Assembly (NCBI RefSeq): GCF_032854445.1
Contig: NW_027017954.1
Coordinates: 1-64,000, forward strand
Length of the DNA: 64,000 bases
Source of the DNA: Liolophura sinensis
Taxonomy: Eukaryota; Mollusca; Polyplacophora; Chitonida; Chitonidae
Reading direction: 5' to 3'
Within the stretch, counting starts at the first letter, position 1; each line of letters starts with the position of its first letter. This document shows, piece by piece, positions 1 through 64,000 of this stretch. Position numbers and translations under genes: made by a program. Below the pieces are notes generated by a model. The model searched no databases. It had not been told where the DNA came from and saw only the letters and a list, made by a program, of their open reading frames with translations.

Positions 1-105
1 AACGTGTTTAAGACTACACTGACTTTGAGAAAAGAACAGGCTTTAAACGAGATAAGGATACTACAGCTCGAGAGTGGCGCCCTTCCTCCTTTGAAAAAGA
101 GATAG
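1..105 (+). CDS. Possible last coding exon of an upstream gene (partial)
   Basis: Frame 1 is open from the first base of the window to a TAG at 103-105, giving about 34 residues rich in Leu, Lys, Arg and Glu and ending LESGALPPLKKR. I do not recognise the protein. The stop is followed about 170 bases later by a consensus AATAAA, which fits a terminal exon with a short 3' UTR. An open run of this length can arise by chance, so the call is weak. Confidence 0.25.
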   Translation, partial: NVFKTTLTLRKEQALNEIRILQLESGALPPLKKR

Positions 106-275
106 CATCGACCAGACCTCCTTGACCAGAGCTCTGACCAGTGATATGAAAACGCCCATCCAGTTTGCAGATGCAGCGTCATACTTGAATAAAGCTTATA
201 ATACGTCACTGTATACGTATATAAGAATAATTTATCGAAAACTTGTTCTGTTTTTTATGCTGTATGTGACTTGTA

Positions 276-281
276 AATAAA
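276..281 (+). terminator. Candidate polyadenylation signal of the upstream gene
   Basis: AATAAA lies about 170 bases after the stop at 103-105. A TTCTGCTAATTGTG unit repeated three times (about 317-355) follows. The role is inferred only from the motif and its spacing. Confidence 0.3.
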
Positions 282-880
282 CGTGTAAATAATAGACATA
301 CCTTTCATAATGGTGTTCTGCTAATTGTGTTCTGCTAATTGTGTTCTGCTAAATAGCACATGTGTGTCATATGTGTAACCCTTGTGTTAATTTGACTGAT
401 ACCTGGTATTCGCATTTCGCCAAATCGATTTTAGGTAGGCGAATTACAAAGTAGGCAAAACGCGAAGACACCTGGTCCAGTACCTAGTGATCCCTGCTAT
501 GAGCGACTATTAAAGGGTCAACAATGTGTATCGCTTATGATCCGCTCTATCAACAACAGATTCCATTTGTCCTGCTGGAGGGCGAATCCCAAGGTGGGGT
601 GTCCTGGGTCTGTCTGGCTGCTATCTGCCATTTCTGTTAGGGCCGGTTGACATTTTGTCTCATTTTTAACGCACCAGGGAACTAAAGGTATTCAAAATCA
701 TCCAAAAACCCTCTCGTATTACATAAGGGCAGACGCATCATTCTCGCCATTAGCTGTGTGATGGCTTAAATGTTGTAACAATGTTAAATGACACACATTT
801 AACATGGTCTTAAATGAGATCCTGGGGCCTAATTTTAAGTCAGTGTGGAACTTACTAAACATATTGGATTGATTTGATTT

Positions 881-1113
881 TTTATTTATTTGATTTTTTG
901 ATTTATTTATTTATTTATTTGATAGGTGTTTTACACCGTACTCAAGGATATTTCACTTAAACGACGGCGGCCAGCATTATGCCTGAGAGGAAACCGGGCA
1001 GAGCCCTAGGAAATACCCATACAATCCGCAGGTTGACGGCAGACTTTCCCACGCACAGTCGAAGAGGAAGCCAGCATGAGTTGGACTTGGACCCACAGCA
1101 ATTGGATTGGTGG
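881..1113 (-). mobile_element. SINE family 1, minus strand
   Basis: Starts with the TTATTTATTTGAT tail complement, followed by the conserved core read in reverse (TTTTACACCGTACTCAAG, CCAGCATTATG, GAGGAAGCCAGCATGAG). The tRNA-like head is truncated. Confidence 0.8.
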
Positions 1114-1734
1114 ATTTGATTTTTTGATATATTGCAATATGAAGGTTTATACTGTATATACAATCGCGCCACTTGAAACTGTGAAGAGACGTATATCTGA
1201 AATAAGCTGTAGATAGTCCCGCACTATGTTAACTAAATGGGCAACTTTCACGGCTTACGGCTATTTGGTACGCATTCGTATTAGGCTGGACTCGCAATTG
1301 TTGCATCAGTAACTATGATGTAGGTACTGAACGTTCTGTTCATATTTACCCTCAGTCGGAGTATTATAATCGCTGTAAAATTTATAAGAAATGATATTAA
1401 GTTACATGACTTGCATGCATGTTTAGAAGAGAAACCTTAGGGATGGGAACAGGAGTTTTGTTTAGAGATGAATACTATTTTGAAGACCAGAAAGCGCATA
1501 TTTGGTTAGTGAGTGAACACGGTGTCCACTTCGGTTCATTGTGCAAATACCTTTAGCTTGAATGGAAGCAGAACACTGCATTATTCTTTCAGAAATATAT
1601 ATGTTTGCCGACGGTTTCAAATAAATTACCACTGAAATGAGCATGTACAATAAAGAGACCATTGCCCTGTTACTGAATTACACGATAGCTGAGTATTCTG
1701 AAAACAGGCCATATTTCACCGGTTACATGAGGCC

Positions 1735-1790
1735 ATTTGCCAACTATCACACTGTCATCGGTGCTCTGGTTTTACTCTCTATGTTATAAT
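1735..1790 (+). repeat. Promoter-like block, copy 1
   Basis: Contains TTTGCCAACTATCACACTGTC followed by a T-rich GGTTTTACTCTC run. The same block occurs near 7998-8045 and 52825-52875, each time upstream of a signal-peptide-like stretch, and a looser version lies at 2030-2075. The role as a promoter is inferred from its repeated position. Confidence 0.35.
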
Positions 1791-2027
1791 CAGCTATATT
1801 TAGTTGAGTTTGGTGGCTAAGATGATAATTTTGTATCTAAGCATTGCTTTTACACAAATGTTTATTAAATATTGTCAGGACAGAGCGTTTAGTGCCTTTT
1901 TAGACCAGAGGATAATAAGTTTCTTTTAACATCTTTTGTGAAAGTTGCTACTTTCAAGCATTTACATGAAGAATTAGAATAGAACTGTATTTGTCATAGC
2001 TTGACAAGAGACCGGTTAGGTGAAACA

Positions 2028-2087
2028 ATTAACCATCACACGGTTGTTGCTGATTTAGTTTTACTTTCCATACTAATGTCCTTTTGT
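2028..2087 (+). promoter_or_regulatory. Possible promoter/5' UTR block of gene 1
   Basis: A diverged copy of the block at 1735-1790 (ATCACACGGTTG, then TTTAGTTTTACTTTCCAT) ends about 10 bases before the ATG at 2088. No clear TATA box or initiator could be fixed. Confidence 0.3.
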
Positions 2088-2145
2088 ATGGCACAAACCA
2101 GGGTTCTGTTGATCGCAATTCTTGGTTTCTTGGCATTGTTCATAT
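2088..2145 (+). CDS. Gene 1 exon 1: start codon and signal peptide
   Basis: ATG at 2088 opens MAQTRVLLIAILGFLALFI, a short basic head and an uninterrupted hydrophobic core typical of a secretory signal. It ends after one base of a codon at a GTAAAT donor, so phase 1, exactly what the next EGF exon needs. The donor is weak at position +5 and the bases before the ATG are not a strong start context. This is the only signal-like exon found upstream of 3265. Confidence 0.6.
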
Positions 2146-5100
2146 GTAAATGTCTATAACATGTGACGACTGAGCACATCAAGTAATTATTGCTCAGTGA
2201 TCTTCAGCACATTGCATTTAACATCACGCACTGCATTTTTAGACCCAGTTCTGCATAAATCATTTTGTTACTACAGTTTGGGAGGCTTACCTGAACCAAT
2301 AAGAATGATTTCCTTTGTATCCAATACCTGCAAAAATCTTCAACGTTCTATTGGTGGGTTAATTGCCAACGTGGCTTGGTCCATCTGTCTTGTTTTCATG
2401 TAGATGTGTATTACGTGTGGACATCATTTTGAGTAACTCGAGACCAGTGAAGGGTAAATAATAATAATTTGCAATTTTCCATGTCCCACAGATTACATGT
2501 ATGAAAACATATCATTATATAATTGAATTTAATGTAAGCAAAGAAAAGGATTTGCACCTGCCCATCGGATGTGTTTTACAACAGTACTAATTTCCTATTT
2601 CCAGTCGTACGTGAAATGACTTGCAGCAACTTGCAGCAACTTGCAGATAGTCGTGGGGTTTTCCACAGACCCCATCATAATACCGCCTGCCGTCGCATGA
2701 GTAAAATATTCTTGAGTGCGGTGTAAAACGCCAATCAAATAAATATAAACTACAATATTACAGTTTTATGCACTGTTAACCATATCAAACAATCTGAACC
2801 AAGCAGCATCGTGGGCAATGCCGGCCTTCAGTTTTACACATTTACTTCCAAGGACTGTGTTCGTTTTACAAGAGCACATCAAAGTTTGTCAGAATCAAAA
2901 TAAGAGGATTAATTAGCAGGTGGAAGAATATAAAATGTGAGTCCTTTTGTCTGTGAATCTTCGGACTTTTACTTACTGTCCATGTTAAAATAACGTCGTT
3001 GGAAACCTTAATATTGCAACACGGTCAAAAGTCTGCTTTTGAGGGTACGAAACACAGATAGCCGAGAAGCATAAATATAAGAGCTAATAAAAACTACTAT
3101 CCTGTGTTCGAGACAATGTGAATTATCGCCAAATTCATGTAGTAACACCGTACTGTAGGTATGTCTGTCACTGTGACCCGCGTGTTACCCGGCCAAACAA
3201 CAGTGTAATTATGGCAGTGTGACTGACGCTTATTGTAATTGTACCATGTGTGTTATAGTTTCAGCTGTGTGTTCTGGGGGTACATACGGCCCAGACTGTA
3301 AATACGACTGTCACTGTAATACTAGTGTGACCTGTGACCCTCAGAATGGCTGTGGAGGGAACTGCGCTGCAGGTTGGGACGGACCCACATGTCAAAGGCG
3401 TAAGTAGTCAATAGGCTTTAACTGCATTGTTTGGCAGTATTATAAACGGTCACCAGCAAAAACTCAGCAGCGAAAGTACATTCTACTCCTGCCTCATCTC
3501 ACTGAATATGCACAAGTAACAATAGGATCCACTGTACACCAGTGTTGGCTTCAGGTGGTGTATGCTTGCCTGAAAGCTTTGTGGTTTTTATCAGAAAGAA
3601 CTATCAGAAAAGGAACCATGATTAAGAACATTCCATCTTTCATATAAATAATAACGTATTTATTTATTTGATTGGAGTTTTATTTTACTGATATGACGGC
3701 AACCAGCTTTGTTTACTAGTTTGACAGCTGTATATATCCTCATCCACGACAACATTATCATGAATAGCTTGATGCTTATAGGAAATGTCGCTCTGGGAAA
3801 ACCAACATTTCATTCGTCAGACTTCAACGGACACACATCTGAGCTGGCTGTTGACGGTATACTGGGACATTCTTACGCGGGTACACCTTGTACGCACACA
3901 GTGAGTAAATTAAGTTCAGGTTCCTGGAGAGTAACACTGAACGCTGTGTACTGGATTGACAACTTCACCATATACAACAGAAAAGAAGGCTGTAAGTAAC
4001 CATGTTTAGTCTGATTATTTTCTGTTTCTCTGATTTCCCTGTTTATTTGCACAATGATAGGCATTTTGTTTTTCTTTTGCTTTACGCTATTTTCAACGCT
4101 TTCAATAATGGGATTGGTATAACACTTTATATCGCAAGAAAAATCAAACAAGTTACCTCTGCAGAGTAGAGATTTCTGTTAAATACGTATTCGCTTCAGT
4201 AATATTCTATTTTCTCTACGGAAAAAAAAACGAGCCAACATTGTAAACAAAATTGGATAAATGTAACTCATTTTAAAGTTATAATGAGAGACACTGCCAC
4301 GGTGTGACTGTCAGCTCCTATACGTTGGCCTCGTGTTCGAACCCGTAGACATTGTCGGTGTCATATAAATGAATGAGGTGCCTAACACTTACAATGTAAA
4401 TGAAGGTGAAGGTTCAAACCAGTTTGCACATTCCTCTGTTCTGGCAGTTCGTGTTCACAATTTAACATTAGTTGAAGATCGCTTGTCTAATATGCTAGTC
4501 ACCAATTTGCCAAAGGTCCGTGGTTTCTCCCGTGCAATCGGTTTTCCTCCACCTATGACCTGATTTCCATCATACAATTCCTGAGCATAGGCTAACGCAA
4601 AAATCAGATAAACCACTAAATATTTATGTATAAAGAGCAGAGTGATATTGCTTTATGCAATAGAGATATGCAGCCCATAACCATAGTTGTCGTTTCTTCG
4701 AAACTTATCTGTGTCTATCCTTGAGTTTTTACCAAAGAATGTTTTCTTCCTCACAAAAATTTTGTTGTGTTACGAGAATTCAGTTGAGCAGAGTAATTAG
4801 AGGAATTCCTTTTATTACAACACATGAATCTATAGCTTTATGTTCTTTACAGTTGGACATCGACTCAGCGGCTTCACTTTATATGTGGGAAACACCTCCC
4901 ATGATTACAAAACCTGTTATAATGACACTACAGACTATACCAAGACCCCCGGGGCCATCGTAACCGGACTCTGTACGGGAGGTCCGGTGTCAGGAGACAG
5001 CGTCAGGATAAGGTCACGGCCAGGTGTACCACTAACACTTTGTGAAGTTCTCATCTACGGTACGTTTATGGATCATGTCTTAATTTGCATAATTTTCTGT

Positions 5101-8100
5101 TTCTTATGTTCGTATACGTGGCGAAGGGTATAATTGCGTTTTAATAGTTCCTTAATTTAATCATCGCACACTGCATACCCAGGGCGGGTGTCATTCCCAT
5201 TCACGGTTATACATTTATTTGTTTAATCTGATTTTCGATAGCAACGTATATCACGTGATGAAGTGGAAATGCTCCAGTCCGCTGTCAGCAGTCCATATCA
5301 TTTTTGTAAAGTGTTTGTATCTATGTATACTTGGGGTTTTAAGTTGTTCTTAACAATTTTTCAGTCATATTTACGACGAGGAATCATTAGGTGTGCGTGT
5401 ATATATACTCGTACTGTGTTTTGTTATGGTCCATGCTGCAACAGTGCTGCCACCACTGAAGTACCATGCCGAGGACAACACACATGACACCCTCACCAAA
5501 TCACAATATACTGACACCGGACAGACCACTGATATTTCTTTGCCCTAACATCTCAGTGCTGAGCGCCAAGAGAGGCAGCAACAAGTATCATTTTTAAAGT
5601 CTTTGGTATGACCAGGGCCCGGTTTGCCTCGTGAAGTGCTTAGCTACGGTACATTGACGTATCTGTGATAACAGCCTGTCAGCATGTAACTGAATATGGC
5701 ACAGCTGTACACAGTTAGGTGAGACAAGACCGTTACACCGAGGTAGTTTCTTTATAGCGGCTTCAAAATCCGTCAAATCTCTACGTTGGGGAACAGAAAA
5801 CTATATTAAGTATGAAACAGAAAACTATGTGTATCAACCCATTGTACTACACACAGGCGTTATTGGTGTTATCTGGGGTAAAATATGTATAGACAATACA
5901 TATAGCTGAAATGTTTAGAAGGAAGGATGAGTTTGTTAGAAATTTAGTCTCAACCAATGACGATTTGTGGCAACTAGGATAAACATTTCAAATTAATTAT
6001 ACTCCTGACAGTGTGTTCCGCTGGATGGTATGGTGAAATGTGTGGACGACAATGTAATACAACGACAGCCTGTTCCAAATGTGACGTCACAAGGACACGG
6101 TGTACAGGTAAAGTGGCTTTAACATAAATAATAGGCTTATGCTTACTAGGAGAAGAAAGATAAATGCGGTAATACACGAAAGTGATGACCAATCTGGAAA
6201 ACTGTCAGATGAAGTTATGTTCTATCTTGCAAGAGAGAGGAAATTCCATTTATCACCAATACCTAATTGGTAAATTTTTATCTCAAAAGTTTTACAACAT
6301 ATTTATTTGTATAAAATCACTTCGAATTTTATATATTTGATTGGGGTTTAACCAAGAGTGCCGAAGAGTAATTTGTTGTATGACTACTGTCAACGTGGTG
6401 GGTGCAGAGGTGATTGGATTGCCTGGAGTCAGCCACCCAACTTTGCTACGTACCAGACAAATCTGTACACTTAAATCCACCTTGGAAACAGCGACAGCTT
6501 GATTCAAACAGAAGGCCTCACTGACCAACAGCGAATCACTTCTCAGTTTGCCTTCAAGTTAAATCCAGTATAATACCACTTTCGCCAATTTTTATATAAA
6601 ATTAAATTATATATAATGTGTATAATGTAAACTGTCATATCTACGGCTTTATTGTCGGGTATTCTTCTGGTATATATAATTGCTTAACGTGATGGGCACC
6701 TAACTCATACACCGACAGTCAGGTTTGTATAGCTTGCTACCGCACCTTGCAGGCAAGCCAAACAAGCACACTGATGACGTCTATTCAGCGCGAATGGGTT
6801 TGGATACATTTTAGTGTCTCCTATTTAATACGGTCAACAGTGCATAATATCTGCATTCTCTCGTGTCAGTTTGTGTTCAATAAGCCCTTGTGAAAAGTAT
6901 AAGCTATTTCCGCTATTGTACAATTCAAATATTTATGAAAGCCATGTGGCCACACTCCCCTATTTATTTCCCATTTGTTTTATACACGTTAACGGTTGGC
7001 CACCCAGCACTGTATGTGTATATACACGTATATGACAGCACTGATCGCACGAGGCCTGGTAATCTTCGTCCACAGAGACATACTGTACTTAAATTCTTGA
7101 AAAATTTTACCAGTAAAAGTTTTCCTGAGGGGATTGAGGGGGCAAAACCACTCGGTCAAACGCCAGTGGACTCTGACATTACTTCTTTTACCCCATGTCT
7201 GATTAAATATCAGAAGGCGGCGAACAGTAACATACAACATTCTTCAAAAGCAATTCACAATTTGGAGTCTGCTGAAAGTGGGAATTGATAATTGATGACC
7301 AAACAATTGAACTGTCTGGAGTCATGTACATGTATACCTCAGACCCTCGGATGGTCGTGGGTTTCCCCTCGGCTCTGCCCGGTTACCTCACGCTATAACG
7401 CTGGCCCCCGTCGTATAAGTAAAGTATTCTTGAGTACAGTGTGAAACACCGATCAGATGAATAAATCAACGTATCCTTGGGAAGGACAGCATTTTGACGA
7501 CTGGAAGTTGAAAACTGATATTTAAGTATGTAACGTAAGCCCATCAGGAAGGGTTTGCTTGTTCATGTAAAACAATGTCCACAAGTATCAACTGAAGGTT
7601 GAAATCGAATAACAAAGCGAGCTATTCAAAGCAAACGTTAACAGGAAATGCCGACAACACTTGTGGATGAGGAGTATCTCATGGTTTATTTGAGAAATCT
7701 CCACGGGATTTGTTTGTCATCTTCATTTGTTTTTGTTTTTTTTCAAGTAGATGTCACTAGTTTTATTTGTCTTGATTTGGCGTCTTTGAAAGCTGACCTC
7801 TTGACAAAGTTGAGTAATACACATTGTAACAGACGGACATCCCACAGACTTGTACTAATTTTGTTTAAGCCATGATGTTAGAGGGTGTATAAATTGCTAC
7901 TATTTATTCATTTACATGGACTGTCACAATAAAAGCCCTGACTAGGGTAAATTGACATGACGCCGTATTTCATTAGTTACGTGTGACCTCGTGTGACAAT
8001 TTGCCAACTATCACACTGTCCCTGCTTTGGTTTTACTCTCCATTCTGTACGTCTTCTTTATGAAATTATTTTATATTCTAACACGTTAAATGTATCAACA

Positions 8101-11100
8101 AAAGTGAAGTAGCATGTTGAAATCCAGTTACTTTGTTACAAGAGAGTAATTTCCTACTAGCACTCCTTGGTTTCCTTCTTTCCAACGTCAATAACTCATT
8201 GTCATTCTGTCCCGTATTGGGTAAAACAGCTACACGTCATTCTATTACTTTCGCAGAATGTGTTGACGGTCGATGGGAAGAACATTGTCAAAGTAACTGT
8301 GGCCATTGTTGGGCAGACAAATGTGATAAAGTTATTGGGGAATGTCCTCTAACTGAAGGAAACCCAAGATGCGATGCTGGCTTCATGCGCAACAAGTGTT
8401 GGACAGGTAAGTGTGTAGAATTCAGTATGACAGAAAGGAAATCCAAGATGTAATGCTGGCTGCGTGTGTAGCATGTACCGGGCACGTAAGTTTGTAGGAC
8501 TTAGTACAGTAGAGACGAAACACAAGAAGCTACATGGATAGGCAGGTATGTAAGATTCAGTATCACAGAGAGTAAAGTCAGTATGTGACACTGGCTACAT
8601 GTGTAACGGACGCAGGACAGTTAAGTGTGTAGGATTCAGTACAATGTAAAGGGATACATTATCCTCAAATACATGACCTCCAAATTAAAGTGAAAGACAG
8701 CACCACACCAATGTTTATGTCCACTGAGAGGCTATCATTGAAAGTGTCTTAAACCGGGATTACATATTTTTTTAGCTCTTTTTTAATCTAGTCAAAGTTA
8801 AATGAAACTTTGTCTTGATATAGCTTAAACACGTCTCTCGAGAACAAGGTGACATCACACTACCTTTAGATCTATAGCATCGCAGGTATTTTCCGTATAA
8901 AAGTCTAAGCAGTAGCCTATGACATATAAAAGTTGTGGACTTGGCGATGAAGGCCCAAGTTATCAATATAGTTTTCTCGGAAATTGGACATACTGGAAGA
9001 ATACTTCTTCCACTGCTTGAACTGTTGATATAGTAGACCTACTATATCATTTACAAGGAACTCCAGAGACCCTGTAAAAATAGCCAGCTGTAGACGCACG
9101 GCCGGGGTATTCCTGGTTCAGGTTGTAGCCTCTGGAGGGATTGTGCTGGTGATTTTGACCCCAGTTAAATGTTTACAAAATTACAATAGGATTGTTGTTA
9201 GAATTATGCTCAAAAACAAACGGAAACATGTTCTGAAACAAAATGGAAATAAATGTAAGCACCACTGACGTCTATCTAGGCATTCCACTCTAGCGGTGGC
9301 TTCAAGGAAGAAAGCCGTGCTGACTCAGTTATCGCAAATATGGCGTTTCAATAGTTTTACTGTATTTTAAAATGCAAAACAGAAAAAAAATATCCCTTGT
9401 ATGCGACAAACTGAGCAAAAAAAAAAATGCATTTGGGGAGAGGAATGAGGTTTTGGCTCGGACGGTATGCTACTGTCGGACATAATTTGTGACACCGCCG
9501 TTTAGTATTACAAGGCTTGAAAATCATCTACTTTACATCGTCTGTGGTGGTCCACAAATGATACAGACCTGTCTCACAACACTTCGTGAAATGGTCCTTC
9601 ACCTAGACGGAACTAAATTGTTGTACACAATCTCAAAATGATGTCTTATGCAGTACTTCTGTGTTATCATATGTCGCTTGATGGAGTGAATGGGTAAACG
9701 CTACGTCACAGCTTAGGCCGCGCAAACTTATAGCAACGTGTTTGACTAGATAAAATTCTCAAGATGGTTGACTCGTCTCACACCAGCAATTTTGTGCAAT
9801 AATGTTATTTTGTTTTACATATTATTCCGTAAAATCTCATTTAAACAATAAAGTATGATCCTTTTTAGACCGCTTGAGAATCCTGCTTTCGATTGAAATA
9901 TGTTTTGCAAGGTGCTGTCCTGTCCTTTAATTGAATGAATGTTGAGATTTAAGCTTTAATATGTCTCAAGGGGGATACTGATCAAGTGGTGTACTCCAAA
10001 TGTTTGCTCTCTTATATATAAAAAAGAACAAATAAAATGTCACTTACTGTTTTTAACAGATCGCCTATTCTTTGACACAGAAAGCTAAAACCACCAAATT
10101 ATTATGATGTTCCTTTTTTTTACTTCTTTTTGCGACAAGCCTGTGACGCAGGTACTTATGGCCCAGACTGTAACGAGACCTGTGGATCGTGTGCAAGTGG
10201 ACCAAGCAGTTGTAACACTACATCCGGCCACTGTCGGGGTAATCCCAGATGCATGCCGGGATATTCTGGTTTGAAATGTAAAACAGGTCAGTCAGGAATA
10301 ATGTTTTACAAGCTTTTCACTTATATGTCACCAGTTTTTTTCATCATTTATATGTATTAATTTTTACAAATTATTTAAGGAAATGGTGAATATGTTTTTG
10401 GGAAATGGACCACCGCTTCATTGTTTACGTGGGGTAATTATAGGTTGTGCGTTATATGGCACGTGGAGTGATGTACAAGTAGTTCCGGTTGAGTCTTTTT
10501 ATACCAAAACCTCCGTGAGAGTGACTGCCCGTATGCATGCAGGGAATATCCATGTATCTCATTACTGTCACGATCATACACACTTTTGCGTACTTGTGTA
10601 TCCAGTTGCTGGTTGTTTAATAGTGTACTAAAAGTTAAACCAGGCATAAATGTTAATACTGATCTTGGTCTAAAACAAAGCTGAATGCACTGTAGCCCTG
10701 ACTAAAGTTAATACCGGGCTTAACTGCTATAATATACTTTTGAACAACTATGCCCAGAACTTTTGCAACTTTTGTCTGGTCCCGATCTTACTAACAGGTG
10801 TCGTAGACTTATGCGTGTTTGTAATATTGCATTGAATCAAAACTAATTAACTACTGTATGTTAGAGCACTTATGTCGTAGTGTACATTACAGCTATTACC
10901 TTTGCTAAAGGATTGATTTCAATGATCAGTGTTTTAACAACGTGCTCAAGAATTTTCTCACGTAAATGGGACATTGAACACGCAACCTCAATGGTCAAGA
11001 GTCAAGTACTCACAGGGAGCCCCAGCTTTTCCCATCTCAGCTAGCGAGGCTCCCCACACTGCCAAAGGAGGTTACACGCTTTTGCCGGCGCCCAAACCGG

Positions 11101-14100
11101 GCATGTTTGTTATGTTTTATATCTATTATAAATGTCAGCTTCCTCTCCGGCCGTACGTGGGAAGATCTGTCATCAGTCTGCGGATGGTCGTGGGTTTTCC
11201 CCGGGCTCTGTCCCGTTTCCTCCCACCATAATGTTGGCCGCTGTCGTATAAATGAAATATTCCTGAGTACGGCGTAAAACACCAGTCAAATAAATAAATA
11301 CATAAATATAAATGTCAGGTATATGCAGTACAACAACTCCCTTTTCCTGCTTACGTGTATAGCTTGTGTATCTTAATACATTACAACATCACTGAAATGA
11401 CTTGTAATTCGAGCTTTATTTTCTGTTTTTCTTGAATTAAGCCTGTGAAGCGGGTAAATATGGCTACGCCTGTAACGAGACCTGTGGATCGTGTGCAAGT
11501 GGATCAGACAGCTGTAACACGAAATCCGGGCACTGTCAGGGTGAACCCAGATGCATGCCGGGATATTCTGGTTTGAAATGTAAAACAGGTGAGTCGGGAA
11601 TAATGTTTTACAGGCTTCTCTCTTACATGTCCCTAGATTTATTGATCATTTATATGTATTAATTTTTACAAATTATTTAAGGAAATGGTGATCATGTTTT
11701 GGGGAAACGGATCACCGCTTCATTGTTTACGTGGGGTAAGTATAGATTGTGCGTTATATGGCAGGTGGAGTGATGTACAAGTAGTTCCGGTTGAGTCTTT
11801 TTATACCAACATCTCTGTCAGAGTGACCGCCCGTATGCACGCAGGGAATATCATTGTATCTCATCACTGTTACGATCATACACACATTTGTGTGCTTGTG
11901 TATCCAGTGGCCGGCTGTTTAATAGTGTACTAAAAGTTAAACCAGGCTTAAATGTTAATACTGGTCTTGGCCTAATACAAAACTAAATGCACGGTGGCCC
12001 TTACTAAAGTTAATACCGGGCTTAACTACTATTATTTACTTTTGAACAACTGGGCCCAGAACTTTTGCAACTTTTGTCTTGGTCCGTCTTACCAACATGT
12101 GTCCTAGACTTACGCGTTTTTGTAATATTGTATAGAATCAAAGCTAATTAAGTCCAAACAAAACAGAGGCAGAATCTTTTACACATTCTTGTGATACGTC
12201 TGCTGTATGTTAAAGCAATTATGTCATAGTGTATATTACAGCTATTACCTTTGCCAAAGGAATTTTCTCAAGTCACCCAGACTTTTGACAGAAAATTTGC
12301 AAACCCGACTTAAAAAGTCGCTGTGTAAACAGCCTGAGCGGACATTAAACAGGCAACTTAAATGGCTAAGAGCTTAGTACTCACAGGGCGTCCTCTGTGG
12401 CCGTACGTGGGAAGAATTTTCATCACCGTGCGGATGGTCGTGGGTTTTCCCCGTGCTCTGCCCGGTTTCCTCCCACCATAATGTTTGCCGCCGTCGTATA
12501 AATGAAATATTCTTGAGTATGGCGTAAAACACCAATCAGATAAATAAATACATGAATATAAATGCCAGGTACATCCAGTACAACAACTTTCACTTCCTTC
12601 TTAAGTGTATAGCTTGTATATCTTGATACATTACAACATCACTGAAATGACTTGTAAATCGAGCTTTATTTTCTCGTTTTACTTCAATTAAGCCTGTGAA
12701 GCGGATAAATATGGCCACGACTGTAACGAGACCTGTGGATCGTGTGCAAGTGGATCAGGCAGCTGTAACACGAAATCCGGGCACTGTCAGGGTGAACCCA
12801 GGTGTATGCCGGGATATTCTGGTCTGAAATGTAAAACAGGTGAGACGGAAATTTCTTGTGTTTTACATATTTCTCTCTTACATGTCCCTACATTTATTTA
12901 TCATTTATATATATTACTTTTTACAAATTAGTTAAGGAAATGGCGATCATGTTTTTTGGAAATGGATCACCGCTTCATTGTTTACGTAGGGTACGTATGG
13001 ATTGTGCGTGATATGACAAGCGGAGTGATGTACAAGTAGTTCTGGTTAAGTCTTTTTATACCAAAACCTCTGTGAGAGTGACTGCCCGTATGCACGCAGG
13101 GAATATCATTGTATCTCATTACTGTCACGATCATACACACTTCTTCGTACCTGTGTATTTAGTGGCTGGTTGTTTAAAAGTGCAGTAAAAGTTAAACCAG
13201 GATTAAATGTTAATACTGATCTTAGCCTGATACAAAAATAAATGCACTGTGGCCCTGACTAAAGGTTATACCGGGCTTAACTGCTATTATTTACTTTTGA
13301 ACAACTGGGCCCAGAACTTTTGCAACTTTTGTCTTGGTCCGTCTTACCAACATGTGTCCTAGACTTACGCGTTTTTGTAACATTGTATAGAATCAAAGCT
13401 AATTAAGTCCAGACAAAACAGAGACAGAATCTTTTACACCATTCTTCTGATACGTCTGCTGTATGTTACAGCAATTATGCCATAGTGTACATTACAGTTA
13501 TTACCTTTGCCAAGGGATTGATTTCACTGATCAGTGTTTTAATAATGTGCTCAAGAATTTTCTCACGTGAATGGGCGAAGGAAACCGGAGTAACCCAGAC
13601 CTTTGACAGAAAATTTGCAAACCGGACATAAAAAGCCGCTGTGTAAACAGCCTGAGCGGACATTGAACACGCAACCTTAATGGCCAAGAGCCAAGTACTC
13701 ACAGGGAGCCCCAGCTTTTCCCATCTCAGCTAGCGAGGCCCCCCACACTGCCAAAGGAGGTTACACACTTTTGCCGGCGCCCAAACCGGGCATGTTTGTT
13801 ATGTTTTATATCTATTATAAATGTCAGCTTCCTCTCCGGCCGTACGTGGGAAGATCTGTCATCAGTCTGCGGATGATCGTGGGTTTCCCCCAGGCTCTGC
13901 CCGGTTTCCTCCCACGATAATGTTGGCCGCCGTCGTTTAAATGAAATATTCTTGGGTACGGTGTAAAACACCAGTCAAATAAATAAATACATAAATATAA
14001 ATGTCAGGTACACCGAGTACAACAACTTTCACTTCCTTCTTAAGTGTATAGCTTGTGTATCTTGATATATTACAACATTACTGAAATGACTTGTAAATCG

Positions 14101-17100
14101 AGCTTCATTTTCTCGTTTTACTTCAATTAAGCCTGTGGAGCGGGTAAATATGGCCACGACTGTAATGAGACCTGTGGATCGTGTGCAAGTGGATCAGACA
14201 GCTGTAACACGACATCCGGGCATTGTCAGGGTGAACCCAGATGCATGCCGGGACATTCTGGTCTGAAATGTAAAACAGGTGAGACGGGAATATCTTGTTT
14301 TTTACATGGTTGTCTCTTACGTGTCCCTAGATTTACTGATCATTTATATCTATTATATTGTACACATGTATATTCTTTTGGGAATTTGTGTTAGAGGTTT
14401 TTGGTATGAATGATCTCGTGATATCTACTCGGGAGACTACTTTATGGTTTACGAGTGGTATGCGTATGTCGGACTTGACGCTTAGATTGTTGACACGTGT
14501 ATGGCACGTGGGATAATACAAAAGTGGTCCCAGTTGACGATTGTTTTTATACTAACATCTCTATGGGCATGGTTGGCCATATGTGCGCTGGAAATAGCAA
14601 CGTATCTCATTACTTCTACAATAATGTACTAAAGCCGACTCAAAACCCATGCTGAACGTTACCCGACCAGGTTTATCATACCTAACAGCTAAAACGCATT
14701 CTTTGCTTGCGTATTAGAGTTTGTACTTTGTAAATTAGCCGTTACCAATCAATAAAACGCATATTACGCTTATTAATGTACATGTTCCCTGTACTTTCAC
14801 TTCCCTTACTTTTTTTTTTCACCCATGTGTATGCTAGAGGGACACCAAACGCTGTGGACTTTTTGTGTTAGAATTATGTAGGATTAAAACAGTATGGTTT
14901 GAATATTAAAGACTACAACATACAAACAAACTCTCGATAATTCATGGGCATTTGACTTCCCCCGATATAATGTGGATTTCATGCTAGTACCCGTTATCTA
15001 TACGGGTCATTAATTCATATTTTAACGCATCGTTTTTCTAATGCCGGAGTCTTTGGTCATCATATATCCAAATCAATGTGTTCAAAGGATACGTCTTGAT
15101 ATTTACAACTGCTGTAAAACTTTTTTTATTTATTTTTTTTTATGTCGCAGTCTCTTCTATTGGTCATATGTCTATCTAATATTTTCATCTTCAGCTTGTG
15201 ATAATGGTACATATGAATTAAATTGTTCGGAAACTATCGGGTCCTGTGTTGAGGGCCCCAGTGCCTGTAACACGTCATCCGGGCTCTGTCCGCGCAGAGA
15301 AAATCAGACTGTATGCATGCCGGGATACTCGAAAGAAAAATGCGATACTTTTTTGTTGTATAATGTAAAGCCACAATATGTTATTTGGGACAATGGTTTT
15401 GGTGCTGACGTCTGGAAGCATACGTAATCTTTGTAACATGATCTTCCTGAGGTATTTACTTGCTTATTTATTTGGTTGGTTTCTTTTACGCTGTACTCAA
15501 GAATATTTGACTCATACGACGGGGGCCAGCATTATGGTGGAGGGGGGGGGGGGGAGGGGGGAACCAGGCAGAGCTTGGAGCAAGCCCACGACTATCTGCA
15601 AGATGCTGGCAGACCTTCCCACGTACGGCCGCAGAGGAAGCCAGCATGAGCTGGACTTGAACTCACCACCACGGTATTGGTGGTAGGGTTTCTGTATGTT
15701 CTCAGTATTTTGTGTGTGGTCAGTTACTGAAAGAAGTTCATCAATATATATTCCAATGACCGTGTTATTGCGCATGTGATTTGCTTCGTACCGATTATAG
15801 CGGTTTAATAGATGTCAATCCAATTAATCGTTTGTGGCGATCAATCAGTGTGCTAACGTCAACATAGACATTATAGTTTGGAGATATAATTCTTTATAGG
15901 AGTTTTTATTGTCACGACTTGCCAATGTGTACCCACAATCACCAGTTTGGTGTCAAGCTATCTCCATGCACCTGTTCGTCGCCATATGACTGAAAAATTG
16001 TTGAGTACGACGTTAAACCGCAAGCACTCACTCACTCACTCACTTCATGCACCTGTAATACCGACAGCCTTTTTCGTTTAGCTCGTTCTGTTCTTTACAC
16101 ATACTGAACAAGCCATTTCACTTTAAAGGAAAAAACGGATGAAAATAATGAAGTCAAATAATGAAAACAAAGTCAACTGAAAATTATCTCTAAAACTTAC
16201 CTATTTATTTTAACTTTTTTTTTTTTCGCGGACTTAAAGGCTGCCACTGTTAAATGCTTGACTGTGTGAACAATACTGTCAGTGGCAAGGCACTCTAGGG
16301 TCTCATAATATTTCTTCATTAATTTCACCTTGTAGGACCATACTGATAAAAAAAATAACATTACATAAGTAATTTTTTACTTGTTTGTAATAAGAAATAT
16401 TCCAACATTGAAAGTGGTGCTCAGTATGGAGAGAAACTTCAGAATACCTAAACATTATTATTGTTAAAATGTTAAAAATTAATTTGAAATTTTTGGACAG
16501 TTTTCAGCTGATTGTGATGAGCTATGTGTATTATTTTTATTTTAGCTTTCTTTCACTTTAAGACTCAGTTCTACATTTATTGTTTTTTTGCCTTAGATAC
16601 ACGGTATACAATGTAGATTTCAAAGGAAAACGCCCTGATAAGCATGACTTGCTCTGAATACCATGTTGTCAATTGTTGTCTGTAAATTATAACTAAGCCA
16701 CGGTATTAAAGAGTTAGGACTTTACAAATTAGATATCCGAAATTTTTGCAAAACTGCTGGAACATGATTAAACTAGTGACAGGAATACATGTAATTGATA
16801 CCACTGTCTTCATCACTCTTGGTTTCAGAATGTGCGAATGGTTTTTGGGGTGGAGACTGTGCTTTGGAGTGTGGTAACTGTTATAACGGTAGTGTATGTA
16901 ACAAGACGTCTGGGGAATGTCCCGTTGCCCTGGGGAACTCATCGTGTGCACCTGGATACGTGTATACAGACATAACGTGTCTCACCCGTGAGTACACCAT
17001 ATGAAGACATAACATTGCGCTATGTCAGTTTGATATTATCAAATCTGTTTCTAGCTGCGACAAGCCACTGTGTCAGTCACTCTCGTCGAATTTGTGACAT

Positions 17101-20100
17101 CCTATCTTTTGAAGAGACACATTGCTGACGGCGAAAAAAATGTGCTGTTATTTAAGACGCTCTCTCCATAAGGTTGAAGTCTACTGACAATTGTTTGACT
17201 TTGAGTGAACAATGAAATGTTCAGTTTTATCCGGGGCTTCCCTTCAACCATAAATTCACTAACGTCTCTATATTTAGATGATGGACGATGGCGCACTTTT
17301 TTGACTGGGTTATCTCCCCTTGTTGTCTAGACGACGGGAGATGTTTGGCGAACTTCAAATGTCGGAGACCTACCATGTAACTTTAGTTACGTAGTACAGT
17401 TGTTACGACCCAAACTGTCTGTATTATAAACAGATGGCTTGTTCGAAATGCACGACAGTTTAGCCGCACAAAAAAGTAACCAAAACCAGCAGATTTTATT
17501 TTACAACAATTTATTAGCTTTAACAAGAACAGATAATAAGACTTATACAAATACTAAAGTACTTAAGTTTAACAAGAAAGGATAGCAGTATCTATACAAA
17601 TCCTAAAGTACTTACGGTGTCAAGTCCAAACGGACGCATATATTCCACAATATATACCACACAGGCATAAATGCTCAGAGACAAATTCACAAGAGGGAAA
17701 ATCCACAGTATAACTGAGTGTATGACGAAATATACACAAAATTCCACAGACAGGGTCCGTGTACTAATAAGCACTGTGTATACAAGAGCACAAATTAAAC
17801 ATACAAGTTCAGACTGAACAAGTTCTCGGTGGAGATAGTATATAACAAAGCCAGAGGCTATAAAGACACCAAAATTCAGCACAAAAGGCCTACTAAAGTA
17901 ATACACAGCAAAAGCATCCAAAACTCTTAATAATTCTCCTTTCTCTCCGTTTGACCTGCTTTCATAGGTCTTATATAGCCTGGTAGAATTGTCTAGAATA
18001 AGAAAATTCCCGAACACTTGATGTAAACAAACAGGCACCGAATTGAGCGCATTCTGGAATATTCTAAGGTAGAGGCAGACAGCAGGCGCTGAACTCAGCA
18101 TATGTAAACAGTGGCTAGATAAATTTAGAAACTGACGGCAGTTGTGCACATAACACACCTACCCTTCAAGAAAAAAAAAGTTTTCCTAACTTTTTTTTAA
18201 TTACAATATATGTTAAACAATATATGTTAAACAATAATATATACAACATTGTAAAACCACATGTAATTAAACATTTTATACACAACTTATACACGAGACT
18301 AGCAATCTGCAATAACATTATCTTTTTCCTTTACATGTTTGATTTCAAGATTGTATTCCTGCAACAATAAACTCCACCGTAACAATCTTTGATTCTTTTC
18401 CTTAACTTTCTGTAGAAACACAAGTGGATTGTGATCAGTATTTACAATCACAGGTTGTCTCGAAGCTGTTACATTAACTTCAAAATGTTGCAGAGCTAAA
18501 ATAACAGACAAACATTCTCTTTTAACTGTTGAATAACTTCTCTGAAACTTGTTAAGTTTACGGGAAAAGAAACAAACTGGATGATCAACACCAAGATTGT
18601 CCTCCTGAAGCAAAACTGCGCCTATAGCAACATCGTGAGAAACGACATCAGTTCTTGTTGGTACATCCGGAAACAAATGTGAAAACTCAAAAACAAGTTT
18701 AGACAGTTGCTGTTGCTGAATGGGTTCCAGATGTTGCAGTTTAGAATCAAGTTTCTTTAAGACATCTGAATTCTGAAGCTTTGAAGAATTGAGCTTAGAA
18801 TCAACCAACTGTTCGCCAATATCATCTGTATTACAGCAACTCTGGTCAATGTCAGCAGCAACAACATTAACAGAATGTACAGCAGTGTTGTCAGTGTCAC
18901 TTCTGTTTACATAGGGTTTCAGCATGTTAATGTGACATAACTGACTTGATTTGCGCCGATCAGGTGTTTTAACAAAATAGTTAAGCTCACTCAGCTTTTT
19001 GTCAACAACATATGGACCAAAATATCTGACATCAAAGCATTTACCAGGTTCAGGTAACAATACTAAAATTTTCTTACCAGGTTGAAATGACCAAAGAACA
19101 GATTTCTGATCATATCTACGTTTCATATTCTTCTGAGTACATTCAAGATTGGCTTTAGCCAATTCACATGCTCTGACAAGCTTAGCACGAAAATCAGATA
19201 CATAATCCAAAAGATTTACATTACTTGTGTCAAACTGTTCCTTGTAAATTAACAAAGGTCCTCTAACAGTATGTCCAAATATTAAATCAAATGGACTGAA
19301 ACCCAATGATTCTTGTACTGACTCTCGAACAGCAAACATAAGAAATGGAATACGTTCATCCCAGTCTTTCTCTGTATCATAACAATAAGTCTTAATCATG
19401 TTCTTTAATGTTTGGTGAAATCTTTCAATTGCACCTTGACTTTCTGGGTGATAGGCAGACGACTTGTATTGTTCAATGCCTAACTGGTACATAACTTGCT
19501 GAAAAATACCAGACATAAAGTTTGAACCTTGATCAGACTGTATGGATTTGGGTAAACCAAACAGAGTAAAAAAACCTTGTTAAAGCTTTGACAACAGACT
19601 TGGTGTTTTTATTCCTTAAAGGAACACCTTCGGGGAATCTGGTTGCTGTATACAAAATAGTTAACACATACTGATTCCCAGACTTCGTCCTAGGTAGAGG
19701 GCCTACACAATCAATCAAGATTTTGCTGAATAGCTCTTGAAAAGCTGGTACAGGCTCTAATGGTGCCTTAGGAATAGTCTGATTAGGCTTACCCACTACC
19801 TGGCATGTATGACATGATTTACAAAACTGGGTTATATCTCCCTTTAATCCTGGCCAAAAGAAGTGGTTTAGTATCCTGTAGTAGGTCTTGTTAACACCCA
19901 AGTGACCAGCTAATGGCATTTCATGTGCCCTACGTAAAATTTCAGTTCGGTATGCGTTAGGTACAACAATCTGATGTTAACAGCCCAGTCATCATCAACA
20001 GATACATCAGGTGGTCTCCATTTACGCATAAGTATAGCAGACATTGACATAATAACACACAGGTGCAGATGAAATAACACAATCATCGAGAGCTCTGTCA

Positions 20101-23100
20101 AACAAACATGAAATTTCTGGGTCTTTATGCTGTTCAGTTACAAGCTGATGTTTAGAAACATGTGATATGTTACTAGGTGTACAATGGTCTGATTCATCAT
20201 TATCTATGCAGTCGCCTTTAGTAAACATTTGTGTACTGTATCTTACACAAAGTCCGTTACTGTGTTTTTGCCGTTATCAGAAAGTTTGTTTGACATAGAC
20301 CTCGTTACAGCCCAAGAGGGATACAAATCTGGAATTTCTTTCTCAACAGGATCAACAGTTTGATTTAAACAAGGTTTATCAATCACAATAGGATTAACCA
20401 TTACTTTGTCACCAGCAAGATCATTGCCAAGTAGTAGATGAATTCCTTTAAAAGGCAAAGTAGGCCTAATGCCGACAGTAACAGGACCCGAAATAATATC
20501 TGATGACAAGTAAGCTTTGTGAAGAGGCACAGATTCAAATTCAGCAGAGCTTACACCTCTAATTAATACATTTGATCCAGAATATGACTCATCAGAAAAT
20601 GGCAAAACATCTTGTAACAATAAAGACTGAGAAGCTCCAGTATCTCTTAATACCCTGATCTTCGTATCACAAGACATGTCACTTTTAAGTGAGACTTTAC
20701 CGTCACAAATAAATGGCTCAAAAACCTTTATAACATTATCCTGTGAATTCTGTGTACAATCTACTGGTGGAGTCTTAACATAATCAAATGCATCAACATT
20801 GTTCACTATGTCAGACTTTCTAGCAGTAACACACAAACCAGTAGGCTAGGAGCCACCCTCTGTTCTTGCCTTTTGTTTAAAGCATAACAATTTGATATGA
20901 CATGGCCTGGCTTCCTACAAAAATTACATGTAACCCTGCTAAACTGTCTATCAGTAAATGTATGGTGAGACCTTCGGTGAGTAGTGTTCGAATTAACAGG
21001 TCTTCTTTGATCACCTTATTTGTCAAAATTTTGAGCCTGTTTTGGTGGGCCTGAATTTGAGTCAAATGAACCGCTGGAAAAGGGTTGAGGCTTTCTAAAT
21101 GTAGACGGCTTTTTCTGAAATGAGACCTTATGTGTAAGTGTGTAAGTATCGGCTATAGTGGCTGCTGCTTCTAATGTATCAGCCTCTTTGTCCTCAATGA
21201 AAGTTCTGACATCATCATTAATACACCTTTTAAAGTCTTCAATCAGAATAATCTAATAATCTAATCAGAATAAAGTTGAAAGTTTCAACTTTTCATAATC
21301 ATTATCTACGCTTTTAGCATAACACCATCGCTCAAACAATTGTTCCTTCTGCCTAGCAAATTCAATGTAAGTCTGATCTCTTTTCTCAAAATTTCTAAAT
21401 TTCTGCCGATAGGCCTCTGGCACAAGCTCATATCTTTTTAAAATAACATCTTTCACAAAATCATAATCTGCAGCCTGTTCTGTTGATAACTCTGTGTATA
21501 TATCCATAGCTTTGCCAGTTAACGCACTCTGTAAAAGGGTAGTCCAAAACGTTTTAGGCCACTCTAAATTTTAAGCAATCTTCTCAAACTGTAGAAAATA
21601 TTTATCTACATTAGTCTCACGAAATTGTGGCACCAATCTTATGTTTCTAGCGACGTCAAATTTTGGAGGGATATCAGAAAAACTTAAGCCAGACCTATCT
21701 CCTTCTAGTTTCCTTGCTTCAATTTCGCTTTGAAGTCTCAATTTCTCCAATTCGAACACTCTTTCATTTTCCCTTTCTCTAAACAACCTTTCATTTTCCC
21801 TTTCTTTAAACAATCTTTCACCTTCCTTTTCTTTAAACACTCTTTCATCTTCCTTTTCTTTAAACAATCTTTCATTTTCCTTCTCTTTAAACAATCTTTC
21901 TTTTTCATTTTCTTTTTCTTTAAACAATCTTTCATCTTCCTTTTCTTTAAACAATCTTTCATTTTCTTTTTCTTTAAACAATCTTTCTTTTTCATTTTCT
22001 TTAAACAATCTTTCATTTTCCTTTTCCTTCAGTTCTAACTCCTTCATCTGGGATCTGTCCGCGCAGAGAAAATCAGACTGTATGCATGCCGGGATACTCG
22101 AAAGAAAAATGCGATACTTTTTGTTGTATAATGTAAAGCCACAATATGTTATTTGGGACAATGGTTGTGGTGCTGACGTCTGGAAGCATACATAATCTTT
22201 GTAACATGATCTTCCTGAAGTATTTACTTGCTTATTTGTTTGGTTGGTTTCTTTTACGCTGTACTCAAGAATATTTGACTCATACGACGGGGGCCAGCAT
22301 TATGGTGGGGGGAAACCAGGCAGAGCTTGGAGCAAGCCCACGACTATCTGCAAGATGCTGGCAGACCTTCCCACGTACGGCCGCAGAGGAAGCCAGCATG
22401 AGCTGGACTTGAACTCACCACCACGGTATTGGTGGTAGGGTTTCTGTATGTTCTCAGTATTTTGTGTGTGGTCAGTTACTGAAAGAAGTTCATCAATATA
22501 TATTCCAATGACCGTGTTATTGCGCATGTGATTCGCTTCGTACCGATTATAGCGGTTTGATAGATGTCAATCCAATTAAACTTTTGTGGCGATCAATCAG
22601 TGTGTTAACGTCAACATAGACATTATAGTTTTGAAATATAATTCATTATAGGAGTTTTTATTGTCGCGACTTGCCAATGTGTACCCATAATCACCAGTTT
22701 GGTGTCAAGCTATCGCCATGCACCTGTAATACCGACAGCCTTTTTCGTTGAGCTCGTTCTGTTCCGTTCTTTACACATACTAAGCAAGCCATTTCACTTT
22801 AAAGGAAAAAACCGGATGAAAATAATGAGTGAGGGCGTGAGTGCTTGGGGTTAAACGTCGTACTCAACAATTTTTCAGTCATATGACGACGAAGGAATCA
22901 TTAGGGTGCATGTACGTGTAATGTGCCTCCTTGTTGCAGGGCGGATTTCCACCGCTCTTTTATTTAGTGCTGCTTCACTGAGACGACTTACCGAAGGCAA
23001 GTAAGCCGCCCAGCCCGAGCCATTATACTGATACGGGTCATCCAGTCGTTCCACTATCCCCTTCATGCCGAACGCCAAGCGAGGAAGTTACAACTTCCTG

Positions 23101-26100
23101 TTTTAAAGTCTTAGGTGTGACTGGATCAAGGATTGATCCTGGATCTACCGGTCCCGAAGCGGACGCTCTACCAACTGTGCTATCCGGGCCGGTGAAAATA
23201 ATGAAGCAAACATCAAAAGAAAGCCAGCTGAAAATTATCTCTAAAATTTACATATTTATTTTGACTTTTTTTTTCGCGGAATTAAATGCTGTCACTGTTA
23301 AACGCTTGACTGTGTGAACAATACTGCCAGTGGCAAGGCACTCTAGGGTCCCATAACATTCCTTCATTAATTTCACCTTGTAGGACCATACTGATTAAAA
23401 AAATAACATTACATAAGTAATTTTTTACTTGTGGGTAATAAGAAATATTCCAACATTGAAAGTGGTGCTCAGTATGGAGAGAAACTTCAGAATACCTAAA
23501 CATTATTATTGTTAAAAAGTTAAAAATTAATTTGAAATTTTTGGACAGTTTTCAGCTGATTGTGATGAGCTATGTGTATTATTTTTATTTTAGCTTTCTT
23601 TCACTTTAAGACTCAGTTCTACATTTATTGTTTTTTTTTTTTTGCCTTAGATACACGGTATACAATGTAGTTTTCATCGGAAAACGCCCTGATAAGCATG
23701 ACTTGCTCTGCATACCATGTTGTCAATTGTTGTCTGTAAATTATAACTAAGCCACGGTGTTAAAGAGTTAGGACTTTACAAATTAGATATCCGAAATTTT
23801 TGCAAAACTGCTGGAACATGATTAAACTAGTGACAGGAATACATGTACATATTGATACCACTGTCTTCATCACTCTTGGTTTCAGAATGTGCGAATGGTT
23901 TTTGGGGCGGGGACTGTGCTTTGGAGTGTGGTAACTGTTATAACGGTAGTGTATGTAACAAGACGTCTGGGGAATGTCCCGTTACCCTGGGGAATTCATC
24001 GTGTGCACCTGGATACGTGTATACAGACATAACGTGTCTCACCCGTGAGTACATCATATGTAGACATAACATTGCACTATATCAGTTTGATATTATCAAA
24101 TCTGTTTCTAGCTGCGACAAGTCACTGTGTCAGTCACTCTCGTCGAATTTGTGACATCCTATCCTTTGAAGGGACACATTGCGGACGGGGAAAAATGTGC
24201 TGTTATTTAAGACGCTCTCTCCATAAAGTTGAAGTCTACTGACATTTGTCTGACTTTGAGTGAACAATGAAATGTTCAGTTTTATCCGGGGCTTCCCTTC
24301 AACCATAAATTCACTAACGTCTCTATATTTAGATGATGGACGATGGCGCACTTTTTTGACTGGGTTATCTTCCCTTGTTGTCTAGACGACGGGAGATGTT
24401 TGGCGAACTTCAAATATCGGAGACCTACCATGTAACTTCAGTTATGTGGTACAGTTCGTTGAGAATTAAGAATTCTTTATAATACATTATCGATAAAAAG
24501 GAAGATCCTATATAGTCTACTAGACCTCAATATAATTCGCTTTCAATGTGTCATTGTTCATATGTGCGATCCACAAGCAAAGGTTGTGTATCGTGGGAAT
24601 CTTTGTGCTGCCTGATTTACATGTTATCTCGCTTTACACCAGTGACGAATTTCCCCTCTTCAGTTCTCTTAATTGTAATTTTTCGGAAATTATAGGCCGA
24701 GGCGGTCTAGTTAGGAGTCAAATGCAACTCATTTTTACATTTAGTTTAAAGGTACAGACCGCATGAAATCGGCGTGGGCATCACTAAATACATCACTTAA
24801 AACTAGACATAAATGTACTTTAATTTATTTTTTTTAGATTTTTGTGAAAAGAATTAAAGGCGCCCAAACATTTTAATTCTAGGGTGCGCTTTACGGACCA
24901 AACTATCAGAGGTTACGAACTCTGACATCGCAGGAAATTTTTTCGACTTTAATAACGACACTGAATGTTAGAATAACTCTTTTTACCCATGAGCGAAAGA
25001 TTACTGAAATAATGTTACCAAAAAATGTCTTCCTTCTGGTGAACATCAGGAAAAAGGAGGATGTGACGTCAGAGTTCCTAGATACCGTCAGTATGGCTCA
25101 TAACGCCCACCATAGTTTTCAAACATTTGAATGCCTTTCAACATTCTTAAAAAAATCTGAAAATCTGCCCCTTCAACATAGACCATTGACGTAACGTGTG
25201 TCCTTTATGCAACACGGCATCGAGTTTTGTCATAGCTATTGCGAATGCTACACAACGCTGAACACTTGTTTTACACTCCCTTAGCGTGCGAATCCGGATC
25301 ATGGGGAGACAACTGCTCCCAGCAATGTAACCAAGGCTGTGGAACACCATGTAACATTACCAATGGGTTATGTCAGAGAGGATGCCCTGACGGCTTTGTG
25401 GATGACAACTGTAAAGGTACATAAATATACTTACTTACCTTTATTTATTTAATTGATGTTTTACGCCGTACTCACGAATATTTCATTTATGCGACCGCGG
25501 CGAGTATTGTATGGTGGGATGAAACCAGACAGAGCGGGCGTTCTATGTCTGCTGTTTAATTTTCAGAAAAGCGATTGTCTTTTCATTTTTTTATGAAAAA
25601 GTAACCGTAAACACGTTGCGTGGGGGGGGGGGGGGGAGGCGGGAACCAGTAATGTGTTGTTAATGTTCATGTTGTTGTTTTTTTTTTGGAGGGGGGGGGG
25701 GGTGGCTCCGTGGCTCATTTGCTTAGTGCGCTAGCGCAGCATAATGACCCAGGAGTCTCTCACCAATGCGGTCGCTGTGAGCTCAAGTCCAGCTCATGCT
25801 GGCTTCTTCTCCGGCCGTACGTGGGAAATTCTGACAGCAACCTACGGATGGTCGTGGGTTTTCCGAGGGCTCTGCTCGGTTTCCTCCCACCATAATGCTG
25901 GCTGTCGTCGTATAAGTGAAATGTTCTTGAGTACGGCGTAAAACACCAATCAAATAAATAAATAAATCTATTACCAATTTTTGTTACTCTTGTTGTCATT
26001 ACTGCAGTCCCAATTTCAAACATGATGATCGCGAAAGTCGCAGGGAGCGTGACTGGTGTTCTTGTAGTCTGTGCCGTTGTTGTTGCAGTAATCATCATTT

Positions 26101-29100
26101 ACAGGTAATTCGGTTAAACGCGTTACTTCTGTTAACACCTTCTCTCAAGCAAAGATGTTTAAAGGAGCGGATTATTCCAGTGATTTTGTACACGTACTGT
26201 TACGGGACTGGTTGACCCAGTGTCAGTATAATGTGATTGGGTGGGGTGGTTGATAGTTCAGTGGCGGCAGAACTTTGGCAGCGTGGATGGGCGGGTCGCG
26301 GGTCAAAACAGCGCCAGCTGAATTGTCAGTGTTTGTAGTTATGTAACGAAATTCTGGCGCCAGGATCATGAATCTGCCTCAGACTTATTGAGTGCTATAA
26401 AACGAAAAGTATGGTTTTAAGGATTAGGAAACAAAAGATATGCCAAAACAAAACAATTGAGAACATTTTTTCGCTGTTAAGGCATAGTTTATATTAATGT
26501 TATTAATCCTTCTGTTTTATGCATGTATTGCGTCAGTGGTCGGGAACATACTGAGAACGCAGGAACAGCTTAGCGCCCCCAACGCGGGTTCCCCAGTTCG
26601 GGTTGTTACCTCAAAGAAGGTGTTTTTTTAACAGATATCCCTATTGACACCACAACAACAAGCTACTTAATTTCCGGTCGAGACTTGAGAAAATTGTGGC
26701 TTAAAACCCTCTTTATCCCCCCCACCTACACACACACTTAATAAGAAAGCGGACAAGCTTTTGGGTCCTTGAATAGGTCAGGCCACACCCCATACTGCAT
26801 ATTAAAGAAATTAAAGCCAAGCGATTTATGTAGACTTTAAGTTAAATTTTGTCTAAACTTTGGTATTACCCTTAAACTTAGATTTGAATTTAGCCACAAA
26901 TTATCAATCTGTCATGAAGATCTCAGATAACTCTTAGTATTACTAAGTAATTAAATAAATGTCTTATTAAGTTTAAGACGGCTTCCTAGTTCTGGGGCCA
27001 GCTGGACCCGATGGTCTCGTCCGTGTGGTTGTCTTTGAAGATAATAGGAATTAGCATGCTAATGATTATTGTATATATTATACATAAACATGCACCAGTA
27101 TTCTATGTATCCCGATAGGGTTATTTTGATCAGTCAGTTGTACAGCACAAAAACTTACCACCCACCCCTCCCATCCTCAACAAACAAAACCAAAAAGGCA
27201 TGCGAGTTAAAATGTTTACAAGTTCTGCCCTACATCCAAACGTCTCTGTGTTGTTTAAAGGAGAAGAAAACTTAAAAATATGACACTATAGGCTGAAAAG
27301 AGCACATTTCCACCTGGTGGTGCCGGCTGCATATTTTTGCGACTTTTCCTCGACATACACGTAAAGCCTGAAAACGGCAATGTTGGCATAAATCGCTGAG
27401 TCCATGGCGTTCTCCATCTTCAACACCCTAAAATTTATGCTGGGAGTGTGTTGCCTCTCAGCCAATGAATGTCGTTAAAACTGACGGCTTGTTCGTGTAA
27501 ACTCGGAACCTACGTCCAACATTCCGGCTTCCCGATCATCAAGCGGAAAACGAACTGTACTGTTCGCTATCTTTTGGGAAGAAGAGTTCTACCGAAAATG
27601 TACGAACTGCACTTCGGTTTCCGACAGCAATTCTCTTAACACAGAAGACTTCAGGACTAGTACTTAGGCCAAATGGAATCGCCCAGAGCAGATTTTGGCG
27701 CTGAATTTATTCATAATTTATCAGCTTGAGGTACATATTGGAATTTTTTATGGCGTGCCCCTGCATGGTAAATGGTATTTGATTGATATTTAAATTTTCT
27801 TCTCCTTTGATCAGGAGGCGTCATCCGTCAACAAATAAGTCACAGGCCCACGTTTCCCTGTCAGTGAGGACAATGGGTGACATTCAACCAGATGTCGAGG
27901 ATCAACAGAGCAATAGAGGTAAGAAAATAAAAGCCAACAGTTCTTTAAAGTCACACTAAAGAAGACAAATTTTGAGAGAAGCCTAAAGCAGGGAAATAAA
28001 AATAACCACTTGTCATTTAGCCACACAGTTGGTTACCTTATTCACTATAAGCACGAGATATATCAACCCTGACTTTTAAAAGTCTAACATACCAAACTTA
28101 GAGACATAAATTAAGAACAAAGTAGCTTTTTTATTGGTTAACTGTTAAAAGAGTGGCTGTATGGTCACTGAAGATTTTACATCTACATGACAGGTAATTG
28201 CATTCGGTAGGGGAGTTTTGAGTTCGAAGCTGTTAATCATATTAGCAATGTTGATTTAACTTTCAGAATATGAAGCAGAGGACCCGGAAGTTCACGTAGC
28301 CCCAGAGGATCCCGAGGCAACAACGTACGAGAATCACTTGAGCACGTCAGTTCCTGTAGAGGAATTTTGGGACTACATCCAAGAGAAAATGGCAGCCGAT
28401 GGTTTCAAAGCCGAGTTCGCGGTAAGCTGTTAGATTATTTTGCTGTATTAGACATGGTGACTTAAAAATACATGCGCTAAATCACGACACATTTCAACAA
28501 TGTATTCATTAGTTAACGCCTGAACATCTGCTGTTAACATTTATTAACGATAACAACCTGAATGCGGATGGTCGAGGAATTTACTCGGGTTTGGCCCGGT
28601 TTCCTCCCAGCATTATGCTGGTCGCTTTCTTACAAGTGAAACATTCTCTTGAATGGCAAAGACCAAACAACCAACTAAATGAATGTTAAAACCAATATAT
28701 AGGTCTTGGTTAACGCTGACCATTATGACTTTAACGTACACGTAAATATCGCTGTGAGGAAAATATTTTGAACTCATTGTCTTTTGCTTACATATTATGC
28801 TTAAGCTATTGTTGCTTTTTTTTTGTTAGAAATTTCCCGCCGGACTCCATGCCAAAGCTGAAGTGGCAAACCTTCCATACAACAAGGCTAAAAGTCGCTA
28901 CAAGAATCTTGTCGCATGTAAGCATCTGTGTTTGGTAATAAAGTGAAGAAGCAATATAGCAATAATTACAGTAACACATCAAGCAATAAGCCTTCAGTGG
29001 TATTGGGTCCATTTATCCAGTCTAAACCATATGCCTTATTTCCCCTATACTGAATATCCTTAATTAGGACCGACATGTATAGCCATCCAATTAACACTTG

Positions 29101-32100
29101 CAATAAATGATATTCCGTCATATGCCCAATAGCTTTAAATTTTAATTGCGCACCCATAAAAAGGTTAGGTCAGATCCGAAAGCAAAGATTTACTTTTTTT
29201 GGATGAAAAAAACCCTGTATTTTTATCTGTATTATCGTTGAAATCTTTCTTTCTGCATCATCTGAATGCATTTTTTTATATCTTTGATCCACAAATCATA
29301 CAAATATATGCCCTGTTGCAAGCTAGTTACATGTACAACCCGTTGTTATGATATTCAAAACAATACTATCCTGTTAACTGCGTCCTTGTGACAAACTCTT
29401 GCTAATGCAGTGTCTTAGACCGTCCCATGACAAGACCACCCTTATCCTTTTTTGTGTGAAGTGAGAGACGTTCAAATATTTATAGTCATTGAAATATGCA
29501 TGTATTAAATAAAATTAACCATCTTTTAAACAGTTGTCACAGGGACCCGTGGGTAGAATTTAACGGTATTAGTCCCCGAACTGCAGACAGTGGATCCCCC
29601 CCCCCCGGCCCTCGCGTCTGTCAATCCATCTATCAAGTCAGTCAGTCAGTTAGGAAACACTTTTCGGACAACTGTCGTATAACACTTCCATCGTATTAAA
29701 CTGATACCTTACGTAACGCTTCACTCTGACTAATTTCCTTGGGCAAACCTCTGTAACCTTCGATCTGTTTTTACCGATATGGATAAAAAGTCTTGAGAGA
29801 GTACACCAAGTTACAGGTCAGTCTCAAGTTTCAGGGGTTTCGTCCGTTTTCTACAACATTATGGCAGTTCCCTTGTGGACGTTGTGGACATAAATATAGC
29901 TATCTAACACTTAAAAAACACGTTCATGTTTTGTAGAAGCAATACTTCCAGAATTCTTGTTTTCCATCACTACTTCCAATTTTATTTTTTTTCAGATGAC
30001 CACTCTCGTGTCGTCTTGAGACTCCATGGACCCAATGACAAATCGGATTACATAAACGCCTGTTACATTGACGTAAGATTGAGTGCTAGTCTCATTAACA
30101 TATATCCTTTTGTCTTAATGTTATGCCTTACTCTCATCTGTTCTTATTTACGCCTACCATCTTGGTAACAATATATATATAGCCTACGTTGTCTTAGTCT
30201 GTACCTAACGCTATAAATACTTAAACGTCTTAACACCAGCTAAATTTCTATTCAGCTAATTTAATATGGAAGGATTAGATATAAATATGGTAGATTCCGT
30301 CTATACACACCACGGGTGCTGAGAAAAGAACTATATTGTCTGAAAGAAACTGTCAAAAGAAGTAAGAGTCAGTGGTAGGATTAGTGGAAATTGTATCTAA
30401 AATATCCTCACTCCTTTTTATTTAGATTTGTTCACTGGATTGGACAGAGGCAAATGTTCTGATAGTATGTTGAACGTCGTGAATCCTATTGATAATGCTT
30501 AAAGTGCCGTCATAGTGACATTTTTTTCTGGCCAGGATTCAAGCAGTCAAGGAGTTCGTTTGTTTTTTCCTTTGGCTTTTTGTCATGCCCAGACAAACAA
30601 TACAATCAGTACAATTCACAAGAATCTTGTTTAGCTCTAATTATAAAAGGTATTGAAATATTGTGGCGACATATATTACAATACATCCAAAATATTTCAC
30701 TACTACATGCCACTCAATTAAAACTTAAATCTTAAAAAACAACTAAAGGTTTTTCCATACACATTTTTAGTCTAAACTAACACTCACTTCAGGTAAACGG
30801 TTCTTCCCCTTTCACTGTTGACGCATTACATTTCAGGGTTACAACCAGCCTAAGAAATTCATCGCCTCTCAAGGTAAAGATCCCCTTTTTCACTCTTAAT
30901 CTGACCATGTAAATCTTTACGTATAGTAGTATATAGTAGTATAGTATCTATACTCATCATGTCCTTAGAAAAAATGTGGACAATTCACAAGGGTTAGACG
31001 AGCTACACAGTAACAACTGTGGTATAACCAGGATGGACAAAATTCTCCTTGTCAACCCCTCAATGCTCTTTGCCCTCTACTCCTTGAAGAATTTATGCAC
31101 AGGGCTGAGCGCCGAAAGGTTAGAGCAAGGAAACATAACTGGCTGGCCCGGTGTCAGCATAATGTGACTGGGTGGGGGTTGGGGGGGTGGGGGGTGGGGG
31201 GGTCATGTCTTGTGTCTTCGATATGACTACTGGCGGCAGTATGGAGTCGCCCTGGCACAAGAAGACAAAATGTATGTGTACACACCTAATGACTCCTCGT
31301 CGTCATATAACTGAAAAATTATTAAGTACGGTGTTAAACCTCAAGCATACATATGTACGTATAAAATTGTAAAATTATTTTGATTAATGTTAAAATTATG
31401 GTGATGAGAAAAAAAACTAACGATCTTCCTGATCGCAATAAAGTGTCTCGGCTAGTCACGGTGCCACGTTCAACATATTTTATGCCGTCGTATTTATTAG
31501 GTCATTATCAGTATAAAAGGAGGATCTTCCAAATAAAAAGATAACGATTTTATTCGCCATAAAGAAAGTCGTGCCTCATAAATGATATGGTGTATTGTTT
31601 TACCTGATGCTCACCCACGTCATCTTGGGCTGTTCACGTTTACATGTATCTTCACAGGTCCTACCGATCTCATCATAAACGACTTCATGCGCATGCTCTG
31701 GGAACAAAACGTGGGTAAAATTGTCATGATGACAAACCTGATCGAAGCAACTAAGGTATTTCTAATAGCATATTCCATTGTGCATGTACTGCTCTTAAGA
31801 CAAAAACAAATGCCTGTGTTTCAAATAGTTCTTAGATAGGGTATTCTATCAGCCCATTGGTATGAGCTGCGTCACTCCTGATTCAGGCCATTCCTACATC
31901 AAAGGTAACATAACTTGAAATATATGGATCACAACTTCTATATATTGAGTGAGCCATGTTTCGGTATAGGGACTAATACACTTATCAAGCATAATGACCG
32001 GCATTAGTACCTATACCGAAACGTTGCTCACTGAATAGGCAGAAGTTGTGATCCATATATTTGTTATGTTATCCAGTTCAACTTCTAAATGCCATTGAAT

Positions 32101-35100
32101 GAAGTCTTACATCAAAGGTGACGTCGTTTTCACATAAGTATTTGAATAGCTAGTTGATAATATTGAAATGACGAATTGGCTTAAACAATGAAATCAAGTC
32201 AAATGATAAGCAAACTTCAATGGGAGTCTTCTTTCGTTGTCCTTACTATTTTGGTTGTATTGAGTTAATGAATATTTAAAATTGTATAATGAATTGAAAG
32301 TATACACCAATGATGTCTGCAATTTGCAAAGAGAGTATTTTCCAGTACGTTGTGCCTCAGTCCACGTGTCCTCCGTCATTGGTTTGCGTTTTAGATGAAG
32401 TGCAAACAGTACTGGCCGAGCGAAGGCTGTACGCGGTTTGGTGTCATTGAGGTTACCCTGCTTGACGAGGAGGTATATGCGAATTACGCAATTAGAACAC
32501 TGGAGCTAAGTCACACAAAGGTAGGCCTGATCAATGTCATTGGTACACTCATTGAACTGCACAATTAGAACACTGGAGCGGAGTCACACTAAAAGAGATC
32601 CCATCGACATTATCGGTACACTCATTGAACTACACAATTAGAACACTGGAGCGGAGTCACACTAAGAGAGATCTGATCGACATTATCGGTACACTCATTG
32701 AACTACACAATTAGAACACTGGAGCGGAGTCACACTAAGAGAGATCTGATCGACATTATCAGTACACTCATGGAACTACACAATTAGAACACTGCGGCTG
32801 ACTCACATCGGAACTAGATGTACACTTATAGAACTACGCAATTAGAGCAGCAAGGCTAAGCTGCACTCAGGTAGTTGTGATCGACACAGTAGGTACACTT
32901 ATAGAATGACACACTTAGAACACCGGTAGTGGCTCACACTGAGGTAAGTGGGATCGACAGTATCTGTACACTTGTAGACCTACGCAGTTAGAACACCGAG
33001 GGAAGAAGGTGGAACCCACGTTGACAATAGCTGTACACTAATAGAACTACTCAATTAGAACACTATAGCGGTGTCACACTAAGGTAGGTCTGATCTACAC
33101 AATTAGAGAATTAAATCAGTGGTGCTCAGTCACATCGACACTATTGGAGTACACTGACAGAGCTGCACAATTAGAACACTGGTGCTGAGTCAGACTAGGG
33201 TAGGACTGATCGACACAATCTGAACAATTAGAGAATTAGATCAGTGGTGCTCAGTCACATCGACACTATATGAGTACACTGACAAAACTGCACAATTAGA
33301 ACACTGGTGCTGAGTCACACTAGGGCACATATAGGTCTGATCGACACTATCTGAACAATTAGAGTTAGAACAGTGGTGCGCAGTCACATCGACACTAAAA
33401 CAGTACATTGACAGAGCTGCACAATTAGAACACTGGTGCTGAGTCACACTAGGGTAGGTCTGATCGACACCATCTGAACAATTAGAGAAATAGATCAGTG
33501 GTGCTCAGTCACATCGACACTATAGGAGTACACTGACAGAACTGCACAATTAGAACACTGGTGCTGAGTCACAATAGGGCACATATAGGTCTGATCGACA
33601 CTATCTGAACAATTAGAGTTAGAAAAGTGGTGCGCAGTCACATCAGCACTATAACAGTACACTGAGAGAACTGCACAATTAGAACACTGGTGCTGAGTCA
33701 CACTAAGGTACATATAGGTCTGGTCGACACTATTAGAGAATTAGATCAGTGGTGCTCAGTCACATCGACACTATAGGAGTACACTGACAGAACTGCACAA
33801 TTAGAACACTGGTGCTGAGTCACACTAGGGTAGGTCTGATCGACACCATCTGAACAATTAGAGAATTAGTGGTGCTCAGTTACATCGACTCTATAGGAGT
33901 ACACTGACAGAACTGCACAATTAGAACATTGGTGCTGAGTCACACTAAGGTAGGTCTGATCGACACTATTTGTACTTTTATAGAAATACACAAATGCAAC
34001 ACTGGTAGTTACATGTAGTAATATCGACACAAGGTGTACACTAACTATACACTTAGAGCACTATAGCCGAATAACAAGGTAGGTGACCACACACCACTTT
34101 CCAGTATTCCCGTCATCGTTTGCTCGCATGTATCCCTGTATACCCTTTGTAACTTTGCACATGTAAGAAAGTGTTCAAAATACTTGTACATATAGTTCAT
34201 TATTGCATGATTACCCTCAATTCTCAATTTCTGTCCAAAATGTCTGTAGGTTATTTATTTATTTACTTATTTATTTATTTGATTGATGTTTTAAAGCGTA
34301 CTCAAGAATATTTCACTCATACGACGGCGGTCAGCATTATGGTGGGAGGAAACCCAGGACCATCCGCAGGTTGCTGGGAGACCTGCCCACATATGGCCGG
34401 AGAGGAAGCCAGCATAAGCTGGACTTGGTAGAGGGGATTTAGCACGCTAGCGCGGCGCAATGACCTAAGGCCCTTTCACCAGTACGGTCGCTGTGAGTAC
34501 AAGTCCGTCTCTTTGCTGGCTTCCTCTCCGGCCGCACATGGGAAGGTCTGCAGCAACATGTGAATGGTCGTGGGTATCGTCCTGGCTCTGTCCGGTTTCC
34601 TTCCACCATAATTCTGGCTGCCGTCGTTTAAGTGAAATTTTCTTGAGTACGACGTAAACTACCAATCAAATAAATAAATAGATTCTTCCAACATGCCCAG
34701 AGTTTCCCCAAAATGTAATTGTAACATATGTACAATATATTGGTATTATAACACAATCAAAGACGAGGATACAAGATGAGAATCTGCCTATAAGATGAGC
34801 AAATTCTGTTGGCTGTTGGTTTATGCTTTCCTTACCGCCTTTACTTGTGTCACGCATCTGATCGGAAAATTTCCTCAGGTGAAAAACAAGACGAAGATTC
34901 TGAAACAGTTTCACTTCTTGGCTTGGCCAGATCACGGGGCACCTTCTGATGCCACAATTCTGCTTGACTTTCGAGATAAGGTTCTGGAGTACAACTCGAC
35001 TTTACCTGGACCAATTCTCGTCCATTGCAGGTAGGCGTGGGAACAAACAATCCAGATCAACCTAGAAACAAACATTTTGAAATGGAATGCTAGTTCTGAA

Positions 35101-38100
35101 ATAAACACCACTTTTGAGTTCTTCATCTGAATCAAACATTTTATACTTTTGCACTAATCACGCAGATTACGTATGAAATATAAATTATCCATTGTTGAAA
35201 AACAAATGATCGAGGGTGTATAGGAAATCTAACACCTTCATTCTTTGTTTCTTAAATTCGCAAAGAGTAGAATATCTCATAAGTACATATGGCCAAAGTG
35301 TGCAGGATCTGTGAAAAGTCATAATGATGTGCACTAATTCCACTCAAAAATAAACCATAAATATTTCAGATTCGCGATATCTTTTAAACTAGGATGCAAG
35401 TAAAATGAATATTGATTAAGTTTCCGCGTCTAGAATAATGTCTTGTCTTTCTAGCATCAATGATGCCTGTTTTCATGGCTCCGTGTTAATTCCTTTCTCT
35501 ATATACGCATTCTTCTTATTTACAGGGGTGGGGGGTGGGGGCTCCGTGGCTCAGTTGGTTAGCGGGATAACGCAGCGTAATGACCCAGTAGTCTCTCACC
35601 AATGCGGTCGCTGTGAGTTCAAGTCCAGCTCATGCTGGTTTTCTCTCCGGCAGTAACTGGGAAGGTCTTGCAGCAACTTGCGGATGGTCGTGGGTTTCCA
35701 CCCACCATAATGCTGACCGCCGTCGTATGAGTGAAATACTCTTGAGTACGGCGTAAAACACCAATCAAATAAAAAAAATATTATTTTCGGGAGGGAACGA
35801 ATTAAACTTTCTTTTGCAGATTGATCTTGCGCTTTTGGACGTCGATTATGGTTGAAAATTGACATGAAAATGTTTGCTTTCCAAAAGAAGAACACATGCG
35901 CAGTTGATATTAATCCTGACGTGATTCAAGACACGTTCTGTGTTAGATCGGGATTGATAGCACCCAGACTTCATTTAAAACCTATGTCCATGTGGTTGTA
36001 AAGTATAGTACGGCATGGCATGACCTCAGCGGTGTCAGTCCTTTAGTTGAATTGTGGTAGTTACCGGCGACATTGTCTCTCAAAAGGCACAGCCAAGTCT
36101 TTAAATCTTTTTCAAGGTAAACCTTCAAAGTGCGCATGCCCGTTATTAAAGAAGCGATCTTGTCAAGAGTTGGGATATCTGTTGTGGAGTACTTTTTGCC
36201 TAATGATTTGATTCTACCTGTTGTACGCATGCGTGTCTTGGAACAGTGCTGGGATTGGACGCACGGGAACGTTCATAGCTCTGGATTACCTGATCAATCA
36301 GGCTAAAGAAGAGAATGTGGTGAATGTGCCGGCCTGTGTGATGATTCTGAGACAGCAGCGGGTCAACATGGTGCAGACACAGGTACAATTACTCATAGAA
36401 AGACTGCAGATCTGGTTTGGAAATTCCAATCTCCTCTGAGTGTACTGATATACCACAGGAAACGTAATTGTGTAATATAATTAAGACATACAGCATAGAG
36501 AGAAAAAACAGAGCAGCGACGACAGTGTGATGCATGTAGCTGCCAAATGATCAGACGTATCCGGTGACATGTGACTTCTTGTCAATTTACCTGAGTTAGG
36601 GTATGTTCCCACACCACGGGAATGTTTTCTGAAGGCAATATCTGATCGCACTTAGGTCAAACTTTTTCTACCTTGCACATTATCTGTTATCATGATACTA
36701 CTTTTCTTCACATCACTTGTTAAAGTTGAAACAAGCATTGTGCATATGTCATCGAAACGATATTTACCTGCAAACATTACTTTTATTGAATGATGAGATA
36801 GAAAATAAAAACAATGCGTGATCGTCTCATTGTGCCAAATGTGTGATGGAATAAAACGGAATGACAAGTACTCATAAGATATAACATGTGGTTACATGAA
36901 TTTTGATCTGACAGGTGTATTCCGAAAGATGATTTAACATTATGCATTGCAGGAAAGTTCTGCTAAAGTATAAAAAAAATTGCCCTCATGTTTACCAGGA
37001 ACAGTACGAGTTTCTACACGCAGCCCTGGGAGAAGCCTTGGAATTCAGCGACAGTTCAATTCCATCTGTGAACTTTACCACCGTGTACTCTGACCTTTGC
37101 ACTGTCGACCCCGAGACCGGACAGTCCAAGATGGTAGCACAGTTTGAGGTCTGTTGCGAAAATAGAATAAGAAATATTTGCAAACTGTTGAGGCTACTAG
37201 AATTCTAAATTTACTGTCATTTATGCCACCGCTCCCACCATAATGCTGGCCACCATCGTATAAGTGAAATATTCTTCAGTACGGCGTAAAACAGCAATCA
37301 AATAAATACATAAAAAAATTAAGCCACCGTGGTATATAAAGTGAAATATTCGTGAATATGGCGTAAAAGTGTGGTCAAGCAAATATACAAATATTGGGAA
37401 TTACGTGGTACATTACACAGCTAGTCTATTCATGGCTACTGTGGGTCTGTGATGATATTGTTCTGTCCGACACCTCTTTACAAAGTGTTCAAATAAAACA
37501 TAACATTTTAAAATGGAAGTTATCGCCGTCCGTTTTAGGTCCTCCGGGAACTCTCACAACCCGCGAACAAGATGCAAGTGGAATCAGCCAGACATCCGGA
37601 CAACATTTCCAAGAACAGATACTCCAAAGTTTTAGCCCGTAAGTCTTTTGTGACAAAGCCTTATTTCGTCGACAGTTGAGGTACACTCTCAACACAACAG
37701 GGTTTGTATGTCGATATCAACTTCTGATTTAATAATGTGTTAGACACCGTTTCCATGTGCCCTCTAAACATCCTTGTAAAGTATGTGAAAACTCATAGCT
37801 CATCTCGCTGTTCAGCAGCGTATACCGTTAAGGTATCGTTATCAGAGAGGTCAATCTGCAAAGTAATGATTTGTTCAACTCTCAGACAGTAATAACCGAA
37901 CAGTTTTAAATAAATTAAATACATATAATAAAATAGTCTAATCTTAGACTAAATAGTAAAACATTTTTACAGCATATAAAACAATGTAGGTAACAACAAA
38001 ATATAGATTCCTTTGGAGATTAGAGCAGACACAACACCTTTCCAAACACACACAATCTCAGTAGGAAGTCTCAGCATATAGAGGTAGATCCACTGATTCT

Positions 38101-41100
38101 CGTGAATTCCTAGAGTGAAAGATAACACTGACATCCAGATGACAATCAGCAGTACTCAAGGCACAATGACAAATGCTTGGTATGCAACCTTCCTATCAGT
38201 CACAGACTCTACACTTGATTTTTGATCAGCGGAAATGCCCCAAATTTATATACATTTACAGTGAGCATCCAGAAAGATGGCTCGCCTTAAATGTGCTCGA
38301 GAGCAGGGTCGGCGTTCCCCGGTAAAGAGCTCAAACACCTACCTGGTTAGCATCAAGCCCCTGTAACTTCCCATTTCACATCATTCTTTTTCGTCAGTTG
38401 GTGCGATTAAGGGCTGTTTTTCTTTCCTTGTATTCAGAGTGTTACAACATTCTCCCCACGTTGTTCGTGGTTCTGTCTTTGGAATTTATGAAGTCTAAGC
38501 CTCAGGTACGTGAAGGAAAGCTGTAAACTGCGTAATATGTGTTGCAAATAACACGTTGTTGCAGCACAGCATCTTCGTTGGAGTAAACCTGTGATTGTTG
38601 TGTTTCAGTTGATAGCTGCAGGCCATACCTGTCCACGCCAGTGTCCGACTGTAACGACTACATCAATGCTGTGTATCTTCCGGTAAGGATCTCAGACGGG
38701 ACCCTACAGTGTGGTTTGTATGTTCGAAAGTGGAGAGGTAGTATTAACTGCAAGGTACTTTACCTAGATATTAATACGGTACACTAAGTTAAAACTAACA
38801 CCGTTTTATTAATCTTCTCTAGGCGTGGTAAAGAGTGTTGTGTGAGTGCTTGGGGTTTAACGTCGTACTTATCAATTTTTCAGTCATATGAAGACAAAGG
38901 AATCCTTAGAGTGCATGTAATGTGCCCCCTTGGTGCAGGACGGATTTCCACCGCTCTTTTATCTAGTGCTGCTTTACTGAGGCGCCTTACCGAAGGCAAG
39001 TAAACAGCCCCGCCCGAGCCATTATACTGATACGGATCAACAAGTTGTTGCATTGTCCCCTTCATGCTGGACGCCAAGCAAGGAAGTTACAACTTCCTCC
39101 TTTAAGGTCTTAGGTGTGACTCGACCCAGGATTGCCCCTGGAACTACCGCTCCCGTGGTAAAGAATAAGATTACATATAATTATGATTCCTTCTCATGAC
39201 AGAATAGCTGAAATGCCATTATCATTGGTCTTAATTTTTTCAAACTGATTAATTATTTACAACGTATTCATGTATTTGGTCGTTGTATAACGTTATGTTC
39301 ATTAGAGTGTCCGTGGTAAACCACCAACCTTTGACAGGGGCGGATGGACTTGCCAGTTATAGATATGTACAAGATACTGTTGGGACACAAGTGTTTTTCA
39401 TCCACTGGCTGCCTCCGTGGCTCACTTCGTTAGCGCGCTAGCGCAGCGTAATGGCCCATTAGCCTCTCACCAATACGGTCGTTGTGAGTTCTAGTCCAGC
39501 CCATGCTGGCTTCCTCTCCAGCCGTACGTGGGAAGCTTTTCCAGTAACTTGCAATTGTTCGTGGGTTTCCCCCGGGCAGTGCCCGGTTTCCTCCCACCAT
39601 AATGCTGACTGACGTCGTGTAAGTGAAATATTCTTGAATACGGCGTAAAACAACAATCAAATAAATAAATAAATTCATCGACTGTTAGGCCATTTTTTGC
39701 CCAGGCTCCTACAGTTGCGGGGGCATGGAATTGACCCACATCCACATTTTTGTAGAATGTATATCAAGTCCTAGGTAAAGGACTGATTCCATCGGTCACA
39801 TGAACCTAGGATTTATTCCATTGCCTCCACGACACTATACTCTATTTCACAAATACAACCTACCTCAAATATAATATATATAGCTGTCCTAGAATGTCAC
39901 ATATCCTAGTGAATGATAAGAAAACATCTTCAGCGCTCGGACATACCCCGTTTCCATTGATAATTTCATGCTTAAATCTGTTTAATGCAATTTTTAATTA
40001 GCAGCCTCGTTGATGTATGTGAAGTCGGCAACAAACACACCAAGATCTGGCCCAGGGATCATTAAGCGATCCTAGACTTAAGTCAAGATTTCAAATGACT
40101 TTAATATTGCTATTTGTAATGTAAGAAGATCCAAATATTGCTTGACAACGTTAATTCTCGATCAGTTTTTGTGCAATAAATTTCGGCAAATATAATGGAA
40201 AGGAACGCACCAGACTTAATGATTAAATTTTTGACTTGAGTCTAAGATAGGTTCGTGATAACTTCCAGAGGTCCTTACGTAGTGATTGATTTATTTATTT
40301 ATTTGATTGGTGTTTTACGCCGTTCTCAAAAATATTTCACTTATACGACAGCAGCCAGCATTATGGTGGGAGAAAACCGGGCAGGGCCCGAGGGAAACCC
40401 ATGACCATCTGTAAACCGGCCCGGATAACACAGTTGGTAGAGCGGCCGCTTCGGGACCGGTAGATCCAGGATCAATCCTTGATTGAGTCACACCTAAAAC
40501 TTTAAAAGAGGAAGTTGTAACTTCCTCGCTTGGCGTTCAACATGAAGGGGATAGTGCAACGAGTGGTTGACCCGTATCAGTATAATGGCTTGGGCGGGGC
40601 GGCTTACTTGCCTTCGGTAAGTCGTCTCAGTGAAGCAGCACTTCATAAAAATCCGTCCTGCTACAAGGAGGCACATTACACGTACATGCACCCTACGGAT
40701 TCCTTTGTCGTCATATGACTGAAAAATTGTTGAGTACGATGTTAAACCCCAAGCACTCTCTCACCCACTCACCATCTGTTAGTTGCTGGCAGAACTATTG
40801 ATGTGGCTGCCTGGAAACGTGTTCAAGTTCCACTTATTTGAAACTCACTAAATGGCCTCTGCCTTTAGTGTTTTCCCTGGACTCTCTGTTGTAAACAGTA
40901 GGAACCTGAATGGCGTATGACGTGTATGAGTTTACCCTTGGGAAATTACAGATGTTTGTGTATTTTTGGTTCAATGAAAATACCGGTTTTTACTTGTAGG
41001 GATACAAACAGAAGAGGGGTTTTATCCTAACTCAGACTCCTCTACCCAACACGGTCGTGGATTTCTGGCGTCTGGTCTATGATCACAAAGTCAGTACCAT

Positions 41101-44100
41101 CATCATGTTGGACCGCGTGAAAACAGGGATAAGGTAGGTAGTGTGTCAAATTGACCAGTTGTACAGAAAATGGAATACCCCATAACAGGGGTTAAGGTAT
41201 GTAGTTTCTCACATTGACCAGTTGTGCAGAAAATGGAATACCCCATAGCAGGGGATAAAGTAGGTAGTTTATCAAATTGAACTTATGCATATCATGGAAG
41301 TCCCCCACAACAGAGCATTAGGTACGTAGTTTGTCTCATTGACGACTTGTGCACATAACAGTTTAAGATAAGTAGTCTGTCACGTTGAATACTTGTGCAC
41401 ATAACGGAAGACGCCCAAAACAGGGGATAAGTTGGGTAGTCTATCACATTGACTACTTGTGCAGAAAATGAAAGGCTCCCAAAACAGGGAATAAGATAGG
41501 TACCCTGTCAAAGTGTCCACTTGTGCACATAACATGTTAAGATCAATAGTCTGTCACACTGACTACTTGTGCACATAACGGAAGACCCCCAAAACAAGAG
41601 ATAAGGTAGGTAGTCTGTCAAATTGACCACTTGTGAAAATAATGGAAGTCCCCAAAAACAGAGGATTAGATACGTAGTTTACCACATTGACCCCTTGTGC
41701 ACATTGCAGGATAAGATAAGTGGTCTTTTACAGTGACCACTTGTGCACATAACGGAAAACAGGGTTATAAGGTAGGTAATGTGTCACACTGAAAGAGGTG
41801 CAAATACTGGGAAATCCCAATAATGTAACAGGGAATAATGTAAAGAATGTGTCAGATTGGAAGTTGTGTAGATAATGGAAGACGCTCTAATCAAGGGATC
41901 CGCTTCGGTGCGGTAGATCCAGGGTAAATCCTGGATCCACTCACACCACATCAGCATAATGGCTCGGGTTTGGCACCTGACTTGCCATCGGTAAAGCAGG
42001 ACGCGTAGCGGTTATGTCGAAAAGTTTGACAAAACCTTAAGATCGTGAGCGACTGGCGGGGTCTCATCAGATTCAGTTTCGTTGCGCGTGGATCGACCGC
42101 GACTGGAGGCACCTGTGAGCAAATACTTATAGCAGCGTTAATGATGTAGGAGGCCCGTGTACACGGTGCATGGATGTATAATATATTATATACAATATAT
42201 AATATACCTTTCAGTTGTCTTTGCTGTGGAAATTTAAGGTTTCTTGGAAAATTCTCTTGTCCATTTATTCCAACTTTTCTACACTCCCCATGTACATCAT
42301 ATGCTTTGTACCTTGCAAGAGGTGTCGTACAAGCACAGTCTAAGCCTGCAAATATCGATAAGCTTATTTTCCAGCTCATCGGTCCACTTTATAATCGCCA
42401 TTTCCATAGTGCAACTCGTGCATTCCTGGGAGCAACTGTTACCAAGTGGACACAAGCACGTGTAGATCGACGGAACTTGGTACAACCGGATGCTTTGACT
42501 CGCGGAAAAGTCGAACTTGTTCAGTTCTGAGCAACTGCTGAGTCAGCAGTTGTCGGTGATCGCAAACGCGCGTAGATCGACCGTATGCCCCCAGTTGCTG
42601 CCAACTTCTCCTAGTTGCTTCCAGTTGCCAAAAACCCAGTTGCTCCCAGTCGGAAGGTCGACATACGCACGACTGAAGTCGTCTCACTGAAACTGCACCA
42701 GATAAAAGAGCGGTGGAAAACCGTCCTTCAACAAGGAGGCACATTACACGTACATGCACTCTAAGGACTCCTTCGTCATCATATGACTGAAAAAATGACT
42801 GTTAAGTACGACGTTAAACCCCTTTGCACTCACTCACTCACTCACCCACTCACTCTAAACAGGAGGTAAGTAAGAAATGTGTCACATTGAAAGTTGTGCA
42901 CATTATTGAAGGCCCCCAGAACAGAAGATAAGTAGGTAATGTGGCACATTAAAAGTTGTGCATATTATGGAAGGCCCCCAAAACAGAAAATAAGTAGGTA
43001 ATGTGTCACATTGAAAGTTGTGCACATTATGGAAGGCCCCCAAAACAGAAGATAAGTAGGTAATGTGGCACATTAAAAGTTGTGCATATTATGGAAGGCC
43101 CCAAAAACAGAAAATAAGTAGGTAATGTGTCACATTGAAAGTTGTGAACATTATGGAAGGCCCCCAAAACAGAAGATAAGTAGGTAATGTGTCACAATGA
43201 AAGTTGTGCACATTATGGAAGGCCCCCAAAACAGAAGATAAGTAGGTAATATGTCACATTGAAAGTTGTGCAGATAATGGAAAACCCAAAACAGGGAATA
43301 AGGTACGTAATGTGTCACATTGAAAGTTGTGCACATTATGGAAGGCCCCAAAACAGAAGATAAGTAGTCAATGTGTCCCATTGAAATTTGTGCAGATAAT
43401 GGAAAACCCAAAACAGGGAATAAGGTACGTAATGTGTCACAATGAAAGTTGTGCACATCATTGAAAGCCCACAAAACAAGAGACAAGGAGGTAATTTGTC
43501 ACAATGAAAGTTGTCCAGGCGATAGACCCCAACAGAGGGGATGAGGTGCATACATATAGGTAGTCTGTCACATTGACCACAAAGTGTTACATACAATGCT
43601 GAGAATATTCTGAGTGTGTGACTATCGAGAATTACAAGGCAGCGAAAAAGTGCGCGCGGCAAACTGTTATTTGGTTTATTATACATTCAATAACAGTTCA
43701 GTCTGTCGAACACCCGAGGTGTTCACTCAACTGAACCCTAGCATCAGGACATTTCAGATTGCTTATCCTCCAATATTTCCAGTTCCATTATGGCAATAAG
43801 CGCTATTTGGAATTAGTTCGAGATCAGTTGGCTTTCCCAAATTCGGCACACGTAAAACTGTCTCTGTACTTCATATTTTATGCGTGAGTGAGAAAGTACT
43901 CACTTCGGGTACCCAAGTTTCTCCCACCCATAAAACCTTTCCCCTGATACAAGTGTACATTGGTGTAAAACTCCTGGCCCCAGGATCACGAAGCAATCTT
44001 AGACTTAAATTAAAATTTTAACTAATTAAATTTGATATGTTCCTTTCCATTATTTTAGCTGATATTTGTTTTACAATAACTTAGCCATAATTTACGTTGT

Positions 44101-47100
44101 CAAGCAATAGTTTGTCCTTGGTACGTTGGAAATAAAAATTAAAAAAAATAAAAAGTGATTTGAACATTTGACTTAAATCTAGGATCGCTTAATGATGTCG
44201 TGGCCAGTAACAATCTGCAGATTACATCATGCAATAAAAAGTCAAATATACAATACATAAAGTTATTATACTTTATTTTTTTGCGCACAGAATGTTGGGG
44301 TGTATTGGACAGATAAGAAGGAAACGTTTAACCCGTTCGAGGTGGAGGTGACAGATGTTGACCAGAGAGTGGAATTCTCCACTTGGACTTACGAACTGAG
44401 CCACAAAGACAAGGTAAAGCCCTTCTATACTTTTGAGTATGTGAAACAAAGGCAATTATTTCTGAGTACTTTAATTCAGAGATGAAAAGAAAAATGTCTG
44501 TTATCTTAGTGATATATTAGTTGCTATTTTTCATGACTGAAAGTTCATATTCTGGATCTGGGCATCGAAACTGATATTCCAACATCACCCCTCCACACTT
44601 CCAAATAAAATGGTGGTTCCGGGTCAACAACCTTAAAACCAATTCCAAAAGAACCCTCAACACAATCTACAAAGGTCATTGTCCATGTACTAAGTCCGAC
44701 ATTTGGACGGGTTCATGAAAAGAGAAGCATATAACGGTTTTTGAATAGTAATGGAAAGACCCAAAGATCCAGATCTTCTACTATGCCAGTTTATCGGTTT
44801 TTGATAGTCAATATATATCTCGGTTGCGCTTTTAGCGCTAGTGTTCAAGCCCGAACTGAACGTCTCCGTTGAACTAAGTGTACGATCTTCACGTACGTAC
44901 TGTACTGTACTGTGCAAAAGGTTGAAAGAATCAGTTAATACGCGTGCGACGTTTTTAAAAAGCAAAAAAACAAGAAACAAAACGGGGCCTCCGTGGCCGT
45001 GGTAGTTATCGCACCAGCACGGCGCATTGATCCAGAAGCCTCTCTCCAATTCAGTCGCTGTGAGTTCAAGTCCAGAACATCTTGGCTTCATATCTTTAGG
45101 TACCTGGGAAGGTCTGCCAACATTCAGTGGTTGTTCGTGGGTTTTCCTCGGCTTCTGTCTGGCTTCTGTCCGGTTTCCTCCCACCATCGTATTGTGAAAT
45201 ATTCTTGAATACGGCGCAAAACGCCAAGCAAATAAATAAATCAAACAAAACAAAAGCGCTGGCGGTGCACATCTAACTGTAATAACACCTTTATTTAAAG
45301 AAAGAAGAATGACTCATGTCTTGTCACAAGCTGCGACGCATGCACATAACTCGCCCTAGAACAGGAAGAATACTAACTCCAACAACAGCTTGAACACACT
45401 TCACCAACACAAATGCGCGTTGCAGCTGAAAATAGAGAATAGAAATTGATCATCCCCATGTAAAAAATTTTGTCGATTTTTACTTTCGGTCACAGGGCAA
45501 ATTTGGGCTAGACATTATGGACTGATCACATCAGAATAAAAAGCGAACCCTTCATAAGAATGTCTCATAATGTAACCAAGAAAATTGGTTCATAACAACA
45601 CATATAAAACATGACCAATCACCACAACCTTTAAACCAGTGGGATGTTATAACCCTATACAAAAAAGAATTCTATTGTTTTGGCACAGCAACGCTGTGGT
45701 TAAATTCAAAATCGATTCTTTTCTTTGTCGAGCGCTTTTTTGTCCTAGTTTTTTTAAAAATACGCGTAAAATCTGAAGCATATCACTTCGTGTCCAGTAT
45801 ATAGCGAAACTACGACTATCAGCCTATAGTGTAGCAGCTGTTGGACGTTGGACGAAATGGACGATCAGGGTCAATAATCGCATGGCCCATTCCCAAAAGG
45901 ACACAAACACAAACCACCAACAAACTAAGAAAGTATACATAATATACCAAAATAGGACGCAATCACGCAAAGAAAAGCAGTCAGCAGTTTCCAACGATCA
46001 TGGAAAGGCGAAAGGAATTTCACTGGCAAAGAGGCCATTCAAAACACAATAACCTAGCGCTAGATCACGCCAAGTGTGTATTCAATCTCATTCACCGACA
46101 GGGATTTTCCCGAAATGTCATTCCTCATTTGTTTATTGATATGATTGGTGTTTTACGCCGTACTCAAGAATATTTCACTTATATGACGCCGGCCAGCATT
46201 ATGGTGGTAGGAAAACGGACAAAGCCCAGGGGATACCCACGATAAAGAATGGTACAGATATAAGTCCGATCAGTGGTGTCATGTTAGTACAGGAAAAACT
46301 GAGTCTATAATTCATTATAATTTATGTTATTATGTTTATAATAAAAATAATGCATGTGACACGGAGATAGACTCAGCCCAGGCTGATCTTCCCTGAGACT
46401 CTCGGAGGGAAAGGAAGTAATATAAATGGTAATAAATCTAAGCTATGTTTGTTGGAAAACAAACAAGTTAGGTAATATAATACATTTCACACGGCAAGTT
46501 ATTCAAATGACAAACTATTCACACAGACATGAAAACACTATTCAAAAGGGCAAAAAGTAAAATGACTTGTACCTATATAAGTGGTATGCACGACAAATTA
46601 CAGGTGACTGGCATGACTGAAGCAGTGAACACAGGATAGTGGGAGGTCATTACTGACTCCTCCCTGCACTCACAGCATAAAGAAACCTGCGTTGTACATC
46701 ACAAGAGGGAAAGTGTGTATTTTACACACCTTAAATGCAGAGTCTTCCTGAGCGTTCTACATTATCCTGATGAATACTGTAAATTTTATTTATGATCGAA
46801 TTTGATGAATATTTCCAGAAAGCACCTCAGCCCATCAAACAATTCCGCTGCCCATTTTTCACGAGTGAACCAACACTGGAGACTATACCAACGCTTTTGA
46901 CTGTACTGCAGAGTGTTGACATGTGGCGAGTTAAGGCTGGCGACGGACCTGTACTGGTTCATTGCAGGTTAGCTAAGCATTACTCGTATATGATGTGTGT
47001 CAATAGAGCTCTTCTATGGTAGACAGCTGCCCGCTGCCATTGTACACTCTCTTCTATAACATGCAAAATTATGCATTCTCACTCCAGAGAAATATAGCGG

Positions 47101-48488
47101 GTTTTTGTATTTTATAAGGCAAAGACACCTCAGGATTTTTGCTCATATAGTATTAAAATGTAAATAATGCTTAGTATTTGTTGAAAACGAGGTCTCCATA
47201 TAAAATGTAACAAAGCCAAAATCAGATTTTGGGAAAATAAGCTTATGTAAACAACATGACCGTATGTAGACAGAAGTAGTTTATGCTCTGAGATATAGGC
47301 CGTCTGGTTACCTATGTAATCATAAGGTCTTAAATTGTGTTTATCTCACTTTTGATAGTGGTTTGATTGGGAATGTAAACTTTCTCCTTAAAGGGTGGCC
47401 TGTTTGTGGCATTCGAAGTTTTTAATATTTTAAGTGATTTACAATGATTCATAGATTTTACTATTGCAAAATTATCATTAAGAACAAAGAATGTAACATA
47501 TTTCTAAAAGTCAATTAGCGCAGATACAGAAACAAATTAGACAAAACTTATAAACTATGAAAGGCCACCCTACTTGTATGTGAGCCAACATACCTGGTGA
47601 AAAGATGAGAAATTAGCAGTAAATGAATGTTACCTGTATAATATAAATTATACGATCATAATGTGAGTGCGCATTACTTGCTTTTAAGATTGATGATGAA
47701 GAAATACAGGCTTACGTGTATGATTAAAATAATATATGCCCCGATTGTACCCAGGGATGGCGTGACAAAGAGTGGGTTGTTCTGCGTGGCTTGGACTGTG
47801 CTAGAAAGACTGAAGGTTGACCAGAACGTCAATATCCTACAGACTGTAAAGCAGATGAGGAACAACAGACCGGAGATTATAACAGATGTGGTATGATTAC
47901 TTATAACATTATTAAACAGATAACTATATCAGTGTCATTTGCGTACAAAGCATATGAGTGATAGTCTTCCTTTTAATGATGTGCTAATGCTGGTGCCATT
48001 GCTAAACGTGGACCTCTAAATGGACCACAGTACTTCCAATTATCAAATAAAAATAACACAAATATAATTATGCCCTAACGCGTATGAGTCTATTTCAATG
48101 CTCAGTGACTTCTGGAGAAAGACAAGGACCATACGTCGACTGATTAATGTCTTCATGCTGAATATTGTGTAGATGCATTTAGAATTTGAATGTCAAAAAA
48201 TCAGAAACTCATGTGCTTCAAACATTTTGCTTGTCATTTACCATCTGTTTTCTTTAGACTTTACCCTATTTTAGGGTCATCTTGCTTACCATTTGCCATC
48301 TGTCTTTTTTCCCCTCATCTACCACATTTATGGTCAGATTGCTTGCCATTTATCATATGTCTTTTTCATCCTGTACCCTTTTTTAGGGTCAGCTTAACTT
48401 CATCCACCAGGTCGTCATGGGATATCTGGACAACTTCCAAACGTACGCCAATTTCAGACCAATGACAACAGTTTCGGAGGCGATGTAA
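2088..48488 (+). CDS. Gene 1: receptor tyrosine phosphatase with EGF and F-type lectin ectodomain
   Basis: About 31 exons give roughly 1,310 codons. The order is signal peptide, 8-Cys EGF, F-type lectin (two exons), nine further EGFs, one transmembrane helix, a juxtamembrane region, phosphatase D1 and D2. D1 carries the family landmarks (DYINA, QGP, WPDHGAP, HCSAGIGRTG, QTQEQY) and should hydrolyse phosphotyrosine; D2 lacks them and is probably regulatory. Ectodomain exons are almost all phase 1-1, the usual arrangement for shuffled EGF modules, and phases match at every junction except exon 41000-41133 to 44291-44413. The order resembles MEGF/Draper-type receptors fused to an RPTP body. The ligand is unknown; a lectin domain suggests glycan binding. 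Exons were assigned by reading, without transcript data, so alternative exons and one missing microexon are possible. Confidence 0.85.
3265..3399 (+). CDS. Gene 1 exon 2: 8-cysteine EGF-like domain
   Basis: Acceptor TTTCAG, donor GTAAGT, phases 1-1. Encodes CSGGTYGPDC, then YDCHC, CDPQNGC and GWDGPTC, with eight cysteines in the laminin/MEGF-type spacing. This is the outermost module after signal cleavage. Confidence 0.85.
3782..3991 (+). CDS. Gene 1 exon 3: F-type lectin domain, N-terminal half
   Basis: Begins NVALGKPTFHSS, the conserved opening of fucolectin/tachylectin-4/pentraxin-type domains, followed by AVDGILGHSY, CTHT, SWRVTL and FTIYNRKEGC. Acceptor TTATAG, donor GTAAGT, phases 1-1. 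In fucose-binding members a His and an Arg near the NR.D motif contact the sugar. Both residue types are present, but the spacing differs from the usual motif and the second cysteine of the CC pair is absent, so binding specificity cannot be assumed. Confidence 0.85.
4853..5059 (+). CDS. Gene 1 exon 4: F-type lectin domain, C-terminal half
   Basis: Encodes HRLSGFTLYVGNTS near the start and PLTLCEVLIYG at the end, both hallmarks of the second half of F-type lectin domains, with a central TGLCTGG and RIRSRPG loop that matches the usual second sugar-contacting arginine region. Acceptor TTTACAG, donor GTACGT, phases 1-1. With exon 3 it makes about 139 residues, the normal length for the domain. 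Confidence 0.85.
5060..6011. other. Intron between lectin and EGF exons
   Basis: About 5360-5615 holds a minus-strand SINE of a third family: the reversed tail TTTTTCAGTCATAT, then GCCACCACTGAAGTACCATG, CTGACACCGGACAG and a GCGCCAAGAGAGGCAGCAAC head. Nothing else was recognised. Confidence 0.5.
6012..6107 (+). CDS. Gene 1 exon 5: short 6-cysteine EGF-like module
   Basis: Encodes CSAGWYGEMCGRQC, then TACSKC and RTRCTG: 32 codons and six cysteines, about two thirds of the length of the other EGF exons. Acceptor CTGACAG, donor GTAAAG, phases 1-1. It sits directly after the lectin domain. Confidence 0.75.
6108..7796. other. Intron of gene 1, upstream part
   Basis: No exon recognised. The only element I can name is a 5'-truncated SINE at 7345-7469. 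A long open frame at 6890-7288 has no homology I recognise and no splice context, so it is not called. Confidence 0.5.
7345..7469 (+). mobile_element. SINE family 1, 5'-truncated
   Basis: Carries the core GGATGGTCGTGGGTTTCCCC, GTCGTATAAGTAAAGTATTC and GTGTGAAACACCGATCAG before an ATAAAT tail. Confidence 0.75.
7998..8050 (+). repeat. Promoter-like block, copy inside intron of gene 1
   Basis: TTTGCCAACTATCACACTGTC followed by TTTGGTTTTACTCTCCATTC, nearly the same as 52825-52880 and 1735-1790. It precedes a signal-peptide-like remnant at 8133, so it probably marks the 5' end of a former separate gene. Confidence 0.4.
8133..8200 (+). pseudogene. Remnant of a signal-peptide exon
   Basis: Reads SNFLLALLGFLLSNVNNS in one frame. 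Aligned without gaps to the true signal exon at 2088 through GCA-CTT-GGT-TTC, its ATG position is TTG and there is no donor at the matching place. The only nearby ATG upstream runs into TAA after 11 codons. Identity is only about 60% over 42 bases, so the call rests partly on the promoter-like block just upstream. Confidence 0.4.
8257..8406 (+). CDS. Gene 1 exon 6: 8-cysteine EGF-like domain
   Basis: Encodes CVDGRWEEHC, SNCGHC, CDKVIGEC, RCDAGF and NKCWTG, eight cysteines. Acceptor TTTCGCAG, donor GTAAGT, phases 1-1. Its last 45 bases and donor have been copied several times into the following intron (see 8370-8640), and a decayed duplicate of the whole exon lies at 53101-53249. Confidence 0.8.
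8370..8640 (+). repeat. Exon-end/5' splice site tandem repeat
   Basis: The exon end (AACCCAAGATGCGATGCTGG..GACAG with GTAAGTGTGTAGAATTCAGT) recurs three more times at about 70-110 base spacing: AATCCAAGATGTAATGCTGG..GTAAGTTTGTAGGACTTAGT, then GTATGTAAGATTCAGT, then CAGTATGTGACACTGGCT..TTAAGTGTGTAGGATTCAGT. Later copies have stop codons and damaged donors. Confidence 0.75.
8641..10139. other. Intron of gene 1
   Basis: No exon recognised. 9426-10139 matches 53572-54291 closely, including the GATCGCCTATTCTTTGACACAG run shortly before the EGF acceptor, so it belongs to the segmental duplication. Confidence 0.5.
10140..10286 (+). CDS. Gene 1 exon 7: EGF-like domain, array copy 1
   Basis: Encodes CDAGTYGPDCNETCGSC, SSCNTTSGHC, RCMPGYSGLKC, eight cysteines, 49 codons. 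The acceptor is CGACAAG, weaker than in copies 2-4; donor GTCAGT; phases 1-1. First member of the tandem array and the one closest to the EGF of gene 2 (54292), sharing TYGPDCNETCGSC. Confidence 0.8.
10383..10631 (+). other. 82-codon open frame repeated in array introns, copy 1
   Basis: ATG to TAA, reading LHCLRGVIIGCALYG, WSDVQVVPVESFY, RVTARMHAGN, HYCHDHTHFC. Equivalent frames are open at 11685-11933 and 54532-54786, interrupted by TGA in the unit-3 copy (12941-13187) and largely decayed near 14390-14630. I do not recognise the protein and see no splice sites bounding it. Between copies 1 and 2 replacement changes outnumber silent ones, which argues against strong constraint. Confidence 0.3.
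11136..11305 (+). mobile_element. SINE family 1 in array unit 1
   Basis: TTCCTCTCCGGCCGTACGTGG, GGATGGTCGTGGGTTTTCCC and CGGCGTAAAACACCAGTCAA with an AAATAAATA tail. Present at the same place in units 2 and 3, so it was inserted before the array expanded. Confidence 0.85.
11442..11588 (+). CDS. Gene 1 exon 8: EGF-like domain, array copy 2
   Basis: Encodes CEAGKYGYACNETCGSC, DSCNTKSGHC, RCMPGYSGLKC. Acceptor AATTAAG, donor GTGAGT, phases 1-1, eight cysteines. It differs from copies 3 and 4 at the YGYAC segment (YGHDC there), while most of the remaining sequence is identical. Confidence 0.8.
11685..11933 (+). other. 82-codon open frame, array copy 2
   Basis: Open from ATG to TAA and the same length as the frame at 10383-10631; WSDVQVVPVESFY is unchanged. 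About 13 codons differ by replacement and about 9 silently from copy 1. Function unknown. Confidence 0.3.
12390..12550 (+). mobile_element. SINE family 1 in array unit 2
   Basis: Same position and orientation as in units 1 and 3. The sequence upstream of CCGTACGTGG has been replaced by a deletion junction. Confidence 0.8.
12693..12839 (+). CDS. Gene 1 exon 9: EGF-like domain, array copy 3
   Basis: Encodes CEADKYGHDCNETCGSC, GSCNTKSGHC, RCMPGYSGLKC. Acceptor AATTAAG, donor GTGAGA, phases 1-1, eight cysteines. The downstream 82-codon frame in this unit is broken by TGA. Confidence 0.8.
13826..13990 (+). mobile_element. SINE family 1 in array unit 3
   Basis: CTCTCCGGCCGTACGTGGG through CCAGTCAAATAAATAAAT, nearly identical to the unit 1 copy with the same upstream junction. 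Confidence 0.85.
14132..14278 (+). CDS. Gene 1 exon 10: EGF-like domain, array copy 4
   Basis: Encodes CGAGKYGHDCNETCGSC, DSCNTTSGHC, RCMPGHSGLKC. Acceptor AATTAAG, donor GTGAGA, phases 1-1, eight cysteines. The intron after it holds only a degraded relic of the 82-codon frame and no SINE. Confidence 0.8.
15195..15358 (+). pseudogene. Decayed EGF exon of gene 1
   Basis: Acceptor TCTTCAG and a recognisable EGF: CDNGTYELNCSET, GSCVEGPSAC, CMPGYSKEKC. The cysteine of ETCGSC has become isoleucine, leaving seven. After the last cysteine there is no GT in phase 1; the nearest donor-like site, GTAAAG after TATAAT, would leave phase 0 and not join the next exon. Skipping it lets 14278 splice in phase to 16829. 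A 5'-truncated duplicate lies at 22056. Confidence 0.65.
15463..15686 (-). mobile_element. SINE family 1, duplicated copy A
   Basis: Reads CTTATTTATTTGGTTGG, ACGCTGTACTCAAGAATATT, GGGGGCCAGCATTATGGTGG and ends at GGTATTGGTGG. A run of about 18 guanines (15541-15560) is expanded relative to copy B at 22231-22439. Confidence 0.85.
15976..16045 (+). mobile_element. 5'-truncated SINE family 2 tail, copy A only
   Basis: TCGTCGCCATATGACTGAAA, TTGTTGAGTACGACGTTAAA and a (CACT)n end, flanked by the 11-base duplication CATGCACCTGT at 15965-15975 and 16046-16056. The empty site is preserved in copy B near 22717. Confidence 0.9.
16829..16987 (+). CDS. Gene 1 exon 11: EGF-like domain (duplicate A)
   Basis: Encodes CANGFWGGDCALECGNC, CNKTSGEC, SSCAPGYVY, ITCLTR, eight cysteines, 53 codons. 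Acceptor GGTTTCAG, donor GTGAGT, phases 1-1. The duplicate at 23886 differs by one residue (Ala for Thr after CPV), so the duplication is recent. Confidence 0.8.
17401..18155 (-). repeat. Long terminal repeat of the retrotransposon
   Basis: Read on the minus strand it starts TGTTATGTGCACAACTG and ends GGTCGTAACA, an inverted TGTTA..TAACA pair, 755 bases. A purine-rich GAAGGGTAGG tract sits just inside, as expected for a 3' LTR. No partner LTR exists at the other end of the element. A hydrophobic open frame (about 18158-17592) covers most of it. Confidence 0.75.
18301..18720 (-). pseudogene. Retroelement RNase H, joined to the pre-RT linker
   Basis: Contains GAVLLQEDNLG, FFSRKLNKFQRSYST and VIVNTDHNPLVFLQ, the Ty3/Gypsy RNase H block, ending at a stop after NVIADC. 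Immediately before it the linker VPTRTDVVSHDV runs straight into AIGAVLL: the reverse transcriptase has been deleted in frame at about 18627-18635. Confidence 0.75.
18720..20101 (-). pseudogene. Retroelement integrase with GPY/F-type end
   Basis: Zinc-binding part GHLGVNKT, HFFWPGLKGD, CKSCHTC; core DCVGPLPRTKSGNQY, SDQGSNF (in a shifted frame), SAYHPESQGAIERFHQ; then a VRYFGPYVVDKKLS module. One extra T in the run near 19570 and one missing base near 19965 break the frame. Confidence 0.8.
20243..20836 (-). pseudogene. Retroelement aspartic protease region
   Basis: VLRDTGASQSLLL gives the catalytic DTGA (about 20633-20644) and LLLGNDLAGDKV is the second family landmark. The frame is open across both motifs. 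Confidence 0.8.
20877..22047 (-). pseudogene. Retroelement Gag with zinc knuckle and charged repeat
   Basis: From the 5' side: 10-12 copies of a unit like KEKENERLF (about 22030-21760), then IPPKFDVARNIRLVPQF, a segment with TGKAMDIYTELSTEQA and LPEAYRQKF-like Gag helices, and a CNFCRKPGHVISNC knuckle (C-x2-C-x4-H-x4-C). Frameshifts and stops separate the parts. The true start codon is lost at the 22047 breakpoint. Confidence 0.7.
22231..22439 (-). mobile_element. SINE family 1, duplicated copy B
   Basis: Same insertion as 15463-15686, with the guanine run at its normal length (GGTGGGGGGAAACC). Confidence 0.85.
22829..23192 (-). mobile_element. Full-length SINE family 2, copy B only
   Basis: Minus-strand tRNA-like head (reversed at GCTCTACCAACTGTGCTATC, i.e. 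GATAGCACAGTTGGTAGAGC) and tail GTGAGTGCTTGGGGTTAAAC. Flanked by a TGAAAATAATGA duplication; the empty site survives in copy A at about 16140-16151. Confidence 0.9.
23886..24044 (+). CDS. Gene 1 exon 12: EGF-like domain (duplicate B)
   Basis: Acceptor GGTTTCAG, donor GTGAGT, phases 1-1. Identical to exon 16829-16987 except for one Thr/Ala change. Both can be spliced in sequence without disturbing the frame, adding one EGF to the protein. Confidence 0.8.
24821..25170. mobile_element. Foldback element, copy 1
   Basis: The two ends are inverted copies of about 110 bases: the left arm has GAACTCTGACATC and AAGGCGCCCAAACATTT, the right arm GATGTGACGTCAGAGTTCC and AAACATTTGAATGCCTTTC. A second copy with the same arms is at 50581-50930. 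No coding sequence. Confidence 0.7.
25285..25416 (+). CDS. Gene 1 exon 13: last EGF-like domain before the membrane
   Basis: Encodes CESGSWGDNCSQQCNQGC, TPCNITNGLC, RGCPDGFVDDNC, eight cysteines. Acceptor CCCTTAG, donor GTACAT, phases 1-1. Confidence 0.8.
25438..25540 (-). mobile_element. SINE family 1 fragment
   Basis: TTTATTTATTTAATTGATGT, ACGCCGTACTCACGAATATT and GTATGGTGGGATGAAACC; broken off before the head. Confidence 0.7.
25703..25967 (+). mobile_element. Full-length SINE family 1
   Basis: tRNA-like head GGCTCCGTGGCTCATTTGCT with box A-like TGGCTCA, box B-like GTGAGCTCAAGTCCA, the core CCGTACGTGGGAA, GGATGGTCGTGGGTTTTCC and a CAATCAAATAAATAAATAAA tail. Runs of 12-14 guanines precede it (25622 and 25690). 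Confidence 0.9.
26008..26104 (+). CDS. Gene 1 exon 14: transmembrane segment
   Basis: Encodes SNMMIAKVAGSVTG then VLVVCAVVVAVIIIYR, one hydrophobic helix of about 20 residues ending in a basic stop-transfer residue. Acceptor CTGCAG, donor GTAATT; enters in phase 1 and leaves in phase 2, the same switch used by the transmembrane exon of gene 2. Confidence 0.85.
26105..27256. other. Intron of gene 1
   Basis: A fragment of SINE family 3 lies at about 26205-26300 (GACCCAGTGTCAGTATAATG, GTGGCGGCAGAACTTT). The rest is AT-rich with no recognisable exon. Confidence 0.4.
27257..27808. mobile_element. MITE-like element ending at a splice acceptor
   Basis: Left end AAAGGAGAAGAAAACTTAAA; right end TTTAAATTTTCTTCTCCTTT, its inverted copy. 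About 550 bases, no coding sequence recognised. The same end (AAAGGAGAAGAAAACATAAC) occurs alone at 49271. The right end forms the pyrimidine tract of the acceptor at 27813-27814. Confidence 0.65.
27815..27918 (+). CDS. Gene 1 exon 15: juxtamembrane cytoplasmic segment
   Basis: Encodes RRRHPSTNKSQAHVSLSVRT and GDIQPDVEDQQSNR: the basic run directly follows the membrane helix, consistent with the inside-positive rule. Acceptor TGATCAG, donor GTAAGA, phases 2-1. Its pyrimidine tract comes from the MITE end just upstream. Confidence 0.75.
28267..28421 (+). CDS. Gene 1 exon 16: acidic linker and start of D1
   Basis: Encodes an acidic stretch (YEAEDPEVHVAPEDPEATTY) and then VEEFWDYIQEKM..GFKAEF, the helix that usually opens the first RPTP domain. 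Acceptor CTTTCAG, donor GTAAGC, phases 1-0. Confidence 0.85.
28422..28829. other. Intron with SINE fragment
   Basis: A diverged family 1 SINE fragment spans about 28561-28680 (ATGCGGATGGTCGAGG, GCCCGGTTTCCTCCCAGCAT). Confidence 0.5.
28830..28917 (+). CDS. Gene 1 exon 17: D1, N-terminal segment
   Basis: Encodes KFPAGLHAKAEVANLPYNKA and KSRYKNLVA, corresponding to the KNRY region that lines the phosphotyrosine pocket. Acceptor TTGTTAG, donor GTAAGC, phases 0-1; the split codon gives Tyr of YDHSRV. Confidence 0.85.
29996..30072 (+). CDS. Gene 1 exon 18: D1, DYINA strand
   Basis: Encodes DHSRVVLRLHGPNDKSDYIN and ACYID, matching the family's D..RV.L and DYINA motifs. Acceptor TTTTTTCAG, donor GTAAGA, phases 1-0. 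Confidence 0.85.
30837..30873 (+). CDS. Gene 1 exon 19: D1, 37-base exon
   Basis: Encodes GYNQPKKFIASQ; the split codon completes the QGP motif with the next exon. Acceptor ATTTCAG, donor GTAAAG, phases 0-1. An equally short exon here is common in RPTP genes. Confidence 0.8.
31139..31350 (+). mobile_element. SINE family 3 with guanine-rich insert
   Basis: GGCCCGGTGTCAGCATAATG, then GGCGGCAGTATGGAGTCGCC and a tail with GTCGTCATATAACTGAAAAA and GTTAAACCTCAAGC. The related copy on the minus strand is at 5360-5615. A G-tract cluster (31170-31202) interrupts it. Confidence 0.6.
31658..31755 (+). CDS. Gene 1 exon 20: D1, central helix
   Basis: Encodes PTDLIINDFMRMLWEQNVGK and IVMMTNLIEATK, matching the T..DFW.M..E......V.MT family pattern (Met replaces the common Trp-adjacent residue). 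Acceptor TTCACAG, donor GTATTT, phases 1-0. Confidence 0.85.
31904..32074. mobile_element. Hairpin/MITE-like inverted repeat
   Basis: Arms of about 70 bases: GGTAACATAACTTG..ATATATGGATCACAAC..TTTCGGTATAGG on the left, and its complement on the right ending GTTATGTTATCC. The element and about 30 bases of tail are bracketed by TACATCAAAGGT (about 31895 and 32109). Confidence 0.7.
32395..32520 (+). CDS. Gene 1 exon 21: D1, strand region before the WPD loop
   Basis: Encodes MKCKQYWPSEGCTRFGVIEV and YANYAIRTLELSHTK, matching the C..YWP and Y..R.L family motifs. Acceptor TTTTAG, donor GTAGGC, phases 0-0. The last 35 bases and donor were amplified into the minisatellite that follows. Confidence 0.85.
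32486..33980 (+). repeat. Minisatellite built from an exon end and its 5' splice site
   Basis: The exon ends ACGCAATTAGAACACTGGAG..TCACACAAAG followed by GTAGGCCTGATC. The array repeats ACACAATTAGAACACTGGAG..TCACACTAAG with (G)GTAGGTCTGATCGACAC about 15-20 times. Early units are about 73 bases; later ones form a two-part unit of about 130 bases. Several copies keep an intact AAG|GTAGGT-like donor. Confidence 0.85.
34251..34428 (-). mobile_element. SINE family 1, left half of an inverted pair
   Basis: TTATTTATTTATTTGATTGA, AAGCGTACTCAAGAATATTT, CAGCATTATGGTGGGAGG and GCCGGAGAGGAAGCCAGC; it abuts an oppositely oriented copy. Confidence 0.85.
34429..34680 (+). mobile_element. SINE family 1, right half of an inverted pair
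   Basis: GCTAGCGCGGCGCAATGACC, GTGAGTACAAGTCCG, GGCTTCCTCTCCGGCCGC and an ACCAATCAAATAAATAAATA tail. Together with 34251-34428 it can fold into a long hairpin. Confidence 0.85.
34879..35030 (+). CDS. Gene 1 exon 22: D1, WPD loop to catalytic cysteine
   Basis: Encodes QFHFLAWPDHGAPSDATILL and GPILVHC, supplying the general acid Asp of the WPD loop and the His-Cys of the signature. Acceptor CCTCAG, donor GTAGGC, phases 0-2; the signature continues in the next exon. Confidence 0.9.
35031..36246. other. Intron splitting the D1 active site
   Basis: Contains a near full-length family 1 SINE (35540-35780) preceded by a GGGGTGGGGGGTGGGGG tract. No exon seen. Confidence 0.5.
35540..35780 (+). mobile_element. 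SINE family 1, near full length
   Basis: Head GGCTCCGTGGCTCAGTTGGT, box B-like GTGAGTTCAAGTCCAGC, core GGATGGTCGTGGGTTTCC (with a short deletion) and tail CACCAATCAAATAAAAAAAA. Confidence 0.9.
36247..36382 (+). CDS. Gene 1 exon 23: D1, phosphate-binding loop
   Basis: Encodes SAGIGRTGTFIALDYLINQA, completing HCSAGIGRTG with the invariant arginine, then VMILRQQRVNMVQTQ with the Q-loop glutamine. Acceptor GGAACAG, donor GTACAA, phases 2-0. Every residue needed for catalysis is present. Confidence 0.9.
36999..37148 (+). CDS. Gene 1 exon 24: D1 end and D1-D2 linker
   Basis: Encodes EQYEFLHAALGEALEFSDSS, closing D1 with the usual QY.F...A helix, then the linker TVDPETGQSKMVAQFE. Acceptor TTACCAG, donor GTCTGT, phases 0-0. 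Confidence 0.85.
37225..37380 (+). mobile_element. Two SINE family 1 3'-end fragments
   Basis: CTCCCACCATAATGCTGGCC to CAATCAAATAAATACATAAA, then a second more diverged AAGTGAAATATTCGTGAATA fragment. Confidence 0.65.
37539..37638 (+). CDS. Gene 1 exon 25: start of D2
   Basis: Encodes VLRELSQPANKMQVE and ISKNRYSKVLA, the KNRY motif that opens phosphatase domains. Acceptor TTTTAG, donor GTAAGT, phases 0-1. Confidence 0.85.
37639..38608. other. Intron of gene 1
   Basis: AT-rich, no exon, SINE or repeat that I can name. Confidence 0.4.
38609..38682 (+). CDS. Gene 1 exon 26: D2, DYINA strand
   Basis: Encodes DSCRPYLSTPVSDCNDYINA and VYLP. Acceptor TGTTTCAG, donor GTAAGG, phases 1-0. Confidence 0.8.
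38841..39153 (-). mobile_element. SINE family 2, minus strand
   Basis: GTGAGTGCTTGGGGTTTAAC, CAATTTTTCAGTCATATGAA, GCGCCTTACCGAAGGCAAGT and GGAAGTTACAACTTCCTCC; the tRNA-like head is truncated. Confidence 0.85.
39409..39674 (+). mobile_element. Full-length SINE family 1
   Basis: Head TGCCTCCGTGGCTCACTTCG, box B-like GTGAGTTCTAGTCCAGC, core GTGGGTTTCCCCCGGGC and tail ACAATCAAATAAATAAATAA. Confidence 0.9.
40057..40259. mobile_element. MITE with 35-base inverted ends, copy 1
   Basis: GATCATTAAGCGATCCTAGA at the left and TCTAAGATAGGTTCGTGAT at the right are imperfect inverted copies; both extend through a GACTTAAGTCAA-like stretch. Copy 2 is at 43984-44196. Confidence 0.7.
40288..40415 (-). mobile_element. 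SINE family 1 interrupted by a family 2 SINE
   Basis: TTTATTTATTTATTTGATTG to AACCCATGACCATCTGT, continuing after the insertion at about 40781 as TAGTTGCTGGCAGAAC. Confidence 0.85.
40416..40771 (+). mobile_element. Full-length SINE family 2 nested in a SINE
   Basis: Head CCGGCCCGGATAACACAGTT with box A-like and GGTAGATCCAGGATCAATCC box B-like parts; tail GTTAAACCCCAAGCACTC. Flanked by ACCATCTGT direct repeats, so it inserted into the family 1 copy. Confidence 0.9.
41000..41133 (+). CDS. Gene 1 exon 27: D2, central segment
   Basis: Encodes GYKQKRGFILTQTPLPNTVV, DFWRLVYDHKVSTIIMLDRV and KTGI, strongly D2-like (TQ.PLPNTV..FWRL). Acceptor TTGTAG. The best donor, AAG|GTAGGT, leaves two bases over (phase 2), but the next recognisable exon begins in phase 0. 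A weaker in-phase donor, CGC|GTGAAA at 41117, would drop VKTGI. Confidence 0.75.
41105..41890 (+). repeat. Second exon-end/5' splice site minisatellite, left part
   Basis: The exon end AAAACAGGGATAAG|GTAGGTAGTGTGTC is repeated about 12 times with a period near 62 bases, e.g. AACAGGGGTTAAGGTATGTA, CAGGGGATAAAGTAGGTAGT, AACAAGAGATAAGGTAGGTA. The spacer reads TTGACCACTTGTGCACATAA..GGAAG.CCCC. Confidence 0.85.
41896..42850 (+). mobile_element. SINE family 2 split by an unknown insertion, nested in the minisatellite
   Basis: Left piece 41899-41990 (GCGGTAGATCCAGGGTAAAT, CTTGCCATCGGTAAAG), right piece about 42668-42850 (GTCGTCTCACTGAAACTGCA, GGCACATTACACGTACATGC, GTTAAACCCC). Between them lie about 670 bases of unrecognised sequence with CGCGTGGATCGACC and CGCGTAGATCGACC near its ends and an AT palindrome (42178-42207). 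Confidence 0.75.
42858..43595 (+). repeat. Exon-end minisatellite, right part
   Basis: About 12 units of 62 bases, more uniform than the left part: AAAACAGAAGATAAGTAGGT, TGTGTCACATTGAAAGTTGT, GCACATTATGGAAGGCCCCC. Most have lost the first G of the GT donor (GATAAGTAGG). Confidence 0.85.
43984..44196. mobile_element. MITE with inverted ends, copy 2
   Basis: GATCACGAAGCAATCTTAGA..and..TCTAGGATCGCTTAATGAT are inverted copies of each other, the same family as 40057-40259. It ends 95 bases before the acceptor of the next exon. Confidence 0.7.
44291..44413 (+). CDS. Gene 1 exon 28: D2, strand region
   Basis: Encodes NVGVYWTDKKETFNPFEVEV and EFSTWTYELSHKDK, aligned with the YWP....G...V and R.L.L region of phosphatases but with the usual Pro and the conserved Arg replaced. 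Acceptor GCACAG, donor GTAAAG, phases 0-0. If entered in phase 2 it hits TGA after about 20 codons, so its incoming phase must be 0. Confidence 0.75.
44984..45241 (+). mobile_element. Full-length SINE family 1, diverged
   Basis: Head GGGGCCTCCGTGGCCGTGGT, box B-like GTGAGTTCAAGTCCAGA, and tail GCCAAGCAAATAAATAAATC. Confidence 0.85.
45242..46818. other. Intron of gene 1
   Basis: Contains a minus-strand SINE fragment (about 46130-46241: TGTTTATTGATATGATTGGT, CGTACTCAAGAATATTTCAC). No exon recognised. Confidence 0.45.
46819..46967 (+). CDS. Gene 1 exon 29: D2, degenerate WPD region
   Basis: Encodes KAPQPIKQFRCPFFTSEPTL and GPVLVHC. Where an active domain has WPD.GVP this reads CPFFTSEPT: the general acid is gone. 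Acceptor TTTCCAG, donor GTTAGC, phases 0-2. Confidence 0.85.
46968..47754. other. Intron splitting the D2 signature
   Basis: No element or exon recognised; intron position matches that of D1 exactly (after HC in phase 2). Confidence 0.5.
47755..47890 (+). CDS. Gene 1 exon 30: D2, degenerate signature loop
   Basis: Encodes RDGVTKSGLFCVAWTVLERL and VKQMRNNRPEIITDV. The signature reads HCRDGVTKSG instead of HCSAGIGRTG: the cysteine stays, the catalytic arginine is lysine and the glycine before it is threonine. Acceptor TACCCAG, donor GTATGA, phases 2-0. Confidence 0.85.
48387..48488 (+). CDS. Gene 1 exon 31: C-terminus
   Basis: Encodes GQLNFIHQVVMGYLDNFQTY and ANFRPMTTVSEAM, then TAA at 48486-48488. 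The helix matches the closing Q..F...AV..Y of phosphatase domains. Acceptor TTTTTTAG, phase 0. Confidence 0.85.
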   Translation, partial: GQLNFIHQVVMGYLDNFQTYANFRPMTTVSEAM

Positions 48489-50290
48489 AATAAGTTCAGA
48501 AAAGATTCCACTAATAGTTTCTACGCTATGACTGGATTAATCAAAACTGTTTCTTATTTCCATTTGCCAAACTTGCTGTGGCCTCAGTGCTGTATCTTTG
48601 TGTAACTTTATGCCATAACCAATGAGCTTTTATGTCAATGGTTTGTCACTGTTGATTCTGTTGGTGTTAACTAAAACTGTGTTGTGTTGGGTTTGCTGCT
48701 CACTTTGTTGTTGCTGTAAAGGTAGGGGTTTAGGACGTTAAGTGTTGTAACTGTTGTGAAAATGCGTTCAAATCATGACTATTGTGTGCTTATTGCTGTA
48801 AATATGCTTTGTTCCTGTAACGGTCATTTAGATGATTAAGTTTTTGATTTAATAATGCGGTTTCTAGGTCATGATGATAGTGCTATGTTTGGTGTATATT
48901 TAGGCTTTTTAGATCATGATGATTGTTTTATTGATTTAGTAAAACGCTTTTTAGGTCGTGATCATAGTGTTTTGATTGGTGTAAGTTTTGGTTTTCAGAT
49001 CATGATAATAGTGCGGTGATTGGTGTAAATTTACGTTTTTAGGTCGTGATGACTGTGCTGTTGATAAAGTCATGATAATAGTTATGTTACTGGTGTAAAT
49101 TTACGGTTTATAGGTCATTATTTATGCTTATACTGCTACAAAATTTTCGGGTTTTGATTATTTTTGTTTTTGTCATTAATGTACGATTTTGAATGTTTTA
49201 TTGATTTGAAACTCTGATTATATAACAAGTCAGTTATGCCGTCATTACCGTAAATGTATTGTTTAGGTTTAAAGGAGAAGAAAACATAACAATGATGGAA
49301 GAGCGTTAAAATGGCGCATTCGTTTGAAAGACTCCTATCATTTTTGATATCTAGCATATCTTTGAACTTTCTTAGACACAGTGTGTTGTGTGACGATTTT
49401 ATATTATTACAACTGACTGGTCAACATTTTGTAACAAGGAAAGGTTTTGCGAAATGTAAAGCCACTGGGGTTAGTCATGCTGGATGAGATGTTATTGATA
49501 TAAAGGTGAAGCTGTTTTGGTCCTGCGATTTTTTTATTGTTGTAATATCACATCGTATAGAGCATGTTGTGTCTGCTGTTATTGCGGTAAAGACATGGTT
49601 ATAGGTTCTGTTGGAATCCGTTGTATTGGAGAAAAGACACGGTTTTATCTATTTATTTATTTGATTGGTGTTTTACGCCGTTCTCAAGAATATTTCACTT
49701 ATGCAACGGCGGCGGGAAGAAACCGGGCAGAGCCCGGGGGAAACCCACAACCATCCGCAGCTTGCTGTCAGACCTTCCCACGTACGGCCGGAGAGGAAGC
49801 CAGCATGAGCTGGACTTGAACTCACAGCGACGGCATTGGTGAGAGGCCAATTGGTTATTGCGCTGCGCTAGCGCGCTTACCAACTCAGCGACGTAGGTCG
49901 CAGACACGGTTTTAGACTATGCTGTTCTATTGTTATTGGAATACAAGGCACAGTTTTGTGGTCATCTTTATTGTTGTATAGATACAAATACGGTTTGTGA
50001 CCATGGCGGGATTTAGGTCATATTGATAGTGTTTTGTTATTGCTGTCAAGGTGCAGGATTTTGGGCATGGCTATTGTTTTGTTATTTACTGTACAGGTGT
50101 GGGATTTAGGTCATGTTGATAGTGTTTTGTTATTGCTGTCAAGGTTCAGGATTTAGGTCATGGTTATTGCTTTGTTATTGCTGTGCAGGATTTAGGTCAT
50201 GTTGACTGTATTTGTTATTGCTGTAAAGGTGCCTTTTTCAGGTCTTAATAAATGTGTTATTATAGGTGTAAAACTTTCGTTCTTGAAGTC
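48489..50290 (+). repeat. 3' flank of gene 1 with degenerate T/G-rich repeats
   Basis: From about 48700 a unit of roughly 60-70 bases recurs: TTTTTAGGTCATGATGATAG, TGTTTTGTTATTGGTGTAAA. It is interrupted by the SINE at 49648-49903 and a lone MITE end at 49271. A candidate AATAAA lies at 50247-50252, but the real 3' end of the transcript is not clear. Confidence 0.55.
49648..49903 (-). mobile_element. Full-length SINE family 1 with target-site duplication
   Basis: Tail complement TTTATTTATTTGATTGGTGT, core GGCCGGAGAGGAAGCCAGCA and head complement CTGCGCTAGCGCGCTTACCA. Flanked by AGACACGGTTTTA on both sides, so it is a clean insertion into the T/G-rich repeats. Confidence 0.9.
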
Positions 50291-50580
50291 TTGCCTGGAA
50301 CATAAATTTTTATGCCATTTTGTTTATATTGTGATGTAATATTTTACGCCATGTTGGTAATGTTTTGTATTGCTATAAAGCCATGTGTATAGAACAAGTT
50401 ACTTGTAGTTACGCTGCTCTTAATATAAATGTACTTTCTAGCCTTAAACTGAGTGGGTTGTTACTGATATCTGTGTTTCATTTAGTATATATTTTAGTTA
50501 TTTAACAGTTGTTTAAATGAAAGCTAAAATATGAAGCAAGTTTCATCATACAGACAGCTGAAAATATGGCGTAAAACTGC

Positions 50581-50930
50581 TTTCATTTATTTTTAGATTT
50601 TTTGAAAAGTGTTAAAAGACATTCAAACATTTAAATTTTATGGTGGGCTTTCTACGAGCCATACTGACGGTATTTAGGAACTCTGACGTCACATCACCTT
50701 TTTTCCTGATGCACACTAGAACGAAGGAATTTTTTTGAGAACATTATTTTAGCAACCTCTTACTTACGGGTAAAAAGTTGCTACAGCATTCAGTGTCGTG
50801 ATTAGAATTGGAAGAACTTCATGTGACGTCAGATTTCCTAAACTCTGATAGTATTGTCCATAAAGCCCATCTTTGAATTCAAACGCTTGAACGCCTTTGA
50901 CTCTCTTCACAAAAATCTAACAAATATTAA
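50581..50930. mobile_element. Foldback element, copy 2
   Basis: Arms GGAACTCTGACGTCACATCA and its complement ATGTGACGTCAGATTTCC, with AAGACATTCAAACATTT and AAACGCTTGAACGCCTTTGA further out. Same family as 24821-25170. Confidence 0.7.
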
Positions 50931-51976
50931 ATCAAAGTTTATTGATGCATAGATTTAAATGGACTATTTAGCTATGTCCACTTCGATATTTATGGGTCTT
51001 TTCCTTTTCTAACAAATACTGTTGGGCTGTTTATTGACACAGTAAGAACTGGCCTGCCATATTTCGTCTCCTATTTACAGTTTTTTTCCTTAACTTTGTT
51101 AGCCGTTTTGATTGATCCAAATTTGATTCCTATTTTTAACTATTTATCCGTCTGTACATGTAACTGTACGTATGGTGTGTGATATTCCATCTTTTAGTCG
51201 CCTATGGCTACTCAGTATTCGCATTAAAGATATTATTCGGTGTGTTGATTCTAGTGACACAAAAGCAATTATCGTTATTTGAGTGTTGTGGAGGTTACAA
51301 TATAATAATTACATTTCTTATTATTGAATGTGAAATCTTTGATATCAAAACGACAAAAAACGCTGTGAATCACAATTGTTAAACAAAGATAAACTTCAAT
51401 TTGTGGTGGGCTTGAACACAAACATGAGTGGATCCCGTTGTTTCTTAGGATTTATCCTATTTGTTCGCTCAACACCATGTCGTTCATATCACGACGGTGT
51501 CTCCTTGTAACTGAAATGCGAAATACACGTTATATTAGATGTACATTAACACCATTCTCTAAAATGTGCGACGAAAAAAACAGTATCATTCTGTAACAGG
51601 GCAACATGTAAAAGGTACGGCCTAACTTGACGACCGACGGTAAGTTACGACCTGTCAACTTGGGTTGAAATCGCGGGAGATTCCCTTATTCTGTTGCTGG
51701 TTTGCGACCGGTGATTATTATAAAATAGGATCTGATGGCTTACGGAAGACGGAAACTGACTCATACGGCTTAGATATTTAGTATATTTTTATACATTACC
51801 CATAGACTGGGCCTTTTAATCTGCTCAATATCTCAGCAATAACTAACGAGATGAAGTCACCACCCAAGCTTTGGCTGGTTCGGCAAGCGGCTGTAAGTCG
51901 AAAGGAGAGTCAGATGCTTACATGGCAGAGAGCTGTGGTTTAGGCCATGCAGTCAGCTCTTCTACCCATAAATTTG

Positions 51977-52195
51977 TGTTTACGCCTCACTCAACAATAT
52001 TTATTGTTACTACGGCGAATATCATTATGGTGGGAAAAAACCGCTCGGAGCTCGTCAAAACCCACGGCCATCTGCAGGTTGCTGGCAGACCTCCCCACGT
52101 ACGTTCGGAGAGGGAGCTAACATGAGCTGGACTTGAAACAGCAGTGACCACATTGATGAAAGGTTTCTGGGTCAATAAGTTACGCTTAGACTGCA
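51977..52195 (-). mobile_element. SINE family 1, diverged
   Basis: AATATCATTATGGTGGGAAA, CCATCTGCAGGTTGCTGGCA and AACATGAGCTGGACTTGAAA; the tail end is degraded. Confidence 0.75.
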
Positions 52196-52961
52196 ACTAT
52201 TCATAAAATCATCTTGTTCATGTTACAATCCTGAAGCGTTATAAAGTCCCCAGTTCGGTACTTATACACCCCTGGCCTCGGGCCATAAGCGGACTTCGAT
52301 ACAACTAGGGTTGATATTCCCAGAGACCCTGAACGCTGTGTCCATATTTGCCAGCGAGAGTGTTGTAAATATCACAAAATTTTATAGACTTAGAGTGATT
52401 GCGTTTGAGTGAGCTAGTGAGTGAGAGCTAGGAGGCGCCTTACCGAAGGCAAGTAAGCCGCTAATAATTTACACTATCAGTATTGGAATAATTGCTTTTG
52501 CCCTTTTCTCTTATTAGGCACCATCAGTGCGTGAGAAAAGCGGTACAGATAGCCTCCTACAGAAATAGGTCCGAATAAGATTTCTCGTCGGGACTTTCTG
52601 TTCTTTTCTTTAAATCCAACGACAATGTTGAGTAATACACATAGTAACAGACAGACATCCCACAGATATATACGTACTGCATTTTATACCTAATTCTGCT
52701 TAAGCCATGGTTTTAAGGTCTGTTTAAATTGCTACAATTTATGCATTTACACGAACAGTCAGAATAAAAGCCCTGAATAAAGCAAATTGACAAGACGCTG
52801 TTTTTCATCAGTTAAGTGTAAGCATTTGCCAACTATCACACTGTCGTCGGTGCTCTGATTTTAATCTCCATTCAGCACGTCTTAATTATATAATTATAAT
52901 TATGTTCTTTCATGGTAAATATATCAAGAAAAGTGAAGCAGTATGTTGAAATCCAGTTACT

Positions 52962-53020
52962 TTGTTACAGGACAGTAATTTACTTCAAGCGCTCCTTGGT
53001 TTGGTTTGTCCCAACGTCAA
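52962..53020 (+). pseudogene. Remnant of a signal-peptide exon, second copy
   Basis: Reads SNLLQALLGLVCPNVNKS, matching the remnant at 8133. The start position is TTG here too, so the loss came before the duplication. No donor in a usable phase. Confidence 0.35.
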
Positions 53021-53100
53021 TAAGTCATTGTTATTGTGTAATATTTCAAAACTTTTCCGTCTGGGTAAAACAGCTGCACGTCATTCTATGACTTTCACAG

Positions 53101-53249
53101 AATGTGTAGATGTCGATGGGAAGAACATTGCCAAAAGAGCTGAGGCTATTGTTGGGCCGACAAACGGGATAAAGTCACTGGGGAATGTCCTCTAACTGAC
53201 GGAAACCCAAGATGCGATGCTGGCTTCATGCGCAACAAGTGTTGCACAG
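53101..53249 (+). pseudogene. Broken EGF exon
   Basis: Duplicate of exon 8257-8406, one base shorter. The missing base lies in the GTGTAGATGTCGATGGG stretch and shifts the frame. In the original frame a cysteine codon has become TGA (AGC TGA GGC for AAC TGT GGC). Splice sites TTTCACAG and GTAAGT survive, so inclusion would end translation. Confidence 0.8.
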
Positions 53250-53500
53250 GTAAGTGCGTAGAATTCAGTATGACAGAAAGGAAATCTAAGATGTGATGCT
53301 GGCTACATGTGTAGCATGTACAGGATATGTAAGTGTGTAGAATTTGTACAATAGAGATAAAACACAAGAAGCTGCTTGGGTAACATGTAAGGGATAGGCA
53401 GGTATGTAAGATTCAGTGTAACAGAGAGAAAAGCCAATATGTGATACTGGCTACATGTGTAACAGGTGCAGTACAGTTAAGTGTGTAGGATTTAGTACAA
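53212..53500 (+). repeat. Exon-end/5' splice site repeats, duplicated copy
   Basis: The same three extra units as at 8370-8640 (GATGTGATGCTGGCTACATG, GTAAGTGTGTAGAATTTGT, GTATGTAAGATTCAGTGT), so the amplification is older than the segmental duplication. Confidence 0.75.
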
Positions 53501-54291
53501 TATAAAGGGATACATTATCCTGAAATACATGACCTCCACATGCGTTAATTAATGTGAAAGACAGCACATGGCTAAATGCATTTGGGGAGATGCATTAGGT
53601 TTTGGCTGAGACAGTATGCTACTGTTAGACATAATTTGTAACACTGGCGTTGAATATTACACGGCTTGAAAATCAACTGATTTTACGTCTGCGGTGGTCA
53701 ACAAATGATACAGACCTGCCCCACAACAGTTTGTGAAATGGCCCTTCGCCTAAACGGAGCAAAATCGTTGTAAACAATCTCAAAACGATGTCTTATGCAT
53801 TAGTTTTGTATTATCTTGTGTCACCTCATGGAGTGAATGGGTAAAGGCTACTTTAAAGCTTAGGCCGCGCAATCTGATAGTAAAATGTTTGATTTGATAA
53901 ATTTTCAAGATGGATGACTCGCCTCACACCATCAACTTTGTGCAGTATTGTCATTTTGTTTTACATGTTATTCGGTAAAATCTCATTGAAACAATAATGT
54001 GTGATTTCTTTTAGAACGCTTGAGAATCCTACTTTTGATTGAAATATGTTTTAGCATATCCTTTATGTGATTGGATGTTCAGTTTACAGCTTTACGCTCC
54101 AGTATGTCTCAAGGTATATACATACCAAGTGGTGAAGTCCAAATCTTTTCTGCCTTGTACATGCTCTTGTGTCAAAGTACAACATATAAATGTCACTTTT
54201 TGTTTGTTAACAGATCGCCTATTCTTTGACACAGGAGACTATAACCACCAACTTATAATAATGTTTCTTTTTCCCTTCTGCTTGCATCAAG

Positions 54292-54435
54292 CCTGTGAAG
54301 CAGGTACTTACGGCCCAGACTGTAACGAGACCTGTGGATCGTGTGCACGTGGACCAAACAGCTGTAACACAACATCCGGGCACTGTCCTGGTAATTCCAG
54401 ATACACACCGGGATTTTCTGGTTTGAACTGTCAAT
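54292..54435 (+). CDS. Gene 2: EGF-like exon
   Basis: Encodes CEAGTYGPDCNETCGSC, NSCNTTSGHC and PGFSGLNC. The cysteine seen as RCMPG in gene 1 is RYTPG here, leaving seven and one unpaired. Acceptor CATCAAG, donor GTGAGT, phases 1-1. Confidence 0.75.
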
Positions 54436-57400
54436 GTGAGTCAAAAATATTTTACATGCTTCTTTCGTGCATGTAACCAGATTTATTTTTCATTTATATG
54501 TATTATTGTTTAAAAGTTCTTAAGGAGACTGGTGTTTTGTTTTTTTCGAAATGGATCTTCATTGTTTACACTTCATTCTTTACGTGGGGTAAGTATGGAT
54601 TGTGCGTTATATGGCACGCGGAGTGATGTACAAGTAGTTCCGGTTGAGTCTTATTATACCAACACCTCAGTGAGAGTGATTGGCCATATGTACACAGGGA
54701 ATATCAGTGTATCTCATTACTGTCGCGATCATACACACTTCTGCGTACCTGTGTATCCAGTGACCGCTTGTTTAAAAGTGCAGTAAAAGTTAAATCAGGC
54801 ATAAATGTTAATACTGATCTTGGCCTAATACAAAACTGAATGCACTGTAGCCCTGACTAAAGTTAACACCGGGCTTAACTGCTATTATATACTTTTGAAC
54901 AACTGGGCCCAGAACTTATGTGTGGTCCCCGTCTTACCAACATGTGTCCTAGACTTACACGTTTCTGTCATATTGCTATCAATTAATAGCTGTATTAATA
55001 TCAATCAAAGCTAATAAAGTCCAGACAAAACAGAGAGAGAATCTTTAACACTATTCTTGTGATATGTCTACTGCATGTTAGAGCAATTATGGCGTAGTGT
55101 ACATTATAGCTGTTACCTGTGTCAAAGGATTGATTTCATTTATCAGTGTTTTAGCAACCTGCTCAAGAATTTTCCCACGTATATGAGCGGAGAAAACCGG
55201 AGTAACCCAGACCTTTGTCAGAAGATTTGCAAACCAGACTTAAAAAGCTGCGGTGGATGTATGTGTCGTAATGACATCACCTGCCAATTAGCCATGGTCA
55301 TGTTTAACCTAGACATGTTAATTTCACTATTTCTTGTTTATATTTTGTTTTGATTTTCAACGCAATCAGATAGTGTTAAAGTTTATTCACGCATGACAGA
55401 GAGTTCAATACTTGACAGCCATAAATTTCTTGAAAAGTTTACCAAAATTCTTTATTTTGGAAAGAGAAAAGCGTGTGCATGAAAAAAAAGTGGGAAGGGG
55501 ACATTTTTCTCCACCGTTTGGGAGATGAAAGCTTTGTTAAAAGTATGACTACTCTAGAAACAAAACAAAGTGTTAGAGAATTAGGAATATTTACGAAAAT
55601 GAGGCCAAAACAAAAACTCCTGAATGTTATTTAAAAATGTGAGTTCTCAGAGCTCATGTGTGCTATGATTGTACATATATCTAGTGCTGCAGGGTATGTT
55701 CTTGAGAAACTCTTTGTGATTATTGTAAAACCAAGCTCTTACATGTCATGAGTAGAGGGTTTAATGCATGTCCTATACATATAACCCTATATAATAAATC
55801 CGCGAATTTCGATACTAAACGACTTCTTGAGCACGGTGTTAAGCAGCAACTTATGAATGAACTAATGCCTTACACAATGTATGCAGGGTCCAAGTACCTG
55901 GTGAGCCCTGTGGGGATTGGCTGTTGACATAATCACAGACCAGCAGTGTGTACCGCGTGTAATCCCAGCTAAAACTACAGCTCTCCGTTTTTTTCTGGGG
56001 AAGGGCTAATTCCCCGACGGGAGGAGCTGGTTATATCTGGCTCCCAGCCATTTGTGCTATGACTTTTGGAGATTTGATTGATATTTTCTCATTTTCAAAC
56101 CATCAAGGAACTATCTAAATGTAGCCAAAGGCCTTCACAATAATAGTGTATTGTACTGTTGTAACACACCGTGGCAAATGTTTCAGATTTCTAGCAAATA
56201 GCTCAATAACTCCTCAAATGTGAAACATTTGAATAGTAAACATGGACTTAAATGAGAGCACGGAGTCTAACTTTAAGTCAAAATGGGACTAAAACGTACT
56301 GAATGTATTTCATTTTTTAATACTGTCTTTAAACAAGATCATACTAATATTGCAATTGCGGCACTTGAACTAGCTTGAGACGTATAGATGAAATAAGCTG
56401 TTGATGCGTCCGTCTCATGTTAATTCAATGGGCAACTTATACCGCTTACTGACTTTTTGGTGCGCATGCGTACTAGGAAGGGCCCGCGATTGTTGCATGT
56501 GTATTTTGTTCAAATATATGTATTGAACGTATTCAAGCGTCTTCGTGTTCCTTGTGTAAGGCCTATCGCTTATCTCAGAGTGAAAGAATCCATTTGTTTC
56601 TCATCTTCACCCTCCAAGGTCTGGCAGCTATCGATGGATGGTTGTGGGTTTTCCCTGAGCTCTGCCCGATTTCCACCCACCATAATGCTGACCGCCGCTG
56701 ACATATTTATCAGTGAAATATTGTTGAGTACGGCGTAAAACACCAATCAAATAAATAAATCCATAAATAAATAAATCCATAAATAAATAAATCAATAAAT
56801 AAGTAAATCACTCTCCAATATTGGTACACGTACAAAAGTAATTAACGCATGTAAGCTAAAACTTGCAGGGTTCCTGTATTCCTATCACTTGCCTGAGAAA
56901 AAGGACAACTCTGTCTAGAGAACCTCCAAGATCAACTTAATATTATTAATAATATAATAATATTATTATAAACATATTTGACAGAGGAATATGTAAGAGG
57001 AGAGAGCACAATTGCTCGTGATTGGCCTTTCAGGTTACCGTGATCATGTTTGTCCCAAGTATCAGTAAAAACAATTGTCGTGGTCTGCCAGACAGTTTTA
57101 TATTTGTAAGGTCTGTGAACGTTCTTTTCCTGAAATGTTGTGTTATTCTGTTTTAACAGTATGTTCCCCCTGAAACATGGGGACAAAACTGCAAACATCA
57201 GTTCACATGAATTCTTTTTAGTGTCAGTTTGGGAAACATTTGATGACCATTACCTTAAAAAGATTTTCTTTGAATTTAAATACACTCTTTTGGTGACATT
57301 TCAACTGAAAGTAGAACGTCGCCAATAATTTTCTAAATATAATTCCTTAGTTTCCAGCAGCTTAGTGATTATACACCAAAGTATGCTAATGTCATTAATA

Positions 57401-58746
57401 TTTAAAAGGTCAGCATTTCCTGCCGATGCTCCATTTATAGACTATTTCGGTTTTAATCCTCCAACAGACAATTGTCTCCATGAGGAAGACAGGATATCCA
57501 TCCATTGCATCCATTATCCAGAACGATCCACTGATATAATTTCTTGCTTATGTGATTCAGCACGCAGCTCAAATATCTAAAATCTTCAGCCAAAGTTGCA
57601 CAGCACTACAGAATACCGCCATCCCTCTCACTTTCATAGCATATGCCTGTCAATGTCAAAGTGTACGCTTTGTCCCTCAGCGCCATAGTGCAACGATTTT
57701 GTTCAGAAAATGGACATTTCTGCGCTGCTGAATTGTTCGTCAAAATACAACATTGCCCACCAAAAAGTGAATAAGATGTAACACAATAGTATCTGCAATT
57801 TCAGCTTTGTTTAAATGTGTATTTTATGCTTTGTAGACGTCAACTGTAACTACACAGGAGTGGTTATAGGCTGTGTGGCTGTGGTCGTGGTGGTCGCTAT
57901 CGTAATCGTCGTTATTTTACTGATGTACACGTAAGTGATGCGAACCTAAAAAAGGAACATAAATGTTTATTCCACGGTTTAGATTATTTTATTTTGTAAT
58001 ACTTTATGTATATATTATATTTTTATAATATTTTGTTTATATACTAAAGGCTGCGATACACATAAAGTGCTACTCATCGTTCTCTCTCCGTGATACATGC
58101 TAGGCTGTACGTGGTAACCGCCGTCGATACAGAATAATGTGCAGTTTAAATCCTAGCACATTTACATGTACTCTGAAAATGGGACGTATTAACCGAGGAA
58201 ATCCATATTAGAGATAAGCATTTTGTAACATGTGGCTGTAATAATTTTTTGTTTGTCTGGTCTATATTTGGTGCTAAGCTAGCATACAGTAGTAGTATCT
58301 TTACTGAAAGCATACACGTGACCACAGACTGTGTTATTTCTACAGAAGAGGATGGCATTGCAATACGTCAGGGGGGACCTTTGAGCGTTTAGATGCGGTA
58401 CACATGGACACAGACCCCCATTACAACTTCCGTTTTTCGGTAGGGAAATGTAATTCTGTGTATTTATTAGAGGCTGGGCCAGATATGCACCAAAGCTTAT
58501 TGGCCATGACATGTTTGGGACTGAGCTACAGCGCTAGACGTTAACATTGTAGCTTATGGAAAATTAACGGGGGTCTGAGGCCACGTCCAGAATCAGAAAA
58601 GCTCTAATCAAGGGAGAGAAGCGCGGATTTCTACTCTAGTGGACAGCAATCCGTATGAGAACGTTTATGAGAATGAGTACGACAAACTCCGATATTCTTG
58701 TAATGACGCCGAGACCCCGAGGCCCCGGAAAACAGTGAACAGTTGA
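54292..58746 (+). CDS. Gene 2: EGF receptor with tyrosine-motif tail, no phosphatase
   Basis: Four exons join in phase: EGF (54292-54435), transmembrane (57837-57930), juxtamembrane (58346-58439) and tail (58591-58746). The EGF is closest to gene 1 exon 10140. The tail ends in SNPYENVYENEYDKL followed by a proline/arginine-rich end and TGA. YENV and YENE fit the pY-x-N pattern bound by Grb2-type SH2 domains, and YDKL fits Y-x-x-L. MEGF/Draper-type engulfment receptors signal through such motifs. The 5' end is unclear: the expected signal and first EGF exons (52962, 53101) are broken, so gene 2 may be a pseudogene or use an unseen start. Confidence 0.65.
54532..54786 (+). other. Open frame matching the array's 82-codon frame
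   Basis: Reads SLRGVSMDCALYG, SDVQVVPVESYY, GNISVSHYCRDHTHFC to TAA. It lies after an EGF exon, as in gene 1. It remains open although the neighbouring exons at 52962 and 53101 are broken. Function unknown. Confidence 0.3.
55150..57836. other. Large intron of gene 2
   Basis: 56240-56490 resembles 801-1300. A family 1 SINE with an extended AAATAAATCCAT tail lies at about 56617-56815. A TATTATTAATAATATAATAA palindrome is at 56941-56970. No exon recognised. Confidence 0.5.
56617..56815 (+). mobile_element. SINE family 1 with a repeated tail
   Basis: GGATGGTTGTGGGTTTTCCC, CCCACCATAATGCTGACCGC and CACCAATCAAATAAATAAAT, followed by an AAATAAATCCATAAATAAAT satellite-like extension. Confidence 0.85.
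57837..57930 (+). CDS. Gene 2: transmembrane exon
   Basis: Encodes VNCNYTGVVIGCVAVVVVVA and IVIVVILLMYT, a single long hydrophobic helix. Acceptor CTTTGTAG, donor GTAAGT, phases 1-2, the same phase switch as the transmembrane exon of gene 1. Confidence 0.8.
58346..58439 (+). CDS. Gene 2: juxtamembrane exon
   Basis: Encodes RGWHCNTSGGTFERLDAVHM and DTDPHYNFRFS. Acceptor TTTCTACAG, donor GTAGGG, phases 2-0. No domain recognised; phases fit both neighbours. Confidence 0.65.
58591..58746 (+). CDS. Gene 2: last exon with clustered tyrosine motifs
   Basis: From acceptor ACGTCCAG in phase 0: NQKSSNQGREARISTLVD, then SNPYENVYENEYDKLRYS and CNDAETPRPRKTVNS, TGA at 58744-58746. Five tyrosines lie within about 16 residues. 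The exon's 3' two thirds is copied once more just downstream. Confidence 0.7.
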   Translation, partial: NQKSSNQGREARISTLVDSNPYENVYENEYDKLRYSCNDAETPRPRKTVNS

Positions 58747-58876
58747 ACCAGTTGAAATTTCAACTCTAGTGGACAGCAATCCGTATGAGAACGTTTATGG
58801 GAATGAGTACGATAAACTCGATTTTCTTGTAATGACGCCGAGACCCTGAGGCCCCGGAAAACAGTGCACAGTTAAA
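58613..58876 (+). repeat. Tandem duplication of the gene 2 tail
   Basis: About 120 bases starting TCTACTCTAGTGGACAGC are repeated from about 58757 (TCAACTCTAGTGGACAGC). The second copy has lost one base after GATAAACTC and reaches TGA after TPRP, and lies in the 3' UTR unless used as an alternative last exon through its own TCTAG acceptor. Confidence 0.8.
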
Positions 58877-59738
58877 AATGACAAGTTTTGAACATAAATA
58901 TAGTCTGAATTAGATAATTCGCGCCTTAAAAAAAAACACTTTCTTTTCCATTTGGACAGATTCAAAGGGCCAATGTTTCTTAGTGGACACAAGCGTTGCG
59001 TTTTAGCGGTCCTCTCGTCCTCGTCCTGCAGGGGTGTAAGCAGTTGGCCGAGTTGGCTGGGCCGACCTCAGGAAATTTAGCGAACATGGCAGGACTTGCT
59101 GACTGATAACAGACCATTTCATAATTAGTCTGGGAAAATATTTTCATAATAAATCTGACTTAGTTAAGGAAAAATAATGCAAAACACAATATTTTTTCCT
59201 CTCCCGGGGCGGTTTCCTTGCCAGCTCACCCTGATAACTCATTGCAGTATCCTGCCTGTATGATTTTACGTATGATAATTGTGTCCTATATCATTTTTCT
59301 ATAATGGTATAGTGGCAAACTTTATGTTCACTTTAATTATACAGAAAAACATAATGGGTTTCCTGTACCAAAAAAGTTCTAAAAGTTGACTTCATAATTA
59401 TAATAACCGTATCAAATTTAAATTTAAAGCTTGCAAGCAAAATTATATGTATGCAGCAAATATGTTACTAAAACGAACATGATCGCTGTTCCGAGCGAGG
59501 GGGCGGAGAAGCCATGTTGCCACATAGATGGTTACTGTGCAGTTTAAATACCTTCTAGTTTCGTGAATAAATCACCTTGTCCAGTTAAAATAATCGAAGA
59601 ACTTTATCTTAGCTTTTACCTTATTCCGAATGGAACATGATGCTACTAGTATGTGAGAGTTACATAGTATGAATGAATTGATATCTCCAAGCTTGTGCAG
59701 CGTTGTCAGTTTCATGACCTCCAGTGTTTTGAAGAATT

Positions 59739-59744
59739 AATAAA
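59739..59744 (+). terminator. Candidate polyadenylation signal of gene 2
   Basis: AATAAA followed by a G/T-rich run (GTTGCACTTTTTTGTATGTGG). Another AATAAA is at 59148-59153. The distance from the stop would give a 3' UTR of about 1.0 kb or 0.4 kb. Confidence 0.4.
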
Positions 59745-59765
59745 GTTGCACTTTTTTGTATGTGG

Positions 59766-62700
59766 TTTAAGGTAACTTGGAGTAGTAATTATCGAAGCAT
59801 GGATTTAACCCTCTATATTCGTCATCTGTTTAAGTCGCTTAAGTCCCACTTACCAAGCCTTAGTAACAGAATTAAGAGATGGTGTCGGAGACTATCTGTT
59901 ACATTTCCAATGTTGTATGATCCAGTGCATAGAATACTTAGATGTTGATATATTTCATTTATATTTGTAAGTACACTGCATGTAAGATATGCTTTTATTT
60001 AACACTGTAGATAGATCTAAATGCATGAGGTTACTACAGTGCATTTCCATCAGTTAACTGTTCCGTGATATAGACCCTGACCGTCAAATCGGTCTTCGAA
60101 TGGTAATTTTCCAGCTAAACCCACAATATTTCCGCAAAATATTGCAAAATTCTAATGAGTCTATACTACCATGAGTAGATCTAATGTTAATGTAAAAAAT
60201 TTACAGCATAAGACAACCATATTATTTAACTAAAATACATATTTATACAATATATGTACACACACCTCATGACTCCTCGTCGTCATATGACTAAATTATT
60301 TTTAAAGTAAGCATCTACGAAAATTTAAGGACTATAGAATACATTTTATACATATTTGTTACTTTAAAACAAAGTTGAATGCTTTTGTTGACAAATGCTT
60401 TTTAGCACCTTCAAGTTTTCTTCAAATATTAATTTTAATACTTTATTATTTACTTTTGTATCATGTGTTATTATTCCTGCATAAACCATTATTCTGCTGG
60501 TGGACTAAGTGTCCCCAAGGCCATGTTTTTGTTATCAGGTAAAATGTTTACCTAATTCCTAATTAAATACCTAATTGCCTATTAGAGTAAAGCCATGGTG
60601 CTGAGCGGGTGAGGGGGCATTTACATAAACAGTTATAATAACACCCAAGCGTATTTCACCCGTTTCATGTTACTATTTGCCAATTATCATAAAGTGGCAG
60701 TCGCCAGTCAGTGGCAGTCACCAACTCCTGATAGTGACAAAATACAGTTTATTTATATATTTATTTTAATGGTGTTTTCGCCGTGCGCCATACATATAGT
60801 TAAAAGGAAACTCGACACTGCACGCGGGACTAGCATGCATGTATAATACAAAAGGTATTAAATATAGACTACAATGCTTTTTATGTTTATTGGGGGTATA
60901 GAGGAAAAACCCGCTGTGCAAGATGTATGAGTCCGCGTAATTTAATTTGGGGAATAAAACAATATTTTCTAACTCACAGCAACCGCAAAGGTTCCCGAGT
61001 AATTATACTGCGGAAACAATAATTACTCGGCAACGCAGGCCCCGTAACTCTCATCGGCTGATGTCATTTTTTTTTCATCTTCTGTTGCCTGGAAAATAGT
61101 TGTTTTCATGGCACCCCAAATACCTCAGAGGTCTACATCAGTCGACGAGGTCCCAATTCTCGAAGTTTCAGGTCCCAGGCGCTCATCTGGCGTTTCGCCT
61201 TGATTGGCGTCAATGACAGTTGGATAATTCCGATGAATTATGAGCGGATGAGCGGATGTGGGTCGCACAATTATACATTCATTGATTTGTTTATTGCTTA
61301 ACGCCATATTCCAGAGGTTTTCACTTATACGATGGCGTTTACTTTTGCTGGTAGAGAAATTCGATGTGCATGCGGAAAACCGTTAACCTGTAGTAAGTTT
61401 CTGAAGAAATTTTCTATGTGCAACGTACAGATATGCACACCATATTGATGGAAGGCAAGCGGTCCTCAAAGAACTTCAGGCTTTACAACCAGCCGTACAA
61501 CAGTCGTCTACCGTATCACCTATTGTCACGAAAGCCTCATTGTGAACGACGGGGGGCGGAATGTACAAACCCAATGTCCAAGTCAATTTGTGAACTCCAG
61601 CTTTGTGTGTCCTGGTGATTAAATCGCAATTGCCTTAACCTCTCTCTATCCATTGCCAACAATCTGCGGATGACCGTGTGTTTTTCTGTTGCTACTTCCT
61701 TTTTAATTCAACTTCTGCGTTTTTCTAGCGCTACACTTGAATATAGTATCTCTACATAGAGCAGTATATGTGAAATGTCGCTCATTTCCTTCGCAGTATT
61801 GGTTCTACGCATAGCTACCCAAGCGAGAAATTATACAAACACATTTTAAGTCTCCAAAATTATGAGATATCCGACCAGTGCACATAAAGTATAAATAATT
61901 CGTTCGTTGTTGAATTGAAAACATGGCTACAGTGCACGTGTTAACATTTTTACTTTCTTCTTATATCGATCATTAGAAATTATTTTCCATTTGAGCGTTA
62001 CTGCGTGTTAATTTGACGAGTTCACATTTTTCATGTTCATTCGCTATCCCCGCTACTTATAGAATCCGCAATCGCAGATTTATTTCATTCATCACTCAAA
62101 ATAACAGTTCACTCATTCAACAGCGGTAAAATATAAAGGTAAAAGAAAGCGCAGTGTAAAACACCATTGTGTTTGTAAATGCTGTACTGTATGTGTTCTT
62201 ACAATACACCATTAGTGATTAGAAGTCAGATAGAAATGGGAACGCATTTCATGTATACTTTGACTATTAGCACGCTCATAAACCGTACTATGAATGTAGC
62301 AGTGACGGTTTCAGTGCTCTCATATGTTGGAAATCACTGGAAACTATATTCACGCCGTCTTCTTCCTCGTTGGAACATGCTGTAAGTCTATAGTATAATG
62401 GTGTTCATGTAGAACGACACAATGAATGGCGAGGTAAGTAGAAACACACCCATCACCCTTCTGCTGACACAATGATTTCTTTCAAGTCATTCTTTGCACG
62501 CCATATTTTTGGTACTTCTTATCATCGTTCCGTCTGTAAGGATAGACTACTGCTAGTACAGAAAAAACTGGTGACCCGTGGAGACCAGTGTCAGTCTGTC
62601 GCGTTAGTTCACCTCGTCTGTACCCTATATAACTAGGCACACGACTTCACACTGACCTTAAATACCTGGACGCCTAAGACTTGTCGGATGCTTAGTAGGT

Positions 62701-63806
62701 GTTACTGTGAAACTCCCTGGTACCAATAATGTTCTTGACCACATGTACCATCGTGTATGTGCTCATCAGTGATATCTCATCCGGTATGTACCCATTCTCT
62801 TGTTTCGTTGTTTCTGTTAGTATGCTACAGCAAATAATGGAATGCACATATGTCTATCTGATGGATATACTTAATGCGCATCAAATCACACACACGTTGT
62901 CTCCATACTGAAGAAAACGTTACTTCAGCCTGTTGTATGGTTACAAATTGGTTTACAACACCAACATTTCAGTGAAAGGGACATGCGCAGTTGTTAAGCC
63001 ATTCCACAAAAGAATTTGATTTATTTATTTAATTGGTGTTTTACGCCGTCGTCAAGAATATTTCAATGAAAAAACGGATAAGTAGATAGCGCTTCTTTTT
63101 CCATTTTTGTTGAATATAGGTAGAAAGATAACACGAGTATGATTATGTGGTAGTACGTGATAGCTATGTCGGGATCCGGGATGGTTCCATCAATGGTAAG
63201 CTGCCATGTATGTGTTTGCGAGTGCTGATTGGAAGCAAGAAAATATATGAGCTGGACTACGAAATACCTATAACATAGTGTGAGATATACTCCGAGCTCA
63301 GATGCTGATTTTTGGAATGAGAAAACAATATTTTGGTGACTTCTCTTACGGCAAACCATCTCGCACTCGGAGATGAACCCTAAGATTTTCTTTAAATATT
63401 AGAATGTTTAAAAAAGCCATGTTTCGTAATCTCTTTGCGTTTTTGTATAGAAACATTTTCAGTTAGTTTTAGTTCATTATTATAGTTCAGGTAGAAATTA
63501 TTACTTACATTAGATATTAGATATTATCGACAGGTTAATACACGTGTCATCCTTGGCGATGATGTAGCCGGCCGCCACTACCCCTCCGCTCCCCCACCAC
63601 CACATATGTTACTTTAGCCCTTCTCTTGCCCTAACTATGGAACCTCATACCCTATCAACATTTAGGTAAGAGAAACGAAACATAAAAATAATGTTTTTAT
63701 ATGATCTTAACGCGGGGAATTCCTGGTTTAAAACCCAATAGATTGTCTTTACCATGTGCCAAGTAATTATTTATAAGGTATATATGTTTTGACTGGAATT
63801 GTTTAG
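59766..63806. other. Intergenic region with no supported gene
   Basis: SINE fragments at about 60255-60300, 60748-60790, 61285-61340 and 63016-63065. A TTTGCCAATTATCATAAAGTGG segment near 60676 weakly resembles the promoter-like block. Open frames at 61418-61618 and 62179-62385 have no homology or splice context I can support. Confidence 0.45.
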
Positions 63807-63947
63807 AATCTGTGATTCGAATGAGACATCCACATACCAGCCGTGAACCTAGGGACAGTTTAATCAGGTTTTGTATTGAACTGGACAAAGAATACAAAGA
63901 TTTACTCAAAACAAATGGCGAATACTTAAATGCAGCAAATGTTGATG
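63807..63947 (+). CDS. Candidate internal exon of a further gene
   Basis: Acceptor TTGTTTAG, donor GTAGGC, 141 bases, phases 1-1. Encodes SVIRMRHPHTSREPRDSLIR, then FCIELDKEYKDLLKTNGEYL and NAANVD, a charged, helix-like composition unlike the surrounding AT-rich DNA. I do not recognise the family. Confidence 0.4.
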
Positions 63948-64000
63948 GTAGGCATAATACGATGACTATGGGTTTAGTATCTAACACCAGATGACATTCA

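Follow-up and report, generated by a model that had tools for sequence, protein, structure and literature searches.

Mirage-type minisatellite arrays over predicted exon-intron borders in the chiton Liolophura sinensis

Host gene and genomic setting

The stretch of DNA analysed here, referred to below as the window, covers the initial 64 kb of contig C15 in a chiton assembly of 609.46 Mb and 632 contigs; the chiton genome was published as L. japonica (PMC11068029), and the species has since been corrected to Liolophura sinensis (PMC12441733). The window gene, a receptor-type tyrosine phosphatase, combines EGF-like exons with two tyrosine phosphatase domains, D1 and D2. A paralog at C7:24.948-24.972 Mb shares the succession and strand of the EGF-like, D1 and D2 exons, so that all of them would belong to one gene. 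The EGF exon finds matches at 20 places on C15, two of them in the window (8256 and 53100), with extra unit copies beside 12 of the 20, and D1 and D2 match 8 places each; in the C15 cluster, EGF exons outnumber phosphatase domains. The window also holds, on the minus strand at 17592-22299, open frames that by eye look retroelement-like (integrase- and reverse-transcriptase-like), inside which a coding repeat of 27 bp (KEKENERLF) occupies 21755-22026. More minisatellites are seen toward the end of the gene, at 48227-48395, 48844-49065 and 50008-50232.

Three exon-derived arrays in the window gene

The first exon of D2, at 41000..41133 on the plus strand, reads GYKQKRGFILTQTPLPNTVVDFWRLVYDHKVSTIIMLDRVKTGI in translation and is matched by PF00102 (C15:40991-41125). 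Its donor lies after 41133, and the final 14 exon bases are part of a repeat unit of ~62 bp, in which they are followed by GTAGGTAG. TRF reports arrays of period ~62-64 at 41122-41757 and 42857-43514, and nhmmer with the first unit as query yields 25 matches in total, some of them weak. More precisely, TRF and nhmmer together delimit a first block of 13 units of ~62 bp at 41121..41885 (plus strand), whose first unit spans the donor, and, with the donor scores in addition, a second block of 12 units at 42858..43597 (plus strand), in many of which one G is missing at the donor position (ATAAGTAGG). On reading the sequence, the two blocks are separated by an unrelated insert of ~970 bp (41886..42857), which has stretches in common with ~40540-40720, just upstream of the D2 exon, and is therefore probably a dispersed repeat. 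The original prediction of about 24 units seeded by the end of the D2 exon is thus borne out as to seeding and, with 25 matches of ~62 bp, as to number; the single array that it had drawn over 41105-43595 has to be replaced by two blocks.

Upstream, the D1 phosphatase exon (MKCKQYWP...RTLELSHTK in translation; 32395..32520, plus strand), which shares 77% DNA identity with its C7 paralog exon, runs into an array at 32476..34007 (plus strand) with 23 nhmmer matches, partial units included. The D1 unit measures 73 bp, longer composite units being present as well, and a full unit holds ~40-45 exon bases. Finally, an EGF-like exon at 8256..8406 (plus strand, 5' end approximate) has its last ~47 bases repeated in an array at 8360..8652 (plus strand), made of the exon end and ~3 decayed copies of ~80 bp that include these ~47 exon bases; paralogs L178-L180 carry more copies than the window does. 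The three arrays are mutually unrelated in sequence, all derive from an exon border and all carry exon bases in their units, as had been proposed for three introns of this gene.

Age and turnover of the arrays among paralogs

The three exons are conserved coding sequence. Paralog exons without arrays are found by nhmmer for D1 (C7:24.96M and C23), for EGF (C7:14.93M and C7:24.94M) and for D2 (C7:25.016M); across the five loci, TRF lists nothing but one AT and one AAAT run. The window and C7 copies of the D1 exon differ at 7 sites; among the 132 cells that the array units provide for these sites, 70 show the paralog letter, 53 the window-exon letter and 9 another letter. In the same line, the units of the D2 paralog L004, compared with the array-free L023, carry the outgroup letter in 20 of 36 cells, the present exon letter in 6 and another in 10, the cells within one array being, in both counts, not independent of each other. 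The units tend to retain older exon letters, which, together with the paralog exons that lack arrays, indicates that the exon predates the array.

The paralog L004 (C7:24.97M) possesses a D2 array of its own, with a period of 66 and ~33 exon bases per unit against 14 in the window, and it seems to have arisen independently at the homologous D2 donor. Besides, in the phosphatase paralogs L022 and L032, arrays of 21 bp and 20 bp begin 30 and 15 bp past the homologous donor, respectively.

Copy number is unstable. Counting nhmmer matches, weak ones included, and excluding the copy at C15:467k, the D2 array has 25 in the window, at least 26 at C15:157k, 23 at 224k, 17 at 302k, at least 30 at 563k, 25 at 629k, 15 at 725k and 10 at C7:14.86M, the values for 157k and 563k being lower bounds because the analysed stretches end in or close to the array. 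The number thus ranges from 10 to at least 30 among eight paralogs, and still from 23 to at least 30 among five near-identical ones, which are paralogs and not alleles: the copies at 157k, 224k, 563k and 629k share 98-99% identity with the window over the compared 161 bases (98-100% among the five copies, window included). The D1 array gives 23, 27 and 18 matches, weak ones included, in three copies examined of the eight on C15, and the EGF array goes from ~3 copies in the window up to ~8 in C15:666k (weak matches included). Such length differences between paralogs would be explained by slippage or unequal exchange.

Frequency of border-spanning arrays in sampled exons

The frequency of this architecture was estimated from exons, with their flanks, drawn from the lists of matches to PF00102, PF00063, PF07714, PF00664 and PF00225 (PTP 54, myosin 38, kinesin 40, TK 22, ABC 20, that is 174 in all), PF00122 with its four matches being left out. 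Removal of L001-L003, three copies of the window gene, brought the sample to 171, and L004 was retained as a PF00102 match. The exons, mostly well spaced and with short open frames, were selected with their flanks unseen, except L001-L004, which were picked as paralogs of the window gene; this is a convenience sample rather than a random one. The borders are predicted by script and not taken from transcripts, four of them (L057, L060, L107, L172) being corrected by hand, which in a profile of 40-mers shifted the junction counts from 8 to 9/171 for donors and from 3 to 2/169 for acceptors.

When an 80-mer centred on the junction was searched for a copy covering that junction within 400 bp of intron, 9 of 171 donors were positive (limits 2.4-9.8%), with all five families represented: L044, L060, L075, L102, L107, L134, L145, L157 and L172, from myosin, kinase, ABC, phosphatase and kinesin exons. 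The same architecture therefore recurs far outside the window gene. At acceptors, 3 of 169 were positive (limits 0.4-5.1%), namely L033, L114 and L137, from phosphatase, kinase and kinesin exons, and the difference between donors and acceptors is not significant (p = 0.14). Between unrelated loci, matches across the junction numbered 0 of 1332, so that chance resemblance is excluded as the source of these copies. By TRF, arrays that overlap the exon by 10 bp or more occur at 8/171 donors and 2/171 acceptors (3 before border correction, the L057 array stopping ~10 bp short of the true acceptor).

The arrays themselves are diverse. The myosin exon L060 has a unit of 124 bp with ~115 exon bases, repeated ~6 times at 98%. 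The L004 array holds the exon tail in its units, yet failed the strict junction test and stands outside the nine. At L013, the acceptor and nearly 30 bases of the exon head occur in 8 tandem copies, of which the last is the true exon start; this locus lies outside the sampled junctions and was left out of the counts. In the tyrosine kinase exon L114, about three strongly decayed copies of acceptor and exon head lie upstream, apparently an old acceptor mirage, the term used for such border-spanning repeats in amphioxus (see below). Moreover, the flanks bear a heavy array load with a hint of bias toward the 5' part of the intron: in the 134 exons whose flanks are complete, 16.8% of the 590-bp donor flanks lies within arrays, versus 9.1% of the 585-bp acceptor flanks.

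Is the splice border a preferred site?

The recurrence of one architecture in three introns of a gene had been read as the sign of a dedicated mechanism rather than of chance. In its general form, such a splice-directed birth would make donors hot spots, with local re-replication triggered at borders by R-loops, U1 binding or paused transcription. Besides the three arrays within one gene, the differently bounded array of L004 at the homologous D2 donor could hint at a local hot spot. A genome-wide comparison of repeats at donors, acceptors and intron positions had been proposed as the way to decide, and it was run on the 171-exon sample.

The donor does not stand out as a peak; the profile climbs into the intron instead. 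With 40-mers, 3 of 171 donor loci are positive at -40, 9 at 0, 17 at +60, 23 at +120 and 29 at +220; in paired donor loci, none is positive solely at the junction and 14 are positive solely at +120. The 80-mer test placed inside the intron gives 19/171 at +60 and 21/171 at +120, compared to 9/171 at the junction, and an earlier run on 131 exons gave 6/131 at the donor junction and 15-18/131 from +60 to +150. The acceptor side behaves likewise, with 2/169 at 0, 9/141 at 120 bp and 14/140 at 220 bp in the 40-mer profile, 7/149 at 60 bp and 9/141 at 120 bp in the 80-mer test, and 3/117 at the junction as against 4-7/100-101 inside in the earlier run. Acceptor-spanning arrays also exist (L033, L137, L114, L013), which speaks against a process confined to donors.

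The edges of TRF arrays are somewhat more favourable to a border effect. At donors, 16 edges fall within 60 bp and 19 at 60-300 bp, a density ratio of 1.68 (p = 0.15); at acceptors, the numbers are 8 and 11 (p = 0.47), and both borders together give 24 versus 30, a ratio of 1.60 (p = 0.085). Before border correction, the ratios were 1.58 for donors (p = 0.20) and 1.53 for both borders (p = 0.14). A modest excess of edges at borders, mild and not significant, may thus exist, and is the strongest result against reading the arrays as ordinary, tolerated duplications; nevertheless, a barrier set by the exon to array extension would alone heap edges near borders. In a larger sample, the edge density or the donor-side bias could become a real excess.

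R-loops formed on unspliced RNA may still contribute, but strand composition lends them little weight: the mean GC skew of the sense strand is slightly higher in arrays (0.114 versus 0.041), but its sign is positive in 49 of 71 arrays and in 59 of 88 flanks of loci without a TRF row. As to the three arrays within the window gene, at a rate of 5.3% at least three would be met with p = 0.085 for 20 donors and 0.14 for 25, these being assumed donor numbers for a gene singled out for its arrays, so that the coincidence is not rare. Taken together, neither the 40-mer profile, nor the 80-mer junction test, nor the TRF edges reveal a significant excess of arrays at the donors of the 171 exons, and intron positions at 60-120 bp score higher. 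The donor hot spot was rejected as a candidate on these three measures, the mechanism aimed at splice borders is not upheld, and a splice-directed birth appears improbable. Exon borders would rather be one among several start sites of minisatellites, and are not clearly preferred.

A weaker form of donor bias would require no directed birth. Arrays would arise everywhere, and those at acceptors would be purged since splicing favours the AG that comes first behind the branch point, whereas those spanning donors would survive. The donor and acceptor counts (9/171 and 3/169) and the flank coverage given above lean in this direction; the difference is, however, not significant either at the junction or at 120 bp (23/171 versus 9/141, p = 0.06). 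Such a purge, which we hold to be very improbable as an explanation in its own right, would moreover refine the reading as tolerated duplications rather than oppose it.

Proposed mechanism and fate of the copied donors

The observations are probably best accounted for by ordinary tandem duplication in a minisatellite-rich genome, giving mirage-type arrays that are tolerated through splicing at the first donor. In a first step, one tandem duplication would copy a short stretch running from the end of the exon over the splice donor into the beginning of the intron; the later multiplication and homogenisation of the unit would be due to slippage or unequal exchange. Splicing at the original, first donor would yield a normal mRNA, the copies staying in the intron, and the arrays, being near-neutral, would be tolerated and persist because the message is still normal. 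Templating on spliced RNA, which had been suggested as a possible route, does not agree with the units themselves: in them the exon tail runs straight into intron bases, which spliced RNA lacks, and such RNA is therefore an unlikely template.

The copied donors might also be maintained by selection, as alternative donors or as decoy U1 sites in the manner of human IFI6. In this context, GT is kept in 15 of 18 mapped D2 copies, 5 of which score 5 or more, and the authentic nine bases are retained in 7/7 copies at L044. Young arrays may nonetheless retain donors merely through their youth, and decay is visible elsewhere, as five copies of D2 block 2 score just 0.5 and GT is lost in the first three D1 copies. 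Furthermore, when reading continues beyond the first donor, seven of the eight cases examined (D2, D1, L044, L075, L102, L145 and L157, the exception being L134) show a stop codon ahead of the place where the next copy has its donor, so that use of the next-copy donor would add a stop codon in these seven. Functional tandem donors accordingly seem an improbable explanation.

Beyond the tolerated duplications preferred here, a bolder picture can be drawn, in which the 5' ends of chiton introns would be a true birth zone of minisatellites, driven by a process linked to transcription or splicing: introns would grow by the copying of their borders, and the spliceosome would, as a matter of routine, have to settle on the first among many nearly identical donors. 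We consider this unlikely.

Comparison with known systems

Several known processes resemble the chiton arrays in part. The gain of introns when AGGT is tandemly duplicated in the genome (review: PMC3443670) likewise involves exon sequence and splice signals being duplicated in tandem; this candidate was rejected, since array-free paralogs (L023 for D2; L184 and L185 for D1) have a donor at the corresponding position. An introner-like element was also rejected, the D2, D1 and EGF queries matching paralog clusters on C15, C7 and C23 alone in searches that pass over very common words and whose match lists are lower bounds. The minisatellite of human IFI6 (6-16) contains multiple splice donors, of which those of downstream units are reported as used (Turri 1995, via PMC4526556). 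There too, tandem units supply extra splice donors at an exon end, but use of the chiton copy donors would mostly introduce a stop.

The closest parallel is provided by the amphioxus mirages, tandem repeats over exon-intron borders described in the Adh3, globin, troponin C and PGBD5 genes (PMC3087553, PMC3902484). According to these accounts, mirages occur at both 5' and 3' borders, contain AG/GT signals in many units and vary in length, and the Adh3 data together with globin RT-PCR suggest that they leave splicing undisturbed (PMC3087553, PMC3902484). In the chiton, minisatellite-like units similarly span the predicted exon-intron border (D2, D1, EGF and the nine sampled donors), arrays are present at 5' borders and at 3' borders (the four acceptors named above; in the window gene, donors were examined), splice signals persist in many but not all units (GT in 7/11 D1 copies as well as in the D2 copies already mentioned), and copy number is unstable among paralogs. 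In every mirage feature examined in DNA, the chiton arrays thus match the mirage type. They differ in their mollusc host, in units of ~35-125 bp, in a frequency estimated from a sample and in a change polarised by array-free paralogs.

As far as the open-licence PMC literature is concerned, covered mostly by title and abstract, no report of border-spanning arrays in a mollusc was recognised: the tandem-repeat and splice-site passages of PMC3862624 (cone snail) and PMC7084494 (door snail) contain no such arrays, and the minisatellite arrays that PMC12783039 reports from a metallothionein intron of an earthworm are not said, in its passages, to have exon bases in their units. Within the literature searched, the occurrence in a mollusc and the frequency estimate are therefore new. 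The sample counts offer a quantitative baseline for judging any splice-directed repeat mechanism. If ~5% of donors carry arrays genome-wide, the chiton would present thousands of natural experiments on the choice of the spliceosome among near-identical donors, and on intron lengthening as well. The chiton arrays also show that mirages extend beyond amphioxus.
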